DNA from: an uncultured Acidobacteriaceae bacterium
GTDB lineage: Bacteria > Acidobacteriota > Terriglobia > Terriglobales > Acidobacteriaceae
Direction: 5' to 3'
Length of the DNA stretch: 64,000 bases
Assembly (NCBI GenBank): GCA_903828675.1
Contig: CAIKND010000048.1
Span: 1 to 64,000, forward strand
Shown here one piece after another: positions 1 to 64,000 of the stretch (positions are counted from its first letter, which is position 1; every line of letters begins with the position of its first letter). A program made the translations under genes and the position numbers. The notes under the pieces are model-generated. The model did not search any database, was not told where the DNA came from, and saw only the letters and a list, made by a program, of their open reading frames with translations.

Positions 1-83
1 AACTCCGCGATCCGCCGCTTCTCCGATACCGATCGCCACCGGCGAACGCGACGTCCAGTTCCCGCTTCCTCTTCATGAACCAT
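1..83 (-). CDS. IS66-like transposase accessory protein, N-terminal fragment (runs off the window)
   Basis: Read on the minus strand from an ATG at 83, the first 27 residues include RRWRSVSEKRRIAE, which resembles the start of the HTH_Tnp_1 domain of IS66/IS3 OrfA proteins (typically R-S-x-E-x-K-R-R-I-A-E). That domain binds the ends of the insertion sequence. The gene continues past the window edge, so length and intactness cannot be judged. It lies 28 bp downstream of a small gene on the same strand. The call rests on a short motif only and could be coincidental. Confidence 0.4.
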   Translation of the reverse strand, partial: MVHEEEAGTGRRVRRWRSVSEKRRIAE

Positions 84-111
84 GACGACATCGTCGTCTT
101 CATAGCCGAAG

Positions 112-291
112 TCACGCCAGAGGGGAACTCCGGACGCTTACGTTCCACAAGGTGGCTTCATAGTTGTGCCGGGCCTCGTCAGTTGACTGCATCTTGAAAT
201 TGCCACGCGCTGCCAGCCACTGGTTGATTGCTGTGGCGAGTTCGGGGACAGGACGAGCATTGATGACGTGTAGGTTTTGGGGGCTTTCCAT
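112..291 (-). CDS. Small hypothetical protein, 59 aa
   Basis: Short minus-strand gene with a good ribosome binding site (AGGAGA seven bases before the ATG at 291) and a natural amino-acid composition (ELATAINQWLAARGNF is helical and amphipathic). It follows the truncated metallo-hydrolase gene on the same strand by about 160 bp, so both may have been one transcription unit. No family is recognised. The SD spacing and residue composition are the only evidence that it is translated. Confidence 0.45.
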   Translation of the reverse strand: MESPQNLHVINARPVPELATAINQWLAARGNFKMQSTDEARHNYEATLWNVSVRSSPLA

Positions 292-452
292 GGGCGGGTC
301 TCCTGCTCATGGTTTTGGAAGTCGGCATCTATTTGAAGGCAGCTTTGCTGTTCCCTCTGCAAGGTGAGACCTGACGGGCCAGAACTACCCTACCAGTCTT
401 CACGCTCTGCGACCAATCTCATCGAGCAAAACATCATCTTTACCAGTTTCGC

Positions 453-1316
453 TCATATCGTCTTTTTCAACAGACTTCCCCAGTAATATCCCTTGTGATT
501 CTCCGAGTAAAACGTGTTGTAGTATTTTGCATTTGCATTTGCCTTGGCATAAGCCTCGCATGTAACGTAAACATCCAACTGAGGCTCCGATGCATCCACA
601 ACTATTGTCCCAGCTTGATTGTTGGTAATAATGGGAAGTTTCCTGTTGCTCCATGCCGAATAGGCTAAATGACCTGACTTTGCGTTACCGAAAAAAGTCA
701 AACGTGGATTGACGACATCAAGAAACTCCCAATCGCGGTCAGAATGGCGACCGTGGTGTGGAGCAACGAGAATGTCAACATCAGTAACATCTTTCACGTG
801 GTCGTTGAGAATGTGCTCCCAAGTCGCATCATGAGAGTCTCCAGCAAAAAGAATCTTGTAACCGCACGTTAGATACAAAATCACGTATGAGGAGTCATTG
901 TAATCTTCATTCTCACATGCAGCAGCGACAAGCTGCTTGGTGGGAGCCAAGACGTGTAGGCCGTCCCCGCCACCTTGATTGTTATCATTCTGGTTGTAAT
1001 ACTGCCCTCGCGCCCCAGAGTGAAGTGCCAAACGCTTTGGGGAGTTCTCCAACTTTCCGTCTCTTAGTTTCTTGTAAAACTTCCAGTCGTCTTCGCAGAA
1101 GCCTCCGTCGTTACCGCCCCCAAATTCCTTCTCTTCATCATTGTCTGTATCCCAAAAGTTTGTCGGCTGGAACGCATCAAAAAATGCCTTGATTCCGTCC
1201 ATGTGGTCCATGTCTGGGTGGGTCAGAATGAACCGGAACACGTCCGTATGTCCATGGAGTCCCATGTAAGAGATTGGGTTGACGGGATACTTCTTCTGGT
1301 TGAAATTGCCCTGCAC
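453..1316 (-). pseudogene. MBL-fold metallo-hydrolase, 5'-truncated
   Basis: The 287-residue frame carries the metallo-beta-lactamase metal motif as HPDMDHMDG near residue 33, a later D in LFAGDSHD and the final histidine in LVAPHHGRHSD, as in ComEC/Rec2-type hydrolases. The family normally begins with about 50-80 residues forming the first beta strands (an N-V-G-x-G-D type segment) before the HxHxDH box. Here the frame starts only about 30 residues before the box, has no ATG (GTG at 1316), and upstream hits a stop at 1368. The break coincides with the start of the divergent integrase at about 1310-1340, so the 5' end was probably lost by recombination there. Active product unlikely but not excluded. 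Confidence 0.7.
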
Positions 1317-2856
1317 TGCTCTTTCCTGTGCCGCAGCCGTCTTCCGTCCTTTCCTTGAAGGCCGTCGTTATACAGAGAATAGTGTCCGAACCTACGTTGA
1401 CAACCAGCGCGCCCTCCTGAAGGCCGCCATGTGTCATGGCTGGTGCCCCGATGGCAATGCGACTGCAGCCTGGAAGCCTCTGTTGGAGCTGGCCGTCGAG
1501 GAACATCTGACAGATGTTACTCGTCATTTCTCCCGCTCCACTAAGTCGCCGAATGAAGTCACGAAGGAGTCTGTAGATTGCTGGGGAGAAGCCAGAATTC
1601 GTGATGGACTGATGTTCACGACAGTGGCTCAGAAAAAGAATGAGTTCTGGCGCCTTCTGAAGAAGACGGGGTGGATCGCCAAAACGCCAGACCATTTGTT
1701 GAAGTTCGAGTACTTCGGTATCCCCCTGAAGGACCTCCCGCCGCGCTTGCGGACCGAAGCCGAGGCGCTCCTGAAATGGAAGGTCGCTCCGTTTGCTACG
1801 AATCGCCCGAAGAAGGGAAAGATCCGGCCCATAACGGCGAAGGGACTTCGGTTGACCATTAGCCAGCTCGCTAGTTACGTGATTAATGTATGCGGCGGCG
1901 CCCCAGAATCCTTGAAGGATCTGTTCCAGAAAAGCAACATCGAGGGCTTCATTGAGTGGGCGTTCAACGAGCGTCATGTCAAGGGCCGCACCATCCAATT
2001 GGCCATCGCCCGCATCGCGGCATGCGTGAAGTATCACCCCGCGTATGCTGACCGCGACTGGTCCTGGCTGAAACCCCTGACTGACAGCATCCCGCTCGAA
2101 GACGACTCTGAGATCAAGAAAAGGAAGGCGGCCAAGTATATCGATTACGACGAGTTTGAGGCCATCCCAACGCAGATCCGCGGCTTCCGCGAGTCCTACG
2201 AGAAGAAGCGGCACAAAAGCCAAATCCGCGTGGCTCAACTTGTCGAGGAGGAGTTTATCTTTCGCTGGTTTCTGGCATTTCCTTGGCGGCAGCGCAACCT
2301 GCGCGAGCTGCGCATCGGCGGCTCGTCGCCGAATCTCTTCAAGGGCCGAATTCCCTCACTCAGCGACATCGACAAGCCGGCATGGATCGTCGAGGAGGAA
2401 GCCCAGAACCCCGGCGCCGAGTTCTGGATGATCAGCTTCGCACCCGCCGAAACCAAGACCAACATCACTGTCGATCTGCTCCTTCCGCGTGCGCTCGTCG
2501 AACCGCTCGAAGAGTATATGGCTGTGTGGCGTCCGCTCCTGCTGAACGGCAAGAATCCTATCACGCTGTTCGTCACGCCCCGCGGCAAGGCGATGCGCTC
2601 GGATCAGGTTGGCAAGGTGATCGGTCACTGGTCGAAGACCTTCGCCAGCAAGCGCACGACGCCCCACATGATCCGCGATTCGGTTGCCTACAAGTGGTTG
2701 AAGACGCACCCCAAGGATTACTTGACCTTGTCGAAAATCCTCTGGCACAAGAACGTGCAGACCACCATCCGCATCTACGGCGCTCGCTTCAACGAGTCGT
2801 CCGGCATGTGCGCCATGGAAGCCTGGCGCGACCTGCGCGCCGCCGGCCAGAACTAG
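1279..2856 (+). CDS. Tyrosine recombinase / phage integrase 1
   Basis: Site-specific recombinase of the lambda-integrase family. Counted from the TTG at 1279, the catalytic set is Arg339 (WRQRNLRELR), His463-x-x-Arg466 (PHMIRD), His490 (ILWHKN) and the nucleophile Tyr500 (IRIYG). The N-terminal half has a SAM-like DNA-binding region (LEGRRYTENSVRTY). The first ~20 codons are antisense to the truncated MBL gene and do not look like integrase, so the true start is probably further in (for example the ATG near 1429) or the native 5' end is missing. A small HTH gene and a second integrase follow on the same strand, which suggests stacked remnants of mobile elements. Confidence 0.85.
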   Translation: MTGYFFWLKLPCTALSCAAAVFRPFLEGRRYTENSVRTYVDNQRALLKAAMCHGWCPDGNATAAWKPLLELAVEEHLTDVTRHFSRSTKSPNEVTKESVDCWGEARIRDGLMFTTVAQKKNEFWRLLKKTGWIAKTPDHLLKFEYFGIPLKDLPPRLRTEAEALLKWKVAPFATNRPKKGKIRPITAKGLRLTISQLASYVINVCGGAPESLKDLFQKSNIEGFIEWAFNERHVKGRTIQLAIARIAACVKYHPAYADRDWSWLKPLTDSIPLEDDSEIKKRKAAKYIDYDEFEAIPTQIRGFRESYEKKRHKSQIRVAQLVEEEFIFRWFLAFPWRQRNLRELRIGGSSPNLFKGRIPSLSDIDKPAWIVEEEAQNPGAEFWMISFAPAETKTNITVDLLLPRALVEPLEEYMAVWRPLLLNGKNPITLFVTPRGKAMRSDQVGKVIGHWSKTFASKRTTPHMIRDSVAYKWLKTHPKDYLTLSKILWHKNVQTTIRIYGARFNESSGMCAMEAWRDLRAAGQN

Positions 2857-3006
2857 CCCCATTTTTACAGACGCATATTCACCAACACTTATCTGTTGTT
2901 TGACTGACCGAGCGAATTCTGCGCGTTATTCCGCCAGAAGGATCGCGACGACCATGTTCGCCGGCCAACGAGAATGCTGCCAGCCAAGAAGTATGAAGAG
3001 GAAACC

Positions 3007-3222
3007 ATGAAACAGAATGAACATTTGGAAATAGACCCAAGGCCCCTTGACGTCAGTGAATTGTCCGCCTACTTTCGCTGCGATCCGGAAACCGTCAAGC
3101 GCCATGCACGTAGCGGAAAACTTCCTGGCTTCAAGTTTGGGAAGTCGTGGTTCTTCCGTCTCCGGGACATCAACGGCATGATCGATGCCGCTATCCACTC
3201 GGCCGACCCGGCACAGGCATGA
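3007..3222 (+). CDS. Excisionase-like helix-turn-helix protein, 71 aa
   Basis: Small DNA-binding protein of the HTH_17/MerR-like excisionase type: LDVSELSAYFRCDPETVKRHARSG is the HTH and KLPGFKFGKSWFFRLRDI the wing. The start at 3007 is preferred over an upstream ATG at 2974 because GAAGAGGAAA precedes it at proper spacing. Its stop overlaps the ATG of the integrase at 3219 (ATGA), so the two are translationally coupled. Such pairs usually control the direction of integrase action; that role here is inferred from context. Confidence 0.7.
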   Translation: MKQNEHLEIDPRPLDVSELSAYFRCDPETVKRHARSGKLPGFKFGKSWFFRLRDINGMIDAAIHSADPAQA

Positions 3223-6200
3223 CGGCGACGCAGGATCGCCGTCTGCGCTACCAGAATGGCACTCTGGAGCGCATGGCCAGAAAGAACGGTCCCGATATCT
3301 GGACGTACCGCTGGGTAGAGCGGACCGACGGTAAACGGCGCAGGGTCCAACTCGGAACCGTAAAAGAGCTGCGGACCATGCAGGCAGTCAAACAAGCTGC
3401 AGATGGCTATCGCCTCACTGCAAACCGCGAAAGCGATGTCGTACGGAATGTCACCATGTTGGCAGTTCTCGACCGGTACGAGCGAGAATATCTGACTCCG
3501 TACGCGGAACGGCCTTTGGGCGCCGTCGACGATGGAAAGATCAGTGTGCAAACTGCGAAATCCTACCGATCATACATCCGCTGTTGGATTAGACCGCGCT
3601 GGGAGAAATATCCGATCGCCGAGTTCACGAAGCCTCCGCTAAGGTCAGCCATGGAGACATGGCTGGCAGACTTGTGCGAGTCAGAAGAGCTGGCGCCGAA
3701 GACAGTCCGCAGCATCGGTTCACTGATGGGATTGATCTTCAAGCGCGTTGTAAAGTGGGGCTACCTTGCGAGTAACCCGATGGACTTCGTCGACCTGCCC
3801 GAAGGCTCAACGCGCAGGAAAGAGAAGCCGCGATCTTTGACGCCGGCGGAGTTTCTGGCGCTGTTGAAGCTCTTCGAACCCCGTGAGAGGCTTGCTGTGG
3901 AAATTGCAGGATGGCTGGGCACACGGCGCAGCGAAGGGTTCGGCTTGAAATGGCAGGACCTTGATCTCGATGGCTGCGTGGTCACATTCTGTCAGGGCTT
4001 CGTCTCCGGCCGTATCTCGAATCTGAAGACGGAGGCGTCGCGCACCGACATTAGCCTTCCGGAAGTGGTGAGGGATTCCCTGGTGGCTTGGAAGAAGTTG
4101 ACGCCATACTCGGCGCCGGAAGATTGGGTGTTCGCCAGCCCTGCGACCCATGGGCAGCGCCCCATGTGGCCCGACTCAATGCTGGCTGACTACATTCGTC
4201 CGATTGCAGAAAAAGGGGGCTTTGGTCATATTGGCTGGCACACCTTCCGGCACAGCCTCACATCCTGGGGCAAGCAGGTGCTGACTCTTGAGGAGACGAA
4301 GGAACTGGTCCGTCATGCGAACATTCAAACCACAAGCGACATCTACGGCGGCCTCTCGCTGGACGCCAAGCGCGCAGCGCAGAGCCGCCCCGCGTTGTGG
4401 TCGCTGGAAGAACGGAACATGTATAAGCTGCTGACCGAAGTGCAGGTGGACGGCAAGGCGGTTGATCGCTACGAAACGGCCTTCGGCATTCGCTCCGTCC
4501 AGTTTGATGCGCAACAGGGATTCCTGCTGAACGGCGCGCCGGTAAAGCTGAAGGGCACCTGCAACCACCAGGATCACGCCGGAATCGGCGTTGCATTGCC
4601 CGACGCAGTGCAGGTCTACCGCGTTCGCAAGCTGCAGGAGATGGGCTGCAACTCGATCCGCACCTCGCACAACCCGCCCACGCCGGAGCTGCTTGATGTC
4701 TGCGACCAGTTAGGCATGCTGGTGATGGACGAGACGCGCATGATGTCGTCCAATCAGGAGGGCCTGAGTCAGTTTGCAGATCTCGTGCGCCGCGATCGCA
4801 ATCATCCCAGCGTCTTCATGTGGTCGTTGGGCAATGAGGAATCCACGGCTACCAACGCCAAAGGCGCTAACATCGTGACCGCCATGCAGCAGGTTGCCAC
4901 GCGTCACGACGGATCGCGCCCCACAACGATCGACGGCATGATCAACGGCGAGGCAGCGGGCAGCGGTACCGGAGGCCTGGCGGTTTGCGATGTGATTGGA
5001 TATCACTATGCCGACCAGCAGGCCGAGGCGTTCCACAAAGCGCATCCTGAAAAGCTGGTGCTGGGTACTGAGACCGTGAGCGCCGTCTGCACGCGCGGCA
5101 TTTACATTACCGACAAATCCAAAGGCTTCGTAAGCTCCTACGATCCCTACACCACCTCGGGCCGCGCCTCCGCCGAGGGATGGTGGAGGTTCTGCAACAC
5201 CCGCCCGTGGCTCGGGGGCGGTTACGTGTGGACCGGCTTCGACTACCGTGGCGAGCCCTCGCCCAACGGCTGGCCCAACATCAGTTCGCAATACGGCATC
5301 ATCGACATGTGCGGCTTTCCCAAGGATTCGTTCTTCTACTACCAGTCCTGGTGGACCGGCAAGCCGGTGCTGCATCTGTTTCCGCACTGGAACTGGCCCG
5401 GCTACGAGGGCAAGAAGATCGCCGTCTGGGTCTACTCCAACCTGGACAAGGTTGAGCTGTTCCTGAATGGCCAAAGCCTGGGCGCAAAGGATGTGCAGAA
5501 AGATTCGCACGTCTCCTGGGTGGTGGAGTATGCGCCCGGCTCCCTGGAAGCGCGCGGATCGAAGGATGGCAAGCAGGTGATGACGAAGCGCCGCGACACC
5601 ACCGGTCCCGCCGCCAAATTGGTGCTTCGCCCCGATCGCGACTCGTTGTTGGCCGACGGCGAAGATGTGGCCATGTTTGCTGTCGAGGTGCAGGATGCAA
5701 GCGGGCGCACCGTCCCTGTCACCGATCATCTCGTCTCGTTCCGCGTAACGGGCCCCGCGCGGCTGATCGGCGTAGGCAACGGAGACCCCACCGACCAATC
5801 GCCCGACAAAGCCACCTCGCGCAAGGCGTTCAGCGGTTATTGCATGGCTCTGGTGCAGACCAACAAGGCGACCGGAACCATCACCGTCGAAGCCACATCT
5901 GCGGACTTGACCTCCGCCTCTGCGACGGTCACCAGCAATCAGGTAGAATTGCGCCCGCAAGTCGCCCTCTGGCAGCGGCCCGTTCCCAAGGGGACTGGCA
6001 TAACAGGCCTTTGGCTGGCAGCGCTGGAACCCGGCGGTGGCATGGCGGCTTCATTCCTCGGCTCGCCGCGAATCTTCACGTTGACACAGCAGGACGGAAA
6101 GCTGACCGGAACCGTCGAAGGCCCGGGCGGTTGGTTCGGCGGCGACGATGCGCCTGTTGTGATCGTTGACGGCGTCGTCCAAGGCGATCGTGTGGCCTTC

Positions 6201-6467
6201 AAGTCCGGCATCAATGTCTTCGAAGGCAAAGTCAAAGGAGATCAGATTGAGCTTCAGCGCTCCGTCAAGATACCGTTCAGCATGCCCACGCCCCAGAAGG
6301 AGGACCCCAACGGGCCAGCCATCGGCCCGGCGCCTGACGGTTCCGATCCTTCAATCGACTTCTCCGATTTTGGAAATGTCAGCCAGTCGATGCCGGTGGT
6401 GTTGACCCGTCTGGTGGAGTTCGTTCATGCGTCAGGGGAAAAGGCGTCGGAGGACATGCAATCGTAA
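3219..6467 (+). CDS. Chimera: tyrosine integrase fused in frame to a 5'-truncated GH2 glycosidase
   Basis: One open frame of 1082 residues joins two unrelated proteins. Residues 1-392 are a tyrosine recombinase with Arg236 (GTRRSEG), His341-x-x-Arg344 (WHTFRHS), His366 (LVRHANIQTT) and Tyr376 (DIYGG). From about residue 393 (LWSLEERNMYKL, near base 4395) the sequence is glycoside hydrolase family 2: end of the Ig-like domain, TIM barrel with acid/base Glu540 (MWSLGNEE) and nucleophile Glu618 (LGTETVSA), then DUF4982-like and GH2 C-terminal domains and a beta-rich tail (residues ~910-1010). The GH2 N-terminal jelly-roll and most of the Ig-like domain are missing, and there is no signal peptide. 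The integrase lacks only its last ~15-20 residues. The start at 3219 overlaps the HTH gene by ATGA. This looks like a deletion or insertion joint that happens to be in frame. Integrase activity is possible; glycosidase activity is doubtful. Confidence 0.85.
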   Translation: MTATQDRRLRYQNGTLERMARKNGPDIWTYRWVERTDGKRRRVQLGTVKELRTMQAVKQAADGYRLTANRESDVVRNVTMLAVLDRYEREYLTPYAERPLGAVDDGKISVQTAKSYRSYIRCWIRPRWEKYPIAEFTKPPLRSAMETWLADLCESEELAPKTVRSIGSLMGLIFKRVVKWGYLASNPMDFVDLPEGSTRRKEKPRSLTPAEFLALLKLFEPRERLAVEIAGWLGTRRSEGFGLKWQDLDLDGCVVTFCQGFVSGRISNLKTEASRTDISLPEVVRDSLVAWKKLTPYSAPEDWVFASPATHGQRPMWPDSMLADYIRPIAEKGGFGHIGWHTFRHSLTSWGKQVLTLEETKELVRHANIQTTSDIYGGLSLDAKRAAQSRPALWSLEERNMYKLLTEVQVDGKAVDRYETAFGIRSVQFDAQQGFLLNGAPVKLKGTCNHQDHAGIGVALPDAVQVYRVRKLQEMGCNSIRTSHNPPTPELLDVCDQLGMLVMDETRMMSSNQEGLSQFADLVRRDRNHPSVFMWSLGNEESTATNAKGANIVTAMQQVATRHDGSRPTTIDGMINGEAAGSGTGGLAVCDVIGYHYADQQAEAFHKAHPEKLVLGTETVSAVCTRGIYITDKSKGFVSSYDPYTTSGRASAEGWWRFCNTRPWLGGGYVWTGFDYRGEPSPNGWPNISSQYGIIDMCGFPKDSFFYYQSWWTGKPVLHLFPHWNWPGYEGKKIAVWVYSNLDKVELFLNGQSLGAKDVQKDSHVSWVVEYAPGSLEARGSKDGKQVMTKRRDTTGPAAKLVLRPDRDSLLADGEDVAMFAVEVQDASGRTVPVTDHLVSFRVTGPARLIGVGNGDPTDQSPDKATSRKAFSGYCMALVQTNKATGTITVEATSADLTSASATVTSNQVELRPQVALWQRPVPKGTGITGLWLAALEPGGGMAASFLGSPRIFTLTQQDGKLTGTVEGPGGWFGGDDAPVVIVDGVVQGDRVAFKSGINVFEGKVKGDQIELQRSVKIPFSMPTPQKEDPNGPAIGPAPDGSDPSIDFSDFGNVSQSMPVVLTRLVEFVHASGEKASEDMQS

Positions 6468-6524
6468 TCTGTCCTCAACTGTCCTTTTTGTGGGCCTTAA
6501 AGAACTCTCTAAGTTATTGATTTA

Positions 6525-6578
6525 GTTTGGTTGCGGGGGCTGGATTTGAACCAGCGACCTTTGGGTTATGAGCCCAAC
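6525..6578. repeat. attL: 54-bp copy of the 3' part of the tRNA-fMet gene
   Basis: This 54-base stretch is identical to 30486-30539 in direct orientation. In the right-hand copy it is the 3' part of the initiator tRNA gene, from the base just before the anticodon stem through CCA plus three bases. At the left copy the 5' half of the tRNA is absent (sequence diverges right after GAGCCCAAC). This is the signature of integrase-mediated insertion into a tRNA gene and marks the left end of the island. Confidence 0.92.
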
Positions 6579-7339
6579 TGAAAAATGCTAAGTCCTATTG
6601 ATTTCAATGCCTTTAGCTCATGCAAAAGTGGCAAAAACCAATCAAATTCACCCAGTTTTGGACCCATGTTGGACCCTGGCGTAGCCAGGGCAGATTTAAA
6701 GGTAGCGATTCCAAAAAGCGAATCCCGTCGTGATCTGAGCGGAATTCCTGGCCGTGTCGCAGAAGGCCTTCGTCGTCTCCACCTTCGCCAGACACTCAGC
6801 GAGGACGTAGATCCCTGGGTTCTGTGGGCTCATGCACACTAAAGTGATCGAAAGACATATCTGCCTGGCCAATACTTTCGGACGAAATTGCGAGATTGAA
6901 CCAACGAGATCCCTGGCTCACACCTCGGTTAGACCGCAGCCGGGTACACGGACTTTGCGTTTGCTAGCAGATTTGAGCCATTAGCAAACTCGACAAAATG
7001 GATTGATTTGTCGAGTTTGCGTCCCAAGCGGCGAATTGGAAGGGAATTGACGATTTGTGATGATGCAAGGAATCCCAGACCCTGGGGCGTATTTCAGGAC
7101 CGATCCTTTGAAGGGGGCCAACATTCAATGAGCGCATTGTTCTGTTGGCAACAGTTGACACTCGCTTCGCAGGGAAATCCCTGCACACTGGCCGATTCAA
7201 CGGGAGTGATATCGTTCCGGGCATCAGAGCGAATCCCATCTTCTGTCATGCCCGACGACCAAATGCAAGGGACCGGGGGACCCTCAGTTGCATATCTGCC
7301 GCTGAGATCGTGGCCACAAGCCCATCGCTTGCATCGAAA
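6579..7339. other. Left-end non-coding region of the island, with putative integrase arm sites and a perfect palindrome
   Basis: No convincing gene is seen in these 760 bases. At 6659-6678 there is GGACCCATGTTGGACCCTGG, which matches 30414-30433 near the other island end at 18 of 20 bases and may be an integrase arm-type site. CCCTGGCGTAGCCAGGG at 6672-6688 is a short palindrome. At 6984-7020 a perfect 14-bp inverted repeat (GCAAACTCGACAAA, 9-base loop) has no T-run, so it may be an operator or protein-binding site rather than a terminator. Confidence 0.5.
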
Positions 7340-8341
7340 TCACATTGACCACTGGAATTCGTAAATCCACGCGTAGGTAGTGTATTTCGCGGGCTGTGGA
7401 TGACCTGTCGTCCCGAACGTCTTTTCGCCCCGGCGCTCGCCGCAACGGCAAGTCAGCCGAAAGCCATCGCCGAACACCACGGGATCCTCGTCGTGGTATC
7501 GATAGGCCGAGAAGGAATGAGTCGTTTCATCTTTATGAGTCAAACCGGCTTGGGGAAGGTGATAGAGACCGCGATTGAAGTAATAGGTTCCGAGAAAGTA
7601 GTCTTCCAACCCGGAGGAAAGGAACTGCGGCTTCTTGTCTGAGCCGAAGTACGCCCGCATCTGTCCTTCCAGAAATTCGAAGTTTGTGCTTTGGGCGGCA
7701 ATCGTCACCTGAAAGAGCAGCCCGGCGCCTACCCCGTGCGCGAGTTCGAACTCTTCCAGTGGCTGAACTTCCCGATCGACAACCTTGTGCAGCTTTAGCC
7801 GGGCAGTTGAGGGCAGAGAAAACCCGCACACTTGGGCCACGCCGTTCTCCAGCCCGCGGATGATCCACCACAGGACCGTGTCCCTCGGAACTCCGGGCGG
7901 CAATTCTGCGGTAACTCGAATGCTTCGGACATATGGAATGCGATGGTTGAAGTAAACTCCGCTGGGCTCACCCGTCACACCCCCGAAACGATTGCCCCAC
8001 GGAGCTGCCGGGTCCTGGAACCCGACGCCAACACCCAGACCCAGTTCCATGTCGATCGACGGAACAGCCTCTCCGTCGACGTACACCCGGATTCTGAGTC
8101 TCTTGTAGTCTTTGAACGCGCCTCCAAACCACATGTGATCCAGATACCCCGACCCTGCCTGCCAAGCCAACTGCGCCTCTGGGGCTTGCAGAAAGGGCTG
8201 CTCTTCCTTCCCGGTGCAGGTAAAAGTGCGCAGGCCCGGCGGCAACGGGGAATGATCGCTCCGAACCGGAGGTTCGCCGGTAAGTGCCGTCGAAGTAAGC
8301 GGCCATCCAAGAACACTTGTCGCAAAAACTCGTCGATTCAT
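7340..8341 (-). CDS. DUF2961-domain protein (GH172-like glycosidase), secreted
   Basis: The 333-residue protein matches the DUF2961 family, now partly classed as GH172 (enzymes acting on fructofuranosyl or D-arabinofuranosyl linkages). Visible landmarks are the N-terminal signal MNRRVFATSVLGWPL, the beta-sandwich motif YLDHMWFGG, and FLSSGLEDYFLGTYYFNRG, whose E-D pair corresponds to the conserved acidic site. The ATG at 8341 is chosen because GGAAGGA lies six bases upstream; the ATG at 8347 would abut it. It is the first cargo gene of the island, on the same strand as the regulator at 8598-9923. The exact substrate cannot be read from the sequence. Confidence 0.8.
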   Translation of the reverse strand: MNRRVFATSVLGWPLTSTALTGEPPVRSDHSPLPPGLRTFTCTGKEEQPFLQAPEAQLAWQAGSGYLDHMWFGGAFKDYKRLRIRVYVDGEAVPSIDMELGLGVGVGFQDPAAPWGNRFGGVTGEPSGVYFNHRIPYVRSIRVTAELPPGVPRDTVLWWIIRGLENGVAQVCGFSLPSTARLKLHKVVDREVQPLEEFELAHGVGAGLLFQVTIAAQSTNFEFLEGQMRAYFGSDKKPQFLSSGLEDYFLGTYYFNRGLYHLPQAGLTHKDETTHSFSAYRYHDEDPVVFGDGFRLTCRCGERRGEKTFGTTGHPQPAKYTTYAWIYEFQWSM

Positions 8342-8597
8342 CTGCATTCCTTCCGCGCGACGCGATGAGCCAATTATCGCCGAGTCACTCGTCTACCAGA
8401 GATTTGTACCGAGATGCTGGCATGACGACCGAGATCTCACGTTCCGTCGTCGAGATGGGGTCCAAGGAGAATTCCGGAGCCTGGAGCGTTTGGGAATCGA
8501 TCCCCGAAAAGAGCCTAACTGTCATGCAGCGTGTGCTTTGGCCTATTGGCGACAGTTGAGGGTTACTTCCTGATGGCCGTGATACAACCGAGGAAAG

Positions 8598-9923
8598 CTA
8601 CCAGAAGTGGGTTGCGACAATTTGCGGCGATGAGGGGGTTGTTCCGTTGATCGAGACGCGGATCACAGCCTGAAGGTTCTTCGTCTCCCAATCGATGGGC
8701 GCTTTTTTCACCACTTCGGCAAAGGAAGCGGGATCGAAGAAGACGCAGGCCGCAGCCTCTGTTCCAAAGGTCGTGATACCACCGGCGAGCAGAACGATCT
8801 GACCGCTGGCAGCGTCGAAGAGCCGGCACAGAATTCCGTAGTCCTGATCTGCGTATCCATCGGGCTTTGGATTAACCGCCTGCCAAACCTGCTTTGTCTG
8901 CTTGTCGACGAGCACCAGCCCATCGACCAGTCCCCGGCTTGTGAGCGACTGTCTGTCCCCGCCCTGATTATTGACGAAAGTGAAGCGCAGGTCGCGCGTC
9001 ATTTCGAGTGTCCAGATGGAGGAGAAACCACCCAGGATGAGACTGGGCTGTTCGCGCAACTGGGCATAGGTCAGGTCGGCTCCGAAGCGAAGGTGGTATG
9101 GATAGTTGTGCTTGGTCAGGAAGTCGGCCGCCCGCCTGAGTGCAGCCGCAGGCCCAATGCCGACCCGATCGCTCAACGCTCCGTCGGACCGTTCCGACAG
9201 GATGGGAATGAAGACAAGAAGGGGAGTCTTTGTGGCAAAAATCGGCTTCCACAGCAAATCGACCGGGGGGCGTTGGAAATGAACCAGAGGGACAATCGAC
9301 GCCGCGCCCAGTATGCCAAGCGATCCGCCGACTATCCAGGCGAACCGGCGCCTGTCCAACGGCTTCCTGGCGGCGTTTTCTTGACTGCTCCGGGGCTGGT
9401 TCTTCGTCGGCACCCGCTCGATAACGTAAATCCGGGGAAGATAACCGCCGAGCGGCATCTCGACGAGGTAGGGGCTTGAGGGTGCGGAATCGTAATACTC
9501 AGCGAGCCGCTTTCTTACCTCGCGTGCCTTGACGCGCACCAGAGAGTCTTCGCCGGGTTCGAAGTTGAGGCCCTTGCCAAAGACCTCATGGGCGATGTTG
9601 CGCTCGTTAATCGAGTCACCATGACCGTCGACTGTCTCTCGAACGATATAGCGTAGAAAGTCCTGACTGCGCCTGCTGGAGTTGAACGAGGGGCTTTTCA
9701 GCACCTCGTCCAGATGCTCCAATAAAGCATTCTTCGAAGCTTCATCAGCCAAGTTTGCCGGAACCTTGTTCAGAGAGACAAGCTGAGTAGCATCCTGTCC
9801 TGCCGAAGCGCTATTCCCCACCGCAGGCACATGAGCGGGCGTGGGAGGATGTGCTGTGTCGGACAGCGACTGTATTCCACCCCGTCCAATCTCCTCTTGC
9901 ACGGACGTGTGCTCTTTGCTCAT
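8598..9923 (-). CDS. Membrane-anchored protein with an N-terminal winged-helix-like domain, probable regulator
   Basis: The N-terminal third has the pattern LLEHLDEVLKSPSFNSSRRS ... FLRYIVRETVDG ... EVFGKG ... DSLVRVKAREVRKRLAEYY ... VEMPLGGYLPRI, a conserved acidobacterial domain often found beside TonB-dependent receptors and sometimes labelled adenylate-cyclase-like or wHTH. A single membrane helix follows (IVGGSLGILGAASIVPLVHF, about residue 200), then a ~230-residue C-terminal domain that may sense a ligand. It is divergent from the TonB receptor across a 500-bp gap. Role as a glycan-responsive regulator is inference from this arrangement; no enzyme motif is seen. SD AAAGGA precedes the ATG. 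Confidence 0.65.
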   Translation of the reverse strand: MSKEHTSVQEEIGRGGIQSLSDTAHPPTPAHVPAVGNSASAGQDATQLVSLNKVPANLADEASKNALLEHLDEVLKSPSFNSSRRSQDFLRYIVRETVDGHGDSINERNIAHEVFGKGLNFEPGEDSLVRVKAREVRKRLAEYYDSAPSSPYLVEMPLGGYLPRIYVIERVPTKNQPRSSQENAARKPLDRRRFAWIVGGSLGILGAASIVPLVHFQRPPVDLLWKPIFATKTPLLVFIPILSERSDGALSDRVGIGPAAALRRAADFLTKHNYPYHLRFGADLTYAQLREQPSLILGGFSSIWTLEMTRDLRFTFVNNQGGDRQSLTSRGLVDGLVLVDKQTKQVWQAVNPKPDGYADQDYGILCRLFDAASGQIVLLAGGITTFGTEAAACVFFDPASFAEVVKKAPIDWETKNLQAVIRVSINGTTPSSPQIVATHFW

Positions 9924-10423
9924 CCTGATTTTTCCTTTAGCGCCAGCCTACCACCTACGGGCACGGGACACGAGGACTTGTCCCATGCCTGTGATACTTC
10001 ATTGCCGCTAGTTTGCCTCGACCACGCGATCAAGAACGACTGGTTAATCGACCCTGGCTCGCTGGGCTCTTTTTAAAGGGCGTATAACAGCCTGTTACAC
10101 GCCCCATCACAATCCAGGGAGCATGACCTATCTGTTTGATAAGACAGCCTTCTTCTGACAAGCAATCGAGATAACGGTTATTCACGCATGTGAAACTTGA
10201 CTTCACACTCGCTCAAGGCAGAGCATCCGCGACAGATTTCCACCGATCGGAAGTTGGCTGCAATTTCAGTCGAAGCGGGCGGCGAAGAACCATTCGATCC
10301 GGCTTGCCAAAGCTTTCCGACAGACAAGAACCAGACGACGCCGAAAAGCACATTCGGATATAGCCGTTTCCGATTGCAAAAACCAAGGCGTTCAAAACTT
10401 CGGAGGAACTGAAAGGGCTGAAG
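9924..10423. promoter_or_regulatory. Divergent regulatory region between the regulator and the TonB receptor, with a dyad
   Basis: Five hundred bases without a credible gene separate two divergent genes. At 10082-10100 GTATAACAG-C-CTGTTACAC forms a 9-bp dyad with one mismatch and a one-base centre, the shape of an operator. A purine-rich leader with GGAGG (about 10403) and AAAGGG (10411-10416) precedes the receptor ATG. Promoter boxes are not assigned. Confidence 0.4.
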
Positions 10424-13400
10424 ATGAAAACGTTTCAACAGATCAGACGCAAACTGACCACCGGCTTCCGTAACAAATCCGCCTCCACTATCGGAACAAG
10501 CGGCCGCCTGACCTTCCGACCCGGACCAGGCGGAATCGCCTGGCGGTGTCTTGCCTTTCTCGCCCTCCTCTTGGCCTTTACGGTCGCCGCGCGCGCTCAG
10601 GTGGATGCAGGATCGGTCCAGGGGCAGGCAGTCGATGCCACAGGTGCCGTGATCCCAAATGTACTCATCACCCTGAGCAATGAAAACACGGGTGTCGCAG
10701 CCTCGATGCACACCGATGGCAAGGGCGAATTCAACTTCTCTCCCGTGCGCGTCGGCATTTACACCATCACGGCAGAGATGCAAGGGTTTAGACGCGAAGT
10801 GCGGCAGCACGTCCACGTCGAAGTACAGCAGCAACTCGCTATCCCTCTCACCCTCCAGGCTGGCTCCACGCAGGAGTCCGTTGAAGTCAATGCGGAATCG
10901 GTTCCGCTGCTGGAGACACAGAACGCCTCGGTGGGTCAGGGCGTCAGCGCCCAGCAAATCAACAATCTGCCACTCAACGGACGTAACCCCTACTTCCTGG
11001 CCCAAACGGCTGCCGGCGTCACATTTGCGCAAAACGGATCCAGGGGCGAGAACGGAAACGGGCGCTTTGTCGCCAACGGCCTCCGCGCCACACAGAACGA
11101 CTACCTGCTCGATGAAATCGACAACAACTCCTCGATTATCTCCATACAGAACGGCAAAGACTTCGTGATCCAGACCTCCGTCGATGCACTGGCCGACTTC
11201 AAAATCCAGACCAATAACTACAATGCGGAATTCGGAAGAGCTGCGGGCGCTGTCCTGAATGCAACCGTGAAATCTGGAACGAACGGGTTACATGGCGACG
11301 TATGGGAATTTCTTAGAAATGATGTTCTCGACGCGAACGACTATTTTCTCAATCATGCCGGAAAACCCCGCAACAAGTTCAAGCGCAATCAGTTCGGCTT
11401 CACGTTAGGTGGGCCCGTCCTGCTTCCGCACATCTACGACGGTCGCAACAAGACTTTCTTCTTCGGTGACTATGAGGGAACCCGATCGAGCCAAGGGAAC
11501 GCGATCACAGGCACCGTTCCTACCGCTCTTGAACGGAGCAGCGGCTTCACAAACTTCAGTGAACTGATCAGCCTGCAAAGCGGCAACAACAAGGCCGACG
11601 CCGCAGGAAACGTCTATCCGCTGGGCACCATTCTTGACCCGGCAACTACAACTCCTTTCGGGTCGAGTTACGTGCGAACACCCGTCCCGGGAAACATCCT
11701 CCCGGCGAGCCGAATCGATGCGAACGCTGTTGCCCTGCTGAATCTTCTGCCACCGCCTACCTATCCCACGCTGTTGAACAACTACATCATCGCCCCCACG
11801 AACGTGGATACCTACAATAACTTCGATATCCGTATCGACCAGGTCATCGGCGGAAAGGATTACCTCTTTGGCCGCTACAGCTACAACGCCCACACGCAGA
11901 ATCACCCTGGCATCTTCACGGACTACCAGAATGGCTATGCGGACGGTGGGAATTCTTCTTCTCTGAGTCAATTCTTTGACCGCGCACAAAACGTGTCGAT
12001 CGGCGAAACGCACACCTTTAGTCCTAGAATAGTCAACGATCTGCGCATCGGCCTGAATCGCGAGCACGTGCTCTGGCTCCAGCCCAACGGCAATACACTC
12101 GGCGTTCCAGCCAAATTCGGAATTCTGGGCGTGCCGCAGTATCCTACCAACGGCGGCCTACCACAGTTCTTTGTGGGTTCTCTTAACTCGTTCGGTTCAT
12201 TCAACTCCCTGCCCAGCAACAAGTACGGCACCACACCCCAACTCAACGACGACTTGACAATTGTTCGCGGTGCACACACGATCAAGGTCGGCGTTGAGCA
12301 GCAATTCATCCGGTTTCCCTACACACAGCCGCCCCAGTCGCGCGGTTCCTTCACCTTCGCGGGCACGTACACCTCAGTCTATGGACAGACGGACAGCACA
12401 ACCGGCATCGCGCAAATGCTGCTCAATCCGACATCCACCTCCCAGCTGGCCGGTGCGAATGCGATTTCAATGTCCACTTTCGTCGAACACGGCCTCACCC
12501 ACAAATACACCGGTGCCTATGCCCAGGACGATTGGCGCGTGACCCACAGGCTAACCCTCAACCTGGGCTTGCGCTACGACTTCTACGACTTTATGCACGA
12601 GCAGCATGACAATATCGCCAATTTCATTCCCGGCCCTGGGCGCGTGGGCGGTACCTTCCTGGCTACCCAGAAGGTGTACAGTCAGTTGCCTTCGAGTTTC
12701 CTGACCGCACTGTCGAACGAAGGGATTACAGCCCAGTCGGTTGGCCAAGGCTCGCTGGTCAACGTGCAGCACTTGAACTTCGCGCCGCGCATTGGCTTCG
12801 CCTACCAGGCAACCAATCGCCTTGTGGTTCGCGGCGGCTACGGCATCTTCTACGGAGGTCTCGAGAACATCGGCGGGAGCCCGCTGGTCAGCGAGAACTT
12901 CCCTATCGAGTACAACATTGCACGCACAGCTTCCAACGCAGCCACACCGCTGGCAGCCGACAACTCGCTCGGCCTGCTTGAAACTAGCTTCGTAAATCTT
13001 GCGGTCACACCATCGACAGTGAACCCCGCAGGCCTGGCACTGATCGGCTTCCAAAAGAATGCCAAGACATCCTATTCGGAAGGCTACAACCTCTCACTCC
13101 AGTATCAGTTGAACCAGTCTATGGCATTGACAGCGGACTACGTAGGCGATTCAACGCGCCACATCGAAACTGTTCTCAATCTCAACTCGGTTGGCGAGCT
13201 GTTGCCGCCCACAGCGACAGCCACGCCCTACCTTCCTTACCAATACACCTCGGTTTCCGGGAACAATCTGACGTTGACGGGCGCAAGCAGCGAATTCAAT
13301 GCTGGGCAGATCACACTTGAGCAGCGGCACGCCCACGGCCTGACGCTGTTGACCAACTTTGCCTGGCAGAAAACCCTGACCGACGCCCGCGACCCACTCG

Positions 13401-14053
13401 AAGGAACCACGGGAAGCTACCGCGCTCCATTCCTTCCGAATTTTGGGATCCAGGCAGACAAGGAGCACGCTGACTTCGACGTGAAACGTATCTTCCACTT
13501 CAGCGGAACCTACGAACTGCCTTTTGGCGCCGGCAGAACTTTCGGCGCGCATGCACATGGTGTCGAGCAGGCGACTTTGGGCGGCTGGAGCACAAATTTC
13601 ATAGCCACGGCACAGGACGGCCAGCCCTTCACGGTCGCCTGCTCGGTGACAACCGCTGCTGGCGCTGGCTGCAATGCGCTGCTGGTTTCCGGCCAGAGCC
13701 CTTACGCGAACAGAAGCGTTGCGCATTTTGTAAGCGCAGCGGCGTTTGCCAACCCCGCTGCCGTCACTGCCGTCGGTCAGAGCGATTACTCGCCCCTGGG
13801 CGGCCGAGCGACGCAGGTCAGCGGCCCCCCATTCCGCCGCATAGACTTGGCCTTCTTCAAGCGCTTCGACTTCACTGAGCGCTTCTACTCGGAGTTCCGC
13901 GCGGAGCTGTTTAACATCACCAACACCGCCAACTTCGCTAACCCATCAAGCTTGAATTTCTCCAACACCACCAGTTTCGGACAGATCACGGCGACCCGCG
14001 ACTCACCCAACGACCCGCGAGAGGTTCAATTTGCGCTGAAGATTTACTGGTAA
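10424..14053 (+). CDS. TonB-dependent receptor, Oar-like, with carboxypeptidase-regulatory-like domain
   Basis: Outer-membrane importer of 1209 residues, probably for oligosaccharides released by the neighbouring enzymes. After a long N-terminus (hydrophobic segment CLAFLALLLAFTVAARAQ near residues 43-61), a carboxypeptidase-regulatory-like beta-sandwich begins (GSVQGQAVDATGAVIPNV), then a plug domain with the family landmark INNLPLNGRNPYFLAQTAAGV and FVANGLRATQNDYLLD, then a barrel ending in ALKIYW, an aromatic C-terminus typical of BamA substrates. No separate SusD-like gene is present, as is usual in Acidobacteria. The unusually long pre-signal region (~40 residues) may mean a later start, but no better SD was seen. 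Confidence 0.92.
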   Translation: MKTFQQIRRKLTTGFRNKSASTIGTSGRLTFRPGPGGIAWRCLAFLALLLAFTVAARAQVDAGSVQGQAVDATGAVIPNVLITLSNENTGVAASMHTDGKGEFNFSPVRVGIYTITAEMQGFRREVRQHVHVEVQQQLAIPLTLQAGSTQESVEVNAESVPLLETQNASVGQGVSAQQINNLPLNGRNPYFLAQTAAGVTFAQNGSRGENGNGRFVANGLRATQNDYLLDEIDNNSSIISIQNGKDFVIQTSVDALADFKIQTNNYNAEFGRAAGAVLNATVKSGTNGLHGDVWEFLRNDVLDANDYFLNHAGKPRNKFKRNQFGFTLGGPVLLPHIYDGRNKTFFFGDYEGTRSSQGNAITGTVPTALERSSGFTNFSELISLQSGNNKADAAGNVYPLGTILDPATTTPFGSSYVRTPVPGNILPASRIDANAVALLNLLPPPTYPTLLNNYIIAPTNVDTYNNFDIRIDQVIGGKDYLFGRYSYNAHTQNHPGIFTDYQNGYADGGNSSSLSQFFDRAQNVSIGETHTFSPRIVNDLRIGLNREHVLWLQPNGNTLGVPAKFGILGVPQYPTNGGLPQFFVGSLNSFGSFNSLPSNKYGTTPQLNDDLTIVRGAHTIKVGVEQQFIRFPYTQPPQSRGSFTFAGTYTSVYGQTDSTTGIAQMLLNPTSTSQLAGANAISMSTFVEHGLTHKYTGAYAQDDWRVTHRLTLNLGLRYDFYDFMHEQHDNIANFIPGPGRVGGTFLATQKVYSQLPSSFLTALSNEGITAQSVGQGSLVNVQHLNFAPRIGFAYQATNRLVVRGGYGIFYGGLENIGGSPLVSENFPIEYNIARTASNAATPLAADNSLGLLETSFVNLAVTPSTVNPAGLALIGFQKNAKTSYSEGYNLSLQYQLNQSMALTADYVGDSTRHIETVLNLNSVGELLPPTATATPYLPYQYTSVSGNNLTLTGASSEFNAGQITLEQRHAHGLTLLTNFAWQKTLTDARDPLEGTTGSYRAPFLPNFGIQADKEHADFDVKRIFHFSGTYELPFGAGRTFGAHAHGVEQATLGGWSTNFIATAQDGQPFTVACSVTTAAGAGCNALLVSGQSPYANRSVAHFVSAAAFANPAAVTAVGQSDYSPLGGRATQVSGPPFRRIDLAFFKRFDFTERFYSEFRAELFNITNTANFANPSSLNFSNTTSFGQITATRDSPNDPREVQFALKIYW

Positions 14054-14105
14054 TCGAACAGTGACATAGGCGCTGCCCAAATCCGGGCAGGTGGCGGACT
14101 TTCAG

Positions 14106-14144
14106 CGACGCGGAGACGATATAGAAGAATCTTTCTCCGCGTCG
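14106..14144 (+). terminator. Rho-independent terminator of the TonB-receptor gene
   Basis: Perfect 11-bp inverted repeat (CGACGCGGAGA / TCTCCGCGTCG, 17-base loop) followed directly by ATTTTCTTT, 52 bases after the receptor stop codon. It separates the receptor from the sulfatase and rhamnosidase genes. Confidence 0.65.
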
Positions 14145-14193
14145 ATTTTCTTTGGGCAAAAACTATAGACTGGCGCAGACAGGTGGAAATTGT

Positions 14194-15666
14194 ATGAAAC
14201 ACAATCGCAGGCAGTTTCTCGGTGATTTGGCCGGAATCGCCGGATTGACGATGCTTCCCGGTACTCTGAAAGCTGCGGCAAATGCTGCTACGAAGCCGAA
14301 TATCGTTCTGTTTCTCATTGACGATATGGGCTGGGGCGACTTGGGTTGCTACGGCAATACCTTCAACGAGACCCCTAATATTGACCGGCTGGCGCAGGAC
14401 GGTGTGCGTTTTACCAATGCCTATGCCGGCGCGCCTGTCTGCTCACCAAGCCGTACGGCGATTCTGACCGGCAAGGCGCCAGCTCGGGTGCACCTGACCC
14501 AGTGGATTCCAGGAACGATCTATCCGCACAAGAAGCTAATCGAGGCACCTACTCCACTTCACTTGGACTCAAACATCCCAACACTCGCGGAATTGCTGAA
14601 AAGCGCAGGCTACCAGACCGCAGCCATCGGTAAGTGGCACCTGGGCGGCGAGGGCTACCTACCCGAGAACTTCGGCTTCGACGTGAACATTGCCGGCGAC
14701 GATCATGGCCATCCTCCCTCCTACTTCGGGCCCTTCAGTTTTCATAATCTCTCCGGCTACTCAAAAGACGACTACCTTACTGATGTGCTTACCGATCGCA
14801 TGGAGGCTCACATATGTGAGGTCGCACCCAAAGGCCCCTTCTTCCTCTACATGGCCGAGTATTCAGTGCATATGCCGCTAGAGGCCAAGCTGGCGATGAT
14901 TGAAAAATACAAGCGGAAGAATGGCGGCAAGGACGAGCCCGACCCGGTCTACGCTGCGATGATCGAGAGTGCCGACACGGCACTAGGCCGGCTGCGCGCG
15001 GCATTGGAACGCGCCGGAGTCGCAGACAACACCATCATTTTGCTCACATCCGACAATGGCGGCGTCGGCTTCCAGGGGCGCAGCTTACATCGTATCTCCG
15101 GCAACGGCGGGCTGCACGGCGGCAAGGGATATCTCTACGAGGGAGGTATCCGCGAGCCGATGCTTGTGCATTGGCCGGGCGTAACGCGACCGGGAAGCCT
15201 GTGCACAACACCGGTGATCGGCATGGACTTTCTGCCTACGCTGGCGCGGGCAGCTGGCGCAAGCACCATTCCGCTACCTTGCGACGGGATGGATATCAGC
15301 GGATTACTGCGCGGTGAGAATACGCTGCAGCGCGAGACACTCTATTGGCACTACCCGCACTACAGCGACCAGGGTGGTACACCCTCTGGGGCCATCCGCG
15401 AAGGGGATTGGAAGCTGATTGAGTTCTTCGAAGATGACCACATCGAGCTTTACAACCTCGCACTCGATCCAGGAGAACAGTACGACTTTGCTTCCAACTT
15501 CGCCCCTAAAGCCGAAGATCTGCGAGCCAAATTGCACCAATGGCGAAGGAGCGTGGATGCTGTCATGCCGCAACATAACCCCGACTCCAATCCTCGGCTG
15601 GCCGAGTTGCGCCAAGGCCCCGCAGGGTGCAGTTGGCTGCCCTCCGCCGCCTGCCGCGAGGACTGA
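14194..15666 (+). CDS. Secreted sulfatase (arylsulfatase type, formylglycine-dependent)
   Basis: The 490-residue protein removes sulfate esters, probably from a polysaccharide. The S1 sulfatase signature is clear: metal ligands in NIVLFLIDDMGWGDLGCYGN, Cys83 in the maturation motif CSPSRTAILTGK (C-x-P-x-R, converted to formylglycine), IGKWHLGG, and TSDNGG. The twin-arginine-type leader RRQFLGDLAGIAGL fits export of a folded protein. The start at 14194 is chosen because GGTGGAAA precedes it and because it places the leader at the N-terminus; the longer frame from 14152 adds no domain. No formylglycine-generating enzyme is in the window, so it must be supplied elsewhere. It is followed by the GH78 gene after 57 bases. 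Confidence 0.9.
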   Translation: MKHNRRQFLGDLAGIAGLTMLPGTLKAAANAATKPNIVLFLIDDMGWGDLGCYGNTFNETPNIDRLAQDGVRFTNAYAGAPVCSPSRTAILTGKAPARVHLTQWIPGTIYPHKKLIEAPTPLHLDSNIPTLAELLKSAGYQTAAIGKWHLGGEGYLPENFGFDVNIAGDDHGHPPSYFGPFSFHNLSGYSKDDYLTDVLTDRMEAHICEVAPKGPFFLYMAEYSVHMPLEAKLAMIEKYKRKNGGKDEPDPVYAAMIESADTALGRLRAALERAGVADNTIILLTSDNGGVGFQGRSLHRISGNGGLHGGKGYLYEGGIREPMLVHWPGVTRPGSLCTTPVIGMDFLPTLARAAGASTIPLPCDGMDISGLLRGENTLQRETLYWHYPHYSDQGGTPSGAIREGDWKLIEFFEDDHIELYNLALDPGEQYDFASNFAPKAEDLRAKLHQWRRSVDAVMPQHNPDSNPRLAELRQGPAGCSWLPSAACRED

Positions 15667-15723
15667 CCAAACATCTTCTCGGGTAAGGAATTCGGCTGGA
15701 ACCACAGTGAGGAATGGCCCGTG

Positions 15724-18618
15724 ATGCTAAAGACAGCAGCAATCGATTGTGAACGGGCGGTTTATGCGGTGAGAAGAAATTCTGTTTCGGTCTTCCTTGC
15801 CATGTTTTTTGCGGCAGCCTGCTGCGGAGGCGTCTCGGCATCTGCGCTCAACGGAAGTATTGTCCCGACTCGGCTTCAAATCGATCACCTAGAAGGACCG
15901 ATCGGACTTGATGACGTCCAGCCTCGCTTTCAGTGGAATCTGCGCGCCACCAACGCGGAGCGGCGTGGGCTGAAGCAAAGCGCCTATCGCCTGATAGTCG
16001 CCTCGTCCACGAAGCTACTCGCGAAAGATCATGGCGATCTCTGGGACACAGACCGCTTCAACTCCGCCAGCCTGCTCGGAATCGTGTACGAAGGAAGACC
16101 GCTGCAATCCCACACAGAATACTTCTGGAAGGTCAAGGTATGGGACCGGGATGGACAGGAATCGCACTGGAGCGAACCGGCGCATTGGGTAACTGCCCTG
16201 CTGCATCCGGAGGAGTGGCAGGCCAAATGGATCGCCGCCGCGCCCGACACGGCGCCGGAGCCCCAAGCCCGCGAACATGTCGGCACTTATGTAGAAGCCA
16301 CCGCGCCATTGCCCATCTTCCACCGCGAATTCCAGGTGACGAAACCGATCCGCAAGGCATTCGTCTTTGTCACCGGACTCGGCCAGTATGAATTGCATCT
16401 CAACGGGGGCGAAATAACACGATCGGTTCTCAACCCCGGTTGGACCAACTACCGCAAGACCGTTCTCTACGACACATATGACTTGACCGCCGTGATGCAC
16501 CTTGGAGTCAATAGCTTTTCTGTGTTCTTAGGCAATGGCATGTACGACGTGCCTGGCGTGGAGGGACGTTATACAAAGTTCATCGGTTCCTTCGGCCAGC
16601 CGAAGTTCATCCTCCAGATGCACATTACCTATGCGGATGGCAGCGAGGAGACACTTGTCAGCGACAAGAGCTGGAAGACGGCACCCGGTCCGATTACCTT
16701 CACCTCTATTTACGGCGGTGAAGATTTCGATGCCCGTAAAGAGCCGGTGGACTGGGAGAAGCCCGGCTTTGACGAGCGTACCTGGGAAACTGCCATTGAG
16801 GTTGCAGGCCCAAACGGCAACCCAGTTCCTGGTAGCGAGCTGATCGCGAGCCGCCTGCCCCGAATTGCCATTGATCGCATCTTCAAGGCGGAAAGAATCA
16901 CCCATCCACGCGACGGAATCACCGTTTATGACCTCGGTCAGAACTTTTCAGGGTGGCCGATATTGCACGTCCGCGGTGAGGCTGGCGATACGGTCACCCT
17001 CATTCCTGGAGAGTTGCTCGATCGCGCTGGACTTGTAAGTCAGACCAGCGGCGGAGCCGGTCCCGGGAATCAGAATCGCTTTACCTATACGCTGCGTGGT
17101 GACGGCTCTGAAACATGGCATCCCCGCTTCAGCTACTGGGGTTTCCGCTATGTGCAAGTTGAAATTAGTCCTCACAACTCCTCCGTGAGCAGCCACATCC
17201 AAGTGGATGCTGTCGAAGGTGCATTCATTCACGCAGGCGTTGAGATAGTCGGTACCTTCAGCACAACGCAGCGCCAATTCACCGCTATTCATCACCTGAT
17301 CGGTAACGCCATACTCAGCAACTCCATGAGCGTGCTCAGCGACTGTCCGACCCGTGAAAAGCTGGGATGGCTGGAACAATTTCATTTGGCGGCGGCTTCC
17401 ATCCTGTACAACTTCGACGATGCCAACCTCTACGAGAAGATGGCCGGCGACATGCGCGATGCTCAGTTGGCCAATGGTATGGCCCCAGCCATTGCGCCGG
17501 AGTATGTTGCATTCGTCAACACAGCTGGCATCAGCACAAACTTTCGCGATAGTCCTGAGTGGGGAAGCGCTATCATTCTTAGTCCCTGGGCCGCCTACCA
17601 ATTCAATGGCGACAAAGAACTGCTGTCGCGCAGCTACGATGCGATGCGCCGGTACGCAGAGTACCTCAAGAGCCGCGCTCAGGATCACATTCTTTCCTAT
17701 GGCCTAGGCGACTGGTTCGATATCGGCCCCGGCCGTCACGGCGAATCGCAACTGACCAGCAAGAGCTTGACTGCAACCGCGTTGTATTATCAGGACTTGT
17801 TGGTACTCACGCGGATTTCCCGTTTGCTCGACAAGCAAAGCGACGTCGCAGCCTATGCCGATGAAGCTTCGGCCACCAGAGAAGCCTTCAATCGCCTTCT
17901 CTTTCACGCCGATACACAGCAATACGACCGTCGTAGCCAGACCGCCAATGCCATTCCGCTTGCCTTGGGGATGGTCCCTGAAGGCTCGCGCCAGGCTGTG
18001 CTCGAACATCTGGTCCAGGACATCCGCGCCCACAACAACCATGTCACTGCGGGCGACATCGGTTTCCATTATGTTGTTCGTGCCTTGATCGATAGCGGCC
18101 GCTCCGACGTTCTGCGCGATATGCTGCTTCGCAACGATCCACCGAGCTATGGTTTCCAGCTCGCCAAGGGCGCTACAACGCTGACCGAAGACTGGAACAG
18201 CGGCCCCACGAGTTCGCAGAATCATTTCATGCTTGGCCATGCTGAAGAGTGGTTTTACCGCGGCCTCGCCGGCATTGATTTCGACATGAGTCGCCCACAG
18301 CAGAATCAGATCACGATCCGCCCCGCATTCCTTTCTGGCATTGGTGAGGTCTCAGCGAGTTATCAATCCGTGCTCGGTCTTATCGAGAGCAGCTGGAAGC
18401 AGATTGCAGGGGGTTACCAGCTCCAACTCGCCATCCCGCCAGGGGCACAGGCAACCCTTTTGCTGCCTGCGACCGCCAGCCAAATCCTGGAGTCGGGAAA
18501 GCCGCTGGATGCAACCTGGATTAAACCGTCCGCCGATGCAGAATCAGGCACTCATCTGCTCCTGGGGTCAGGCGCATTTCGCTTCCAGTTCACGGTTCCA
18601 CAAAACGAGCGCAACTGA
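15724..18618 (+). CDS. Alpha-L-rhamnosidase, GH78, secreted
   Basis: The 964-residue protein hydrolyses terminal alpha-L-rhamnose. Domain order is the normal one for GH78: signal peptide (VFLAMFFAAACCGG), N-terminal fibronectin-like domain, beta-sandwiches (VTGLGQYELHLNGGEI; YDLGQNFSGWP), an (alpha/alpha)6 catalytic barrel with DCPTREKLGW (Asp540, general acid Glu545) and the second acidic site near Glu822 (GATTLTEDWN), and a C-terminal beta-sandwich. The ATG at 15724 has GAGGAA about nine bases upstream; GTG at 15721 is possible. It probably shares a transcript with the sulfatase. Full length, no visible defects. Confidence 0.92.
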   Translation: MLKTAAIDCERAVYAVRRNSVSVFLAMFFAAACCGGVSASALNGSIVPTRLQIDHLEGPIGLDDVQPRFQWNLRATNAERRGLKQSAYRLIVASSTKLLAKDHGDLWDTDRFNSASLLGIVYEGRPLQSHTEYFWKVKVWDRDGQESHWSEPAHWVTALLHPEEWQAKWIAAAPDTAPEPQAREHVGTYVEATAPLPIFHREFQVTKPIRKAFVFVTGLGQYELHLNGGEITRSVLNPGWTNYRKTVLYDTYDLTAVMHLGVNSFSVFLGNGMYDVPGVEGRYTKFIGSFGQPKFILQMHITYADGSEETLVSDKSWKTAPGPITFTSIYGGEDFDARKEPVDWEKPGFDERTWETAIEVAGPNGNPVPGSELIASRLPRIAIDRIFKAERITHPRDGITVYDLGQNFSGWPILHVRGEAGDTVTLIPGELLDRAGLVSQTSGGAGPGNQNRFTYTLRGDGSETWHPRFSYWGFRYVQVEISPHNSSVSSHIQVDAVEGAFIHAGVEIVGTFSTTQRQFTAIHHLIGNAILSNSMSVLSDCPTREKLGWLEQFHLAAASILYNFDDANLYEKMAGDMRDAQLANGMAPAIAPEYVAFVNTAGISTNFRDSPEWGSAIILSPWAAYQFNGDKELLSRSYDAMRRYAEYLKSRAQDHILSYGLGDWFDIGPGRHGESQLTSKSLTATALYYQDLLVLTRISRLLDKQSDVAAYADEASATREAFNRLLFHADTQQYDRRSQTANAIPLALGMVPEGSRQAVLEHLVQDIRAHNNHVTAGDIGFHYVVRALIDSGRSDVLRDMLLRNDPPSYGFQLAKGATTLTEDWNSGPTSSQNHFMLGHAEEWFYRGLAGIDFDMSRPQQNQITIRPAFLSGIGEVSASYQSVLGLIESSWKQIAGGYQLQLAIPPGAQATLLLPATASQILESGKPLDATWIKPSADAESGTHLLLGSGAFRFQFTVPQNERN

Positions 18619-19096
18619 TTCTCGGTGGCTACCCAGAATCAACTTTAGTGTTTTGTTAACGATTGCAAGGGGGAGTTCCCATCGAGAGGAAATTCCAATG
18701 TGACGAACCTAGCAGTGCTGTCAGGCAGTGTGCGGGCTTCGTAATCCACCTCTCTACTTTTGGATATCTAGATACCATGTCAGTCTGTAGTTCACGACTT
18801 TAAGTAATGTGTCCAAGCCTGTTGCCTCTTGCCGCCGGTCCGCTTGGCGCGACCAGCTTAGCGGATCAGCAATGGGAAAAAGTCGCTTCGCCGAGGGGAC
18901 TTCCGGCGTTACCCTAAGGTACTCACCGATGCAGGATAGGCCTTCGCAAGTCGGCAAGGGTCAGCCGATTTGCTCGGCGCAATAACCTCAACTGCCGCCA
19001 ACGAGCCCTCCCGGCGGCATCAGCGTCGACCAGACTCTACAAAGTGGTTCCTATTGTCGAGAGATGAGCAAAATCAGGAAGTCAGGGTCTGCGGCT
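18619..19096. other. Non-coding stretch inside the island
   Basis: Nothing convincing is seen: no ORF with a natural composition, no hairpin followed by T-run, no RNA gene. It separates the sugar-degradation genes from the inner mobile module. Confidence 0.4.
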
Positions 19097-19351
19097 CTAG
19101 GTGGAGGGAATGGAATCGAAAAGATCTTGCTGGCGGTCAGGGCCCGGATCCGATTCTCCTTTGCGTTGAGTCGGAATCGGTCCAAAGGCGCTCATCAGAC
19201 GCAAGGTTTGCCGATTGCTCTCAAAAATAGCCTGCAGTTCGAGACAGCGGGGACAACCACCCTTGATGGCGCCGATTCCGTCGGCCTCGGGATTAAACAT
19301 GGGATGGCGCGAACACTTGCCTTGCCATTTCGTTTTTTCAATCTTCAGCAT
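19097..19351 (-). CDS. Small zinc-ribbon-like protein, 84 aa
   Basis: The sequence has two metal-binding half-sites, C-x2-HP in GKCSRHPMFNPEADG and C-P-x-C in GGCPRCLELQAIF, followed by LRLMSAFGPIP. The spacing and the G-x-GAIKGGCPRC phrase look like the small CxxH/CPxC proteins seen on mobile elements in soil bacteria, from memory and not verified. No strong SD is visible, so the start is uncertain. The composition is far from a shadow frame. Function unknown; nucleic-acid binding is the usual guess for such ribbons. Confidence 0.5.
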   Translation of the reverse strand: MLKIEKTKWQGKCSRHPMFNPEADGIGAIKGGCPRCLELQAIFESNRQTLRLMSAFGPIPTQRKGESDPGPDRQQDLFDSIPST

Positions 19352-19361
19352 TTCTAGGCAA

Positions 19362-19637
19362 TCATAACGCCATTGAACTCGGCCAGAAGCTCCCTAACCT
19401 CACTCTAGCGGCCTGGTTGTTGGGGTGGTAAACCCAGGTGATTAGATCCAATGCTCTTAGGATGAGATCGGCAAGTGGCGACGCGCTCACATCGTCGGGG
19501 AGAACGCTCTGCCCGTCATCAGCATCCTCGACGCAAACGACCTTCTTAAAATTAATCGTCCGTGGGACATCGACCGAGGAAATAGAATTGGGCCGAAGTT
19601 CTGCTACGCCACTGGCTTTTGTTGCTGAACGAGGCAC
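19362..19637 (-). CDS. Doubtful small hypothetical protein, 91 aa
   Basis: The frame lies 10 bases upstream of the zinc-ribbon gene on the same strand. Its middle (INFKKVVCVEDADDGQSVLP and ASPLADLILRALDLITW) reads like a real protein, but the ends do not, and no SD is clear. It may be a decayed gene. No family recognised. Confidence 0.25.
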   Translation of the reverse strand: MPRSATKASGVAELRPNSISSVDVPRTINFKKVVCVEDADDGQSVLPDDVSASPLADLILRALDLITWVYHPNNQAARVRLGSFWPSSMAL

Positions 19638-19639
19638 CC

Positions 19640-20260
19640 GAGGCGCAGCGGCCAGATTGGAGCCTGATTCAAATCCGAGCGGAGCAAGAAAGAGTCAACC
19701 GATAATTTCCAAGCCATCGATTCAAGACCAGCCAACTCCTCCAAGCTAAAACTTTCGCATCTCAACGCCTCAAGAGGATCAATACCACAGCCAGAGGAGT
19801 AGCTTTATCGAGCAATCCAAGATCATCTTCCAGAAGAGAAAGCAGCGGTGTTACGAGAGTCACATCGCTCCCGTCCAAACAGACCGACGGTATGACCAAC
19901 GGAGAGCCATTTGGAGGGATTCTTGAGCATATTTCACATCCTTCAAAAACGGAAAATGCTCACTTTGATGATTTCTTCCTATAATGCGACGGCGCTTGTC
20001 CCCTAAAACCCCCAAAAGTGTGTCAAAAGTATCAGTACTCGATCGGGAACTGTGGCAGTTCCCGGGGTTGCGCATACAAAATCAAAACCGACATCCGGAG
20101 GCGAAAACCGGCTAATTTCGAGAAGGCATCTCGAAAGTAATCATAGCTGCTTAGTGGTAACGTCGACGGCAACTTCCGGCGCGCGCATGAGTCATTTCGG
20201 TTCCCGCTCCCGGCCCATTTGAAAGTGGATTCACCATTTTCAGTGAACTGCATATAACCG
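19640..20260. other. Non-coding or decayed stretch inside the island
   Basis: No credible gene, RNA or repeat was recognised in these 620 bases. Several short overlapping frames on both strands have unnatural composition. Confidence 0.35.
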
Positions 20261-20440
20261 ATGCGCATGAAGAAGCTGATAGGAAATACGGCCATCCTGG
20301 TTGCCGGCTCTATCTTGATGATCGGCGGCATGATTGCCGTGGCTGTTCTCTTCCTCGGCGCCACACTGATTGTCCTGCTTCGTAAGCTGAGTCCACGCTA
20401 CGCTCGAGCAAGCCTGAACGGAACAACAAGAACCACGTAG
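20261..20440 (+). CDS. Small hydrophobic membrane protein, 59 aa
   Basis: ATG at 20261 opens a 59-codon frame: MRMKKLIGNTAILVAGS, then a continuous hydrophobic run to LIVLL (about residues 11-43), then RKLSPRYARASLNG. The positive residues flank one long or two short membrane helices. The hydrophobic pattern is unlikely in random frame, but the SD is weak. Function unknown. Confidence 0.4.
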   Translation: MRMKKLIGNTAILVAGSILMIGGMIAVAVLFLGATLIVLLRKLSPRYARASLNGTTRTT

Positions 20441-20503
20441 CCCTTTCGAAGTCATCGGATCGGGGAAGACCTGCATCTGCCTCCGGCGACGAGAACTGGA
20501 ACT

Positions 20504-21030
20504 TCATGGCCGGGCATACCATCGACATCTTCCTTTCATGCTGCAAGCAGCAGGCATACCGGATGGGCGGCGAGCCTGTCCGCGGCAGCAGTCTCCGGCG
20601 CGCGCGCGTGAGGTGTTTTGTGTCCGCAAGGACGGAAAGACCTGGTATTCCTGCAGGTCACCGCGTCGGCGGTCCACTTCCTGAGCCACTTCGCTACGCG
20701 ACATGCCGTTATGCTCGCCCAGAATGCGTGCCGACATATCGGCGGCGCTCATGCCCACGGAGGAGAACTGGAAGCGGCGTCCGGGATATTCATTGAACGT
20801 GATGCCGCCTGGGGAAACCTCATCGACAGTTCCGGATATCTCATCGACCGGGGCGGTGAAGTGGCGATCGCTCATCCTGATGACTGATTCCCGGGTCTGT
20901 TTTACCCGGCTCAGGATCTTCTCGTACTCGATCTCCAGTTCTGTATTTCCTTGAGCTTGTTGTCCAATTCGCTGGCGTACGTTGTGATACTCGCGGGCGA
21001 TGAGTCGTAGTTTTGGTGCCGGGCCCTGTT
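20504..21030 (-). pseudogene. Decayed conserved-looking gene with a probable frameshift
   Basis: On the minus strand, the frame from about 20990 down reads TELEIEYEKILSRVKQTRE, then MSDRHFTAPVDEISGTVDEV and SPGGITFNEYPGRRFQFSSV, all protein-like. There is no ATG before 20875 that would include the helical part. In another frame just upstream, TTYASELDNKLKEIQ also reads as helix and would join it after a one-base shift near 20940-20950. The simplest reading is a gene broken by one indel, with a ragged 3' end. An intact short protein from the ATG at 20875 (123 aa, ending at 20504) is the alternative. No family recognised. Confidence 0.35.
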
Positions 21031-21110
21031 GAGTCCATACTCACTCTGAAGTCAAAACCAGCGCACCTCGGTCCACTTGACAGGGTATGCTTATCGGGAG
21101 TAATGAGTAT

Positions 21111-21395
21111 ATGAGTATGATGATTCGCAATCAACACGACCTCAGCCTGGCCCGCCGCCAGATCTGGGGCCGTATGTTCGGCCTGTTTATCCAGAAGGGC
21201 CGGGAGAAGAAGGGGTATTCGGTAGAGCAGGCGGCCCGCCTGGCTTGCATGGAGCCGGCTGTGTGGACTGCCTGCGAGGCTGGGCGGGTTCCGGAGACCG
21301 CGGCCGAACTGCGGTCGATGGCCCGTGCACTTGAGTTCAGCGAGGTGCAGTTCGACAACGTGCTCCGGCTCTGCCGGGATGCCTGGGAGGGTTAA
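21111..21395 (+). CDS. Helix-turn-helix (XRE-like) protein, 94 aa
   Basis: GYSVEQAARLACMEPAVWTACEAG followed by PETAAELRSMARALEFSEVQF has the layout of a Cro/CI-type HTH domain, including the A-x-W-x-x-x-E-x-G turn. The start at 21111 is favoured by CGGGAG about ten bases upstream. It lies 126 bases ahead of the RHH-recombinase-membrane protein operon on the same strand and could be its repressor. Role inferred from position. Confidence 0.6.
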   Translation: MSMMIRNQHDLSLARRQIWGRMFGLFIQKGREKKGYSVEQAARLACMEPAVWTACEAGRVPETAAELRSMARALEFSEVQFDNVLRLCRDAWEG

Positions 21396-21521
21396 CGCCG
21401 TCTTGCCGCCGCCCCGGCTTGTCCGGGGTGGTGGCCTCAGCTACTCAAAACCGCATACACTCACTCTCAGAGGAAGGGGGTGAGACCGATCAAGCAGAAG
21501 GAAGGAACAGGGATAAAAAGA

Positions 21522-21674
21522 ATGAACATCAACGTCGAAGCCAGTTTGCACAACGCCTTCAAGGCCGCAACCGCGGCCAAGGGCGTCGATATGACGACCG
21601 TGCTGCTGGAGTTCATCCAGAACTACGTTGGCAAGCACGAATCCGCTACGCCGAAGAAGAGCAGGCGCGCATGA
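21522..21674 (+). CDS. Ribbon-helix-helix-like protein, 50 aa
   Basis: MNINVEASLHNAFKAATAAK is an RHH-type start: a beta strand (NINVEASL) and helix 1, followed by a turn (GVDM) and helix 2 (TTVLLEFIQNYVGK). It resembles small ParG/Arc-type DNA-binding proteins of plasmids. The stop overlaps the ATG of the serine recombinase (ATGA at 21671), so the two are co-translated. Start chosen at 21522 because the RHH strand begins there; the longer frame from 21480 adds a basic leader of poor quality. Confidence 0.6.
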   Translation: MNINVEASLHNAFKAATAAKGVDMTTVLLEFIQNYVGKHESATPKKSRRA

Positions 21675-22270
21675 AGCGCGCCGCCCTTTATATGCGAGTA
21701 AGCACCGTTGACCAGCACCCCGAAACACAACTACTCGACCTGCGTCAGATGGCCGCCCAGCGCGGCATCGAGATCGTCCAGGAGTACACCGACCGGATAT
21801 CCGGCACGAAGGCCAAACGCCCAGGGCTCGATCAGATGATGTTCGACGCCCGCCGCGGCCGCTTCGACGTCGTTCTGGTCTGGGCATCGGACCGGATCGC
21901 CAGATCGGTGAAGCACTTCCTCGATGTCCTCGACGAGTTGAACCGGCTCAACATCGAGTACATCAGCTTCCGCGAGCAGATCGACACCGGCGGCCCGCTG
22001 GGCCGGGCCATCGTGGTCATCATAGGCGCCGTCGCTGAACTCGAACGCAATCTGATCATCGAGCGGGTGCGCGCCGGCATGCGGCGCGCCCGGCTCGAAG
22101 GCCAGCACATCGGCCGCAAGCCGCTGACACTGGACAATGCCGCCATCAAGCGCGATCGTCAGCATGGCCAAAGCCTGCGCCAGATCGCCAGAGGCCATCG
22201 CATCTCGACGGCCACGGTCCAACGTGTGCTCCGCGAGCACGCCCCAGCTACTCAGGAGCATGCCGCATGA
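21671..22270 (+). CDS. Serine recombinase (resolvase/invertase type), 199 aa
   Basis: Small serine recombinase with the catalytic domain at residues 1-140: ALYMRVSTVDQ with nucleophile Ser11 and Arg9, VWASDRIARS with the active-site Asp-Arg pair, FREQIDTGGPLGR, then the long E helix (ELERNLIIERVRAGMRRAR). The C-terminal HTH (SLRQIARGHRISTATVQRVL) binds the crossover site. The size fits resolvases and invertases, not large transposon integrases. ATGA overlaps on both sides join it to the RHH gene and the following membrane-protein gene. Its target could be a res site or an invertible segment; none was found by eye. Confidence 0.9.
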   Translation: MKRAALYMRVSTVDQHPETQLLDLRQMAAQRGIEIVQEYTDRISGTKAKRPGLDQMMFDARRGRFDVVLVWASDRIARSVKHFLDVLDELNRLNIEYISFREQIDTGGPLGRAIVVIIGAVAELERNLIIERVRAGMRRARLEGQHIGRKPLTLDNAAIKRDRQHGQSLRQIARGHRISTATVQRVLREHAPATQEHAA

Positions 22271-22518
22271 CCGACCAACTTCATGTCCTGCTAGTCTGTC
22301 TGGCCGTCATCGTAGTGCTGGCCATCCTTATATATGTCTCCAGCCGCAGTCAGGCATCTGCGTTGGCAGGCATCTACGAAGTTCGACTGACTCTGCAGCA
22401 GATCCTCGTCAACACCCAGCAGATCGACCGCTCCCTGAGCGACCAGCGCCGGGTTCTCTACGACGCCCACAAGCGAATCTGCACTGTGACAAAAGGGGTC
22501 AAAAATCAGGCCTTGTAA
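22267..22518 (+). CDS. Small single-pass membrane protein with a C-terminal helix, 83 aa
   Basis: An N-terminal membrane helix (VLLVCLAVIVVLAILIYVSS, residues 7-26) is followed by a polar helical region with heptad-like spacing (IYEVRLTLQQILVNTQQIDRSL). The ATG overlaps the recombinase stop (ATGA at 22267). Coupling of a membrane protein to a serine recombinase is unusual. Function unknown; a holin-like or anchoring role would be speculation. Confidence 0.55.
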   Translation: MTDQLHVLLVCLAVIVVLAILIYVSSRSQASALAGIYEVRLTLQQILVNTQQIDRSLSDQRRVLYDAHKRICTVTKGVKNQAL

Positions 22519-22719
22519 ACCCAATCAAATCAACGGCCGGATTTAACGATTCGGCCGTCTGGAAAGGTATGCATTTGCGCACACGCATGCGTCTACAAAC
22601 AACGAAACAGACTGAAACGTAGGAAATTGCATCGATACGTATGAGTTCTTGAATGAGACGCAGGGTGAACCTGAAAGTTCACCCTCTCGCCTACCAATTG
22701 AGTGCCAGCTGAATATCTT

Positions 22720-23802
22720 TTAGCGTAGCAGTGCTGAAGCCGCCCAAAGAACTGCGGCTTGGCCGTGAAAGTCCCCCGTAATACGCTTGCGTGCCAGGTA
22801 ATACTCCAGGTCGTTTTGCTTTCCCGTGCCTTCGCATACGCTGGTTAGGTTGTTGTTCTGGTCGATGTAGCCGGCCACGGCGATCCAACCCTTTCGTGCG
22901 GCAGGCCCATAGGTGGTCGCCTCCAGCCAACCATTCTTGACGCCGGTAATCATTGCGAACGTGAACATTGCCGAACTGGAACTCTCGGGCCATGCCTCGT
23001 CGTGGTCGATCAACTCCCGCCACATCCCGTCCTTCCCCTGGTATTTGAGCAGCGAGGCCATCATTGTCTTGTAACCCCTCATAATCCGCGCGCGTTGCGG
23101 ATGGTTCGCCGGCAGATCGCGCAGTATCTCCGCCATGCCGGCCGCCACCCAGCCATCTCCGCGCCCCCAGAAAAAGGGCACGTCGGGGGCATGGTAGAAG
23201 AGCCCATTCGGCTGTTGCAGTCTATCCAGGTATGACGCCATCTCAAGGGCATCCCGGTCCAGATATTTCTTGTCCCCCGTGGCCCGATAAGCTTCCAATT
23301 GCAGGATCGTCAGCATATACATATCGTCAATCCAATAGCGCGTCTCCCCTGAGAGTCCGTCCGGCTGCGGGCTTTCCCATTGCCGGTCTGCCCAGGACTT
23401 CCCATAGGCCAGAAATTTAGGATCCTTCGTTTCAATCCCAATCTCCTGGGCAATGATGCCAAATATCGAATCATCTACGTGATGGCGAACGGGTATCTTC
23501 GCTGCCTCGGCCCCGCCCGGCATCAACGGCTCGTACTTCTTGATAAGTTTTGCGCGCAGACCCTCGTCATGAGTTAACTGAGAAAAAGTCAGTGCCCCAT
23601 ACCACGTAGCTGCCTCGGAATAGTGTATGGTAGGGCCGTACTGATGCGCACTGAGTACGAAGTGTTCGACGAGTCTTTTGCCAACCTCCTGCGGTGCATT
23701 CCCTGCAGGCCAATTGCTGAAGTAATTAGGTTGGGCCGCCAAAGTGGCAGCACTGACACACAATAGCAAATTAAGCGCAACAGTCTTCATTGGGACTTTC
23801 AT
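22720..23802 (-). CDS. Unsaturated uronyl hydrolase, GH105 (GH88/105 fold)
   Basis: The 360-residue protein removes the 4,5-unsaturated uronic acid left by polysaccharide lyases. Landmarks of the YteR/YesR family are HHVDDSIFGI, GETRYWIDDMYML (the Asp-Asp region holding the catalytic Asp), FFWGRGDGWVAAGMAE and WRELIDHDEAWPESSSSAM. The signal peptide MKVPMKTVALNLLLCVSA shows export. The start at 23802 is set by GAGGAGAG six bases upstream; the longer frame would lack a signal at its N-terminus. It is the last gene of a three-gene minus-strand cluster, downstream of the uncharacterised protein by 82 bases. In this cluster it would finish the product of the lyase encoded at its head. Confidence 0.9.
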   Translation of the reverse strand: MKVPMKTVALNLLLCVSAATLAAQPNYFSNWPAGNAPQEVGKRLVEHFVLSAHQYGPTIHYSEAATWYGALTFSQLTHDEGLRAKLIKKYEPLMPGGAEAAKIPVRHHVDDSIFGIIAQEIGIETKDPKFLAYGKSWADRQWESPQPDGLSGETRYWIDDMYMLTILQLEAYRATGDKKYLDRDALEMASYLDRLQQPNGLFYHAPDVPFFWGRGDGWVAAGMAEILRDLPANHPQRARIMRGYKTMMASLLKYQGKDGMWRELIDHDEAWPESSSSAMFTFAMITGVKNGWLEATTYGPAARKGWIAVAGYIDQNNNLTSVCEGTGKQNDLEYYLARKRITGDFHGQAAVLWAASALLR

Positions 23803-23884
23803 ATTGCTCTCCTCAATTCCTCGCTTCGTAATTTGTTCAGCTTGTAGAAAGGCCAAGCCCACGCAAAGCTTCAGCCAAAGTCTT

Positions 23885-25486
23885 TTACCGGTCAGCATCA
23901 GCTTTGAGATCTAGTCTCATTTTCGTGATACTGGGATATATGAGGTCGATCATGTTGTCGGTCACTTTGAAGTACTCGTTGAGCGAACTGTCTGCCTTCT
24001 CAACTTTGAAAGTGCCCTGCGGATCGGCGGCAACGGCAACATGCAAACCGGGTAGTTCCCAGACAGTCTGGCTCACCTGCGAAGCAACAAGTTCCTTCGC
24101 ATGAATGCGCAGGCGGATCGTTCCTGTTGTTGAAATCGTCAGACCCTGCTTGTCCGCAGTCGCATCTATCATTGGCGATTGCACAACCTGCACCCATCCA
24201 ATTTCCCCTGACGGCGTTCGCCACTGAATCGCAACCGGATGAAACTGCGACTTCCTGCCTACGTCTTTCGTCTTGTTCGTCGCTTCTCCACCAAAGATCA
24301 AGTGCTTGCCGATCCACGCCGTTGCAACTCGCTGATCTGAAATCTGCCTTCGCACCAGGTGCTCACCCTGGAAACTCTGCAACTTCACCAGCGCATCCCG
24401 AGGAATGTGGGTACCGAGAATTGCCATCGGGCACGAGAAACCAAATCCCGTATGTTTCGACTGAGATGGCAAAGGTGCGCCGTGCTCATCGACGGCATAG
24501 CCTGTCATATCCACAACGCCGCCACCTCCGCCGCCACCGGGCATCTCTGTGTCCATGCCGTACGAACGATCATATGGGCCTGCCAGGTTGTGTAACTCCG
24601 GTTGATAGAAAGCAGCGATATCTCCCCACAAGATCGTCTCCATCTCGCTTCCCATCGCCCGTATGTGCTCGGTCGATCCATATTCCCGCCAAAGGGCAAG
24701 CGCAAATAGGTCAACTCCGTAATAGGTTGGTGAGTTGTACTCATAAAAGGAGCTATATTTCTTGAATAAGCTGTAGACGCTCTCCGTCCAGGTTTCCGAT
24801 TGTTTCTGCCATTCGGCATTCTTATCATGGACGGCTGCAAAGTCCCACAGGCTGCCGTACATCAGCGCGGGATTTGTGTATGAGGGCACTAGCCTCCCCT
24901 CGGCCAATTCACCTTGAACGGCGAGATCGATCGACTTGTATAGCCGCTGCGAAAGCTCCGGCGAAATCCGATCCGGAAATTCAATCAGAATCATCTCAAA
25001 AGTGGTCCCGATGAACTCTCGCCAATTTGGATCATAATCTCGCCACATCACAGCATTCGCAGCCGGATCAGGCTCTTCCGGCGATCTCTTGAAGGTGCCG
25101 AACCATCGCCCCTCGGGCTTGATGTACTGCTGTTTCAAAACTGACTCGAGAGCTTCGGCAGCTCTCTGCCGGTCGCCGGGAGCGTCTCGATAGAGCAAAG
25201 CCAGCGCATAGCCACTTGTCTCGCGGACCTTTTCGCAGCATTTTTCAAAGTAGTGGAAGTCTTCCAGATAACTGCCTGGATAGCGGCGGCCAGCGACATA
25301 TTCCGGAGAATGGACAAGCTTCAGGCTCGGATCCCAGAGCTTCTCGTTTGCACCCATCCATTGCTGAAACTGCGCCTGCACTTCGCCGCTTTGCGAGGCA
25401 GCGCTAGCGTGGTGCGCAACGGGCGAGGGCATCCCCGGGACCGCAATCAACACCGATAAAAGACCAATTGCATACCGTCTGATCAT
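23885..25486 (-). CDS. Secreted protein of unknown family, probable carbohydrate-active enzyme, 533 aa
   Basis: The protein has a signal peptide (YAIGLLSVLIAVPGMPSP, residues 4-21), a helical N-terminal 330 residues with repeated aromatic motifs (YPGSYLEDFHYFEKCCEKVR, FYEYNSPTYYGVDLFALALW, NLAGPYDRSYGMDTEMPG) and a beta-rich C-terminal part. This helical-barrel-plus-beta-sheet layout is the one seen in several lyases and (alpha/alpha)6 hydrolases. A glycine tract (GGGGGGG) lies between the two halves. I do not recognise the family. Its position between a GH105 and a lyase gene argues for a role in the same degradation chain. Start at 25486 is set by GAGGAAG upstream. Confidence 0.7.
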   Translation of the reverse strand: MIRRYAIGLLSVLIAVPGMPSPVAHHASAASQSGEVQAQFQQWMGANEKLWDPSLKLVHSPEYVAGRRYPGSYLEDFHYFEKCCEKVRETSGYALALLYRDAPGDRQRAAEALESVLKQQYIKPEGRWFGTFKRSPEEPDPAANAVMWRDYDPNWREFIGTTFEMILIEFPDRISPELSQRLYKSIDLAVQGELAEGRLVPSYTNPALMYGSLWDFAAVHDKNAEWQKQSETWTESVYSLFKKYSSFYEYNSPTYYGVDLFALALWREYGSTEHIRAMGSEMETILWGDIAAFYQPELHNLAGPYDRSYGMDTEMPGGGGGGGVVDMTGYAVDEHGAPLPSQSKHTGFGFSCPMAILGTHIPRDALVKLQSFQGEHLVRRQISDQRVATAWIGKHLIFGGEATNKTKDVGRKSQFHPVAIQWRTPSGEIGWVQVVQSPMIDATADKQGLTISTTGTIRLRIHAKELVASQVSQTVWELPGLHVAVAADPQGTFKVEKADSSLNEYFKVTDNMIDLIYPSITKMRLDLKADADR

Positions 25487-25544
25487 TTGCTTCCTCAAGT
25501 CATCGCTCTCGTGGCGCGGAGGCTCACCGTACCTGTGGACGGGG

Positions 25545-27376
25545 TCAATATGTGCCTGCATGGTTGAGCGCCGGATGGCTTCCCAAAGATATTGTATCGA
25601 CCCAGTTCGCAGCGAATATCTTGTAACTCCCGCTCTCCGTTCGTTCGATGCTTAGGATCGCGCGCGCACTCTGATGCGGCTCGATGACAACGGCAAACTG
25701 CGCCTCAAGTGCTTTGCGCCGCGCGATCACATAAGGTGCTGGGATCCTAAGATCTGGACCAGGACCATCACCGGTGATGACTCGCGTGTTGGGCTCTGCC
25801 ACCATCACGAGGTGCATATTGCCCGCGCCTGCAGATGTAGTCGCGGCGACATGAAACTCCGCCTGCCACATACCATTCGCAATCGCACTTTTGTTGTTTG
25901 TGAGATGCTGATAGCCGCTGGTTTGAGTGAAACTGGACCATGGCTGCAGCGGAAGTTCAACATCCTGCTTGCCGAAGTTGTGATAGACCCAATCGAATGT
26001 ATGTGGCCGCCCGTCTGTGGCACGGGCGGTCGTGACCTCGAATATGTAGTGCGACGTAAGTACAACGCGCCGCGTAAGACTGACGTTATTGTAGACCGGC
26101 CCTGCGTCCGCCTTAACCGTAGTGAACTGCGGCGTGACTTGCCAGTCGAGCAACTTTCCGGTAGCTTCAAGCTGCGTAGTTTCGTCTACTACAATCGTGT
26201 TGTGCGCGACTGTCTGCTTGTCCCATGTTCCATGCAAAGGGAGGCCATATGCCTGGGTTCCAGGGTCGACGCTCATAACCCGACCTTGCGAGTAGATAAC
26301 CTCGCCCAACTCGTCGAAGTGGCCGTGCACGCCACCGTGCGGGCCAAATTTTATTACCTCAGTCAGGTCGCTGCCGGCAGTGGCCAGCCGTCCATAACCC
26401 ATCTCGCGGAACAAGGTGCTCGACGGTTTTGATATGTCCTCTTTGGGAAGGTTCGCCACCCCGAAGAGAAGCGCATGCTCATTGTCGCGAGGAGAAGACG
26501 CGAGAATGGCGGCGAAGACTGGATCCCTCGTCGCGGAGTATGCCGCTTCGTATAGATATGCCTCTTCCTGTATGTTGTGCGAGATCGAATCGTTGAATGC
26601 CGGCAATTCATGGTTTGGCAACATCATGCCAACGGGCGAGGCGAAGAGTGCCATCAGTTTCGGTTCTTCATGCCATAGATCGCGACCGTGCACGTGAGAC
26701 ATCTGCGCCAGATCAGCTAATGCGGTCATCGTATAGAACTGGTAATGCCAGCTACCCTCGATCCAGAAGCCATCGACAACATACCTCCTCAAGTAGGGCA
26801 CCACCCCGTCTGGCGCATCAATTGCCGTGGCGATCAACCGCGGATCGCTGAGAACGTATCCGACAGATGCCAGCGCAACGTCATCCCATATTTGCCAGTT
26901 GAGCGTTGGAGCCACCGCCCGGCTCACCACATCCGCCGCCGGGCGCAAAAGGCCATCTTCGATCAGTCTGCGGTCCGTTGCACTGAGTACATCGGAATCC
27001 CGCACAAGATCGTAGGCCCACGCCATTTGAATCAGCCAGACCGATTCCTCCAGTGTCTGCTCGTACACTCGCGCGCCTGCATCTGCGTCGGCATTCACAA
27101 GCTGCACCGGCTCGAGCGGATGCCCTGCCTGATCATAAACGCGTGCTTCCTCAGCAGTTCCCATGCGCGTATGGAGCTTGTAAGTGAGGTAGCGTTCACC
27201 ATACGCTTTGAGAATGGACGCAGCTTCTTCTGCGTAGTGACGCTTTCCGGTAATCCGGTAAGCCAGTGCGAGTGTACACGCATGCCGAGATTGGTGGCTG
27301 GCTTGGTATGAAAAAAGGGACGGTCAGGGTTCGATACATGCGCGCAAAGAGAAAACTCGATATAGCTGCCAGCCAG
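25545..27376 (-). pseudogene. Heparinase II/III-type polysaccharide lyase, 5'-truncated and frameshifted
   Basis: The main frame (ATG at 27164, 539 aa) contains the helical barrel (APTLNWQIWDDVALASVGY, VDGFWIEGSWHYQFYTM) and the heparinase II/III-like beta domain (KFGPHGGVHGHFDELGEVIY, AHNTIVVDET). Upstream the same frame continues without ATG (RITGKRHYAEEAASILKAYG) to about 27285, where homology shifts to another frame reading YIEFSLCAHVSNPDRPFFHT and KPATNLGMR, the usual entry segment of these lyases. That frame ends at a stop at 27377, where the gene appears cut off; signal peptide and start are missing. A functional product is unlikely. The family cleaves uronic-acid glycans such as alginate or heparin-like chains. 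Confidence 0.65.
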
Positions 27377-27431
27377 TCAGAATTTCTCAGAGTCGCCCCC
27401 GCGCTGGATATTGAGGAATCGGGAGGCGAGC

Positions 27432-27668
27432 ATGAATGAGAAACGGTTGAAGATGGGTTTGCGCCGGTTGGCTAATGAAGGATACTTCGCAGTTAGTGTA
27501 ACCGACGAGCTTGTGGAGAGTCTTGTCCGATGGTGTGCTCCCCCTTCAGATGAGGTCAAGCAGCGCTTTCTGGCAAAGTTCCGTGCTTGCCTCCAGGATG
27601 CTGTCCTAGATGGGGCATCCAGGCCTATGAGCAAGCAAAGGCCTCCGCATACAGGACGGGGGATGTAA
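27432..27668 (+). CDS. Small hypothetical protein, 78 aa
   Basis: The ATG at 27432 is preceded by GGGAGG at ideal spacing. The first 60 residues are natural and helical (KRLKMGLRRLANEGYFAVSV, ELVESLVRWCAPPSDEVKQR). It starts 55 bases after the cut end of the lyase remnant, so it probably belongs to the incoming segment. Function unknown. Confidence 0.5.
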   Translation: MNEKRLKMGLRRLANEGYFAVSVTDELVESLVRWCAPPSDEVKQRFLAKFRACLQDAVLDGASRPMSKQRPPHTGRGM

Positions 27669-28116
27669 CGCTCTTTCGTTAAATGAAGTAGAGATAAGGT
27701 TTTTGGTCAGAGGCTCTCTGAAAGAGAGAGCCCGGGCCAAACCAAGGTATAAGCTCGTGAAGATCTTTGCGTGATGGCCAGTATGAATTTGGCTGTCGGG
27801 CTTGGATCGAACGATCTTCATAAGATCTGCTTCCTAAAACTCAATAACGGCAAGTGCATCGGAAGCTCAACCCGGCAGTTGATCCGATTTTGAGAAGGGG
27901 CTGAACCGGCCCCCATTAGAGACATAGATAAGAAGCCGACACAGTCTTCATGGATGTGGTCCGAAGGCCTTTCGGGGAGCGTGAACAAGCCGCCGCCGAT
28001 CGAGACCAGAGTCCCGACCGCCATGAAAGGCATATTGAGTCGCTCCAGTCACAACCTTACCGGTGGGAGGCGCAAGGCAGCTTGTGCCCCCAAATCTATC
28101 CGGCCAGTGGAGCCAT
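27669..28116. other. Intergenic region before the excisionase-like gene
   Basis: No convincing gene. A short inverted repeat GGCTCTCT / AGAGAGCC lies at 27712-27732 without a T-run. A minus-strand frame at 27818-28033 (71 aa) starts with a hydrophobic segment but has no SD and is not called. Confidence 0.35.
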
Positions 28117-28494
28117 ATGGCAACCATGACGCAATTCCGCAACCAGAATCCTCTGCTTCGTCAGAAATCTCAAACCTCAGTTCCATCTCCCCATCCAACT
28201 GTAGATCCAAAGACATCGCTGCCGGTGGGACAATCCGCCCAACGGCGCACCCTGATTCCCGCCATTTACTTGGAGGTTGAACGAGCACCGATTTCGACCT
28301 ACGACGACAATCCAATCTTTAATGAACACGGTGCGGCAGCATTCCTCGGGCTGAGGTCAGAGACCCTTAAGAAGTGGCGGCAGCGCGATCAGGGTCCGGA
28401 CTATATCCAGTACGGAAAGGCCGGTCCAGTTCGCTACGAGTTGAACACCCTGACGGCATTTCGAGCAGCCCACAGAGTCCAGGTTGGGGTCTAG
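28117..28494 (+). CDS. Helix-turn-helix protein, candidate recombination directionality factor, 125 aa
   Basis: The C-terminal half is an excisionase-type winged HTH: FNEHGAAAFLGLRSETLKKW, then RQRDQGPDYIQYGKAG and PVRYELNTLTAFRAAH. The N-terminal 70 residues are disordered (proline, serine and glutamine rich). The start at 28117 has GTGGAG five bases upstream; 28126 is also possible. Its location 0.75 kb before the island integrase makes it the best candidate for the factor that directs excision. Followed two bases later by the next gene. Confidence 0.65.
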   Translation: MATMTQFRNQNPLLRQKSQTSVPSPHPTVDPKTSLPVGQSAQRRTLIPAIYLEVERAPISTYDDNPIFNEHGAAAFLGLRSETLKKWRQRDQGPDYIQYGKAGPVRYELNTLTAFRAAHRVQVGV

Positions 28495-28496
28495 CG

Positions 28497-28835
28497 ATGG
28501 CCGATACAAGCTCTGCCGTGACAGAACTCCGATCCACATGGCATGGCCTCCCCGATCTTGATCGTGCACAGGCCATCAAGTCCATTCATCAATCTGGCGT
28601 CAGACTTGTGGAGCTGGCCTCTATGTTGAATTGCTCACCATCCTTGTTGACGCATCTCCTGCAAGCCGGACAGGCTCCCCTTGAAGATCGAGCCCTCGCT
28701 CGCCAAGGAGTTCTGAGCACACGAGCGCTTGTGCGGCGCGCGAAGGCGGTTGGGATTCGTCGAACCGCCCTCCACCGTGAAGAAATCGCCTATGAGAGGG
28801 AACAGTTGGCGATGGCAGAGCGCCTCCCAATCTAG
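28497..28835 (+). CDS. Small HTH-like protein of unknown function, 112 aa
   Basis: The centre (QSGVRLVELASMLNCSPSLL, then THLLQAGQAP) has a helix-turn-helix pattern like the KorB/ParB DNA-binding core, followed by a second helical region rich in Arg (STRALVRRAKAVG). It starts two bases after the stop of the HTH gene and is probably co-translated with it. The resemblance to ParB is by pattern only. Confidence 0.55.
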   Translation: MADTSSAVTELRSTWHGLPDLDRAQAIKSIHQSGVRLVELASMLNCSPSLLTHLLQAGQAPLEDRALARQGVLSTRALVRRAKAVGIRRTALHREEIAYEREQLAMAERLPI

Positions 28836-29246
28836 CAGTCGTCTGGCGAGCGCCTTACAAGAGCAATCCGTGGTTGATTGAGACCCGTTTGACTGCGTGG
28901 GCACCCGCGTGACAAAAGTCCCAAGAAGAGCTCCTTACCACAAGCCGCACGAGTCATACAGTCCTCCCTAGATCTCATCCAAGAAAAGTCGAATCTCCAG
29001 CTGTCCAACCAACTTCGCCAAAGCCGTCTTGTCCGATCTCCACGTCTCCAGGTAACTCTTATGCAAGTCGAATCTCAACTCAATCGAACACCGGTTTTGA
29101 TGCCACCGCCACTCCTGACCGAGGAGGAACTGGCATACGCCTTTGGCGCAACGGTCGAATGGGTACGTGCCCACTCCCACCCAACCGTTCCTTCGCGTAC
29201 AATCTCGACCAAAGGCATTGCAGTCAATGGGCAGATCGGAAAATCG
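28836..29246. other. Region upstream of the island integrase
   Basis: The frame from 29061 runs into the integrase, and its residues 14-40 (LMPPPLLTEEELAYAFGATV) look like half of an HTH_17 domain, so this may be the remnant of a small gene joined in frame. No promoter is assigned. Confidence 0.35.
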
Positions 29247-30404
29247 ATGGCCCGAAGACGATACCAGCAAGGCCAACTCTCATCAGTCAAGGGGAGTTGG
29301 ATCGCTCGTTGGCGTGAAGACGTGATTACCAGCAGCGGAGAGGTGCGGCGCATCCGCAAGAAGGAGGCAATTGGAACCCTGAAGCAGTTCCCGACCAAGC
29401 GGCTGGCACAACGAGAGCTTGATCGGCGCTTGAAAGAAGTGAATGCGGAGGATTACCGGCCGAGACCGCAGGCGACCTTTGCAGAATTCGCCGAACGATG
29501 GATGGAAAGCGTTATGAAGCAGCACAAACCTAGCTCGCAATCCTCTGAGAAGTCACACATCAAACGCGTCTTGATTCCACGTTTTGGCCCTGTGAGCCTA
29601 AAGGACATCAACGCCGAGGCCGTGCAAGTTTTCGTTTCCTCGCAGCAAGGGGCACCGAAGACCGCGCGCAACCTCATTTGCACAATGCGAATGATGTGGA
29701 AGACGGCTAAGGACTGGGGATATATTTCGCACGATCCATTCCTGAGCTTGCGGTTTCCAGAGAAATCGATGGGAAACACCTACAACTTTACCGTCGAGGA
29801 ATCGCTGGCGATCATTGAGGCAGCAACGGAAGATTGGAAAGCATTCTTCTGGCTACTGGCAGAAACGGGAATGCGGCCCGGGGAACTCGCCGGTCTCAAG
29901 GTGGATGGCGTTGACTGGCAGGCCGGCACAATCCGTATTGAACAAAGCGTTTGGCAGGGAGAAGTGCAGACACCAAAGAGCGCTAAGGCAATCCGGACTT
30001 TTGCAATTTCATCAGGACTGGTGAAACGCCTGCGAGCGTATCAGCGTGACTGCTGGATGAGAAACGATCTTGGACTGATGTTTGTCTCGCGAAAGGGAAC
30101 CCCCCTGAGCATGGACAACTTCCGCAACCGTGTGCTCAACCCCATCCTAAAACAGCTCAAGATCGATAAGAAGCTGAAAGCGCTGGGAATCAAGAGATGC
30201 GGTAACTATGCATTCCGGCACATGAATGCAACCGTGATGGATGAAATCGGCACTCCGCTCAAGACAAGGCAACACCGACTTGGGCACGCGCAGATTGAAA
30301 CCACCATGAATCACTACACACACAAAGTAGACGCTGATGACCGACAAGCCGCCGAAACTATCGGGGGTATGCTGTCACCGACAGTCAAAACGGCAATTAT
30401 GTAA
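29247..30404 (+). CDS. Tyrosine recombinase, integrase of the tRNA-fMet island
   Basis: The 385-residue protein has an N-terminal AP2-like arm-binding part (YQQGQLSSVKGSWIARWRED), a SAM-like core-binding domain (PQATFAEFAERWMESVMKQH) and the catalytic domain with Arg210 (ETGMRPGEL), Arg324 in YAFRHMNAT, His347 (HRLGHAQ) and the nucleophile Tyr357 (TMNHYTHK). In the HxxR box the first His is replaced by Tyr321, a less common but tolerated form. The start at 29247 gives a normal family length; the frame is open to 29061. The gene ends 81 bases before attR and reads toward the tRNA, as in most tRNA-targeting islands. Confidence 0.9.
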   Translation: MARRRYQQGQLSSVKGSWIARWREDVITSSGEVRRIRKKEAIGTLKQFPTKRLAQRELDRRLKEVNAEDYRPRPQATFAEFAERWMESVMKQHKPSSQSSEKSHIKRVLIPRFGPVSLKDINAEAVQVFVSSQQGAPKTARNLICTMRMMWKTAKDWGYISHDPFLSLRFPEKSMGNTYNFTVEESLAIIEAATEDWKAFFWLLAETGMRPGELAGLKVDGVDWQAGTIRIEQSVWQGEVQTPKSAKAIRTFAISSGLVKRLRAYQRDCWMRNDLGLMFVSRKGTPLSMDNFRNRVLNPILKQLKIDKKLKALGIKRCGNYAFRHMNATVMDEIGTPLKTRQHRLGHAQIETTMNHYTHKVDADDRQAAETIGGMLSPTVKTAIM

Positions 30405-30413
30405 GGGAATTCT

Positions 30414-30433
30414 GGACCCTAGTTGGACCCTGG
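30414..30433 (+). other. Putative integrase arm-type site near attR
   Basis: GGACCCTAGTTGGACCCTGG contains two direct GGACCCT(A/G)G units 11 bases apart and lies 52 bases inside the right attachment repeat. A near copy sits 80 bases inside the left repeat (6659-6678). Paired direct repeats flanking the core on the element side are how lambda-type integrases bind their arm sites. Confidence 0.45.
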
Positions 30434-30485
30434 AACGTCAAGGATTCAACTGGAAACTCAGCAAGTTGCTGATAAGGGTGAATTT

Positions 30486-30565
<80 letters not shown>

Positions 30566-30677
30566 TTTACAGTTTAGCAACCTACATGACTGGGGTCAAA
30601 TGGTTGGCAATGCAGCGCCTCCGCTCCATCCGGTACACTGCAGGAAACCCTGGTTACACCAGCGAGGAACTCCACGG

Positions 30678-32111
30678 ATGTCACCACTTTACGTCGCAGT
30701 CCTGGCAGTTATTGTCGTTGCTCTGCTGTCTGTCTCGCTTTATCGCACCTCACAGGTTAAGACCAAGGCGGACTACCTGGTAGCCGGGCGGTCTCTGCCT
30801 GCGATAGTTCTGGTGCTCACGCTGCTTACGTCGTGGATCGGAGCCGGATCGCTGTTCGCGGGGGCGGAGAACGCCTACAGAAACGGCTTTGCCGCTTTAT
30901 GGCAACCTGCTGGCGGCTGGTTGGGATTGCTGCTCATCTACTTCATTGCGCCTCGCGCGCGAAAGTTTGCACAATTCACGCTGCCTGATCTGCTGGAGGC
31001 CCGGTACAACCAGACAGCGCGTGTGCTGGGCACATTTGCCATCCTGTTCTCGTATGTGGGAATCACCAGCTACCAGTTCAAGGGCGGCGGGAATGTGCTG
31101 CACCTGATCTTTCCAGACGCGGTAACCCCGGAGCTGGGCGCCTATATCATCGCGGCCTTCGTAATTCTCACCACGGCGTTGGCAGGCATGTCCTCGGTGG
31201 CCTATATGGACGTGGTCATCGGCTCCCTGGTCACGGTCATCTGCATCATCGCCGCGCCCATGCTCTTCCTCAAGGCGGGCGGGTGGGCCGGGCTGCACGC
31301 GTCTTTGCCGCCCGAGCACTTTCAGGTGCTGGGCAACCTTACGCTGGTGCGCGCACTGGAGTTTCTGGTTCCCACCATGCTGTTGATGCTCGGCAACCAG
31401 GTGATGTATCAGAAGTTCTTCTCAGCCAAAACCGAGAGGGACGCGCGCATTTCAGTCATTGGCTGGATTCTGGGAACGCTGCTCCTGGAGACGCTGATTG
31501 TGTCCATCGCCGTATTCGGTTCGGCGCTCTATCCGACGGGCGAGGTCTCCCGGCAGCCATACGAAATTATTCCATATACGGCGCGCCACGGGCTGCCCGC
31601 GCTGATGGGGGCTCTGCTGCTGGGCGCGGTTTTCGCCAAGGTCATATCGACAGCCTCGAACTACCTGTTCTCACCGGCCACCAACCTGGTGAACGACGTT
31701 TTTGTCCGCTACATTGCTCCGGGCGCCTCAAACAAGCGGGTGCTGATTGTGTCGCGGCTGGCCGTGGTGCTGCTGGGCTGCTGGGCGCTCTATCAGGCGA
31801 TTTACGCACCCAGCATTTTGCAAAAGATGCTGTGGGCCTACACCATCTACTCCGCGGCGCTGACCCCGGTGGTTCTGGCGGCGTTCTACTCGAAACGCGT
31901 TACGGCATGGGGCGCAGTTGCGGCCATTGCCGCCGGCACGGTTGTCACGCTGGTATGGGATGTACCGGGTGTGAAGACGTGGTTCCCGCAACTCCTGGCT
32001 CAGCGCGACGCCATCTTCCCGGCACTGTTCGCATCGTTGGGCGCAATGGTGGTGGTAAGCCTGTTTACGCGCGCACCGGTACCGCAGCAATTGGCGAAGT
32101 TTTCCGATTGA
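30678..32111 (+). CDS. Sodium:solute symporter (SSS family)
   Basis: The 477-residue protein has about 13 membrane helices. Family landmarks are the first helix (VAVLAVIVVALLSVSLY), DYLVAGRSLP, LLTSWIGAGSLFAGAENAYR with the sodium-site region, and VISTASNYLFSPATNLVND near helix 8-9. The frame is open back through the tRNA gene, so the start was set at 30678, where the SSS N-terminus begins. Substrate (sugar, amino acid, acetate) cannot be assigned from sequence. It is the first chromosomal gene beyond the island. Confidence 0.85.
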   Translation: MSPLYVAVLAVIVVALLSVSLYRTSQVKTKADYLVAGRSLPAIVLVLTLLTSWIGAGSLFAGAENAYRNGFAALWQPAGGWLGLLLIYFIAPRARKFAQFTLPDLLEARYNQTARVLGTFAILFSYVGITSYQFKGGGNVLHLIFPDAVTPELGAYIIAAFVILTTALAGMSSVAYMDVVIGSLVTVICIIAAPMLFLKAGGWAGLHASLPPEHFQVLGNLTLVRALEFLVPTMLLMLGNQVMYQKFFSAKTERDARISVIGWILGTLLLETLIVSIAVFGSALYPTGEVSRQPYEIIPYTARHGLPALMGALLLGAVFAKVISTASNYLFSPATNLVNDVFVRYIAPGASNKRVLIVSRLAVVLLGCWALYQAIYAPSILQKMLWAYTIYSAALTPVVLAAFYSKRVTAWGAVAAIAAGTVVTLVWDVPGVKTWFPQLLAQRDAIFPALFASLGAMVVVSLFTRAPVPQQLAKFSD

Positions 32112-32216
32112 GTCTCTGAAAGCGGGGTCGGAACTGAGTCCTGCCGAGGTGCTCCACCCAAGCCGCAAAAGCGAGATCGCGGCGACAGTGGGGCACCTGG
32201 CATTATGCGTTCACTT

Positions 32217-33125
32217 TTATTCGCTGGCGCGCTGCGCCACCAGCATCGAATCCAGAATCTGCGCCGAAATGTCCTTGACGGCCGCCGGAGAATGGGCCAG
32301 AAACAGCGTGTTGGTCTTATCGTTTTCGCCAATGGATTTCAGCGTGTCAAAGTACTGAGTAACCAGCACCAGTTGCATGACCTCTTTCGACGAAGCGCCT
32401 TCAACGGCCTTCTGAAACTGTTCCACCGAAACCTGCAAGCCTTCAATGATCGCCTTCCTCTGGTTGGCGATTCCCTGGCCCTGCAGGGCTTTGCTCTCGG
32501 CTTCGGCTTCGGCCTTCTTCACCACCAGAATCTTCTCTGCCTCACCCCTGGCGTTGGCGGCCACCTGCTCGCGCTGTGCGGCGTTGATGTCGTTCATAGC
32601 CGACTTGACCTTGGCGTCGGGAACAATATCGGTCACCAGCACGTTGACGATCTCGTAGCCGAAGGTGGCCATGTCCGCGTCGAGTTCCTGCTTCACGGCC
32701 GCGGCGATAGACGATTGCGTGGCAAATACCTCGTCCAGAGTCATTCCCGGCACATGGCCCAGAATTACCTGCTCGACGTAGGACTTAATCTGCGCCACCG
32801 GATCGGACAGCTTGTAGAACGCGTCGTACACTTTCTCGGGCCGCACGCGATTCTGCACTGAAATCGGAATGGTGACAAAGACATTGTCCTTGGTCTTGGT
32901 CTCCATGGTCAGGGTGATCTGATTCACGCGCAAGCTAACCATGCCCGCCACGGAGTCGAGGTACGGCATCTTCCAGTTCAGCCCGGCCTCGGCCACGCGC
33001 AGAAATTTGCCGAAGCGCGTGATGACCGCGACCTGCGCTGTGTTGACCGTGAAAAAGCTCCCCAGAACCAGGGAGAGAACAATGATTGCGGCAATCGCCA
33101 GCAAAACCATGAATACTACGTCCAT
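32217..33125 (-). CDS. SPFH/band-7 (stomatin-like) membrane protein
   Basis: The 302-residue protein has one N-terminal membrane helix (VFMVLLAIAAIIVLSLVLGS), the SPFH domain (NTAQVAVITRFGKF, TKDNVFVTIPISVQNRVRP, YVEQVILGHVPGMTLDEVFA) and a C-terminal Ala/Glu-rich coiled coil (ARGEAEKILVVKKAEAEAES). Such proteins form membrane microdomain scaffolds. The start at 33125 is set by GGAGGA before the ATG; the frame is open further but adds no domain. No NfeD partner is adjacent. Divergent from the DUF503 gene. Confidence 0.88.
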   Translation of the reverse strand: MDVVFMVLLAIAAIIVLSLVLGSFFTVNTAQVAVITRFGKFLRVAEAGLNWKMPYLDSVAGMVSLRVNQITLTMETKTKDNVFVTIPISVQNRVRPEKVYDAFYKLSDPVAQIKSYVEQVILGHVPGMTLDEVFATQSSIAAAVKQELDADMATFGYEIVNVLVTDIVPDAKVKSAMNDINAAQREQVAANARGEAEKILVVKKAEAEAESKALQGQGIANQRKAIIEGLQVSVEQFQKAVEGASSKEVMQLVLVTQYFDTLKSIGENDKTNTLFLAHSPAAVKDISAQILDSMLVAQRASE

Positions 33126-33312
33126 TCGAGTCCTCCGTCGCTTCGTCGGGAAGCAACGCCCGATTATATAGTGCCTCTGAGTAAGGGGAGTTACAGCCTG
33201 AGGATCGTAGCTGGGCGGTACCACCCTGGAAGCAGGTAACTTGCGCCGCGGAAATATTCTTCCCGAAAGCAGCAAACGGGCTTACACTGGCGAGGTAAAT
33301 TCCAGTGACGCC

Positions 33313-33609
33313 ATGCCCGTCGCCCAGTTGACTCTAGAGATCCGCATCGAGCACGCCCAGTCTCTCAAGGACAGGCGTCAGGTGGTCCGTTCCCTCAAGG
33401 ACCAGCTAAAGCAAGGGTTCAATATCTCTGTCGCGGAGATGGACGAGGCCGTCACCTGGCAGTCGGCTACCATCGGAATTGTGGCCATCTCCCGCTCCCG
33501 CGACTATCTCCACGGATTGATCGAAGAGGTGGAACGGGCCGCGCGCCGGATGCTCAACGAGCTGGGTGCGGAGCTTGCCGACTCCTTCTGGGAATATCTG
33601 GAGAGCTGA
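33313..33609 (+). CDS. ylxP: DUF503 protein (YlxP-like), 98 aa
   Basis: The whole 98-residue protein is one DUF503 domain: VAQLTLEIRIEHAQSLKDRR, then VVRSLKDQLKQGFNISVAE, then SATIGIVAISRSRDYLHGLI. In many bacteria ylxP lies next to infB and rbfA and belongs to the ribosome maturation set. Here rbfA is 4.4 kb downstream on the same strand, with six unrelated genes or repeats between, and infB is not in the window. Confidence 0.82.
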   Translation: MPVAQLTLEIRIEHAQSLKDRRQVVRSLKDQLKQGFNISVAEMDEAVTWQSATIGIVAISRSRDYLHGLIEEVERAARRMLNELGAELADSFWEYLES

Positions 33610-33629
33610 AGCGCCGCCGATCCCTTATA

Positions 33630-33729
33630 GATCCGGCAACTAAATACTGTTCGGGTGCCCCACCCATTCCCGCGTATTTTGCGGGAATGGGTGGGAAGAA
33701 GATGCCAGTGTTTTCTTGCCGGATCAATA
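33630..33729. repeat. MITE-like palindromic repeat, copy 1
   Basis: Ends are inverted repeats GATCCGGCAA (33630-33639) and TTGCCGGATC (33717-33726), and inside lies a hairpin CCCATTCCCGC / GCGGGAATGGG (33663-33691). The last 66 bases (33664-33729) recur at 34343-34408 with about three mismatches. No coding capacity. Confidence 0.7.
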
Positions 33730-33885
33730 GTTGACGATTCACAAGTTACATCTGCAATTCTTTCTGCTAGGCTTGCTGGCACGAGTTCCGGTCAGAAGGC
33801 CTCCCCCGTCAATCGTCTGCCCCATTCGACAGCTCCCGCAGGATGACAGGGCTTCCTGCCTCGGCACCGAAGAAACGGAGGGAAT

Positions 33886-34296
33886 ATGGGAAGCGACCCT
33901 GTAAATTCATGGACAATCTTTCTCACCACGATGATCGGCCTCAGTGTGGCCACTGAGCGCGTAACCGAAACCGCCAAGCAATGGCTGGGCCCTTGGCTGT
34001 CTGCCGGTTTGGGAGCGGCTCGCTACAGCGCCGCTGTCCAAACCATCGCCATCCTCAGCGGCATCCTTGTCACCGCGGTCAGCGGGCTCAATCCTATCAA
34101 CATCCCGCAGTACAAACCCTTCGACTGGGGAAACAAGGCCGACTGGCTCGCCTGGCTGGTAACCGGCGTCCTGGTCTCAGGCGGATCGGCCATCTGGAAT
34201 CACCTGCTCGACATCCTTCAGGCAACCAAGGTCCAAAAGGAACAGACGGCAACCAATGCCGTCGCGGCCGGCAGTAGTCCGGCGGGCACTCCATAA
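33886..34296 (+). CDS. Small integral membrane protein, 136 aa
   Basis: A strong SD (GGAGGG) precedes the ATG at 33886. Two or three membrane segments are visible (SWTIFLTTMIGLSVATE, YSAAVQTIAILSGILVTAVS, WLAWLVTGVLVSGGSAIWNH). The tail is Ala/Ser/Thr-rich. No family recognised with confidence; the size and layout recall holin-like or phage-tail accessory membrane proteins, but nothing in the context supports that. It is framed by two copies of the palindromic repeat. Confidence 0.6.
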   Translation: MGSDPVNSWTIFLTTMIGLSVATERVTETAKQWLGPWLSAGLGAARYSAAVQTIAILSGILVTAVSGLNPINIPQYKPFDWGNKADWLAWLVTGVLVSGGSAIWNHLLDILQATKVQKEQTATNAVAAGSSPAGTP

Positions 34297-34342
34297 GACA
34301 GGCCGTCAGAACAAGCAGAACAGGCGCCAGCGGGCGCGCCAT

Positions 34343-34408
34343 CCATTCCCGCGCATTTTGCGGGAATGGGTGGGAAGAAGATGACCTTGTTTTCTTGCCG
34401 GATCAATA
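34343..34408. repeat. MITE-like palindromic repeat, copy 2 (left end missing)
   Basis: Same 66-base core as 33664-33729, with the hairpin CCATTCCCGC / GCGGGAATGG and the TTGCCGGATC end. The left terminal inverted repeat present in copy 1 is absent, so this copy is truncated. Confidence 0.7.
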
Positions 34409-34497
34409 ACCTCAACTGTATGGAGCCGTACCAAAAATGCTCTGATCTTTATACAATGTGCAAGTCTGCAAGCAGGCCGAAATTCAAGGAGGTCTCC

Positions 34498-34968
34498 ATG
34501 GGTGTTCTCGATAGCTTTCCCCGCATTACTCCTTTTCTGTGGTTCGACTCGAACGCGGAAGAGGCGGTTGAATTCTACCTTTCCATTTTCAAGAACTCGC
34601 AGAAGCTCGGCGAGATGCGCGTAGGCGGTGACGGCAACGGACAGAAGGGCCACGTCGTCACCATTGCTTTCGAGCTCGACGGCCAGAGATTTACCGCGCT
34701 CAACGGCGGCCCCGTGTACAAGTTCACTGAGGCCATTTCATTTGTAGTGCGCTGCGACACCCAGCAGGAAGTGGACGACTACTGGATCAAACTGACCGAC
34801 GGCGGCGCTGAAATGCAGTGCGGCTGGCTGAAGGACAAATTCGGCCTTAGCTGGCAGATCGTGCCCGCCCGCCTGCCCGAGTTGGTCAGGCATCCCAAAG
34901 CGATGGAAGCCATGATGAAGATGAAAAAGATCGACCTGGCGGAGCTGGAGCGCGCGGCGCAATTGTAA
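34498..34968 (+). CDS. VOC-superfamily protein (PhnB-like), 156 aa
   Basis: Strong SD AAGGAGG six bases before the ATG at 34498. The sequence has the PF06983 pattern: ITPFLWFDSNAEEAVEFYLS, FELDGQRFTALNGGP, ISFVVRCDTQQEVDDYW and CGWLKDKFGLSWQIVP. Members are mostly of unknown function despite the name 3-demethylubiquinone methyltransferase-like. Single gene, close to the second palindromic repeat. Confidence 0.85.
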   Translation: MGVLDSFPRITPFLWFDSNAEEAVEFYLSIFKNSQKLGEMRVGGDGNGQKGHVVTIAFELDGQRFTALNGGPVYKFTEAISFVVRCDTQQEVDDYWIKLTDGGAEMQCGWLKDKFGLSWQIVPARLPELVRHPKAMEAMMKMKKIDLAELERAAQL

Positions 34969-35130
34969 GCCGCGGCTATCTCCCCGGCGCAGCCGGCATC
35001 GCTACACCCTTCGCCAGGAAAAGGCGAAGGATAGGGCACCCTCGGATTCGCTGGGAAAGTGTGGGGCACCCGGCGGTGCGATTAGGAGGATTCCAATACT
35101 CTTTGAGAGTTCTAGCGGTCATCCTAGGCT

Positions 35131-35676
35131 TCATTGTTGCTTGTTAGCGTTCTCTGCGGGAATTACGGTTATTTCAAGTGCATTCGAATAAACCTTTTTC
35201 GTTTCTCCGGCAGTGTCTGATGCGTATCGCGATACCCGGATCGTGTATTTGCCGGGATGATCGAACCGGTATAGATCACTGACAGTCGAGTTGCTCGTTA
35301 CACTCTTACCTGGATCAATCGCTCCCTGCGTAAAGCTCCCAGGCAATCTAGTAGGCAGCTGCAGCATTTGTCCATTCGGGAGCTGTTGAAATCGCGGTCC
35401 TACCTCAGCAACCGAATCACCATTTTCGTTTCGCACATCATACTGGTAGAAAGAAGCAACGTTTCCATGATTCCCAAACAATAGCGTAATTGGCTCTTGA
35501 GAGGTATTGGTCAGTTTGATTGTAATGTCAATGTTTTCACCTAACTTGATCTCGGATTTTGGCACCTTCAACGTTAGTGTTAATCTCGGAGGTGTGGCTT
35601 CTTGAGCCTTAAGGCCGATCACCGTAACGCTAATTGCTAACAAGCCGAATACTAGACCCTTCGCAAGCCTTTTCAT
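35131..35676 (-). CDS. Secreted beta-sandwich protein, BsuPI-like, 181 aa
   Basis: Signal peptide MKRLAKGLVFGLLAISVTVI, then a single Ig-like domain (LTLTLKVPKSEIKLGENIDI, then TIKLTNTSQEPITLLF, then YQYDVRNENGDSV). The tail ends with GKYTIRVSRYAS. The pattern resembles the BsuPI proteinase-inhibitor-like fold. Its ATG overlaps the stop of the upstream secreted protein (ATGA at 35676), so both are co-translated. GAGGA lies upstream. Specific function unknown. Confidence 0.65.
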   Translation of the reverse strand: MKRLAKGLVFGLLAISVTVIGLKAQEATPPRLTLTLKVPKSEIKLGENIDITIKLTNTSQEPITLLFGNHGNVASFYQYDVRNENGDSVAEVGPRFQQLPNGQMLQLPTRLPGSFTQGAIDPGKSVTSNSTVSDLYRFDHPGKYTIRVSRYASDTAGETKKVYSNALEITVIPAENANKQQ

Positions 35677-37496
35677 TGCTCGTCCTCGCTTTCTAATTCC
35701 GTCATCATCTGTGCCGTTGTAGGACAACTGAATGTGGCCTTAAGGGACCAAGTGGGATATCCGTAATGCTTTTGGCTCGGGTCTACCGGAACAAATTGGC
35801 CGTTCGGTCCGTGAAGAGTCGAGATCGGGTCCGTCCAGTTTTGGCCTGTTGGTGCGCCGGGATTCGAACTGGTTTCTTGCAATTGCCACTTCTGATATCC
35901 GATTGGGACCGGAATAGAGTTTGTTTGGTTGGATGTCCACATCAAATACATAGTCGCTGCAAAGTTTCGCCGAACTTTCTTCATGAACGGATCAAGCGGG
36001 ACATTTGGCGAATCTGATGTAGTACCGGAAGTACTTGGGTACGGATAGATCCCGTCCAGACCAGATGCTGTTGTGCAGGTTAAAACTCCGCCTGATTCAG
36101 TGAACGATTCCGTGTCATGATTGACGATCTGCACAAAAGAGTATGTTCCATCTGACGATGTAGTCGGCGCTGTGAAGCTGATGCCCGATGCACCGACTGA
36201 ACCACCCATGTTTGGGCACGAGTCGCTGACATAACCGGTGTAATTGCCGTATTCCATGAACGATTGTAGGTCCCCGGGGCCGCATGGATTAACGATTAGA
36301 TTGTTAATGCTGAATAACCCGGAATCGAACGTAGTCGGTTGGCCATCACTAGGTCCTGAAATGTCAAACGTCACTTCTGCATCTTGGCTGCATGGATCTG
36401 TAAGATCACTCACGCCGACGCAGTAATGGTATTTGATCTTTACGCCTGATTCCCCATAGACCCAATGTGTCAGTAGAGAGGCCTGTGTGGTGTCGGTCTT
36501 TGTGACAGTAGCGGATGATTGGTCAGGAGACACATCATAGCCCCCAATATGTGTTCCGCCCACACGCCATGTATTTTGTGTGATAGCGATGCCAGCTGGC
36601 GGAGGCCCCATCACATTCGTGTTCAAGTTGATCGGCAGACCCACAACGACAAGTTGGGTAGTAGCATTGTCACCGCTGAGCTGGTTCCCATCCTGGTCGT
36701 AGATGATCGGCTTTGGCAGAATTGGCTCCGAAGCCTCTCCCGATCCTGGGTTTGCTCCCGTCGCAGGGTTGGTCGCCTTCACCACCGCCATACCTGCGTA
36801 AAGGTCCTTCGCCGGTTCGACCGCGGCAGTGATCTGTGTGGCGCTCACAACGACCAAGTTCGAGATTCTTACATTGCCACCGGGGCCTGTGATCTTCAAT
36901 TCTGTCGGGCCGCCCGGATCGGATGTTGTCAGGAAGTTTGTGCCCGTGATTGAAATATCGTAAGATCGGCCCGCGAACCAGGCGCTCGGGCTGATTGAAG
37001 TAATGGTAGGACCGGGAGCGGTGATCTGTACCGGTCCGCCAACTGTGGCTACCTCGCAGCCGTCGCAGTCCAGAACGAGGTAGACATTCGCCGAGGGGTG
37101 TTTCGCCGCTACTTTGACCGTGAGCGTGGACTGCGTCGGACTGAAGGTCCCTTTCGGGAAGCCATCTTTGTCGGTTGTTATCTTAACGAGAGAATCCGGG
37201 TCTCCGCCTGCATTAGGGGGCGCATTCCAAACACCGTCGCCCTCGTTGAGTTCGCAACCGGGCTGATCGCCGTATGGAAAATCGCCAGCTACGGTAACCT
37301 GGATTGTCTGCCCGGCGGGCCAGATGCTGGGAGTTATGGAGGTGATCGTTCCGGGACCAGCATACCAAGGCATGCAGCGCATCATTGGGTGGATCTGCCC
37401 CCACGCATTGTGGTGCGAAAAGGGCAAGATAAGCATTACGGCGTAGAGGATATGGGGACACACTCTCCAGCAGTAGTTACCCAAGAACTTTCGCAT
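35673..37496 (-). CDS. Large secreted protein with IPT/TIG-type Ig-like repeats, 607 aa
   Basis: After a signal peptide (ILYAVMLILPFSHHNAWGQ) two IPT/TIG-like units are visible (TITSITPSIWPAGQTIQVTV about residue 50, and TITSISPSAWFAGRSYDISI about residue 150). The remaining 350 residues are beta-rich, Ser/Thr/Gly-rich and carry a few paired cysteines (DCDGC, CVGVSDLTDPC). Start at 37496 is set by AAAGGAATT. Coupled to the BsuPI-like gene. Surface or periplasmic role likely; no enzyme motif. Confidence 0.65.
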   Translation of the reverse strand: MRKFLGNYCWRVCPHILYAVMLILPFSHHNAWGQIHPMMRCMPWYAGPGTITSITPSIWPAGQTIQVTVAGDFPYGDQPGCELNEGDGVWNAPPNAGGDPDSLVKITTDKDGFPKGTFSPTQSTLTVKVAAKHPSANVYLVLDCDGCEVATVGGPVQITAPGPTITSISPSAWFAGRSYDISITGTNFLTTSDPGGPTELKITGPGGNVRISNLVVVSATQITAAVEPAKDLYAGMAVVKATNPATGANPGSGEASEPILPKPIIYDQDGNQLSGDNATTQLVVVGLPINLNTNVMGPPPAGIAITQNTWRVGGTHIGGYDVSPDQSSATVTKTDTTQASLLTHWVYGESGVKIKYHYCVGVSDLTDPCSQDAEVTFDISGPSDGQPTTFDSGLFSINNLIVNPCGPGDLQSFMEYGNYTGYVSDSCPNMGGSVGASGISFTAPTTSSDGTYSFVQIVNHDTESFTESGGVLTCTTASGLDGIYPYPSTSGTTSDSPNVPLDPFMKKVRRNFAATMYLMWTSNQTNSIPVPIGYQKWQLQETSSNPGAPTGQNWTDPISTLHGPNGQFVPVDPSQKHYGYPTWSLKATFSCPTTAQMMTELESEDEQ

Positions 37497-37592
37497 GGGC
37501 AATTCCTTTCGGATCTGGACAATCCGCTGGAAGTTTAGCATGTTCCTCACATGAGCCATCGCCGCACTCAGAAACAATAAAAATGCTGCCAA

Positions 37593-38027
37593 TTATCGCA
37601 TTGCTGAATTTAAACGATTTAGCCGCACTATTCGATGCAGATAATTACCCTCTCTTGGCGCACAATCAATAGAAGCAATAAAAAACAGGCCGCGGAGGGA
37701 GTCCCCGACGTGACCAGAACAATTCGAACCCAACCCGCACGCACGCCCGACGCTGCAACAAGGAAACATAACCCGTTCATCTCGTGGCATTTAGTTTTCA
37801 GGACGTCGCTCGCAGACGTGCCAGCCCGCTGGCGGGCACCGGTAGAAATGGACCAGAACGCCCTCACCGCCACCCCCCTCCCTACCCTCCTCCTCCCACC
37901 CCCCCCCTCCCCACCTCCAAACCACCGCCCTTCCAAACCGCCGCTCTCCTGAGAACGGAACAAGGTTGGTTTTGAACCCGGCGCTCCTCTGCTATGCTGA
38001 ATGGTTTAACCGTACAAGGAGGAAGCC
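37593..38027. other. Intergenic region with C-rich tract (G-quadruplex potential on the minus strand)
   Basis: ATAATTACC (37640-37648) followed by CTTGGCGCACAATC (37653-37666) recurs at 54757-54786. A homopyrimidine-like, C-rich block at 37873-37920 includes CCCTCCTCCTCCCACCCC, which also recurs in the 54.9-kb region. Its complement has many G3+ runs. The region ends in the rbfA leader with AAGGAGGAAGCC. No gene called. Confidence 0.5.
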
Positions 38028-38453
38028 ATGCCGGAGCATCGAGCAAGGAAGCATCATCAGGACCGGGTGGCGGAGACGCTAAGAGTCGAGATTGGCGCCA
38101 TGATTGAGGGCGAACTCTCCGATCCACGCATCGATTTCTGCTACGTGACCGAGGTGGCATTGAACCCCGGCGGCAAGTCCGCCAGGGTTTATGTGGCCGT
38201 TGACAGTTCAGTTAAGGACATTGTCAAGGCCGAGGAAAATACTGTCGCCGGCCTCGAAGCCGCCAAGGGATTCATTCGCTACGAGTTAAAGCAACGCATG
38301 GGTGTGCGCTACGTGCCGGAACTTAGCTTCCTCGCTGACCGGTCCGGTCGATTCCAGGCGCGCATTGTGGAGTTGATGGACCGCTCGCGCAAGCGGAAGA
38401 AGGTAACTCCGGAGCAGATAGAACCCACGGAAAAGGCGGCCCCGACCGAGTAA
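38028..38453 (+). CDS. rbfA: Ribosome-binding factor A
   Basis: The 141-residue protein assists 30S maturation by acting on 16S rRNA helix 1. The KH-like pattern is clear: RVAETLRVEIGAMIEGELSD, PRIDFCYVTEVALNPGGKSA, LKQRMGVRYVPELSFLADRS. The C-terminal 25 residues are a charged tail. SD AAGGAGG stands seven bases before the ATG. The gene is alone: no infB upstream or truB downstream is seen. Confidence 0.9.
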   Translation: MPEHRARKHHQDRVAETLRVEIGAMIEGELSDPRIDFCYVTEVALNPGGKSARVYVAVDSSVKDIVKAEENTVAGLEAAKGFIRYELKQRMGVRYVPELSFLADRSGRFQARIVELMDRSRKRKKVTPEQIEPTEKAAPTE

Positions 38454-38812
38454 GATCCCATGAATCCCTCGCCACCGAATCCGGTTTTCGATGAGCGGGC
38501 CCCAAGGCTCGATGAGGCGTCTGCACCTGCACCCGAAGCCGCCGGGGCATGCTCGACGGACCCCTGACCCGCGCGCTCCGTCAGATTCTGGTGGATTTAC
38601 GCGGCAGCGTGAGCAATTTCAGTGGCTGAGGTTCATTGAGAACCACGCGAATCTGTTAGCCTTGTCCCTATTGAAGCGTGAGCGTTTACTTTGCGTCTCA
38701 CCAGAGCGCTATAGATATGTAAGCCAGGCCGTCTCCCCCAGCCGTCCTGAGTAAAGCCGAGACAGTCCTTCTGCGCCATACGGGCAAGGGCTCACTCGCT
38801 GGAGAAAAGCTG
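38454..38812. other. Gap downstream of rbfA, possibly a gene remnant
   Basis: An ATG at 38460 opens a 36-codon frame (MNPSPPNPVFDERAPRLDEA) and another at 38548 a short frame with MLDGPLTRALRQILVDLRG. Neither is a recognisable gene. They may be the start of a downstream gene that was lost. Confidence 0.3.
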
Positions 38813-40612
38813 GTGGTGGAAACTACTTTGGAATCACCTGCCCCGGACCCGCCCGAACACCGGCGCTTGCGGTTGCCCCACTGGGCCACGGTGTGCGAAG
38901 TTGCCGTGTTTCTCGCCTTTACCGTCTTCTTTCTCGTTTACGGACTTACTCCGTCTTTCGGCGGCGATGGCCTCGGACTCGTGGGCGCGGATGAGCCGCG
39001 TTATGCCCAGATCGCTCACGAAATGCTGGACCGGTTTGACTCCGCACATACCCTGAAAGGCCGGCTGAGCGCCTGCGTCACCCCTTATCTCTACGGCCAC
39101 CCCTGGCTTGAAAAGCCCGCGCTCTACTACTGGCGCGCCATGTTCCTGTTTCAAGACTTCGGCGTCCACGACTGGAGCGCGCGCCTGCCCTCCACTACCT
39201 TCGCCTTCATCATGGTCGGCCTCATCTACCTGCACATGCGACGATTCCGTCCCGGCGGGCATTTGGACGCTGCGCTGATTACGGTCGCCTGTGCCGGCAT
39301 CATCGGCTTCTCGCGAGGAGCTTCGACCGACATGCAGATGGCTGCGCCCCTCGCCATCGGGCTGCTAGGCTGGTACGCCTGGTATGAGACCGGCTCCAAG
39401 TTCTGGCTCTACGACATCTACTTCTTCACCGGCCTGGCCACTCTCGCCAAGGGGCCGGTTGCGCCGTTTCTGGCCGCCGTCATCATCTGCGCTTTTGCCT
39501 TGCTGCGCAAGGAATGGGCAATCGTGCGCCGTACGTTCTGGTGGCCGGGGATTGTGCTCTACTTCGCCATGGTGCTGCCCTGGTTCCTTGCCGTGCAGCA
39601 TCAAAATCCCACCTTCTTCCGAGAGTTCTTCCTGGAACACAATCTGGAGCGCTTTGCCACCGACCGCTACCAGCACCAGCAGCCGTTTTGGTATTACCTG
39701 GTGGTGGTGCTGCTGGCCATGATGCCGTGGACGGTGGTTGCGGTACGGGCCTTGGCAGACGGTGTACTCACTTCGGTGGCTGAGTGGCGGGTACGTCACT
39801 CCAAAAAATGCAAGCCCTGCGCCAACCGCCCCGGCGACGCCTTTCCTGAGTTTCTGGTGCTGTGGGCGCTTATTCCCATCCTGTTCTTCTCGTTCTCGAA
39901 GTCCAAGTTGCCAGGGTACATTTTGCCCTCGATTCCTCCCATTGCCATCCTCACCGGAGACTACCTCTTCCGCCGCCGCCAACCTGGACTCAACCGGTGG
40001 ATACTGATAAGCCACGCCATGCTTTGCGGAGCCATGACCATAGGCACGCTGCTGCTGCCCTGGTTTGTCGCCCACGGCGCCCAGATGCCGCCCGTCCCGG
40101 CCGTCGTTGCCTCCGCGCTGGCTGCGTCCGGCGCTGCTCTGCTCATACTCATCGTCGTCAAGGGCTTCGGAGTGGCCCGGCTTCGCCTCGTTACTTGCTC
40201 CGTGCTGGTGGTTCTGGCTGTGTTTCTTTACGGCGTTGGCCCGTTCTTCGGCATCGCTGAAGTTGCCGCTTCAAAGCGCGTCATTCAACTCGTGGATCGT
40301 TCCTACTCCGCTCGCCCTCTGGCTGCGAAGCTGGCCACCCTGGGTCCCGGAGATGAGACCGTCGCGGTGTTTCGCGTTCGCCGCGATGTGGAGTATGGGC
40401 TCTCGTTCTATCGCAACCGCGAAGTTGTGAACTACGAGCAAACCGGCGTTCCCGATCAGCAGCACCTGCTGGTGGTGCGCGTGACCGGACGCGGCGGAGT
40501 TGATCTGCACACTTCCGCGGCATTGGTGCAGTACCTGGATGGCCGCCACTATGAACAGCTCTTCAGCTGGCCGGAACAGGGATTGCAAATCTACCTGGTA
40601 GGCAGCAGGTAA
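38813..40612 (+). CDS. GT39/ArnT-like membrane glycosyltransferase
   Basis: The 599-residue protein transfers a sugar from a polyprenyl-phosphate donor. It has about 11 membrane helices and the catalytic loop-1 signature GADEPRYAQIAHEML (Asp-Glu), GHPWLEKPALYYWRAM and RLPSTTFAFIM, as in ArnT/PMT. The soluble C-terminal part (residues ~490-599) is a small periplasmic domain. GTG at 38813 is used, with GGAGAAAAG upstream; no ATG fits. The acceptor (lipid A or protein) cannot be told. Confidence 0.85.
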   Translation: MVETTLESPAPDPPEHRRLRLPHWATVCEVAVFLAFTVFFLVYGLTPSFGGDGLGLVGADEPRYAQIAHEMLDRFDSAHTLKGRLSACVTPYLYGHPWLEKPALYYWRAMFLFQDFGVHDWSARLPSTTFAFIMVGLIYLHMRRFRPGGHLDAALITVACAGIIGFSRGASTDMQMAAPLAIGLLGWYAWYETGSKFWLYDIYFFTGLATLAKGPVAPFLAAVIICAFALLRKEWAIVRRTFWWPGIVLYFAMVLPWFLAVQHQNPTFFREFFLEHNLERFATDRYQHQQPFWYYLVVVLLAMMPWTVVAVRALADGVLTSVAEWRVRHSKKCKPCANRPGDAFPEFLVLWALIPILFFSFSKSKLPGYILPSIPPIAILTGDYLFRRRQPGLNRWILISHAMLCGAMTIGTLLLPWFVAHGAQMPPVPAVVASALAASGAALLILIVVKGFGVARLRLVTCSVLVVLAVFLYGVGPFFGIAEVAASKRVIQLVDRSYSARPLAAKLATLGPGDETVAVFRVRRDVEYGLSFYRNREVVNYEQTGVPDQQHLLVVRVTGRGGVDLHTSAALVQYLDGRHYEQLFSWPEQGLQIYLVGSR

Positions 40613-40764
40613 CCTGGCGCCAGTTTGTATTTGCCTGCAACTCGTGTCACAGTGTCCGGAAGGGCCTTGCGAAACGCAAAGTTGCAAAATCTGGACTTGG
40701 GCCGCGGCTAAACCGCATCCAAGTCAGTATTAGACTGCGACCAGCCCCTATAAACGGGAGAAAC

Positions 40765-41754
40765 ATGGCGACAAGCACTTCCATTGAGATCCTCGACTTG
40801 CGGCACTTTCCGGCGGCGATGCTGCGCCCCGTGCTCGAGTCTGAAGGCGAAATCTGGAAGCAGAGGCTCCATTGGGACTACCGCACGTCAGCTCGACTCT
40901 TGATGCAGTACCTTGACAACCACATGCTGCCCGGCTATGCGGCGGTTTTGGCTGAACAGGTCATTGGCTATGTTTTCTGCGTTTACGAAGAGACCAAAGC
41001 GGTTATCGGCGACGCATTTGCCATGTGTGGACAGCCTGACAGCTCACCCGCCAGCTCCGCCCACGAAATCGAAGAGGAGCTGCTCAAACACCTGCTCGAA
41101 CTGCTGCTGAACTCGCCGCAGGTTGACCGCATAGAGTCCCAGTTGCTGGTGCACCCCTCGGGCTCACACACTGCCCTCTTCCGCAAGGCCGGATTCGAGA
41201 TCTACCGTCGCCTCTTCATGGTTCAGCGCCTCGAGGGCCTCTGGAGCCCACCCCTCGTCGATTTGCCAGTTGAACTCGAGATCCGACCCTGGCGCGACGA
41301 GGACCTGGCACCCACCGCGCGGCTGATTTCAGAAGCCTATCGGGGTCACCCCGACAGCCTGATCAACGACCAGTACCGCTCCGTTCACGGCTCCATGCGC
41401 TTTCTCAACAACATTGTGCGCTATGCCGGATGCGGCACCTTCTCCGCGCCCGTTTCACACGTAATCGTGCATCGCAGCAGCCGCGAATTTGTCGCGGTCG
41501 TTCTGGGCTCGCGCGTAAGCCCGGAAAGCGGCCACATTACCCAGGTCTGCGTCCACCCCGAATACCGGCGTCGCGGGCTGGCCCGCATGATGCTCTCCGT
41601 TGCCGCCTTCTGCTTTATGCGCCAGGGCGCAACAGAAATCTCCCTTACCGTGACCGAGGCCAACGCACAGGCCATCGATCTCTATCAGGCCGAGGGGTAT
41701 AGCTGCTCGCACAGCTTCGACGCCGCAGTGTGGCAGCGAAACAGGGTTGGTTAG
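40765..41754 (+). CDS. GNAT acetyltransferase, probably two tandem domains, 329 aa
   Basis: The C-terminal domain has the acetyl-CoA loop VCVHPEYRRRGLARMMLSV (Q/R-x-x-G-x-G/A) and the last helix ITEANAQAIDLYQAEGY (here VTEANAQAIDLY). The N-terminal half (residues 20-150) also has a GNAT-like layout with a degenerate CoA loop. Resembles bacterial mycothiol synthase-type double-GNAT proteins in layout only. Single gene with GGGAG near its start. Substrate unknown. Confidence 0.75.
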   Translation: MATSTSIEILDLRHFPAAMLRPVLESEGEIWKQRLHWDYRTSARLLMQYLDNHMLPGYAAVLAEQVIGYVFCVYEETKAVIGDAFAMCGQPDSSPASSAHEIEEELLKHLLELLLNSPQVDRIESQLLVHPSGSHTALFRKAGFEIYRRLFMVQRLEGLWSPPLVDLPVELEIRPWRDEDLAPTARLISEAYRGHPDSLINDQYRSVHGSMRFLNNIVRYAGCGTFSAPVSHVIVHRSSREFVAVVLGSRVSPESGHITQVCVHPEYRRRGLARMMLSVAAFCFMRQGATEISLTVTEANAQAIDLYQAEGYSCSHSFDAAVWQRNRVG

Positions 41755-41937
41755 CTTCAGGGCGACGTCAGTTCGCGTGGTGTGCGTGCTTGATGGTGTT
41801 GCTGCGTATCAGCAGACTCCGCGGTGTTTCACGGCAGACAAAGGGAGTCTGATGTTTCTTGTGCCACTCGATCTGCTGTTCCCTGGTTGTTTTGGGCGAC
41901 ATCTTGATTTCGGAATGCCAAAGCCTGTTCAAGGGAC

Positions 41938-42117
41938 CTACCGCGCGATCAGGAACATCACCCAACTCAGCAAAATGGCCGAGCCGACAAACAGTGCAAA
42001 GCAGTAGAGTCCGTAGCGGATCATACGCCGCGGCGTCTCACGCTGGGTGATGCCAAAGACGATTGAAGCAAATACCGCGAACAACAGGACAGCCATGAAG
42101 TGAGAGGGCCGGATCAT
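41938..42117 (-). CDS. Small two-helix membrane protein, 59 aa
   Basis: Starts in an ATGA overlap with the stop of the upstream membrane-protein gene. Two membrane helices (HFMAVLLFAVFASIVFGI and LYCFALFVGSAILLSWVMFL) flank a basic turn (RETPRRMIR). Its tight coupling to the larger gene suggests a two-subunit membrane complex. No family assigned. Confidence 0.6.
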   Translation of the reverse strand: MIRPSHFMAVLLFAVFASIVFGITQRETPRRMIRYGLYCFALFVGSAILLSWVMFLIAR

Positions 42118-42545
42118 TCGGGCTTCCTTCCGGTGCGCAGATTGTGCGCGTCCACTGCGGCAATCACATTTAAAAGGCCTGCCACCACGATGAACTTGGT
42201 GCCGTAGTCGCCTGTGGTTACCTGTACCTGGTCCGCGCCAAGGCCCAGAATCCGGCTGACGACAAAGAGCAGTCCATTGCCCAGATCGCCCACCAGTCCA
42301 AGCATATCCAGAATGTCCTGCGCTCCTGTGTAAAGCTTGCCCTGCATAAGCAGCCCGAGCACAAACATGCCGAGGATGGATATGGCGATGAGCGACCCAC
42401 GCCCCCATTTGCGCAGCAGAAAATGTCCTGCGCCGGGCACGAGCCAGCCAGCTATCAAAGGGAGATAGACGAATCCTTGCTGCGAATCCTGTCCCGCCAC
42501 GATCTTGTTCGGAGTTGTTGCCATTCCTTTTTGACTATAACTCAC
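42114..42545 (-). CDS. Integral membrane protein, possibly DUF6677, 143 aa
   Basis: Four likely membrane segments (LPLIAGWLVPGAGHFLL, GSLIAISILGMFVLGLLMQG, MLGLVGDLGNGLLFVVSRIL, FIVVAGLLNVIAAVDAHN). The P-G-x-G-H-x-x-x-R-K-W-x-R-G motif is shared with TM2-type and DUF6677-type acidobacterial proteins, from memory. AGGTGAG precedes the ATG at 42545. Coupled to the small membrane protein downstream. Confidence 0.55.
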   Translation of the reverse strand: MSYSQKGMATTPNKIVAGQDSQQGFVYLPLIAGWLVPGAGHFLLRKWGRGSLIAISILGMFVLGLLMQGKLYTGAQDILDMLGLVGDLGNGLLFVVSRILGLGADQVQVTTGDYGTKFIVVAGLLNVIAAVDAHNLRTGRKPE

Positions 42546-42625
42546 CTGACAGAGATCAGGGGGCAGAGATAAGGGATCCGGAGTCAGGAAGAAGCAGGAA
42601 GCCCGGTGGCCAGGCTCCTGCCTCT

Positions 42626-43816
42626 TCAGATTCGCACCAGTTCGCGCTGGGTCCTGCCGGTGACCCAGGCTTTGCCGGGAGCGGTCAGCATATCGATCTC
42701 GCTGCGGACGCCGAACTCGGGAAGATAGATGCCGGGTTCGACGGAAAAGCAGGTGTTGGGCAGGAGCCGGCGCTCGTCGTGAGTTTCAAGATTGTCCAGG
42801 TGCGCGCCGGGGCCGTGAATCTCGTGGCCGATATTGTGGCCGGTGCGATGGGTGAAGTATTCTCCGAAGCCGGCGGCACGGATGACATTGCGAGCTGCAT
42901 CGTCGGCCTCGAAGCCACGAATGGGCCGGTTCTCGGCAAAGGCCTGCTCGACGGCGGCGATAGCGGCGTCGCGAGCGTTGCGCACCGTCTCAAAGACCAG
43001 TTGTTCGCGTGCGCTGGGCTCGCGGCCCACCACGCCTGTCCAGGTGACGTCGTAGTAAACCGTGGCAGGCTTGTTGACGCGCGCCCAGATATCGATCAGC
43101 AGAAAGTCCCCGTCGCAGATCGTCGCGGTCTGCTGGGCGGTGGGCTCGTAGTGGGAGTCGGAACAGTTGGCGTTGACGCTGACGTTGGGACCGTCGTCCC
43201 AGACCAGGCCCTCGCGGCGCATGGCTTCGCTGAGCCATTGCACGTGGTTGAATTCGGTATAGGGAAGCCCTTTCCCCTGGGCGGGGCGCAGATGGCGCGC
43301 GATTTCAAGCCAGCCCTCGGCGAGAATCGCGTCAATGGCGCGCTGGGCGAAGGAGTGGCTGGCGATCTGGTCCTCGCTGAGGACGGCTTCAAACTGGCTG
43401 ACCAGATCGGCGGAACTCACGATCTGCTTGCCCATCGCGCGCAGAAATTCCACGGTGCCGGCATCGACCATGGAGACGTACATGATGTCGTTATTGGGCG
43501 AGTACTGCATGGCCAGCCGCTTGGCGCCGGCCAGCATCGTATCCAGCCCGGCGGCCAACTCCTGCCAACTGGAATAGAGCGCCTTGGTGCCGGGCAGCGT
43601 GTCAAGCCGGCCCTGCTCGATGCGGTGCACCAGCTTGCGCGGCTCGCCGGACGCTGGGACGAAGTAATACCAGCGCCGGGTGATGTGGGCCTTCGGATCG
43701 AGTCCGAGGATGCTGGCGGCAATGGGGTCGCGGTGATGGTGGTCGTAAAAAAGCCAGCCGTCGTGGCCAGCCTCGCGCAGAGCGGCCTGAATCGCATCGA
43801 TGTTCATAGGGGTCAT
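42626..43816 (-). CDS. M24-family metallopeptidase (Xaa-Pro aminopeptidase-like)
   Basis: The protein (396 aa) has the creatinase-like N-terminal domain (DGWLFYDHHHRDPIAASILG) and the pita-bread catalytic domain with the five metal ligands in order: Asp in LIDIWARV, Asp in YYDVTWTG, His in HRTGHNIGHEIHG, Glu in FSVEPGIYLPEFG and Glu in VRSEIDML. The start at 43816 gives MTPMNIDA; 43807 is possible and no clear SD decides. Cuts N-terminal residues before proline in peptides. Confidence 0.88.
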   Translation of the reverse strand: MTPMNIDAIQAALREAGHDGWLFYDHHHRDPIAASILGLDPKAHITRRWYYFVPASGEPRKLVHRIEQGRLDTLPGTKALYSSWQELAAGLDTMLAGAKRLAMQYSPNNDIMYVSMVDAGTVEFLRAMGKQIVSSADLVSQFEAVLSEDQIASHSFAQRAIDAILAEGWLEIARHLRPAQGKGLPYTEFNHVQWLSEAMRREGLVWDDGPNVSVNANCSDSHYEPTAQQTATICDGDFLLIDIWARVNKPATVYYDVTWTGVVGREPSAREQLVFETVRNARDAAIAAVEQAFAENRPIRGFEADDAARNVIRAAGFGEYFTHRTGHNIGHEIHGPGAHLDNLETHDERRLLPNTCFSVEPGIYLPEFGVRSEIDMLTAPGKAWVTGRTQRELVRI

Positions 43817-43841
43817 GATAACGCCAAGGGGATCCGGCGGG

Positions 43842-44285
43842 TTACAGCGCAGCCATCGCCTCAGCCTGCGTGGGGAAGATCCCAGCGTACTTGGTGATGC
43901 CCACCATCGTGAAAACCTTGGTGAAGTGCGCGGAGAGGCCAAAAGCGTACACCTTCTGGTCGGCATTGGCGGCTTCAATCAGGAGCTGGATCACCAGGGC
44001 TATGCCGCTGGAGTTGATGTAGTCCACCTTGGTGAAATCCAGCAGGATGAGTTTTACGTCACTCTTGGGCAGCGCCTGGTATGTGCCCAGGACGGCTTCC
44101 TTTGAAGTGCTGGCAATATCTCCCTCGAAGCGGAGGACAGTCACCGGATGTCCGGTTGGGGATATGAGCTGGTCAACGCGCGACTTGGTTTCGCTCTGCA
44201 CGATCGTTTGATCTCCGTATTCTCTTTGGTTATGCCCTATCGGAGGGCCGATGCTGCTTATGTGTCCTGTTACTTGGCCAGTCAT
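43842..44285 (-). CDS. STAS-domain anti-sigma factor antagonist (RsbV-like)
   Basis: STAS fold with the phospho-acceptor region LILLDFTKVDYINSSGIALV; the Ser-Ser pair includes the residue that RsbW-type kinases phosphorylate. The first ~40 residues are an extra N-terminal extension of low complexity. Its ATG overlaps the stop of the kinase gene (ATGA). Third gene of a complete partner-switching operon. Confidence 0.85.
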   Translation of the reverse strand: MTGQVTGHISSIGPPIGHNQREYGDQTIVQSETKSRVDQLISPTGHPVTVLRFEGDIASTSKEAVLGTYQALPKSDVKLILLDFTKVDYINSSGIALVIQLLIEAANADQKVYAFGLSAHFTKVFTMVGITKYAGIFPTQAEAMAAL

Positions 44286-44719
44286 TTATCCAGCCGGATC
44301 ACCAGCCGGACATAACTGCTTTTTCCATCCAACCCGGCAACCCACTCAGCTTCGTCCACCAGCGCCTGAATCAGGAACATGCCCATGCCGCGCGGGTCTT
44401 CCTGGCCGTGCATCTTGCGATCGATGTCGGGCTTTGACGGTTGCGTCTTCATGCCCTTGCCGTCGTCGATTACTTTCACTTCAAGCGAGTCCCTGCCGGC
44501 TGAAAGCACCACGCCCACCGAAAGCTTCTCGTTGAGCCGGTTGCCGTGCTCGATGGCGTTGATGCAGGCCTCGGCCACAGCGGTCTTCAGGTCCTCGATA
44601 CGGTCCTCGGGGAAGCCCATCAGCTTGGCCACCGCCGACGCAGTACTCATGGCCACTTTCTCGTAGCCCATGCGCGAAGGCAGCCGTACCTCCACCGTGG
44701 TGGATTTTGACTCGCTCAT
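44282..44719 (-). CDS. Anti-sigma factor serine kinase (RsbW-like)
   Basis: GHKL-type kinase of 145 residues with N-box EACINAIEHGNRLNE, G1 box VIDDGKGM and G2 region GMGMFLIQALVDE. In the partner-switching scheme it binds a sigma factor or other partner and phosphorylates the STAS protein. ATGA overlaps with the genes on both sides fix its start at 44719. No sigma-factor gene lies nearby, so its target is elsewhere or the module acts on something else. Confidence 0.88.
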   Translation of the reverse strand: MSESKSTTVEVRLPSRMGYEKVAMSTASAVAKLMGFPEDRIEDLKTAVAEACINAIEHGNRLNEKLSVGVVLSAGRDSLEVKVIDDGKGMKTQPSKPDIDRKMHGQEDPRGMGMFLIQALVDEAEWVAGLDGKSSYVRLVIRLDK

Positions 44720-45876
44720 GCGGGCATCTCCGTGGAGTTCATTCCGCGGCACAGCGCCAATGCGGTCATGTCGTCTCCCTGCGGGCTGCCTTCTGAAAAC
44801 GCCTCGATGGCCGTCCACAATGCATCGAGAATACCATCGGCATTCTCCAGCGGGCACGTAGAAAATTCACTCATAAGGCGTTCTGGCCCAAACTCCTCAT
44901 CCCCCTTGAACACCTCGGTCAGCCCGTCCGTGTAGAAAAGCAGCCGCGCTCCCGGTATGAACACGCAACGCTCGCTGGAGTAGCGCATGCCAGACAAAAG
45001 GCCCAGCGGCGTGCCTGTTGCGTCAAACTGGTGGGGCTTCTGGCCCGGTGCAATCAGAAATCCGGGATTGTGCCCCGCGTTGACGACTTCAAGTTCGCCG
45101 GTGTCCGGATGCAGCCTGAGAAAGATGGCGGTTACATAGCGGCGGCGGGCTTCTTCGCCTTCGGTCCAGTGGTGCTGGTTCATGCGCGTCGCCAGCTCGT
45201 CCAGCGGCAATCCGGTCACGGCCATCGCCCGAAAGGCCGAGCGGAAACTCGTGGACCAGATCGCCGAAGCCAGTCCCTTGCCGGCCACATCGGCCACGGC
45301 CATAAGGATGCTGCCGTCAGGTTGCGCCACAATATCAAGGTAATCGCCGCCCACTTCGTAACAAGTGGCGGAGCGGAAAGCCAGCGAATAGCCCGCAATA
45401 GACGGCAGCTTTTGCGGCAGCAGCGAGCGCTGAATCAGGCGCGCCGCATCCAGGTCTTGTTGTACGCGGGCAAACTCCACGTTCCGTTTATGATTGCGGG
45501 CATTCTCGAGCGCCACCGCGGCCTGCAGCGCCAGGCCTTCAATAAAGTCCGACTCGTAGATGGTCAGTTCGCGCCCATCGGGAGAGGCCACAACCAGCTC
45601 CGCCAGGCGGCTTCCGTCCCGGGCGTCAAGCGGCCAGCTAAGCTGCGATCCGGTGGAGGCCGGGTCGTCGCCATAGATAAGCCCGGCTGAAGGAAAAGCC
45701 GCACCGGCCATCTCCAGCTCGCGCACCACGATGCTGAGCACCTGCTCCAGAACTTCGTTTTCATGGATCGTGGAGTGAACCTGCCGCGAAGCCTCAAGCA
45801 GCGCCTGCAACCGCGCCACCTGCTGCTGCAAATCGATCGTCTCACCACTGCCCGGAAGCTGAATCCCCGCCGCCAT
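44716..45876 (-). CDS. GAF-PP2C (SpoIIE/RsbU-type) serine phosphatase
   Basis: The 386-residue protein has a short coiled coil (LQQQVARLQALLEASRQVHS), a GAF-like sensor domain (residues ~40-140) and a PP2C domain with the metal motifs CYEVGGDYLDIV, VADVAGKGLASA, VVNAGHNPGFLI, FYTDGLTEVF and GDDMTALAL. It dephosphorylates the STAS protein in response to a signal read by the GAF domain. First gene of the operon; upstream gap is only 95 bases and contains a palindromic repeat (45925-45950). Confidence 0.9.
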   Translation of the reverse strand: MAAGIQLPGSGETIDLQQQVARLQALLEASRQVHSTIHENEVLEQVLSIVVRELEMAGAAFPSAGLIYGDDPASTGSQLSWPLDARDGSRLAELVVASPDGRELTIYESDFIEGLALQAAVALENARNHKRNVEFARVQQDLDAARLIQRSLLPQKLPSIAGYSLAFRSATCYEVGGDYLDIVAQPDGSILMAVADVAGKGLASAIWSTSFRSAFRAMAVTGLPLDELATRMNQHHWTEGEEARRRYVTAIFLRLHPDTGELEVVNAGHNPGFLIAPGQKPHQFDATGTPLGLLSGMRYSSERCVFIPGARLLFYTDGLTEVFKGDEEFGPERLMSEFSTCPLENADGILDALWTAIEAFSEGSPQGDDMTALALCRGMNSTEMPA

Positions 45877-45924
45877 TACATCCTCCGTGGAATTTCACTC
45901 TAGCACGATGGAGCCACGCTATCG

Positions 45925-45950
45925 CCCAGGTCCCAAAATCGAGATCCTGG
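45925..45950. repeat. Short palindromic intergenic repeat, copy 1
   Basis: CCCAGGTCCCAAAATCGAGA and its next bases TCCTGG closely match 58089-58112 (CCCAGGTCTCAAATCGAGAT...). Both copies are in intergenic gaps next to gene ends and can fold on themselves. Probably a dispersed REP-type element. Confidence 0.5.
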
Positions 45951-45971
45951 CGCCCCATATATATTTCTTGA

Positions 45972-46652
45972 TCAAGCGCCAATCACCGCCCGAATATCCT
46001 TCATCTCCAGGATGCGCTTCTCGTAGCCGTGTTTGGCAACGGCCAGCATCGCCTGGCCGATCTGTCGCGTGGTGACCACCGAATTCGGCAGCAGGCGACC
46101 AAGCAGGGGCAAAAGCGGCCCGCCAAATTTATAGAATGCCCGATACGCCGGCGTCTTCGACTGGATGCCGTCGAGAGGCTGGATGATTCCGGGACGGAAC
46201 ATGTAGGCCTTGAAGGGAAGCCGCAGCAGCGCATTCTCTGTCCGGCCCTTGACGCGCGCCCACATCACGCGGCCTTTTTCCGAACTGTCGGTCCCCGCGC
46301 CGGAGACATAAATGAAGGTCATTCCGGGGTTGAGACGGCAGAGTATTTCCGCGGCTGCCATCGTAAGCCCATACGTGATCGGCTCGTAGTCTGCCTCTTT
46401 CATCCCGCTTGACGAGACGCCGAGCGTGAAAAAGCAGGCGTCGAAGCCGGTCAGTACACTCTCAAGACCCGCGTAGTTTCCCAGGTCGCGGTGGATGATC
46501 TCCCGCAATTTGGGCTGACGCAGCTCGGGACAATGCTCGGCGGCTGGGCTTCGGCCGATGGTTGTCGCCAGCTCAACTTCCGGGTCGCGCAGGCATTCGC
46601 GAAGCACGCCTTGCCCCACCATGCCCGTAGCTCCAAAGACCAATACCTTCAT
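45972..46652 (-). CDS. NAD(P)H-binding atypical short-chain dehydrogenase/epimerase-like protein
   Basis: The 226-residue protein starts with the Rossmann motif MKVLVFGATGMVGQGVLREC (G-x-T-G-x-x-G), has IYVSGAGTDSSEKGRVMW where a catalytic Ser would sit and lacks a canonical Y-x-x-x-K pair. This matches NAD(P)H-binding proteins of the HTATIP2/YbjT type. Start at 46652 is the start of the Rossmann strand, with GGGGTAAAG upstream. Function unknown. Confidence 0.8.
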   Translation of the reverse strand: MKVLVFGATGMVGQGVLRECLRDPEVELATTIGRSPAAEHCPELRQPKLREIIHRDLGNYAGLESVLTGFDACFFTLGVSSSGMKEADYEPITYGLTMAAAEILCRLNPGMTFIYVSGAGTDSSEKGRVMWARVKGRTENALLRLPFKAYMFRPGIIQPLDGIQSKTPAYRAFYKFGGPLLPLLGRLLPNSVVTTRQIGQAMLAVAKHGYEKRILEMKDIRAVIGA

Positions 46653-47007
46653 TTCTTTACCCCGCATCCCTGGCCAGGTGGCACCCAACATGCTGCCCGG
46701 CCTTCCCAATATCGACTTTGATGCCGACATTCAAGCGAAGTGAGTGCTGAGAGGCCTCCCACCACGCCATTACACCGGTATTACCCCATTCGCTTACAAT
46801 GATTTCGTCTTCATTCTGGGAAACGCAGCGTTCATACAAAGCCTCGAATCAGCGCCCTTTGATCTCCCTGGCGTAGACGAAACCTTTGGTCAAATTGTTT
46901 CGTCCCTACAAACGTACGCGGACTGTTTGCCTCATTTTGAGGGTTGCGGTCGCATTGCTGCCCCTTCGCGGGCACTGAATTAAAAGAAAAAGACAGGAAC
47001 CGACACC

Positions 47008-48333
47008 ATGTCTATCGAAGGCACTCAAGAGCCCTATCAGTCCGATAACAGCACAATCAATCAGCCAGCCCCACGCAAGCGGACCTGGGTTCGCGTCGTA
47101 GTTTACGTGGTGCTGTTGAGCGCTGTGGGGTTCGCGGTATGGCGGATCTACCAGAACAAGCAGGCCTCCGAGGCCAACACCGCCCAGCAGGCTGCGGCGC
47201 TGCTCAATCGGCCCGTTCCTGTGCAGGTGGTCGCGGTCGAGGAGAGGCCCATGCCTATCTTCCTCACCGCTCTGGGCACGGTCATCCCCTATATGAGTGT
47301 CACTGTAAAGGCGCGGGTCAACGGTCAGCTTCTCCCGGTCAAGTTTACTGAGGGCCAGCAGGTAAAGCAGGGTCAGACCATTATGACCATCGACCCAAGA
47401 CCGTACAAGGCTGCGCTGGACCAGGCCAAGGGAACTTTGGCCCACGATCAAGCCCTCCTCAAGGACGCCCAGGCGCAGTATGCCCGCTACAAAGCGCTTT
47501 ACGAAGCGGGCGTGGTCTCAAAAGCGGCCATGGAAACCTACGAGTCCACCCAGGGTCAATACCTTGGCGCCATCGAGTCAGACAAAGCGGCCATCGAAAA
47601 CGCGCAGTTGCAACTAAATTGGTGCACCATTCAGGCGCCAATCAGCGGCAAGATCGGCCTGCGCCTGGTGGATCCAGGCAATATCATCACGGCCAACACC
47701 ACTAACCTCGTGATCATCAACCAGTTCCAGCCGATCTCAGTGAACTTCACTTTGCCTGAGACTCAGCTTCCCCAGGTGCTGCAGAAACTGGCCGCGGACA
47801 AGCGCCTGCCTGTGGACGCTTTCGATCGCGGCAACGTGCAGAAGCTTGCGACAGGTTTGCTGCTCACCACCGACAACCAGATAGACACCACCACTGGAAC
47901 CGCCAAGCTCAAAGCGGTCTTTGACAACCGCGACGATGCCATGTTCCCGAATCAGTTTGTGAACATCCACCTGGTGATGGAAAACCGGCAGAATGCACTT
48001 GTGGTGCCATCGGCCGCTATTCAGACCGGCTTACAGGGTTCATTCGTTTGGGTGATCGGCGCCGACGAGAAGGGCGCTACCATCGCCAAAATGCAGCAGG
48101 TGAAGATCGCCCTGGCGCAGGGGCAGTTGACCATTCTGGACGGCGGCGTAGAGCTTGGCCAGAAGGTGGTCGTGGACGGCACAGACCGGCTCCGGCCGGG
48201 TGCGTCGGTCGTGATTAGCCAAATCCGGCCGAAAACCAGCCAGGCCACGCCTTCCAATCAAGGTGCGCCGGCCGCTTCCGCCTCCACGGGCGGCAAGGAG
48301 ACTGGGAAGCGTCACAAGAAGGAGCAGCAGTGA
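47008..48333 (+). CDS. mdtA: RND efflux membrane-fusion (periplasmic adaptor) protein, MdtA-like
   Basis: The 441-residue protein has an N-terminal membrane anchor ([20 protein letters not shown]), the barrel-lipoyl segment ([20 protein letters not shown]), an alpha-hairpin ([20 protein letters not shown]), the second lipoyl part ([20 protein letters not shown]) and a beta-barrel domain. The Ala/Ser-rich tail is typical. It links the inner-membrane pumps to an outer-membrane channel. GTGA overlap with the first pump gene at 48330. No TolC-like channel gene is nearby. Confidence 0.9.
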
Positions 48334-51300
48334 GCCTTAGTCCTTCCCGGCCCTTCATTCTGCGCCCGGTAGCGACTTCGCTGCTGATGGCGGCCATTTT
48401 GCTCGCTGGCGGTGTCGGCTACTATCAGTTGCCGGTCTCCGCGCTGCCCGAGGTGGATTACCCCATCATCCAGGTGCTCACGTTCTATCCGGGCGCTGGG
48501 CCTTCCGTGATGGCTTCGTCGGTAACCGCGCCTCTGGAGCGTCAGTTCGGCCAGATGCCGGGCCTGAAGCAGATGACTTCGGTCAGTTCCGGCGGCGGCT
48601 CGGTCATTACGCTCGAATTCAACCTCGACGAGAACATCGATGTCGCCGAGCAGGAAGTTCAAGCGGCCATCAACGCGGGTAACAGTTTCCTTCCCCCCGA
48701 TCTGCCCAATCCTCCTATTTACAGCAAGGTAAACCCCGCCGACGCGCCCATTATGACGCTCGCGCTCACCTCGGATACGCTGCCGCTCGACAAGATTGAA
48801 GATGCGGCCGACACCAACCTGGCGCAGAAAATCTCGCAGGTTACCGGCGTCGGCATGGTCTCCATCGCCGGAGGCCAAAAGCCCTCGGTACGCATTCAGG
48901 CGAATCCGTCGCAGCTTGCCGCTTACAACCTGAGCCTTGAAGACCTGCGCGTTGCTGTCGCGGCGGCCAATGTGGATCAGGCCAAGGGCACGCTGAACGG
49001 CTCGCGCCAGTCTTACACCATCGGCGCCAACGACCAGTTGCTTTCGAGTTCCGATTACAAGCCGGTGATTGTGGCCTATCGCAATGGGGCCCCGGTGCGC
49101 GCCTCCGATGTGGCGCTGATTGTGGATTCCGCTGAAAACAACCAGCAGGCCGCCTGGATGGACCACCATCCCGCCGTCATCGTCAATATCCAGCGCCAGC
49201 CGGGCGCCAACATCATCGCCGTCGTGGACCGCATCCAGAAGCTGTTGCCGCAGTTGCAGACCAGCCTTCCGGCAAGCATTCAAGTCAAGGTGCTCACTGA
49301 CCGCACCGTCACCATCCGCGCCTCGGTCAAAGACGTCGAGTTTGACCTGATGATCACCGTCGCCCTGGTGGTCATGGTCATCTTCCTCTTCTTGCGCAAC
49401 CTGGCGGCTACCATTATTCCGTCGGTCGCTGTGCCCTTGTCGATTGTGGGCACCTTTGGCGTGATGTACCTGCTCGGCTACTCGCTGAACAACCTGACAC
49501 TGATGGCGCTCACCATCTCGACCGGGTTCGTCGTGGACGACGCCATCGTGATGATCGAGAACATCTCGCGCTTCATTGAAGAAGGCATGAGCCCCATGCA
49601 GGCGGCGCTCAAGGGCAGCGAGCAGATCGGCTTTACCATCATGTCGCTCACTGTTTCGCTCATCGCGGTGCTTATCCCGCTGCTATTCATGAGCGACGTG
49701 GTGGGACGCCTGTTCCGCGAATTCGCCATCACCCTGGCCATCACCATCCTGGTTTCCGCGGTCGTCTCGCTGACCCTGACGCCGATGATGTGTTCCCGCA
49801 TTCTCCAGGACAAGGCAACGGCCAAACAGACGCGCTTCTATCATTGGTCGGAGAAGGTCTTCAACTCCATCATCGCCTCCTATGGGCGTGCGCTGACGGT
49901 AATTCTGCGCTACCGCTTTATCACTCTGATGGTCACCATCGGAACCTTCGTAGCCACCGTTCTGCTCTTCATCATCGTCCCTAAAGGCTTCTTCCCGGTG
50001 CAGGACACGGGCGTTATCCTGGGCATCTCCGAGGCGCCGCAAACGGTCAGTTTCGCCAGCATGGCCCAGCGCCAGCAAAAGCTCGTGGACGTCGTTCTGC
50101 AGGACCCGGCGGTTGATAACATCTCCTCCTTCATCGGCGTCGACGGCACCAATACCACGCTGAACTCGGGCCGCATCCAGATCAATCTCAAGCCGTTGGA
50201 GGTGCGGAAGATCTCCGCAACCGATGTGATTCGCCGCATGCAGAGCAAGGTCAACGCCGTCGAGGGCATTCAGCTCTTCCTGCAGCCGCTCCAGGATCTC
50301 ACCGTGGAAGACCGCATCAGCCGGACACAGTTTCAATACGCTCTCGAAGATCCGAACGCAGCCGAACTGGCCACCTACACCCGCAAGATGGTGGATGAGC
50401 TGAGCAAGGAGAACGTGGTGACCGATGTGGCCAGCGACCTGCAAGACCAGGGCTTGGCCGCGCATCTTGAGATCGACCGAGACACAGCGGCGCGGTTGGG
50501 CATCGCCATGGCCGACATCGACAATACCCTCTACGACGCCTTCGGACAGCGCCAGGTTTCCACCATCTTCACCCAGCTCAACCAGTACCACGTGGTAATG
50601 GAAGTGGGACAAAACTTCCAGACCAGCCCCACCATGCTCAGCGAGCTTTTTGTAAGGTCGTCCAACGGTTCGCAGGTTCCGCTCAGCATGGTGTCTCACT
50701 GGGAGCAGACGCAAGCCCAGCTTTCAATCGGGCACCAGGACCAGTTCCCGTCGACCGTGGTCAGCTTCAACCTCGCGCCCGGTAAAGCGCTTGGCGACGC
50801 CGTCAAGGCCGTCAATCAGGTCGAGCAGCGCATTCAGATGCCGGCCTCCATCAACTCCAGCTTCCAGGGCACGGCAGCCGCCTTCCAGACTTCCCTGGCC
50901 AACGAGCCGATCCTGATTCTGGCCGCCCTGGTTACCGTCTACATTGTGCTCGGCGTGCTCTACGAGAGCTACATTCACCCCATTACCATCATCTCCACAC
51001 TGCCCTCCGCGGGCGTGGGCGCCCTGCTGGCGCTGCTGATCACCCGGGTTGAATTCTCGGTGATTGCACTCATCGGCATCATCCTGCTCATTGGTATTGT
51101 GCAGAAAAACGCCATTATGATGATCGACTTTGCCTTGCAGGCTGAGCGCGACGAGGGCAAAACCGCCGAGGCCGCCATCTTCCAGGCTTGCTTGCTGCGC
51201 TTCAGGCCCATCATTATGACGACTATGGCCGCCCTGCTCGGCGGTCTCCCGCTGGCATTGGGCGGTGGTGTTGGTGCTGAACTCCGCATGCCGCTGGGCG

Positions 51301-51455
51301 TCACCATCGTCGGCGGTCTCATCATGTCGCAGATGCTCACCTTATTCACAACGCCAGTCGTTTATCTCTATTTCGACAAGCTGGCAAGGCGTTTCAAGCC
51401 CCGCGATATCAGCGTCGGCGAGGAACTGGAACACCAACCGGTCAGCGCTGACTGA
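48330..51455 (+). CDS. mdtB: RND multidrug efflux permease, MdtB-like
   Basis: The 1041-residue inner-membrane pump has 12 helices and two large periplasmic loops. Visible: [19 protein letters not shown] (TM1), the TM4 proton-relay pair in [33 protein letters not shown] after TM7, and [19 protein letters not shown] in TM10-11. GTG start at 48330 overlaps the adaptor stop. With the next gene it forms the two-pump arrangement of MdtABC, in which the B and C subunits make a heterotrimer. Confidence 0.93.
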
Positions 51456-51467
51456 GGATAAGGACCA

Positions 51468-54400
51468 ATGCATCTTTCCGCACCCTTCATCAAGCGCCCG
51501 GTAGCCACTTCACTGCTGAGCATGGCTCTGCTTCTGGCCGGCTCCGTGGCCTACTCGCTGCTGCCCGTAGCCTCGCTGCCCGACGTCGATTCTCCGGTTA
51601 TCGGTGTCGGAGCAGGATTGCCCGGCGGCAGCCCGGAGACGATGGCTTCGGCCGTCGCCACTCCGCTCGAGCGCCAGTTCGGACGCATCGCCGGCGTAAA
51701 CCAGATGACCTCGTCGAGTTCGCTGGGGTCGGCCTCCGTTGCCCTCCAATTCGACATCAATCGCAATATCGATGCGGCCGCGCGCGACGTGCAGGCCGCC
51801 ATCAACGCCGCCCGCAGCCAGCTACCCTCCTATCTGCCCCAGAATCCCGGCTACCGCAAGTCCAACCCCGCCGAAGCGCCCATTCTTATCCTCACGCTCA
51901 CCTCCGACGTGATTTCCAAGCCGCAGATTTACGACCTGGCCGACTCGATCCTCGCGCAGAAAATCTCGCAGATTCAGGGCGTGGGCCAGGTGTTTGTGGG
52001 CGGCAGCGCCAGCCCCGCGGTGCGCGTCGAGCTGAACCCGATGCAGTTGGCCAACACCGGCATCGGCCTCGAGGCGGTGCGCACCGCCCTGTCTGGCTCC
52101 AATGCCAACCGGCCCAAAGGCGCGTTTCAGGACGCGGAACACCGCTGGTCTATCAACGACAACGACCAGATCTTCAAAGCTAAGGATTTTGCACCCATCA
52201 TCGCCGGCTACAACCGGCTGACCGGCGCGCCGGTGCGCGTCGAGGATCTGGGTACGGTTACCGACAGCGTCGCCAACATCCTCACCGCCGGAGTGGCGGG
52301 CATTAATCCCATCAACGGACCTTCCGGGCAGATGCAGGATGCAATCCTGGTCATCATCATGAAGAGCCCCGGAGCCAACGTTATCTCCACCGTGGATAAC
52401 GTGATGGTTGAGATGCCGCACCTGCAGGCTGCCATCCCGCCCACCGTGAAGATCAATGTGGCTGTGGACCGCACCACCACCATCCGTTCCGGCGTCCACG
52501 ACGTCGAGATCTCGCTGATGATCAGCGTGATGCTGGTCGTGCTCGTGGTCTTCATCTTCCTGCGCGAGGTATGGGCCACCATCATCCCCTCGGTCGCCGT
52601 CCCGCTCTCGCTGCTCGGCACCTTCGGCGTCATGTACCTAGCCGGATACACCATCGACAATCTCTCCCTCATGGCGCTCACCATCGCCACCGGTTTTGTG
52701 GTGGACGACGCCATCGTGGTCATCGAGAACATCACCCGCTATCTGGAAATGGGGATGAAGCCGTTTGCGGCTGCCATGAGGGGCTCCAAGGAGATCGGCT
52801 TTACCGTGCTTACCATGAGCACCTCGCTGATCGCCGTTTTCACGCCCATCCTGCTGATGGGCGGCCTTGTAGGCAAGCTCTTCCGCGAATTCGCCGTTAC
52901 CCTCTCGGTGGCTATCGCGGTTTCGCTCATGGTGTCGCTGACCACCACGCCCATGCTCTGCGCGCACTTTCTCAAGTCCCGGGACGATAGCCGCCACGGA
53001 TCCATCTATCGCGCCAGCGAGCGCGCCTTCCTGTGGCTGCGCGGCGAATACGCCTCCGCATTGCGTTGGGTCCTGCGCCACCAGTGGTTGATTCTGGGCG
53101 TGGCCATCGGCACCGCGCTCCTGAATATCTACCTGTACGTCATCGTGCCCAAAGGCTTTTTCCCGCAGCAGGACACCGGCCGCATGAGCGGCACCACCCG
53201 CGCATCCCAGGACATCAGCTTTGAAACCATGAGCGCCAAGCAGCGAGCACTGGCTCAAATGGTGCTTGACGATCCCGCTATCCTGTCGGTTACCGCGTTC
53301 GCGGGCGGCAGCGGGCCCGGCGGCGGCAGCAACAACGTGGGCCGCATGTTCATCGCGCTCAAGCCTCTGAGGCAGCGCCCCTACGTCGCAACCGCCAATG
53401 ATTGGGTCGGCCGCCTGCGCACGGCGCTCCATCTCCATCCCGACCACGTCTCCGCCAGCGATGTGGTCAATCGCCTCCGCCGCAAGCTTACCAGCGTTCC
53501 CGGCGCAACCCTGTTTCTCGTCCCCAATCAGGATATTCAGATCGGCGGCCGAGGCTCCGACGCGCAATACCAGTACACTCTCTCCGACGAGGATTTGAAG
53601 GAGCTAAATGTCTGGGCTCCGCAGTTGCAGGCACGCATGCGGGCCATGCCCGAGTTGCGCGACGTCTCCACAGATCAGCAGGATCAGGGTCTGGCTACCA
53701 ACCTCGTGATCGACCGCGACACCGCTTCCCGGCTCGGCATCACCGCCGCCATGATCGACCAGGTGCTTTACGATGCCTTCGGGCAGCGTCAGGTTTCCAC
53801 CATGTACACCGGCCTCAACCAGTACTTCGTGGTCATGGAAGTCGATCCGCAATACTCGTCGAGCCCCGATGCGCTCAACGGCATTTTCATCAAGGCGGCC
53901 AACGGCACCATGGTGCCCCTGGCCACCATCGCTCACTATCAGAATCAGCGAACCTCATTGCAAGTAAACCACCAGGGGCAGTACCCGTCCGTAACGCTCA
54001 CCTTCAACCTGGCGCCGAACGTGGCCCTGGGCGATGCGGTCACCGCGCTCGAGAAGACCCAGCGCGAACTTGGCATGCCCTCCGCCATCCACGCCAGCTT
54101 CCAGGGAACCGCGCAGGCCTTCCAGGACTCTCTCCGCAACGAGCCTTATCTCATCCTGGCCGCGCTGGTCGCCGTCTACATCGTCCTCGGCATCCTGTAT
54201 GAGAGCCTGATTCATCCGCTCACCATTCTCTCCACCCTTCCGCCGGCCGGGGTGGGCGCCATCCTCGCCCTGCTGATCACCGGCACCGAACTGAGCATCA
54301 TCGCGCTCATCGGCATCATCCTGCTCATCGGAATTGTGAAGAAGAACGCGATCATGATGATCGACTTTGCCCTGCAAGCCGAGCGCGATCAGGGATTGCC

Positions 54401-54683
54401 GCCCGTCGAGGCCATCTATCAGGCCTGTTTGCTCCGTTTCCGCCCCATCATGATGACCACCATGGCGGCCATGTTCGGCGGAATGCCGCTGGCGATCGGC
54501 ATGGGCGTCGGCTCTGAACTGCGCAAGCCCCTCGGCATCACCATCGTCGGCGGGCTGCTGGTTTCGCAGTTACTCACTCTGTTTACCACGCCAGTGGTTT
54601 ACCTCTTCTTCGATAAGCTCCAGTGGAAGATCATGAAACTGCACAAGCTCGGGTCGGAACTGGAAGAGGCGCCAGGGGACTAG
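51468..54683 (+). CDS. mdtC: RND multidrug efflux permease, MdtC-like
   Basis: Paralogue of the preceding pump (1071 residues), starting 12 bases after its stop with AAGGA upstream. Landmarks repeat: [40 protein letters not shown] with both relay aspartates, [33 protein letters not shown] Gly/Ser insertion (GGSGPGGGSNN, about residue 610) is in the second periplasmic loop. Likely partner in a heteromeric pump; which paralogue is B and which C is assigned by order only. Confidence 0.93.
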   Translation: MHLSAPFIKRPVATSLLSMALLLAGSVAYSLLPVASLPDVDSPVIGVGAGLPGGSPETMASAVATPLERQFGRIAGVNQMTSSSSLGSASVALQFDINRNIDAAARDVQAAINAARSQLPSYLPQNPGYRKSNPAEAPILILTLTSDVISKPQIYDLADSILAQKISQIQGVGQVFVGGSASPAVRVELNPMQLANTGIGLEAVRTALSGSNANRPKGAFQDAEHRWSINDNDQIFKAKDFAPIIAGYNRLTGAPVRVEDLGTVTDSVANILTAGVAGINPINGPSGQMQDAILVIIMKSPGANVISTVDNVMVEMPHLQAAIPPTVKINVAVDRTTTIRSGVHDVEISLMISVMLVVLVVFIFLREVWATIIPSVAVPLSLLGTFGVMYLAGYTIDNLSLMALTIATGFVVDDAIVVIENITRYLEMGMKPFAAAMRGSKEIGFTVLTMSTSLIAVFTPILLMGGLVGKLFREFAVTLSVAIAVSLMVSLTTTPMLCAHFLKSRDDSRHGSIYRASERAFLWLRGEYASALRWVLRHQWLILGVAIGTALLNIYLYVIVPKGFFPQQDTGRMSGTTRASQDISFETMSAKQRALAQMVLDDPAILSVTAFAGGSGPGGGSNNVGRMFIALKPLRQRPYVATANDWVGRLRTALHLHPDHVSASDVVNRLRRKLTSVPGATLFLVPNQDIQIGGRGSDAQYQYTLSDEDLKELNVWAPQLQARMRAMPELRDVSTDQQDQGLATNLVIDRDTASRLGITAAMIDQVLYDAFGQRQVSTMYTGLNQYFVVMEVDPQYSSSPDALNGIFIKAANGTMVPLATIAHYQNQRTSLQVNHQGQYPSVTLTFNLAPNVALGDAVTALEKTQRELGMPSAIHASFQGTAQAFQDSLRNEPYLILAALVAVYIVLGILYESLIHPLTILSTLPPAGVGAILALLITGTELSIIALIGIILLIGIVKKNAIMMIDFALQAERDQGLPPVEAIYQACLLRFRPIMMTTMAAMFGGMPLAIGMGVGSELRKPLGITIVGGLLVSQLLTLFTTPVVYLFFDKLQWKIMKLHKLGSELEEAPGD

Positions 54684-55403
54684 GAGCCAGCTTTCAGCTC
54701 CCCTTTGCCGCCGGGCGCTGGAAGGCTCATCAATCTTTTCCTCTTTGTCGTTTGCATATAATTACCTCCGCTTGGCGCACAATCGTGTGTAGAGAACAAA
54801 ATGAAGCCGTATCTCTCAGCACTGCAAGCAGATCTTTGGCTTGGAGCCAATTCTCGTACCCCACCCCACCCCCCTCCTCCTCCCACCCCTCCCTACCCAC
54901 CCCCCCTCCTGCACAGAGGGGCTCTCGACTTTTCAACCGCATTGCTCAAGCTGCCCAAGTTTTGGTTTTTAAAGGGCGCGGCTTCATATGTACAGTAAGT
55001 AATTGAAAATAAATGCAATATTCAACATTTGAGGGAATGCTCGTCGACCTATCCATGCTATTTGTGGCCCTTTGTACTCGCTGCTCTTCCGGGCGGACAG
55101 CACTAGCAATTCCAGGATTGGTGTACCTCAAAGGCAATGCACAAAAGTGGCCGCGACGTCATGGTACCGTAGCCCTGCAACTGCTCCACCCGCGCTCCCA
55201 AACTCGCCGTTAAAGGCAGATTAATGGTATCGTCGAAACTATCCCGCACCGGCGAAGCGCGGGATTTCCCATATAAGCCATTCCGCCTGTTTTTGACCGA
55301 TTTCTACTTCTGCCAACCGAATCTGTCCTTGCACTCTTGCCGGGAGGCGGCACACGTGTCGTTACAAGGTTCCTGATTTGAATCGAAAGGGGAGCATATA
55401 CCG
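54684..55403. other. Long intergenic region with C-rich tract, upstream of the GAF-phosphorylase
   Basis: Holds the second copy of the ATAATTACC...CTTGGCGCACAATC motif (54757-54786) and a C-rich block at 54858-54911 with CCCTCCTCCTCCCACCCC, both shared with the rbfA upstream region. The complement has many G3-G6 runs. The last 200 bases should hold the promoter of the phosphorylase gene; AAAGGGGAG is its SD. No gene called. Confidence 0.5.
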
Positions 55404-58064
55404 ATGACCCAGCCCACTGATTCGACCGATGAACGCCTGGTTCTCACCCTCGATGAGATAGCGAGACTTGCCGAGGTGGAAGGTAAGCCTGCCGATACTC
55501 TTATGAACGTGGTGGCTTTGATTGCTGCGCGGTTCGAAACCGATGTCTGCTCAGCCTACCTGCTCGAGCCGGATCGATCAAACCTGGTTCTGGCCGCCAC
55601 TCTCGGCCTCGACCCCCGATGTATCGGAACCCTGCGTATGCCACTGCATGAAGGGCTCACCGGCCTCGTGGCGGAACAGGTGCTTCCGGTCGCCGTCTCA
55701 GATGTCAGCAATCATCCCCGCTTCAAATACTTCAAAGAGTCCGGCGAAGAGGAATACCATTCCTTCCTGGGCGTGCCTCTCATTGACCGCGGCATCTTGC
55801 AGGGCGTTCTCGTGGTTCAAACCAAGGAACCGCGAACCTTTCGTGACACCGAGATCCGTATGCTCGCCGAAGCGGCGAATCAGGTGGCAACGGTGGTGAG
55901 CGAGGCTCGCACTGTAGACCGCTTTATTGCCCCGGTGCAGGAGCGCCTTTGGGATCTGGCACGAAACGTCTGGTGGAGCTGGGACCTCGACAGCGTGGGC
56001 CTGTTTCGCGATCTGAATCCGGTTCGCTGGCGACAGCTAAATCAAAACCCAATTTCGCTGCTCAGTGAGATCCCGCTTGCTGAGATCGAGCGCCGCGCCA
56101 CGGAGCAGGTGCTGCACAGCCGCATCAACTACGTTTATCGCCGCAAGCAGGAGTATTTGAAGGCAGACCGAACCTGGGGTGCTGCCAACGCCGGTGTTTT
56201 GCGGCCTCGCCCGGTCGCCTATTTTTCCGCCGAGTTCGGGCTGCACGAATCGCTGCCCATTTACTCCGGCGGCCTCGGAGTGCTGGCCGGGGACCACATC
56301 AAGAGTGCATCCGACCTCGACATTCCCCTCATCGGCATTGGGCTGTTTTATGGCCAGGGATACTTTCTGCAGCGGTTGGACCAGGGCGGATGGCAGCGTG
56401 AGGAATACCTGCAAACCGACGTGAATCAACTGCCCATGCAACCAGCCATCGGCGTCAACGGCGAGCCGGTTGCTGTCGAGATCAAGACCCGCAGCGGCTT
56501 CATCCGCGCCAAAGTGTGGCGCGTTAAGGTGGGACGATGCGACTTGCTGCTGCTTGACTCCAACGTAGCCGGCAACGCGCCCGAGGATCGTCAGACCACT
56601 TCGCGCCTTTACGGCGGAGATGCGCGCACCCGGATTCGTCAGGAGTTGCTCTTGGGCGTCGGCGGATTTCGCGCTCTTAAGGCGATGGGCATCTCTCCCG
56701 GAGTGCTCCACCTGAACGAGGGACACAGCGGCTTCGCTGTCTTCGAGGCGATTCGGAATCGCATGGTCGAAGAGGGCATTGACTTCACCACAGCCGCAAG
56801 CCAGATTCCTCGGGAAGTAATCTTCACCACCCACACGCCCGTTCCCGCAGGTCACGACCGCTTCAGCCCTGATCTCATGGAGGAGCACCTGGGACCCCTG
56901 CGCGAGGAACTGGGGATTTCGCATGAGAATTTCATGGGCTTCGGTCGGGAGTTTCCCACCGACCCGGGAGAACGATTCTGCATGACCGTGCTGGGCCTCA
57001 AGCTAGCGCGTCGCGTCAATGCGGTTTCCTCTCTGCACGGCGAAGTCTCCCGGGCGATGTGGAAGTGCCTCTACCCCGGCAGGCCGGAAGACGCCGTTCC
57101 CATTGGCCATATCACCAATGGCGTACACGTTCCCTCCTGGCTGGCGCCGCAGATGTGCCGGCTTTACGATCGCCATCTCGGCGTTGACTGGCAGAACCAT
57201 AGCGGAACCGCGAAGACCTGGCAGGGAATCGAGAATGTTGACGATGGCGAGCTCTGGGAGACACACCTCAGCCTCAAGGCGCAACTGCTGGATTTTGTAC
57301 GCCGCCGCGCCCGGGAGCAGGCTGAGCGCCGCGGCGAACCGCCGACAACCCTGCAGAGACTGAGCAAGATGCTTACTCCGGATGCTTTGACCATCGGCTT
57401 CGCGCGCCGGTTTGCCACTTACAAGCGAGCTAACTTGATCCTCGCCGACATTGAGCGGCTCGCCACCATGGTCAACGACCCCAAGCGCCCCGTGCAATTT
57501 CTCTTCGCCGGCAAGGCGCACCCGCACGACGAGCCGGGGAAGAAGGTTCTGCAACAGATCGCGCAAATGATGCGCGACTCCGACTTTCAAAACAAGTTCG
57601 TCTTCATCGAGGACTACGACATCAATGTGGGCCGCTACCTGGTGCAAGGTGTCGATGTGTGGCTTAATAATCCGCGCCGGCCGCTTGAGGCGTCCGGAAC
57701 CAGCGGGCAGAAAGTCGTGCTCAACGGCGGCTTGAATCTTTCGGTTCTGGACGGCTGGTGGGCCGAGGCGTACGACGGACTAAACGGCTTCGCCATCGGC
57801 ACCGGCAGAACTCACTCGAACATGGATGTGCACGACAGCCGCGACGGCGAAGACCTCTACCGCGTTCTTCGCGACGAAGTCATTCCGCTCTACTATCAGC
57901 GCGATCGCGATGGACTGCCAAGAGGATGGATCAAGCGCATGAAGCGGACGATTCGCACTTTGGGCTGGCGATTCAATGCCGATCGCATGGTGATGGATTA
58001 CACGCTGAAGTGCTACATTCCGGCTGCAGGCGGCACATCAAGCGAAATCAGGCCGCCGTCTTAG
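55404..58064 (+). CDS. glgP: Alpha-glucan phosphorylase (GT35) with an N-terminal GAF domain
   Basis: The 886-residue enzyme releases glucose-1-phosphate from glycogen-type glucans. Residues ~10-175 are a GAF domain of the PtsP/NifA type (VVALIAARFETDVCSAYLLE, GLTGLVAEQVLPVAVSDVSN, FLGVPLIDRGILQGVLVVQT). A DUF3417 region follows (RLWDLARNVWWSWD), then the short-type phosphorylase core (YFSAEFGLHESLPIYSGGLG, FTTHTPVPAGHDRF, NGVHVPSWLAP) and the PLP-lysine motif EASGTSGQKVVLNGG. The GAF fusion suggests direct control by a small ligand. Converges on a second phosphorylase. Confidence 0.92.
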   Translation: MTQPTDSTDERLVLTLDEIARLAEVEGKPADTLMNVVALIAARFETDVCSAYLLEPDRSNLVLAATLGLDPRCIGTLRMPLHEGLTGLVAEQVLPVAVSDVSNHPRFKYFKESGEEEYHSFLGVPLIDRGILQGVLVVQTKEPRTFRDTEIRMLAEAANQVATVVSEARTVDRFIAPVQERLWDLARNVWWSWDLDSVGLFRDLNPVRWRQLNQNPISLLSEIPLAEIERRATEQVLHSRINYVYRRKQEYLKADRTWGAANAGVLRPRPVAYFSAEFGLHESLPIYSGGLGVLAGDHIKSASDLDIPLIGIGLFYGQGYFLQRLDQGGWQREEYLQTDVNQLPMQPAIGVNGEPVAVEIKTRSGFIRAKVWRVKVGRCDLLLLDSNVAGNAPEDRQTTSRLYGGDARTRIRQELLLGVGGFRALKAMGISPGVLHLNEGHSGFAVFEAIRNRMVEEGIDFTTAASQIPREVIFTTHTPVPAGHDRFSPDLMEEHLGPLREELGISHENFMGFGREFPTDPGERFCMTVLGLKLARRVNAVSSLHGEVSRAMWKCLYPGRPEDAVPIGHITNGVHVPSWLAPQMCRLYDRHLGVDWQNHSGTAKTWQGIENVDDGELWETHLSLKAQLLDFVRRRAREQAERRGEPPTTLQRLSKMLTPDALTIGFARRFATYKRANLILADIERLATMVNDPKRPVQFLFAGKAHPHDEPGKKVLQQIAQMMRDSDFQNKFVFIEDYDINVGRYLVQGVDVWLNNPRRPLEASGTSGQKVVLNGGLNLSVLDGWWAEAYDGLNGFAIGTGRTHSNMDVHDSRDGEDLYRVLRDEVIPLYYQRDRDGLPRGWIKRMKRTIRTLGWRFNADRMVMDYTLKCYIPAAGGTSSEIRPPS

Positions 58065-58077
58065 CAGAGCGCCCCAT

Positions 58078-58124
58078 CGGACAGATGTCCCAGGTCTCAA
58101 ATCGAGATCTGGGACATCTGTCCG
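58078..58124. terminator. Bidirectional terminator between convergent phosphorylase genes
   Basis: Inverted repeat with 21-bp arms and a 5-base loop: left arm 58078-58098 begins CGGACAGATGTCCCAGG, right arm 58104-58124 ends GGGACATCTGTCCG; one G-T pair in the stem. It sits in the 62-base gap between two convergent stop codons. There is no T-run, so termination may rely on the very stable stem. Confidence 0.7.
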
Positions 58125-58126
58125 CG

Positions 58127-59890
58127 TCAGTCTGCGAAGACTTCTTCCCGCACCTTGGCGATTTCGACCAAGTTCACCGGATAGTACGCGTTGCGCGTGT
58201 ATTGCTTCACCATGCGGTTGGTGTTGAAGTAGGAACCGTTAAATGCCACCGTGTTGCGCATCAAGCGGGCCCACTTCTCCGGGTCCTTGGTGTAAAGCGG
58301 AACCACGGCGGTTTCCAGCTTCTTGTACAGGGAGTTGGCTTCCTCCGCATCGTTCGCGCCGTCTTCAATGGCCCAGCCGGTAAATCCTTCGATGCATCCC
58401 TCGATCCACCACCCGTCAAGAATTGAAAGGCTGGGAACACCGTTCAGAGCGGCCTTCATGCCGCTCGTGCCGGAGGCTTCGTAGGGCCGCTTGGGTGTGT
58501 TCACCCACACGTCTACGCCGGCGGTGAGCAGTGCGCCCAAGTCCCAGGCATAGTTTTCGAGGTAGACAATCCGCAGCACGCCGTTAGAGAGTTTGACGGC
58601 ATTTTCGGCCACTTCCTGGATAAGTCTCTTGCCGGGCTCGTCTTGCGGATGCGCCTTGCCGGCATACAGAATCTGCAGGCCGCCGGCTTCAGTGGCGATC
58701 TTCACCAGCCGCTCAGGATCGGTGAAGAGCAGGCTGGCCCGCTTGTAAGTGGCTGCCCGGCGTGCAAAGCCTAACGTAAGCACCTTCGGATTCAGCACCA
58801 GTCCAGTGCGTGTGGCAACCTCGGTCAGCAACGCCTCCTTGGCGCGCGCGTGGGCTAACAGAATCTTCGTCTCTGGCACGTCGATTGCGTTGCGCAGGTA
58901 CAGATTGTCGCGCCGCCACGCCGGAATGTGCTCATCCAGCATCTGCTGGATCGGCTCGGACACCCACGTCGGCGCGTGTACGCCGTTGGTGATGGTGTCA
59001 ATGGCAAACTCCGGAAACATCTCGCGCGAGACCTTGCCGTGCTGCATGGCAACCCCGTTGGCGTAGCGCGAGAAACGCAGCGCAAGCAGCGTCATATTCA
59101 ACAGACCGTCTTTGAAGCAGCCCTGCCTTTCGAGACGCGCCGTGCGGTCGCCGCCCAATATACGAATAGACTGCTCGGTCGAAAAGCGGTCGTGGCCCGC
59201 AGGCACCGGCGTATGAGTGGTAAAAACGCACTTGCGCCGCACCTGCTCTATGTCGGCCTCGGTGGCCGAGCCCAATGGTCCGCCGCCCAACTGCCTTTCA
59301 AGCAGCGCCAGGGTCAGCAAGGCCGCGTGGCCCTCGTTCATGTGATAGACGTTTACACGGTAGCCGAGCGCGTGCGCCATGCGCGAGCCGCCCATGCCCA
59401 GCACGATCTCCTGCTGCAGCCTGTAATTCGTGTCCCCGCCGTACAAGTGGTCGGTGAGTCCGCGATCCCATCCCGAGTTGACGTCCAAATCGGTATCCAG
59501 CAGATAGATGGGGACCACGTGTCCAAAGCGGCCTTTCATGTCGTAGCGCCAGGCCCGCAGTGTAACGATGCGGTCTTCCACCGAAACCGTAACCTGCGCC
59601 GGCTCCTCAGTGCAGAAATCCGCCGGATTCCATGGCTGCACCTCTTCGCTCTGCATACCCGTTTTGTCCAGATGCTGCTGGAAGTATCCCTTACGGTGTA
59701 GAAGCGTAAAAGCCACCAATGGAATTCCCAGGTCGGCCGCGGAGCGCAGCGTATCTCCAGCAAGTACACCCAGGCCGCCCGAGTAAGTGGGCATTCCGGG
59801 GTTGATCGCGATCTCCATTGAGAAGTACGCTACGTGACCCGAGTTGGGGAAGGTTTCGTAAGAAAACGGTTTCGGCGAAATCGGTGGCAT
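58127..59890 (-). CDS. glgP: Alpha-glucan phosphorylase (GT35), second copy, short form
   Basis: The 587-residue enzyme lacks the GAF and DUF3417 parts and starts at the catalytic fold (VAYFSMEIAINPGMPTYSGG, LGVLAGDTLRSAADLGIPLV). FTTHTPVPAGHDRF, NGVHAPTWVSEP and LTLGFARRAATYKRASLLF are present, and the PLP-lysine motif is EASGTSGMKAALNG. Short forms of this kind are common in Acidobacteria and archaea. The two phosphorylases probably differ in regulation more than in chemistry. Confidence 0.92.
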   Translation of the reverse strand: MPPISPKPFSYETFPNSGHVAYFSMEIAINPGMPTYSGGLGVLAGDTLRSAADLGIPLVAFTLLHRKGYFQQHLDKTGMQSEEVQPWNPADFCTEEPAQVTVSVEDRIVTLRAWRYDMKGRFGHVVPIYLLDTDLDVNSGWDRGLTDHLYGGDTNYRLQQEIVLGMGGSRMAHALGYRVNVYHMNEGHAALLTLALLERQLGGGPLGSATEADIEQVRRKCVFTTHTPVPAGHDRFSTEQSIRILGGDRTARLERQGCFKDGLLNMTLLALRFSRYANGVAMQHGKVSREMFPEFAIDTITNGVHAPTWVSEPIQQMLDEHIPAWRRDNLYLRNAIDVPETKILLAHARAKEALLTEVATRTGLVLNPKVLTLGFARRAATYKRASLLFTDPERLVKIATEAGGLQILYAGKAHPQDEPGKRLIQEVAENAVKLSNGVLRIVYLENYAWDLGALLTAGVDVWVNTPKRPYEASGTSGMKAALNGVPSLSILDGWWIEGCIEGFTGWAIEDGANDAEEANSLYKKLETAVVPLYTKDPEKWARLMRNTVAFNGSYFNTNRMVKQYTRNAYYPVNLVEIAKVREEVFAD

Positions 59891-60205
59891 GGTCTCTGTT
59901 TCTCCGCTATGCTTCCAACCTCTGGAGCAGCGAAATTGAGGATAGGAAGACCGGGAAAACCTGGCGAAAGTACGGTTGCCCCTTCGGTCTTCATCGGGGC
60001 AAATACCTTACAAGTTTAGCAAGGAACGCCACGTACGACCTTTGCAAAGCCCAATTTAGGTCTCGCATGGCGGAGGGTTCAGCTACCGCTGAGACCTTGT
60101 TTTTATCCTGTGGAATGAGATTGGGCGGATTATCATTTTCATGAATAATCCGCCCCTTGGGATTCCTTGTCGCGAGCCGAAAGCAGCCGCCCTGTGCAAC
60201 GCGAA
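59891..60205. other. Intergenic gap between phosphorylase and galactokinase
   Basis: About 315 bases. The phosphorylase promoter must lie in its left part. A weak inverted repeat GGCGGATTATCATTTT / AATAATCCGCC at 60123-60153 may end the galactokinase transcript. No gene called. Confidence 0.4.
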
Positions 60206-61357
60206 CTACTTCAGTTGGTGAGCACCGTCAGAGGCGTGGCAGATGTGGATTTCGGGAACGATGCCAGTTTTGGCCGCATAACGCTTTCTTAGCTCATCGG
60301 CAAAGGCTTGGGCCTTGTCCTGCTCCACCAGGTTGATCGTGCACCCGCCGAACCCGCCGCCGGTGAGCCGTGCGCCGATCAGGCCGGGCAGTTCATTCGC
60401 CAACTCGACCATAAGATCGGCTTCCACGCAGCTACCTTCGAAGTCCTTGCTGTAGCTCGTATGAGCCTCGGCCATCAGGCGGCCCAGTTCCTTCATGTCG
60501 CCGCGCAGCAGCGCCTCAGAAGCGGCAACAGTGCGCAGGTCTTCTGTAATCACGTGCTTGGCGCGGAGGTAGGACTTAGGCTCCATCTCGCTGCCCCACT
60601 TCTCCAGATCCTCGAGAGTGGCGTCGCGCAGAAAGGGCACACCGCCCCGGTGGCCGTTAATAATCGCGCAGGCAGCCTCGGATTCGCGCCGCCGCGTTGG
60701 GTAGTCGCCGCCGGCAATGGAGTGCTTGACCATCGTATTGGCAATCACCAGCGCCACATTGGCGGGAATCGGCGCCAGCCGGAAGCTCAGATCGCGGCAG
60801 TCGAGCAGCAACGCATGATTCTCTTTGCCGTTGGCCGAGATGAACTGGTCCATGATGCCGCAGTTGGCGCCCACAAACTCGTTCTCAACCCGCTGACACA
60901 GGCGCGCCAGCACCGGGCCGGGATAGCTGGCGCCGATCAGCGAAAGCACCGCCAGCGCGGTCACGACCTCAAGCGCCGCCGAACTCGACAGCCCCGAACC
61001 CAGCGGCACATCGCCCCACAGACTCAGGCTGAACCCCGGGATCTTGTGACCCTCCCCGGTGAGTATGGAAACCACACCCATCGGGTAATCGCTCCAGTGC
61101 TTGGCTGCCACAATGGGCTGCCCAGCCTCAAAGGTCTTCTCTTCACCGTAATTTTCTGAATAGATGACGATTTTGCCGTCTGTGCGCGGCGAGATGCCGG
61201 CCAGGGTGGCAAAGTTGATGGCCACGGGCATCACAAAGCCCTCGGCGTAATCGGTATGTTCACCGATCAGGTTCACGCGGCCGGGCGCAACAAAAACGGC
61301 TGGCTCCGCGTGGAAGCGGGCCTCGTGCATGGAGCGGAAGACTTTAGGATCATGCAT
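60206..61357 (-). CDS. galK: Galactokinase
   Basis: The 383-residue GHMP kinase phosphorylates galactose at C1 in the Leloir pathway. Signature motifs are present: VAPGRVNLIGEHTDYAEGFV (family box 1), PLGSGLSSSAALEVVTALAV (phosphate loop) and GARLTGGGFGGCTINLV (motif 3), with the catalytic Asp in CGIMDQFIS. Full length. No galT or galE gene is adjacent. Confidence 0.93.
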   Translation of the reverse strand: MHDPKVFRSMHEARFHAEPAVFVAPGRVNLIGEHTDYAEGFVMPVAINFATLAGISPRTDGKIVIYSENYGEEKTFEAGQPIVAAKHWSDYPMGVVSILTGEGHKIPGFSLSLWGDVPLGSGLSSSAALEVVTALAVLSLIGASYPGPVLARLCQRVENEFVGANCGIMDQFISANGKENHALLLDCRDLSFRLAPIPANVALVIANTMVKHSIAGGDYPTRRRESEAACAIINGHRGGVPFLRDATLEDLEKWGSEMEPKSYLRAKHVITEDLRTVAASEALLRGDMKELGRLMAEAHTSYSKDFEGSCVEADLMVELANELPGLIGARLTGGGFGGCTINLVEQDKAQAFADELRKRYAAKTGIVPEIHICHASDGAHQLK

Positions 61358-61521
61358 TTCTGTTCATAACCTCTTGAATGGATTCAAAATTCAACAACAC
61401 AAGACAAGTGACTTCCATCAGCCGGTGGACAAAAGGTAAAGGGAAGCGACTCTGTTGTGCGGACGAGAAATGAGAACGTTTTCTCGCCTAGCCGCAGATC
61501 CAGTCGTTTTCCGCCTCCACC

Positions 61522-62904
61522 CTACTTTTCCACAGCGTCCGCGCAGGCTGCGGATAACCTCTCCCATATTCGGTCCAGCCATGCCTCGTGCTCGGGCTTC
61601 ATCAGCACTGAGCGCAAGCAGGTAACCAAAGTGGCTTCCACTCCATTCACCACATGGCCGTCTGGCGCGAACCAGGAATGGGGCAATTGTACAAGAGCCA
61701 GGTGCAAGTCGCGCGTGGCGCACGCCTCGAAGGCTTCCTGCGCCAGTTGCGAGGCTCGTTCCAGGGTTCCTGCCTTCAACTTCCACACCACAATATCCAG
61801 CTCCGGTGCTCCGGCCGTCAACGGCTCAAAGCGTCCGGCTTTGTCCAGCCGGAGTCTCCGGTCCAGCTCCAGCGCCGCCGCCAGGCCCTTTGCCAGGCCG
61901 CGCGCAAATTCGCCTCCCGGCACCAGAGGCAAAAGCTTCTGAGTCGTCCACAAGGCTACCGCCGCCGCACCCGCTCGTGAGCACTCGAGGCTTATCTCCC
62001 CCAAATGCAACCGCTTTGAAGTGAAATAGGTATACGGCGAATCGTGCTTGTAAAAGCGCCCAACTGCCGGATCGCGGAAGAGCACACAACCGCAGCCGTA
62101 GGGCTGGAGACCGTGCTTGTGGGGATCGACCACGATGGAGTCTGCCTGGTCTATGGAGGCATAAGCGAGGCGCGCAGGTTCATCCAGGGACTCAGGAATC
62201 AGGCAAAAATAGCCGCCGTAGGCCCCGTCCACATGGACCCTGAAGCCGTACCGCGCCCTTAGCGCCAGAATCTGGTCCAAGGGATCTACCGCGCCAATGG
62301 CCGTCGTGCCGAGTGTGGCCACCACCGTGCCGACATCGCCTTTGCGCAACTCGACCTCCAGTGCTTCCATGCTCATGCGGCCATGGCCATCGACTAGGAT
62401 GCCGCTGTAGTCCACCTTTAATACAGCTGAGATGCGCTGGTGGGTGTAGTGCGCCTGCTCCGACCCCACAATCCGCTTTCCGGGAGCCAAAAGCCCCGAT
62501 ACCCAGAGCGCCTCCAGGTTGGCCATCGTGCCGCTCGACGTCAGATGTCCCAGGTACTCCGTCCAGCCGAACATTCCGGCGATCTCATGCACCGCCTCGA
62601 TCTCCATCTCGGAACTGGCCCGGCCTCCGTCCAGCGCGTGGTTGTTTGGATTGATGCTCATGGCCAGCGCGTATGCGGCTCGCGCCACCGGATGAGGCGG
62701 CTTGAGCATCTGCCCGGCATAGAGAGGATGAAAGTAGGGGTAGTTGTCCCCAAGCCGATGAGCGGCAGCTTCAAGAACGTGCGCCATTGCTTCCGGTTCA
62801 AAGGACGGAGAGGGATTAGTCTCAAAGGCTGGCAAAGCTGCAAATTCCGCCTCCAGCAGCTCGGTGGCACGAGAAATCAAGGCGGGGACAGGATCGTGGG
62901 GCAT
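61522..62904 (-). CDS. PLP-dependent group II amino-acid decarboxylase-like enzyme
   Basis: The 460-residue protein has the fold-type I decarboxylase pattern: YPYFHPLYAGQMLKPPHPVA, GHLTSSGTMANLEALWVS, the PLP-binding Asp in VHVDGAYGGYF and the Schiff-base lysine in IVVDPHKHGLQPYG. Related to aspartate/glutamate/tyrosine decarboxylases; substrate cannot be assigned. Single gene. Confidence 0.88.
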   Translation of the reverse strand: MPHDPVPALISRATELLEAEFAALPAFETNPSPSFEPEAMAHVLEAAAHRLGDNYPYFHPLYAGQMLKPPHPVARAAYALAMSINPNNHALDGGRASSEMEIEAVHEIAGMFGWTEYLGHLTSSGTMANLEALWVSGLLAPGKRIVGSEQAHYTHQRISAVLKVDYSGILVDGHGRMSMEALEVELRKGDVGTVVATLGTTAIGAVDPLDQILALRARYGFRVHVDGAYGGYFCLIPESLDEPARLAYASIDQADSIVVDPHKHGLQPYGCGCVLFRDPAVGRFYKHDSPYTYFTSKRLHLGEISLECSRAGAAAVALWTTQKLLPLVPGGEFARGLAKGLAAALELDRRLRLDKAGRFEPLTAGAPELDIVVWKLKAGTLERASQLAQEAFEACATRDLHLALVQLPHSWFAPDGHVVNGVEATLVTCLRSVLMKPEHEAWLDRIWERLSAACADAVEK

Positions 62905-63141
62905 GACGACTTCTCACAGTATCGCAGGCTGAGAGGCGGCGGCAGATTGCTAATAACAGGGTTCCGGTGCGAATTGGGAGTGATGGCACCGCAGCACAGG
63001 GGGCTGATGAGTCTATTTGAGCTGAGGCACCATGAGATTAGTGGGTAAAATCAAGGAGTACGTTGCAAGCCTTTCGGCCGCCAACTCTCTCCCTACGTAG
63101 TCAGATTCGATACGCAATCCAGGTCAAGTCAATCAGCTGTT

Positions 63142-63840
63142 CTAGCTGCCCGAGCAGCAGCCGCAAGTGTTGGATGCCGAATTACAGCAAGAGTAATAGC
63201 CGGCGGAACAGGTAACACTGCAGCCTCCCCCTCCGGCACTGCATTGCGAGGCACCATCGCCCCCAGAAGTACATAACACGGGGCAGAATTTCGGAGGATC
63301 AGGGTTCATTGGCTGGATTATCCCATTTGAACTTTCGGTGATTAGTTTTCCATTCTCGTCGGTTTGCGGGCGAGAACCGCACCTTCCCGTTGACGCAAGA
63401 ATCGCTATCTGCTCATTTGTCAACGGCGTGTGCTCCCCGTACCTGGCAATTCCGACGATTTCGAATACGTCGAACTTTTGCTTGGAGAGTGATGGCGGAA
63501 TGTATCTGTCCCGAAATTTAAGAAGATACTTCTGGCCAGGATTGTCGGCGACAATGACCGCAAGAAATCCATCGCCAATTAGTATTCTCGCAGGCCCAGA
63601 CCAGGCCGGGGGTACGGCTGCATTTTCTGCTTGAAGAACAAAGACGATCTGATTCGAGGTTGTGCTGACGGGTGTGTTCGACGTGAAAGCGACTGTTGTG
63701 TGCGTTGCCAGCTGGTTTGGAATAATGCTCACCGTGCCCGACATGCCAGTTACTTCGTCACCCCTGTGCGTGGCTTGTGTGTACCCCAGACTGCAAGCTA
63801 GGGCAACAACGCTACTCATCACGAACATCTTTCTGAACAT
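63142..63840 (-). CDS. Secreted protein with cysteine-rich C-terminal tail, 232 aa
   Basis: Signal peptide MFRKMFVMSSVVALACSLGY, a beta-rich middle domain (VSTTSNQIVFVLQAENAAVP, FRDRYIPPSLSKQKFDVFEI) and a last ~48 residues with ten cysteines in CPVLC, ASQC, GGGGCSVTC, YYSCC and NTCGCC. The start at 63840 is set by AAGGAGA before the ATG. The tail resembles a disulfide-knotted or metal-binding module; no family is recognised. It stands alone near the window end. Confidence 0.6.
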   Translation of the reverse strand: MFRKMFVMSSVVALACSLGYTQATHRGDEVTGMSGTVSIIPNQLATHTTVAFTSNTPVSTTSNQIVFVLQAENAAVPPAWSGPARILIGDGFLAVIVADNPGQKYLLKFRDRYIPPSLSKQKFDVFEIVGIARYGEHTPLTNEQIAILASTGRCGSRPQTDENGKLITESSNGIIQPMNPDPPKFCPVLCTSGGDGASQCSAGGGGCSVTCSAGYYSCCNSASNTCGCCSGS

Positions 63841-64000
63841 TGGTCTCCTTATCAATGAAATCTCAAATTCGACTAACATTATACTCTCATTAAACGAAGT
63901 GGATGTTTCTTGTCCTGACAATCAAATCGAGCAATTCAGCGAAGTTGTCTTTTCAATGCCTCACGATTTTCTTTTTTGGGGGCGTTTGTAAATCCCTGTT

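What the first reader, a model, noticed from the sequence alone, without database searches (positions are those of the whole stretch)
3219..6467. In-frame chimera of a tyrosine integrase and a decapitated GH2 glycosidase
The joint near 4389-4397 keeps the frame and the integrase catalytic residues through Tyr376, then continues with GH2 from its Ig-like domain. Either a rare functional fusion or a clean recombination scar. Transcription from the integrase promoter could express GH2 sequence without a signal peptide.
Basis: seen in the sequence. Interest (0 to 1): 0.7.

Follow-up and report, generated by a model that had tools for sequence, protein, structure and literature searches.

The report
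Glycosidase fragment inside an island integrase
A DNA-integrating enzyme gene at the edge of a mobile gene island in an acidobacterium has had a piece of a sugar-cutting enzyme gene dropped into its last helix without breaking the reading frame; it looks like a one-off recombination scar that probably disables the integrase.

Summary
The single open frame 3219-6467 is real, but it is not "integrase followed by GH2". It is an integrase gene with a GH2 piece inserted. The integrase body (3219-4382) keeps its catalytic residues. A 2,023-bp GH2 piece (4383-6405) follows, without start, signal peptide, sugar-binding domain or stop. Then the integrase's own last 18 residues, stop and downstream DNA resume (6406 on), as in the closest relatives. 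Both joints keep the frame. The insertion point lies inside the terminal helix, which in studied tyrosine recombinases makes subunit contacts. In 30 of 30 related integrases read there, a 7-40-residue tail follows this point directly. Of 397 genomes of the order, only this one covers the joint end to end. The closest GH2 DNA is a broken copy in the same genome (92% over 304 bp), so a close relative of that gene is the likely donor. The insert shows no more amino-acid change than intact orthologues, so it is either recent or still selected. Best reading: an illegitimate-recombination scar beside a tRNA-Met-targeted island carrying polysaccharide genes. The integrase is probably dead or impaired, and the GH2 piece probably inert. 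Modest interest.

The parts
2974..3222 (+). Small HTH_17 gene, possibly excisionase-like; its stop overlaps the integrase ATG (ATGA)
   Evidence: Pfam PF12728 E=6.8e-10; NCBIfam 'excise' only 17.5 bits, below its 28.8 cut-off; ORF list; sequence
3219..4382 (+). Integrase body: tyrosine recombinase up to residue Q388, catalytic residues present
   Evidence: PF00589 E=1.4e-9; 93% to G172 (aa 197-390), 70% to G177; invariant columns
4383..6405 (+). Inserted GH2 (GalA-like beta-galactosidase) piece: last part of the Ig-like domain, TIM barrel, C-terminal domains; no start, no stop
   Evidence: Pfam; NCBIfam GalA 755.8 bits, below the 900 cut-off; joints
6406..6467 (+). Integrase tail (rest of the terminal helix) and stop codon, displaced by the insert
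   Evidence: 83% DNA identity to G172 over 84 alignment columns (6406-6488) including CTGTCCTCAACTGTCC; 70% to G177 over 81 columns
6529..6572 (-). Attachment-site copy: 3' part of tRNA-Met(CAU), just after the integrase end
   Evidence: 44-bp exact repeat of 30490-30533; same arrangement after the G177 integrase
30489..30565 (-). Complete tRNA-Met(CAU), the target gene of the island array
   Evidence: ARAGORN
6573..30488 (.). Neighbouring island B with carbohydrate cargo (DUF2961, SusC-like outer-membrane protein, sulfatase, GH78, GH88, heparinase-like lyase, resolvase) and its own integrase 29061-30404
1279..2856 (+). Second, distant tyrosine-recombinase gene upstream of the chimera
   Evidence: PF00589 E=1e-7

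Best explanation
A tRNA-Met-targeting island integrase suffered a one-off illegitimate recombination. A 2,023-bp piece of a GH2 beta-galactosidase gene, from a gene close to the one whose broken copy survives on contig C139, was captured into the codons of the integrase's terminal helix, with loss of at most about one base and no target-site duplication. By luck of strand and phase (about 1 in 18, my estimate) the frame stayed open through both joints. Shown: the three-part anatomy, both joints in the assembly, the catalytic residues, the integrase tail after the insert, the attachment site, and uniqueness among the genomes searched. Inferred: the mechanism (end-joining or template switch), the donor, and that the product is an integrase unable to complete recombination carrying a cytoplasmic, probably inactive, GH2 body.
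For: Integrase tail and downstream DNA resume after the insert, matching G172 and G177. In 30 of 30 related integrases read at this point, a 7-40 aa tail follows directly (one of the 30, G172, is itself 5'-truncated). In the model of the G177 integrase (mean pLDDT 85.4) residues 376-403 form the terminal helix, and the insertion point maps near residue 384-385, inside it. Deleting this helix in XerA blocked recombination but not half-site cleavage (PMC3646895; abstract and section 22 read). GH2 orthologues run on to their own stop (KRSER* or similar) where the insert breaks off, and the C139 and C225 genes begin with about 316-317 residues that the insert lacks. Longest exact match between the two 20-bp flanks 2 bp, and between one 60-bp terminus and the reverse complement of the other 6 bp. 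Among 397 genomes of the order only the own genome covers an 84-aa query across the left joint from end to end. None of 63 loci from the named-genome scan matches both the integrase body and the GH2 body: matches start at residue 347 or later, or end by 390. Two other close copies of this integrase are broken remnants: G172 (5' truncated, abutting a sulfatase fragment) and G026 (aa 1-85 only).
Against: The frame is fully open, and the insert shows no relaxation against intact genes: dN/dS 0.06-0.16 against seven orthologues or paralogues, many with saturated dS; 19 unique residues against 14-30 in four intact orthologues. A scar as old as the split from the C139 copy (dS 0.16 over 101 codons) should show decay, so the insertion must be recent or the insert kept. 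Over those 101 codons dN/dS against C139 is higher, 0.36, but C139 is itself broken. No reads were available to confirm either joint.
Confidence: 0.75

Rival explanations
1. A functional two-part protein: the integrase tolerates the insert in its last helix, the tail re-docks, and the fusion is kept by selection.
For: Open frame through both joints; integrase catalytic residues present and both GH2 glutamate motifs aligned with 4ypj; no excess of amino-acid changes in the insert. Engineered zinc-finger insertions into recombinases exist (PMC11631766, title and start of abstract in the search listing only).
Against: Insertion splits the helix that XerA needs for complete recombination; GH2 lacks its sugar-binding domain and export signal; no second example seen; the constraint may wholly predate a recent insertion.
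Confidence: 0.07
2. One reading: a terminal fusion in which the integrase promoter expresses the C-terminal part of a GH2 gene.
For: Left joint is in frame and GH2 domains follow.
Against: The last 18 codons and the downstream DNA belong to the integrase, not GH2.
Confidence: 0.03
3. Assembly or library chimera.
For: Draft genome of 241 contigs; no reads available.
Against: Three contig pairs share stretches of exactly 141 bp at a contig end (C48/C129; C139/C194 and C139/C158), as in a de Bruijn assembly with k near 141, so 141-base words across each joint were presumably seen (inference). At the joints the parents share only a few bases, and there is no N in 2900-6700. Two independent false joints, both in frame and restoring the same gene, are unlikely.
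Confidence: 0.1
4. Insertion by a transposase, or by site-specific recombination at a site within the integrase gene.
For: A clean 2.0-kb insertion.
Against: No target duplication and no convincing terminal inverted repeat; Pfam finds only GH2-type domains in the insert, apart from a sub-threshold Invasin_D3 match; the element's likely attachment site is the tRNA repeat at 6529.
Confidence: 0.03

Closest known systems
Tyrosine integrases of tRNA-targeted genomic islands (PF00589); nearest G177 and G172 copies
   Same: Catalytic residues and tail; the G177 DNA match begins inside the upstream HTH gene at 3073; tRNA-Met 3' repeat after the G177 gene (in G172 the nearest repeat lies about 12 kb away)
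   Different: 674 codons inserted in the terminal helix here
GH2 beta-galactosidase GalA (NF041462); solved relative 4ypj
   Same: TIM barrel, glutamate motifs aligned, C-terminal domain
   Different: Lacks leader, sugar-binding domain, first part of the Ig-like domain and own stop; scores 755.8 against a 900-bit cut-off
XerA lacking its alphaN helix (PMC3646895)
   Same: The last helix is altered; a block of complete recombination is predicted by analogy
   Different: There a clean deletion made in the laboratory; here a natural insertion that leaves the helix's end far downstream

Membership tests
Tyrosine recombinase / phage integrase | Catalytic R-K-H-R-H-Y set | tested here: met
   R236, K270, H341, R344, H366, Y376 in invariant columns; roles recalled
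Tyrosine recombinase / phage integrase | Uninterrupted terminal helix and tail after the tyrosine | tested here: not met
   Split by 674 codons; 30 of 30 relatives read have the tail directly
Tyrosine recombinase / phage integrase | Recombination activity | not testable with these tools
   needs an excision assay
GH2 beta-galactosidase GalA | Catalytic TIM barrel with acid/base and nucleophile Glu | tested here: met
   NEE and GTETVSA align with 4ypj NEI and GSETSSA; catalytic roles recalled
GH2 beta-galactosidase GalA | N-terminal sugar-binding domain (PF02837) | tested here: not met
   No PF02837 match in the chimera at E<=0.01; present in the C139 copy
GH2 beta-galactosidase GalA | NCBIfam GalA cut-off (900 bits) | tested here: not met
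   755.8 bits
GH2 beta-galactosidase GalA | Export signal | tested here: not met
   Chimera starts with the integrase; C139 and C225 genes start with an RR-type leader (MKTFSRRDV / MKTLSRRDL), judged by eye, no predictor run
tRNA-integrated genomic island | Displaced tRNA 3' fragment repeated at the island end, next to the integrase | tested here: met
   44-bp exact repeats 6529-6572 and 30490-30533; complete tRNA at 30489-30565
tRNA-integrated genomic island | Both ends of the chimera-bearing element | tested here: inconclusive
   Contig starts at window base 1; only two exact repeat copies in the genome, both in this contig, plus one 3-mismatch copy on C190

The most novel reading that the evidence does not exclude
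The insertion is functional: the integrase's switch helix has been interrupted by a glycosidase module that could couple island excision to sugar binding or hold the enzyme in a dormant state, and the whole frame is kept by selection.
Probability: 0.04. Interest if true: 0.8.

Novelty: new member of a known kind. Interest (0 to 1): 0.3.

Why it matters
As a scar, it shows how an island integrase next to polysaccharide cargo can be disabled without leaving a stop codon, so that gene calling would report a 1,082-residue "fusion enzyme". If functional, it would be a natural test of whether a tyrosine recombinase tolerates a large domain in its subunit-swapping helix.

Tried and rejected
Rejected: a terminal fusion (the tail after the insert is integrase); element insertion into a GH2 gene (integrase sequence flanks the GH2 piece on both sides); direct cut-and-paste from today's C139 (the shared flanks differ by about 8% and C139 still holds both end pieces); transposition. 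C139's GH2 copy has its own internal deletion, apparently between short CAAGGCG repeats (seen by comparing it with the window), so it is a broken relative and not the missing other half.

Led nowhere: viral contigs (2 stretches matched a pattern, none a relative; 0 exact matches of the left joint); plasmids (10 records matched the joint query, 0 cover 80% of it); phages (228 records match the integrase, every one under 60% identity). Alignments A2 and A4, which mixed integrase and GH2 rows, misplaced the integrase rows and were not used. I ran no structure prediction of the chimera itself.

Literature: six searches. Among the papers listed (10-15 of up to 112 found, 7 of 7) no title or abstract start describes a natural integrase-GH2 fusion; the rest of the hits were not seen, and asked about other points. 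Only listings were seen, except PMC3646895 (abstract, section 22) and PMC3174227 (listing plus 12 passages).

Rows left out of counts: one search read 30 integrase loci; L092 (a stop in the stretch), L057-L061 (second fetches of G177, G067, G172, G121, G243) and the own-genome matches L011, L012, L014-L016 were not put in. Several locus pairs appear to be the same record fetched twice (L027/L093, L029/L128 and L030/L095 give identical values; L088/L148 and L091/L149 share contig lengths); searches used one of each.

Full report
WHAT IS THERE. The open frame 3219-6467 on the + strand is intact. Pfam finds Phage_integrase at residues 206-376, then the end of the GH2 Ig-like domain, the GH2 TIM barrel, DUF4982 and the GH2 C-terminal domain 5. 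Aligned with 11 related integrases (12 rows), R236, K270, H341, R344, H366 and Y376 lie in invariant columns (I recall these as the catalytic set). The gene starts at an ATGA overlap with a small HTH_17 gene, which is only weakly excisionase-like (17.5 bits, cut-off 28.8).

THE SECOND JOINT. The nearest integrases change the picture. In G172 (93% over aa 197-390) and G177 (70%) the protein runs AQSR or AQQR, then at once LVNFVHGAAEKSSVEGNL* or LVEFVREEAKKSSDQAVSA*, and both genes are followed by CTGTCCTCAACTGTCC. The window has this ending, LVEFVHASGEKASEDMQS* and CTGTCCTCAACTGTCC, but only at 6406-6488, after 2.0 kb of GH2 (83% DNA identity to G172 over 84 columns). GH2 orthologues instead continue to their own stop (KRSER* and similar). 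So the GH2 piece, 4383-6405, is an insertion within the integrase gene, in frame on both sides, with loss of at most about one base. The two 20-bp flanks share no more than 2 bp, and one 60-bp end matches the reverse complement of the other over no more than 6 bp. Thirty integrase loci were read at this point: all 30 have a tail of 7-40 residues directly after it; loci not put into that count are named under Tried and rejected.

WHERE IT STRIKES. A model of the G177 integrase (404 aa, 24 sequences, mean pLDDT 85.4, pTM 0.67) ends in one helix, residues 376-403; the insertion point maps near residues 384-385, inside it. By position after the tyrosine I take this for the alphaN helix (inference). 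In XerA, deleting alphaN left half-site cleavage but abolished recombination (PMC3646895, abstract and section 22). The insert leaves the first part of the helix in place and moves the rest about 674 residues away, so I expect the chimera to be unable to complete recombination, though perhaps still able to bind and cut. This is untested.

THE GH2 PIECE. It contains the TIM barrel with both glutamate motifs aligned to the solved enzyme 4ypj. It lacks the first part of the Ig-like domain, the leader seen in the C139 and C225 genes and the sugar-binding domain found in the C139 copy. It scores 755.8 bits against the GalA model, cut-off 900. In the own genome the relatives include an open-frame paralogue at C225 (67%), a 48-49% relative at C142 and a broken close copy at C139. 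C139 is the closest DNA found: 92% over 78 bp and 92% over 226 bp. Over the 226-bp part the other loci compared (11 ids, some the same record twice) give 71-82%, over the 70-194 bp that aligned; over the 78-bp part one of them, L120, also reaches 92%. C139 itself carries an internal deletion of about 1.7 kb, apparently between CAAGGCG repeats, and shifts frame there. The donor was therefore probably a gene close to the ancestor of C139's (inference); direct cut-and-paste from today's C139 does not fit the divergence.

AGE AND CONSTRAINT. Against seven orthologues or paralogues the insert has dN/dS 0.06-0.16; the intact genes among themselves give 0.04-0.13 where computable, and dS is saturated in many pairs. 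Against C139 dS is 0.16, dN 0.058 and dN/dS 0.36 over 101 codons; that higher ratio could reflect decay in either copy, and C139 is broken. Counting residues unique to one of five sequences over 671 codons, the insert has 19 and four intact orthologues have 14, 25, 19 and 30. About 3.5% of point changes in the insert would create stops, and none has. So the piece either entered recently, after evolving as a working gene elsewhere, or has been kept. These data cannot separate the two.

SURROUNDINGS. The integrase end is followed by a 44-bp copy of the 3' end of tRNA-Met(CAU) at 6529-6572, repeated exactly at 30490-30533 within the complete tRNA gene. The stretch between is a second island with DUF2961, a SusC-like outer-membrane protein, a sulfatase, GH78, GH88, a heparinase-like lyase, a resolvase and its own integrase. 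The element with the chimera runs off the contig at window base 1, where C48 shares its first 141 bp with C129. Two other close copies of this integrase are remnants: in G172 the 5' part is missing and the C-terminal part of a sulfatase gene lies there on the other strand, near an arabinofuranosidase gene, and in G026 only aa 1-85 remain. Breakage of close copies of this integrase is thus seen more than once, in two of the three cases against a carbohydrate gene; insertion of a gene piece is seen once.

UNIQUENESS AND REALITY. An 84-residue query across the left joint was covered end to end only in the own genome among 397 genomes of the order (matches at E <= 1e-12). The longest other partial matches there, G408 16-83 at 54% and G012 17-84 at 51%, lie in roughly 1,000-residue frames like the other GH2 matches, and G177 2-50 is an integrase running a few residues past the joint. 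None of 63 loci from the named-genome scan matches both halves: matches start at residue 347 or later, or end by residue 390. The listed matches of the full chimera in 60 relatives show no second genome with both halves in one match, but that list was cut off. One search used only residues 1-394 and says nothing on spanning. No reads were available. Three contig pairs share exactly 141 bp, which suggests a de Bruijn assembly with long words, and the parents share only a few bases at the joints, so a graph error is unlikely but not excluded.

VERDICT. A real (as far as the assembly shows), singular, in-frame insertion scar in an island integrase; probably non-functional; modest interest. The chance of same strand and right phase at both ends is about 1 in 18 (my estimate), so the open frame alone does not demand selection.

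Noticed in passing
window 6529-30565: A 24-kb island with polysaccharide-degradation cargo flanked by exact 44-bp tRNA-Met 3'-end repeats, in tandem with the element that carries the chimera.
   Followed up: partly
L087 (G000:C139) 2456-3747: GH2 gene with an internal deletion of about 1.7 kb, apparently between CAAGGCG repeats, that shifts the frame; its surviving flanks are the closest relatives found of the window's insert.
   Followed up: yes
L087 1-141: The first 141 bases of contig C139 recur over 113 bases or more (98-100%) in 11 other contigs of the genome, partly at contig ends: a dispersed repeat of unknown kind.
   Followed up: no
L158 (G000:C190:22699-22742): A diverged third copy (3 mismatches) of the tRNA-Met attachment repeat, with a weak match to an integrase fragment nearby: possibly a further island remnant.
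   Followed up: no
L088 4441-5590: In G172 the 93%-identical integrase is truncated and abuts the C-terminal part of a sulfatase gene on the opposite strand.
   Followed up: partly
window 1279-2856: A second, distant tyrosine-recombinase gene upstream of the chimera.
   Followed up: no
G375:C48:57658-57783: A 69% match to the integrase end in a 94-residue open frame, perhaps another remnant of this integrase.
   Followed up: no
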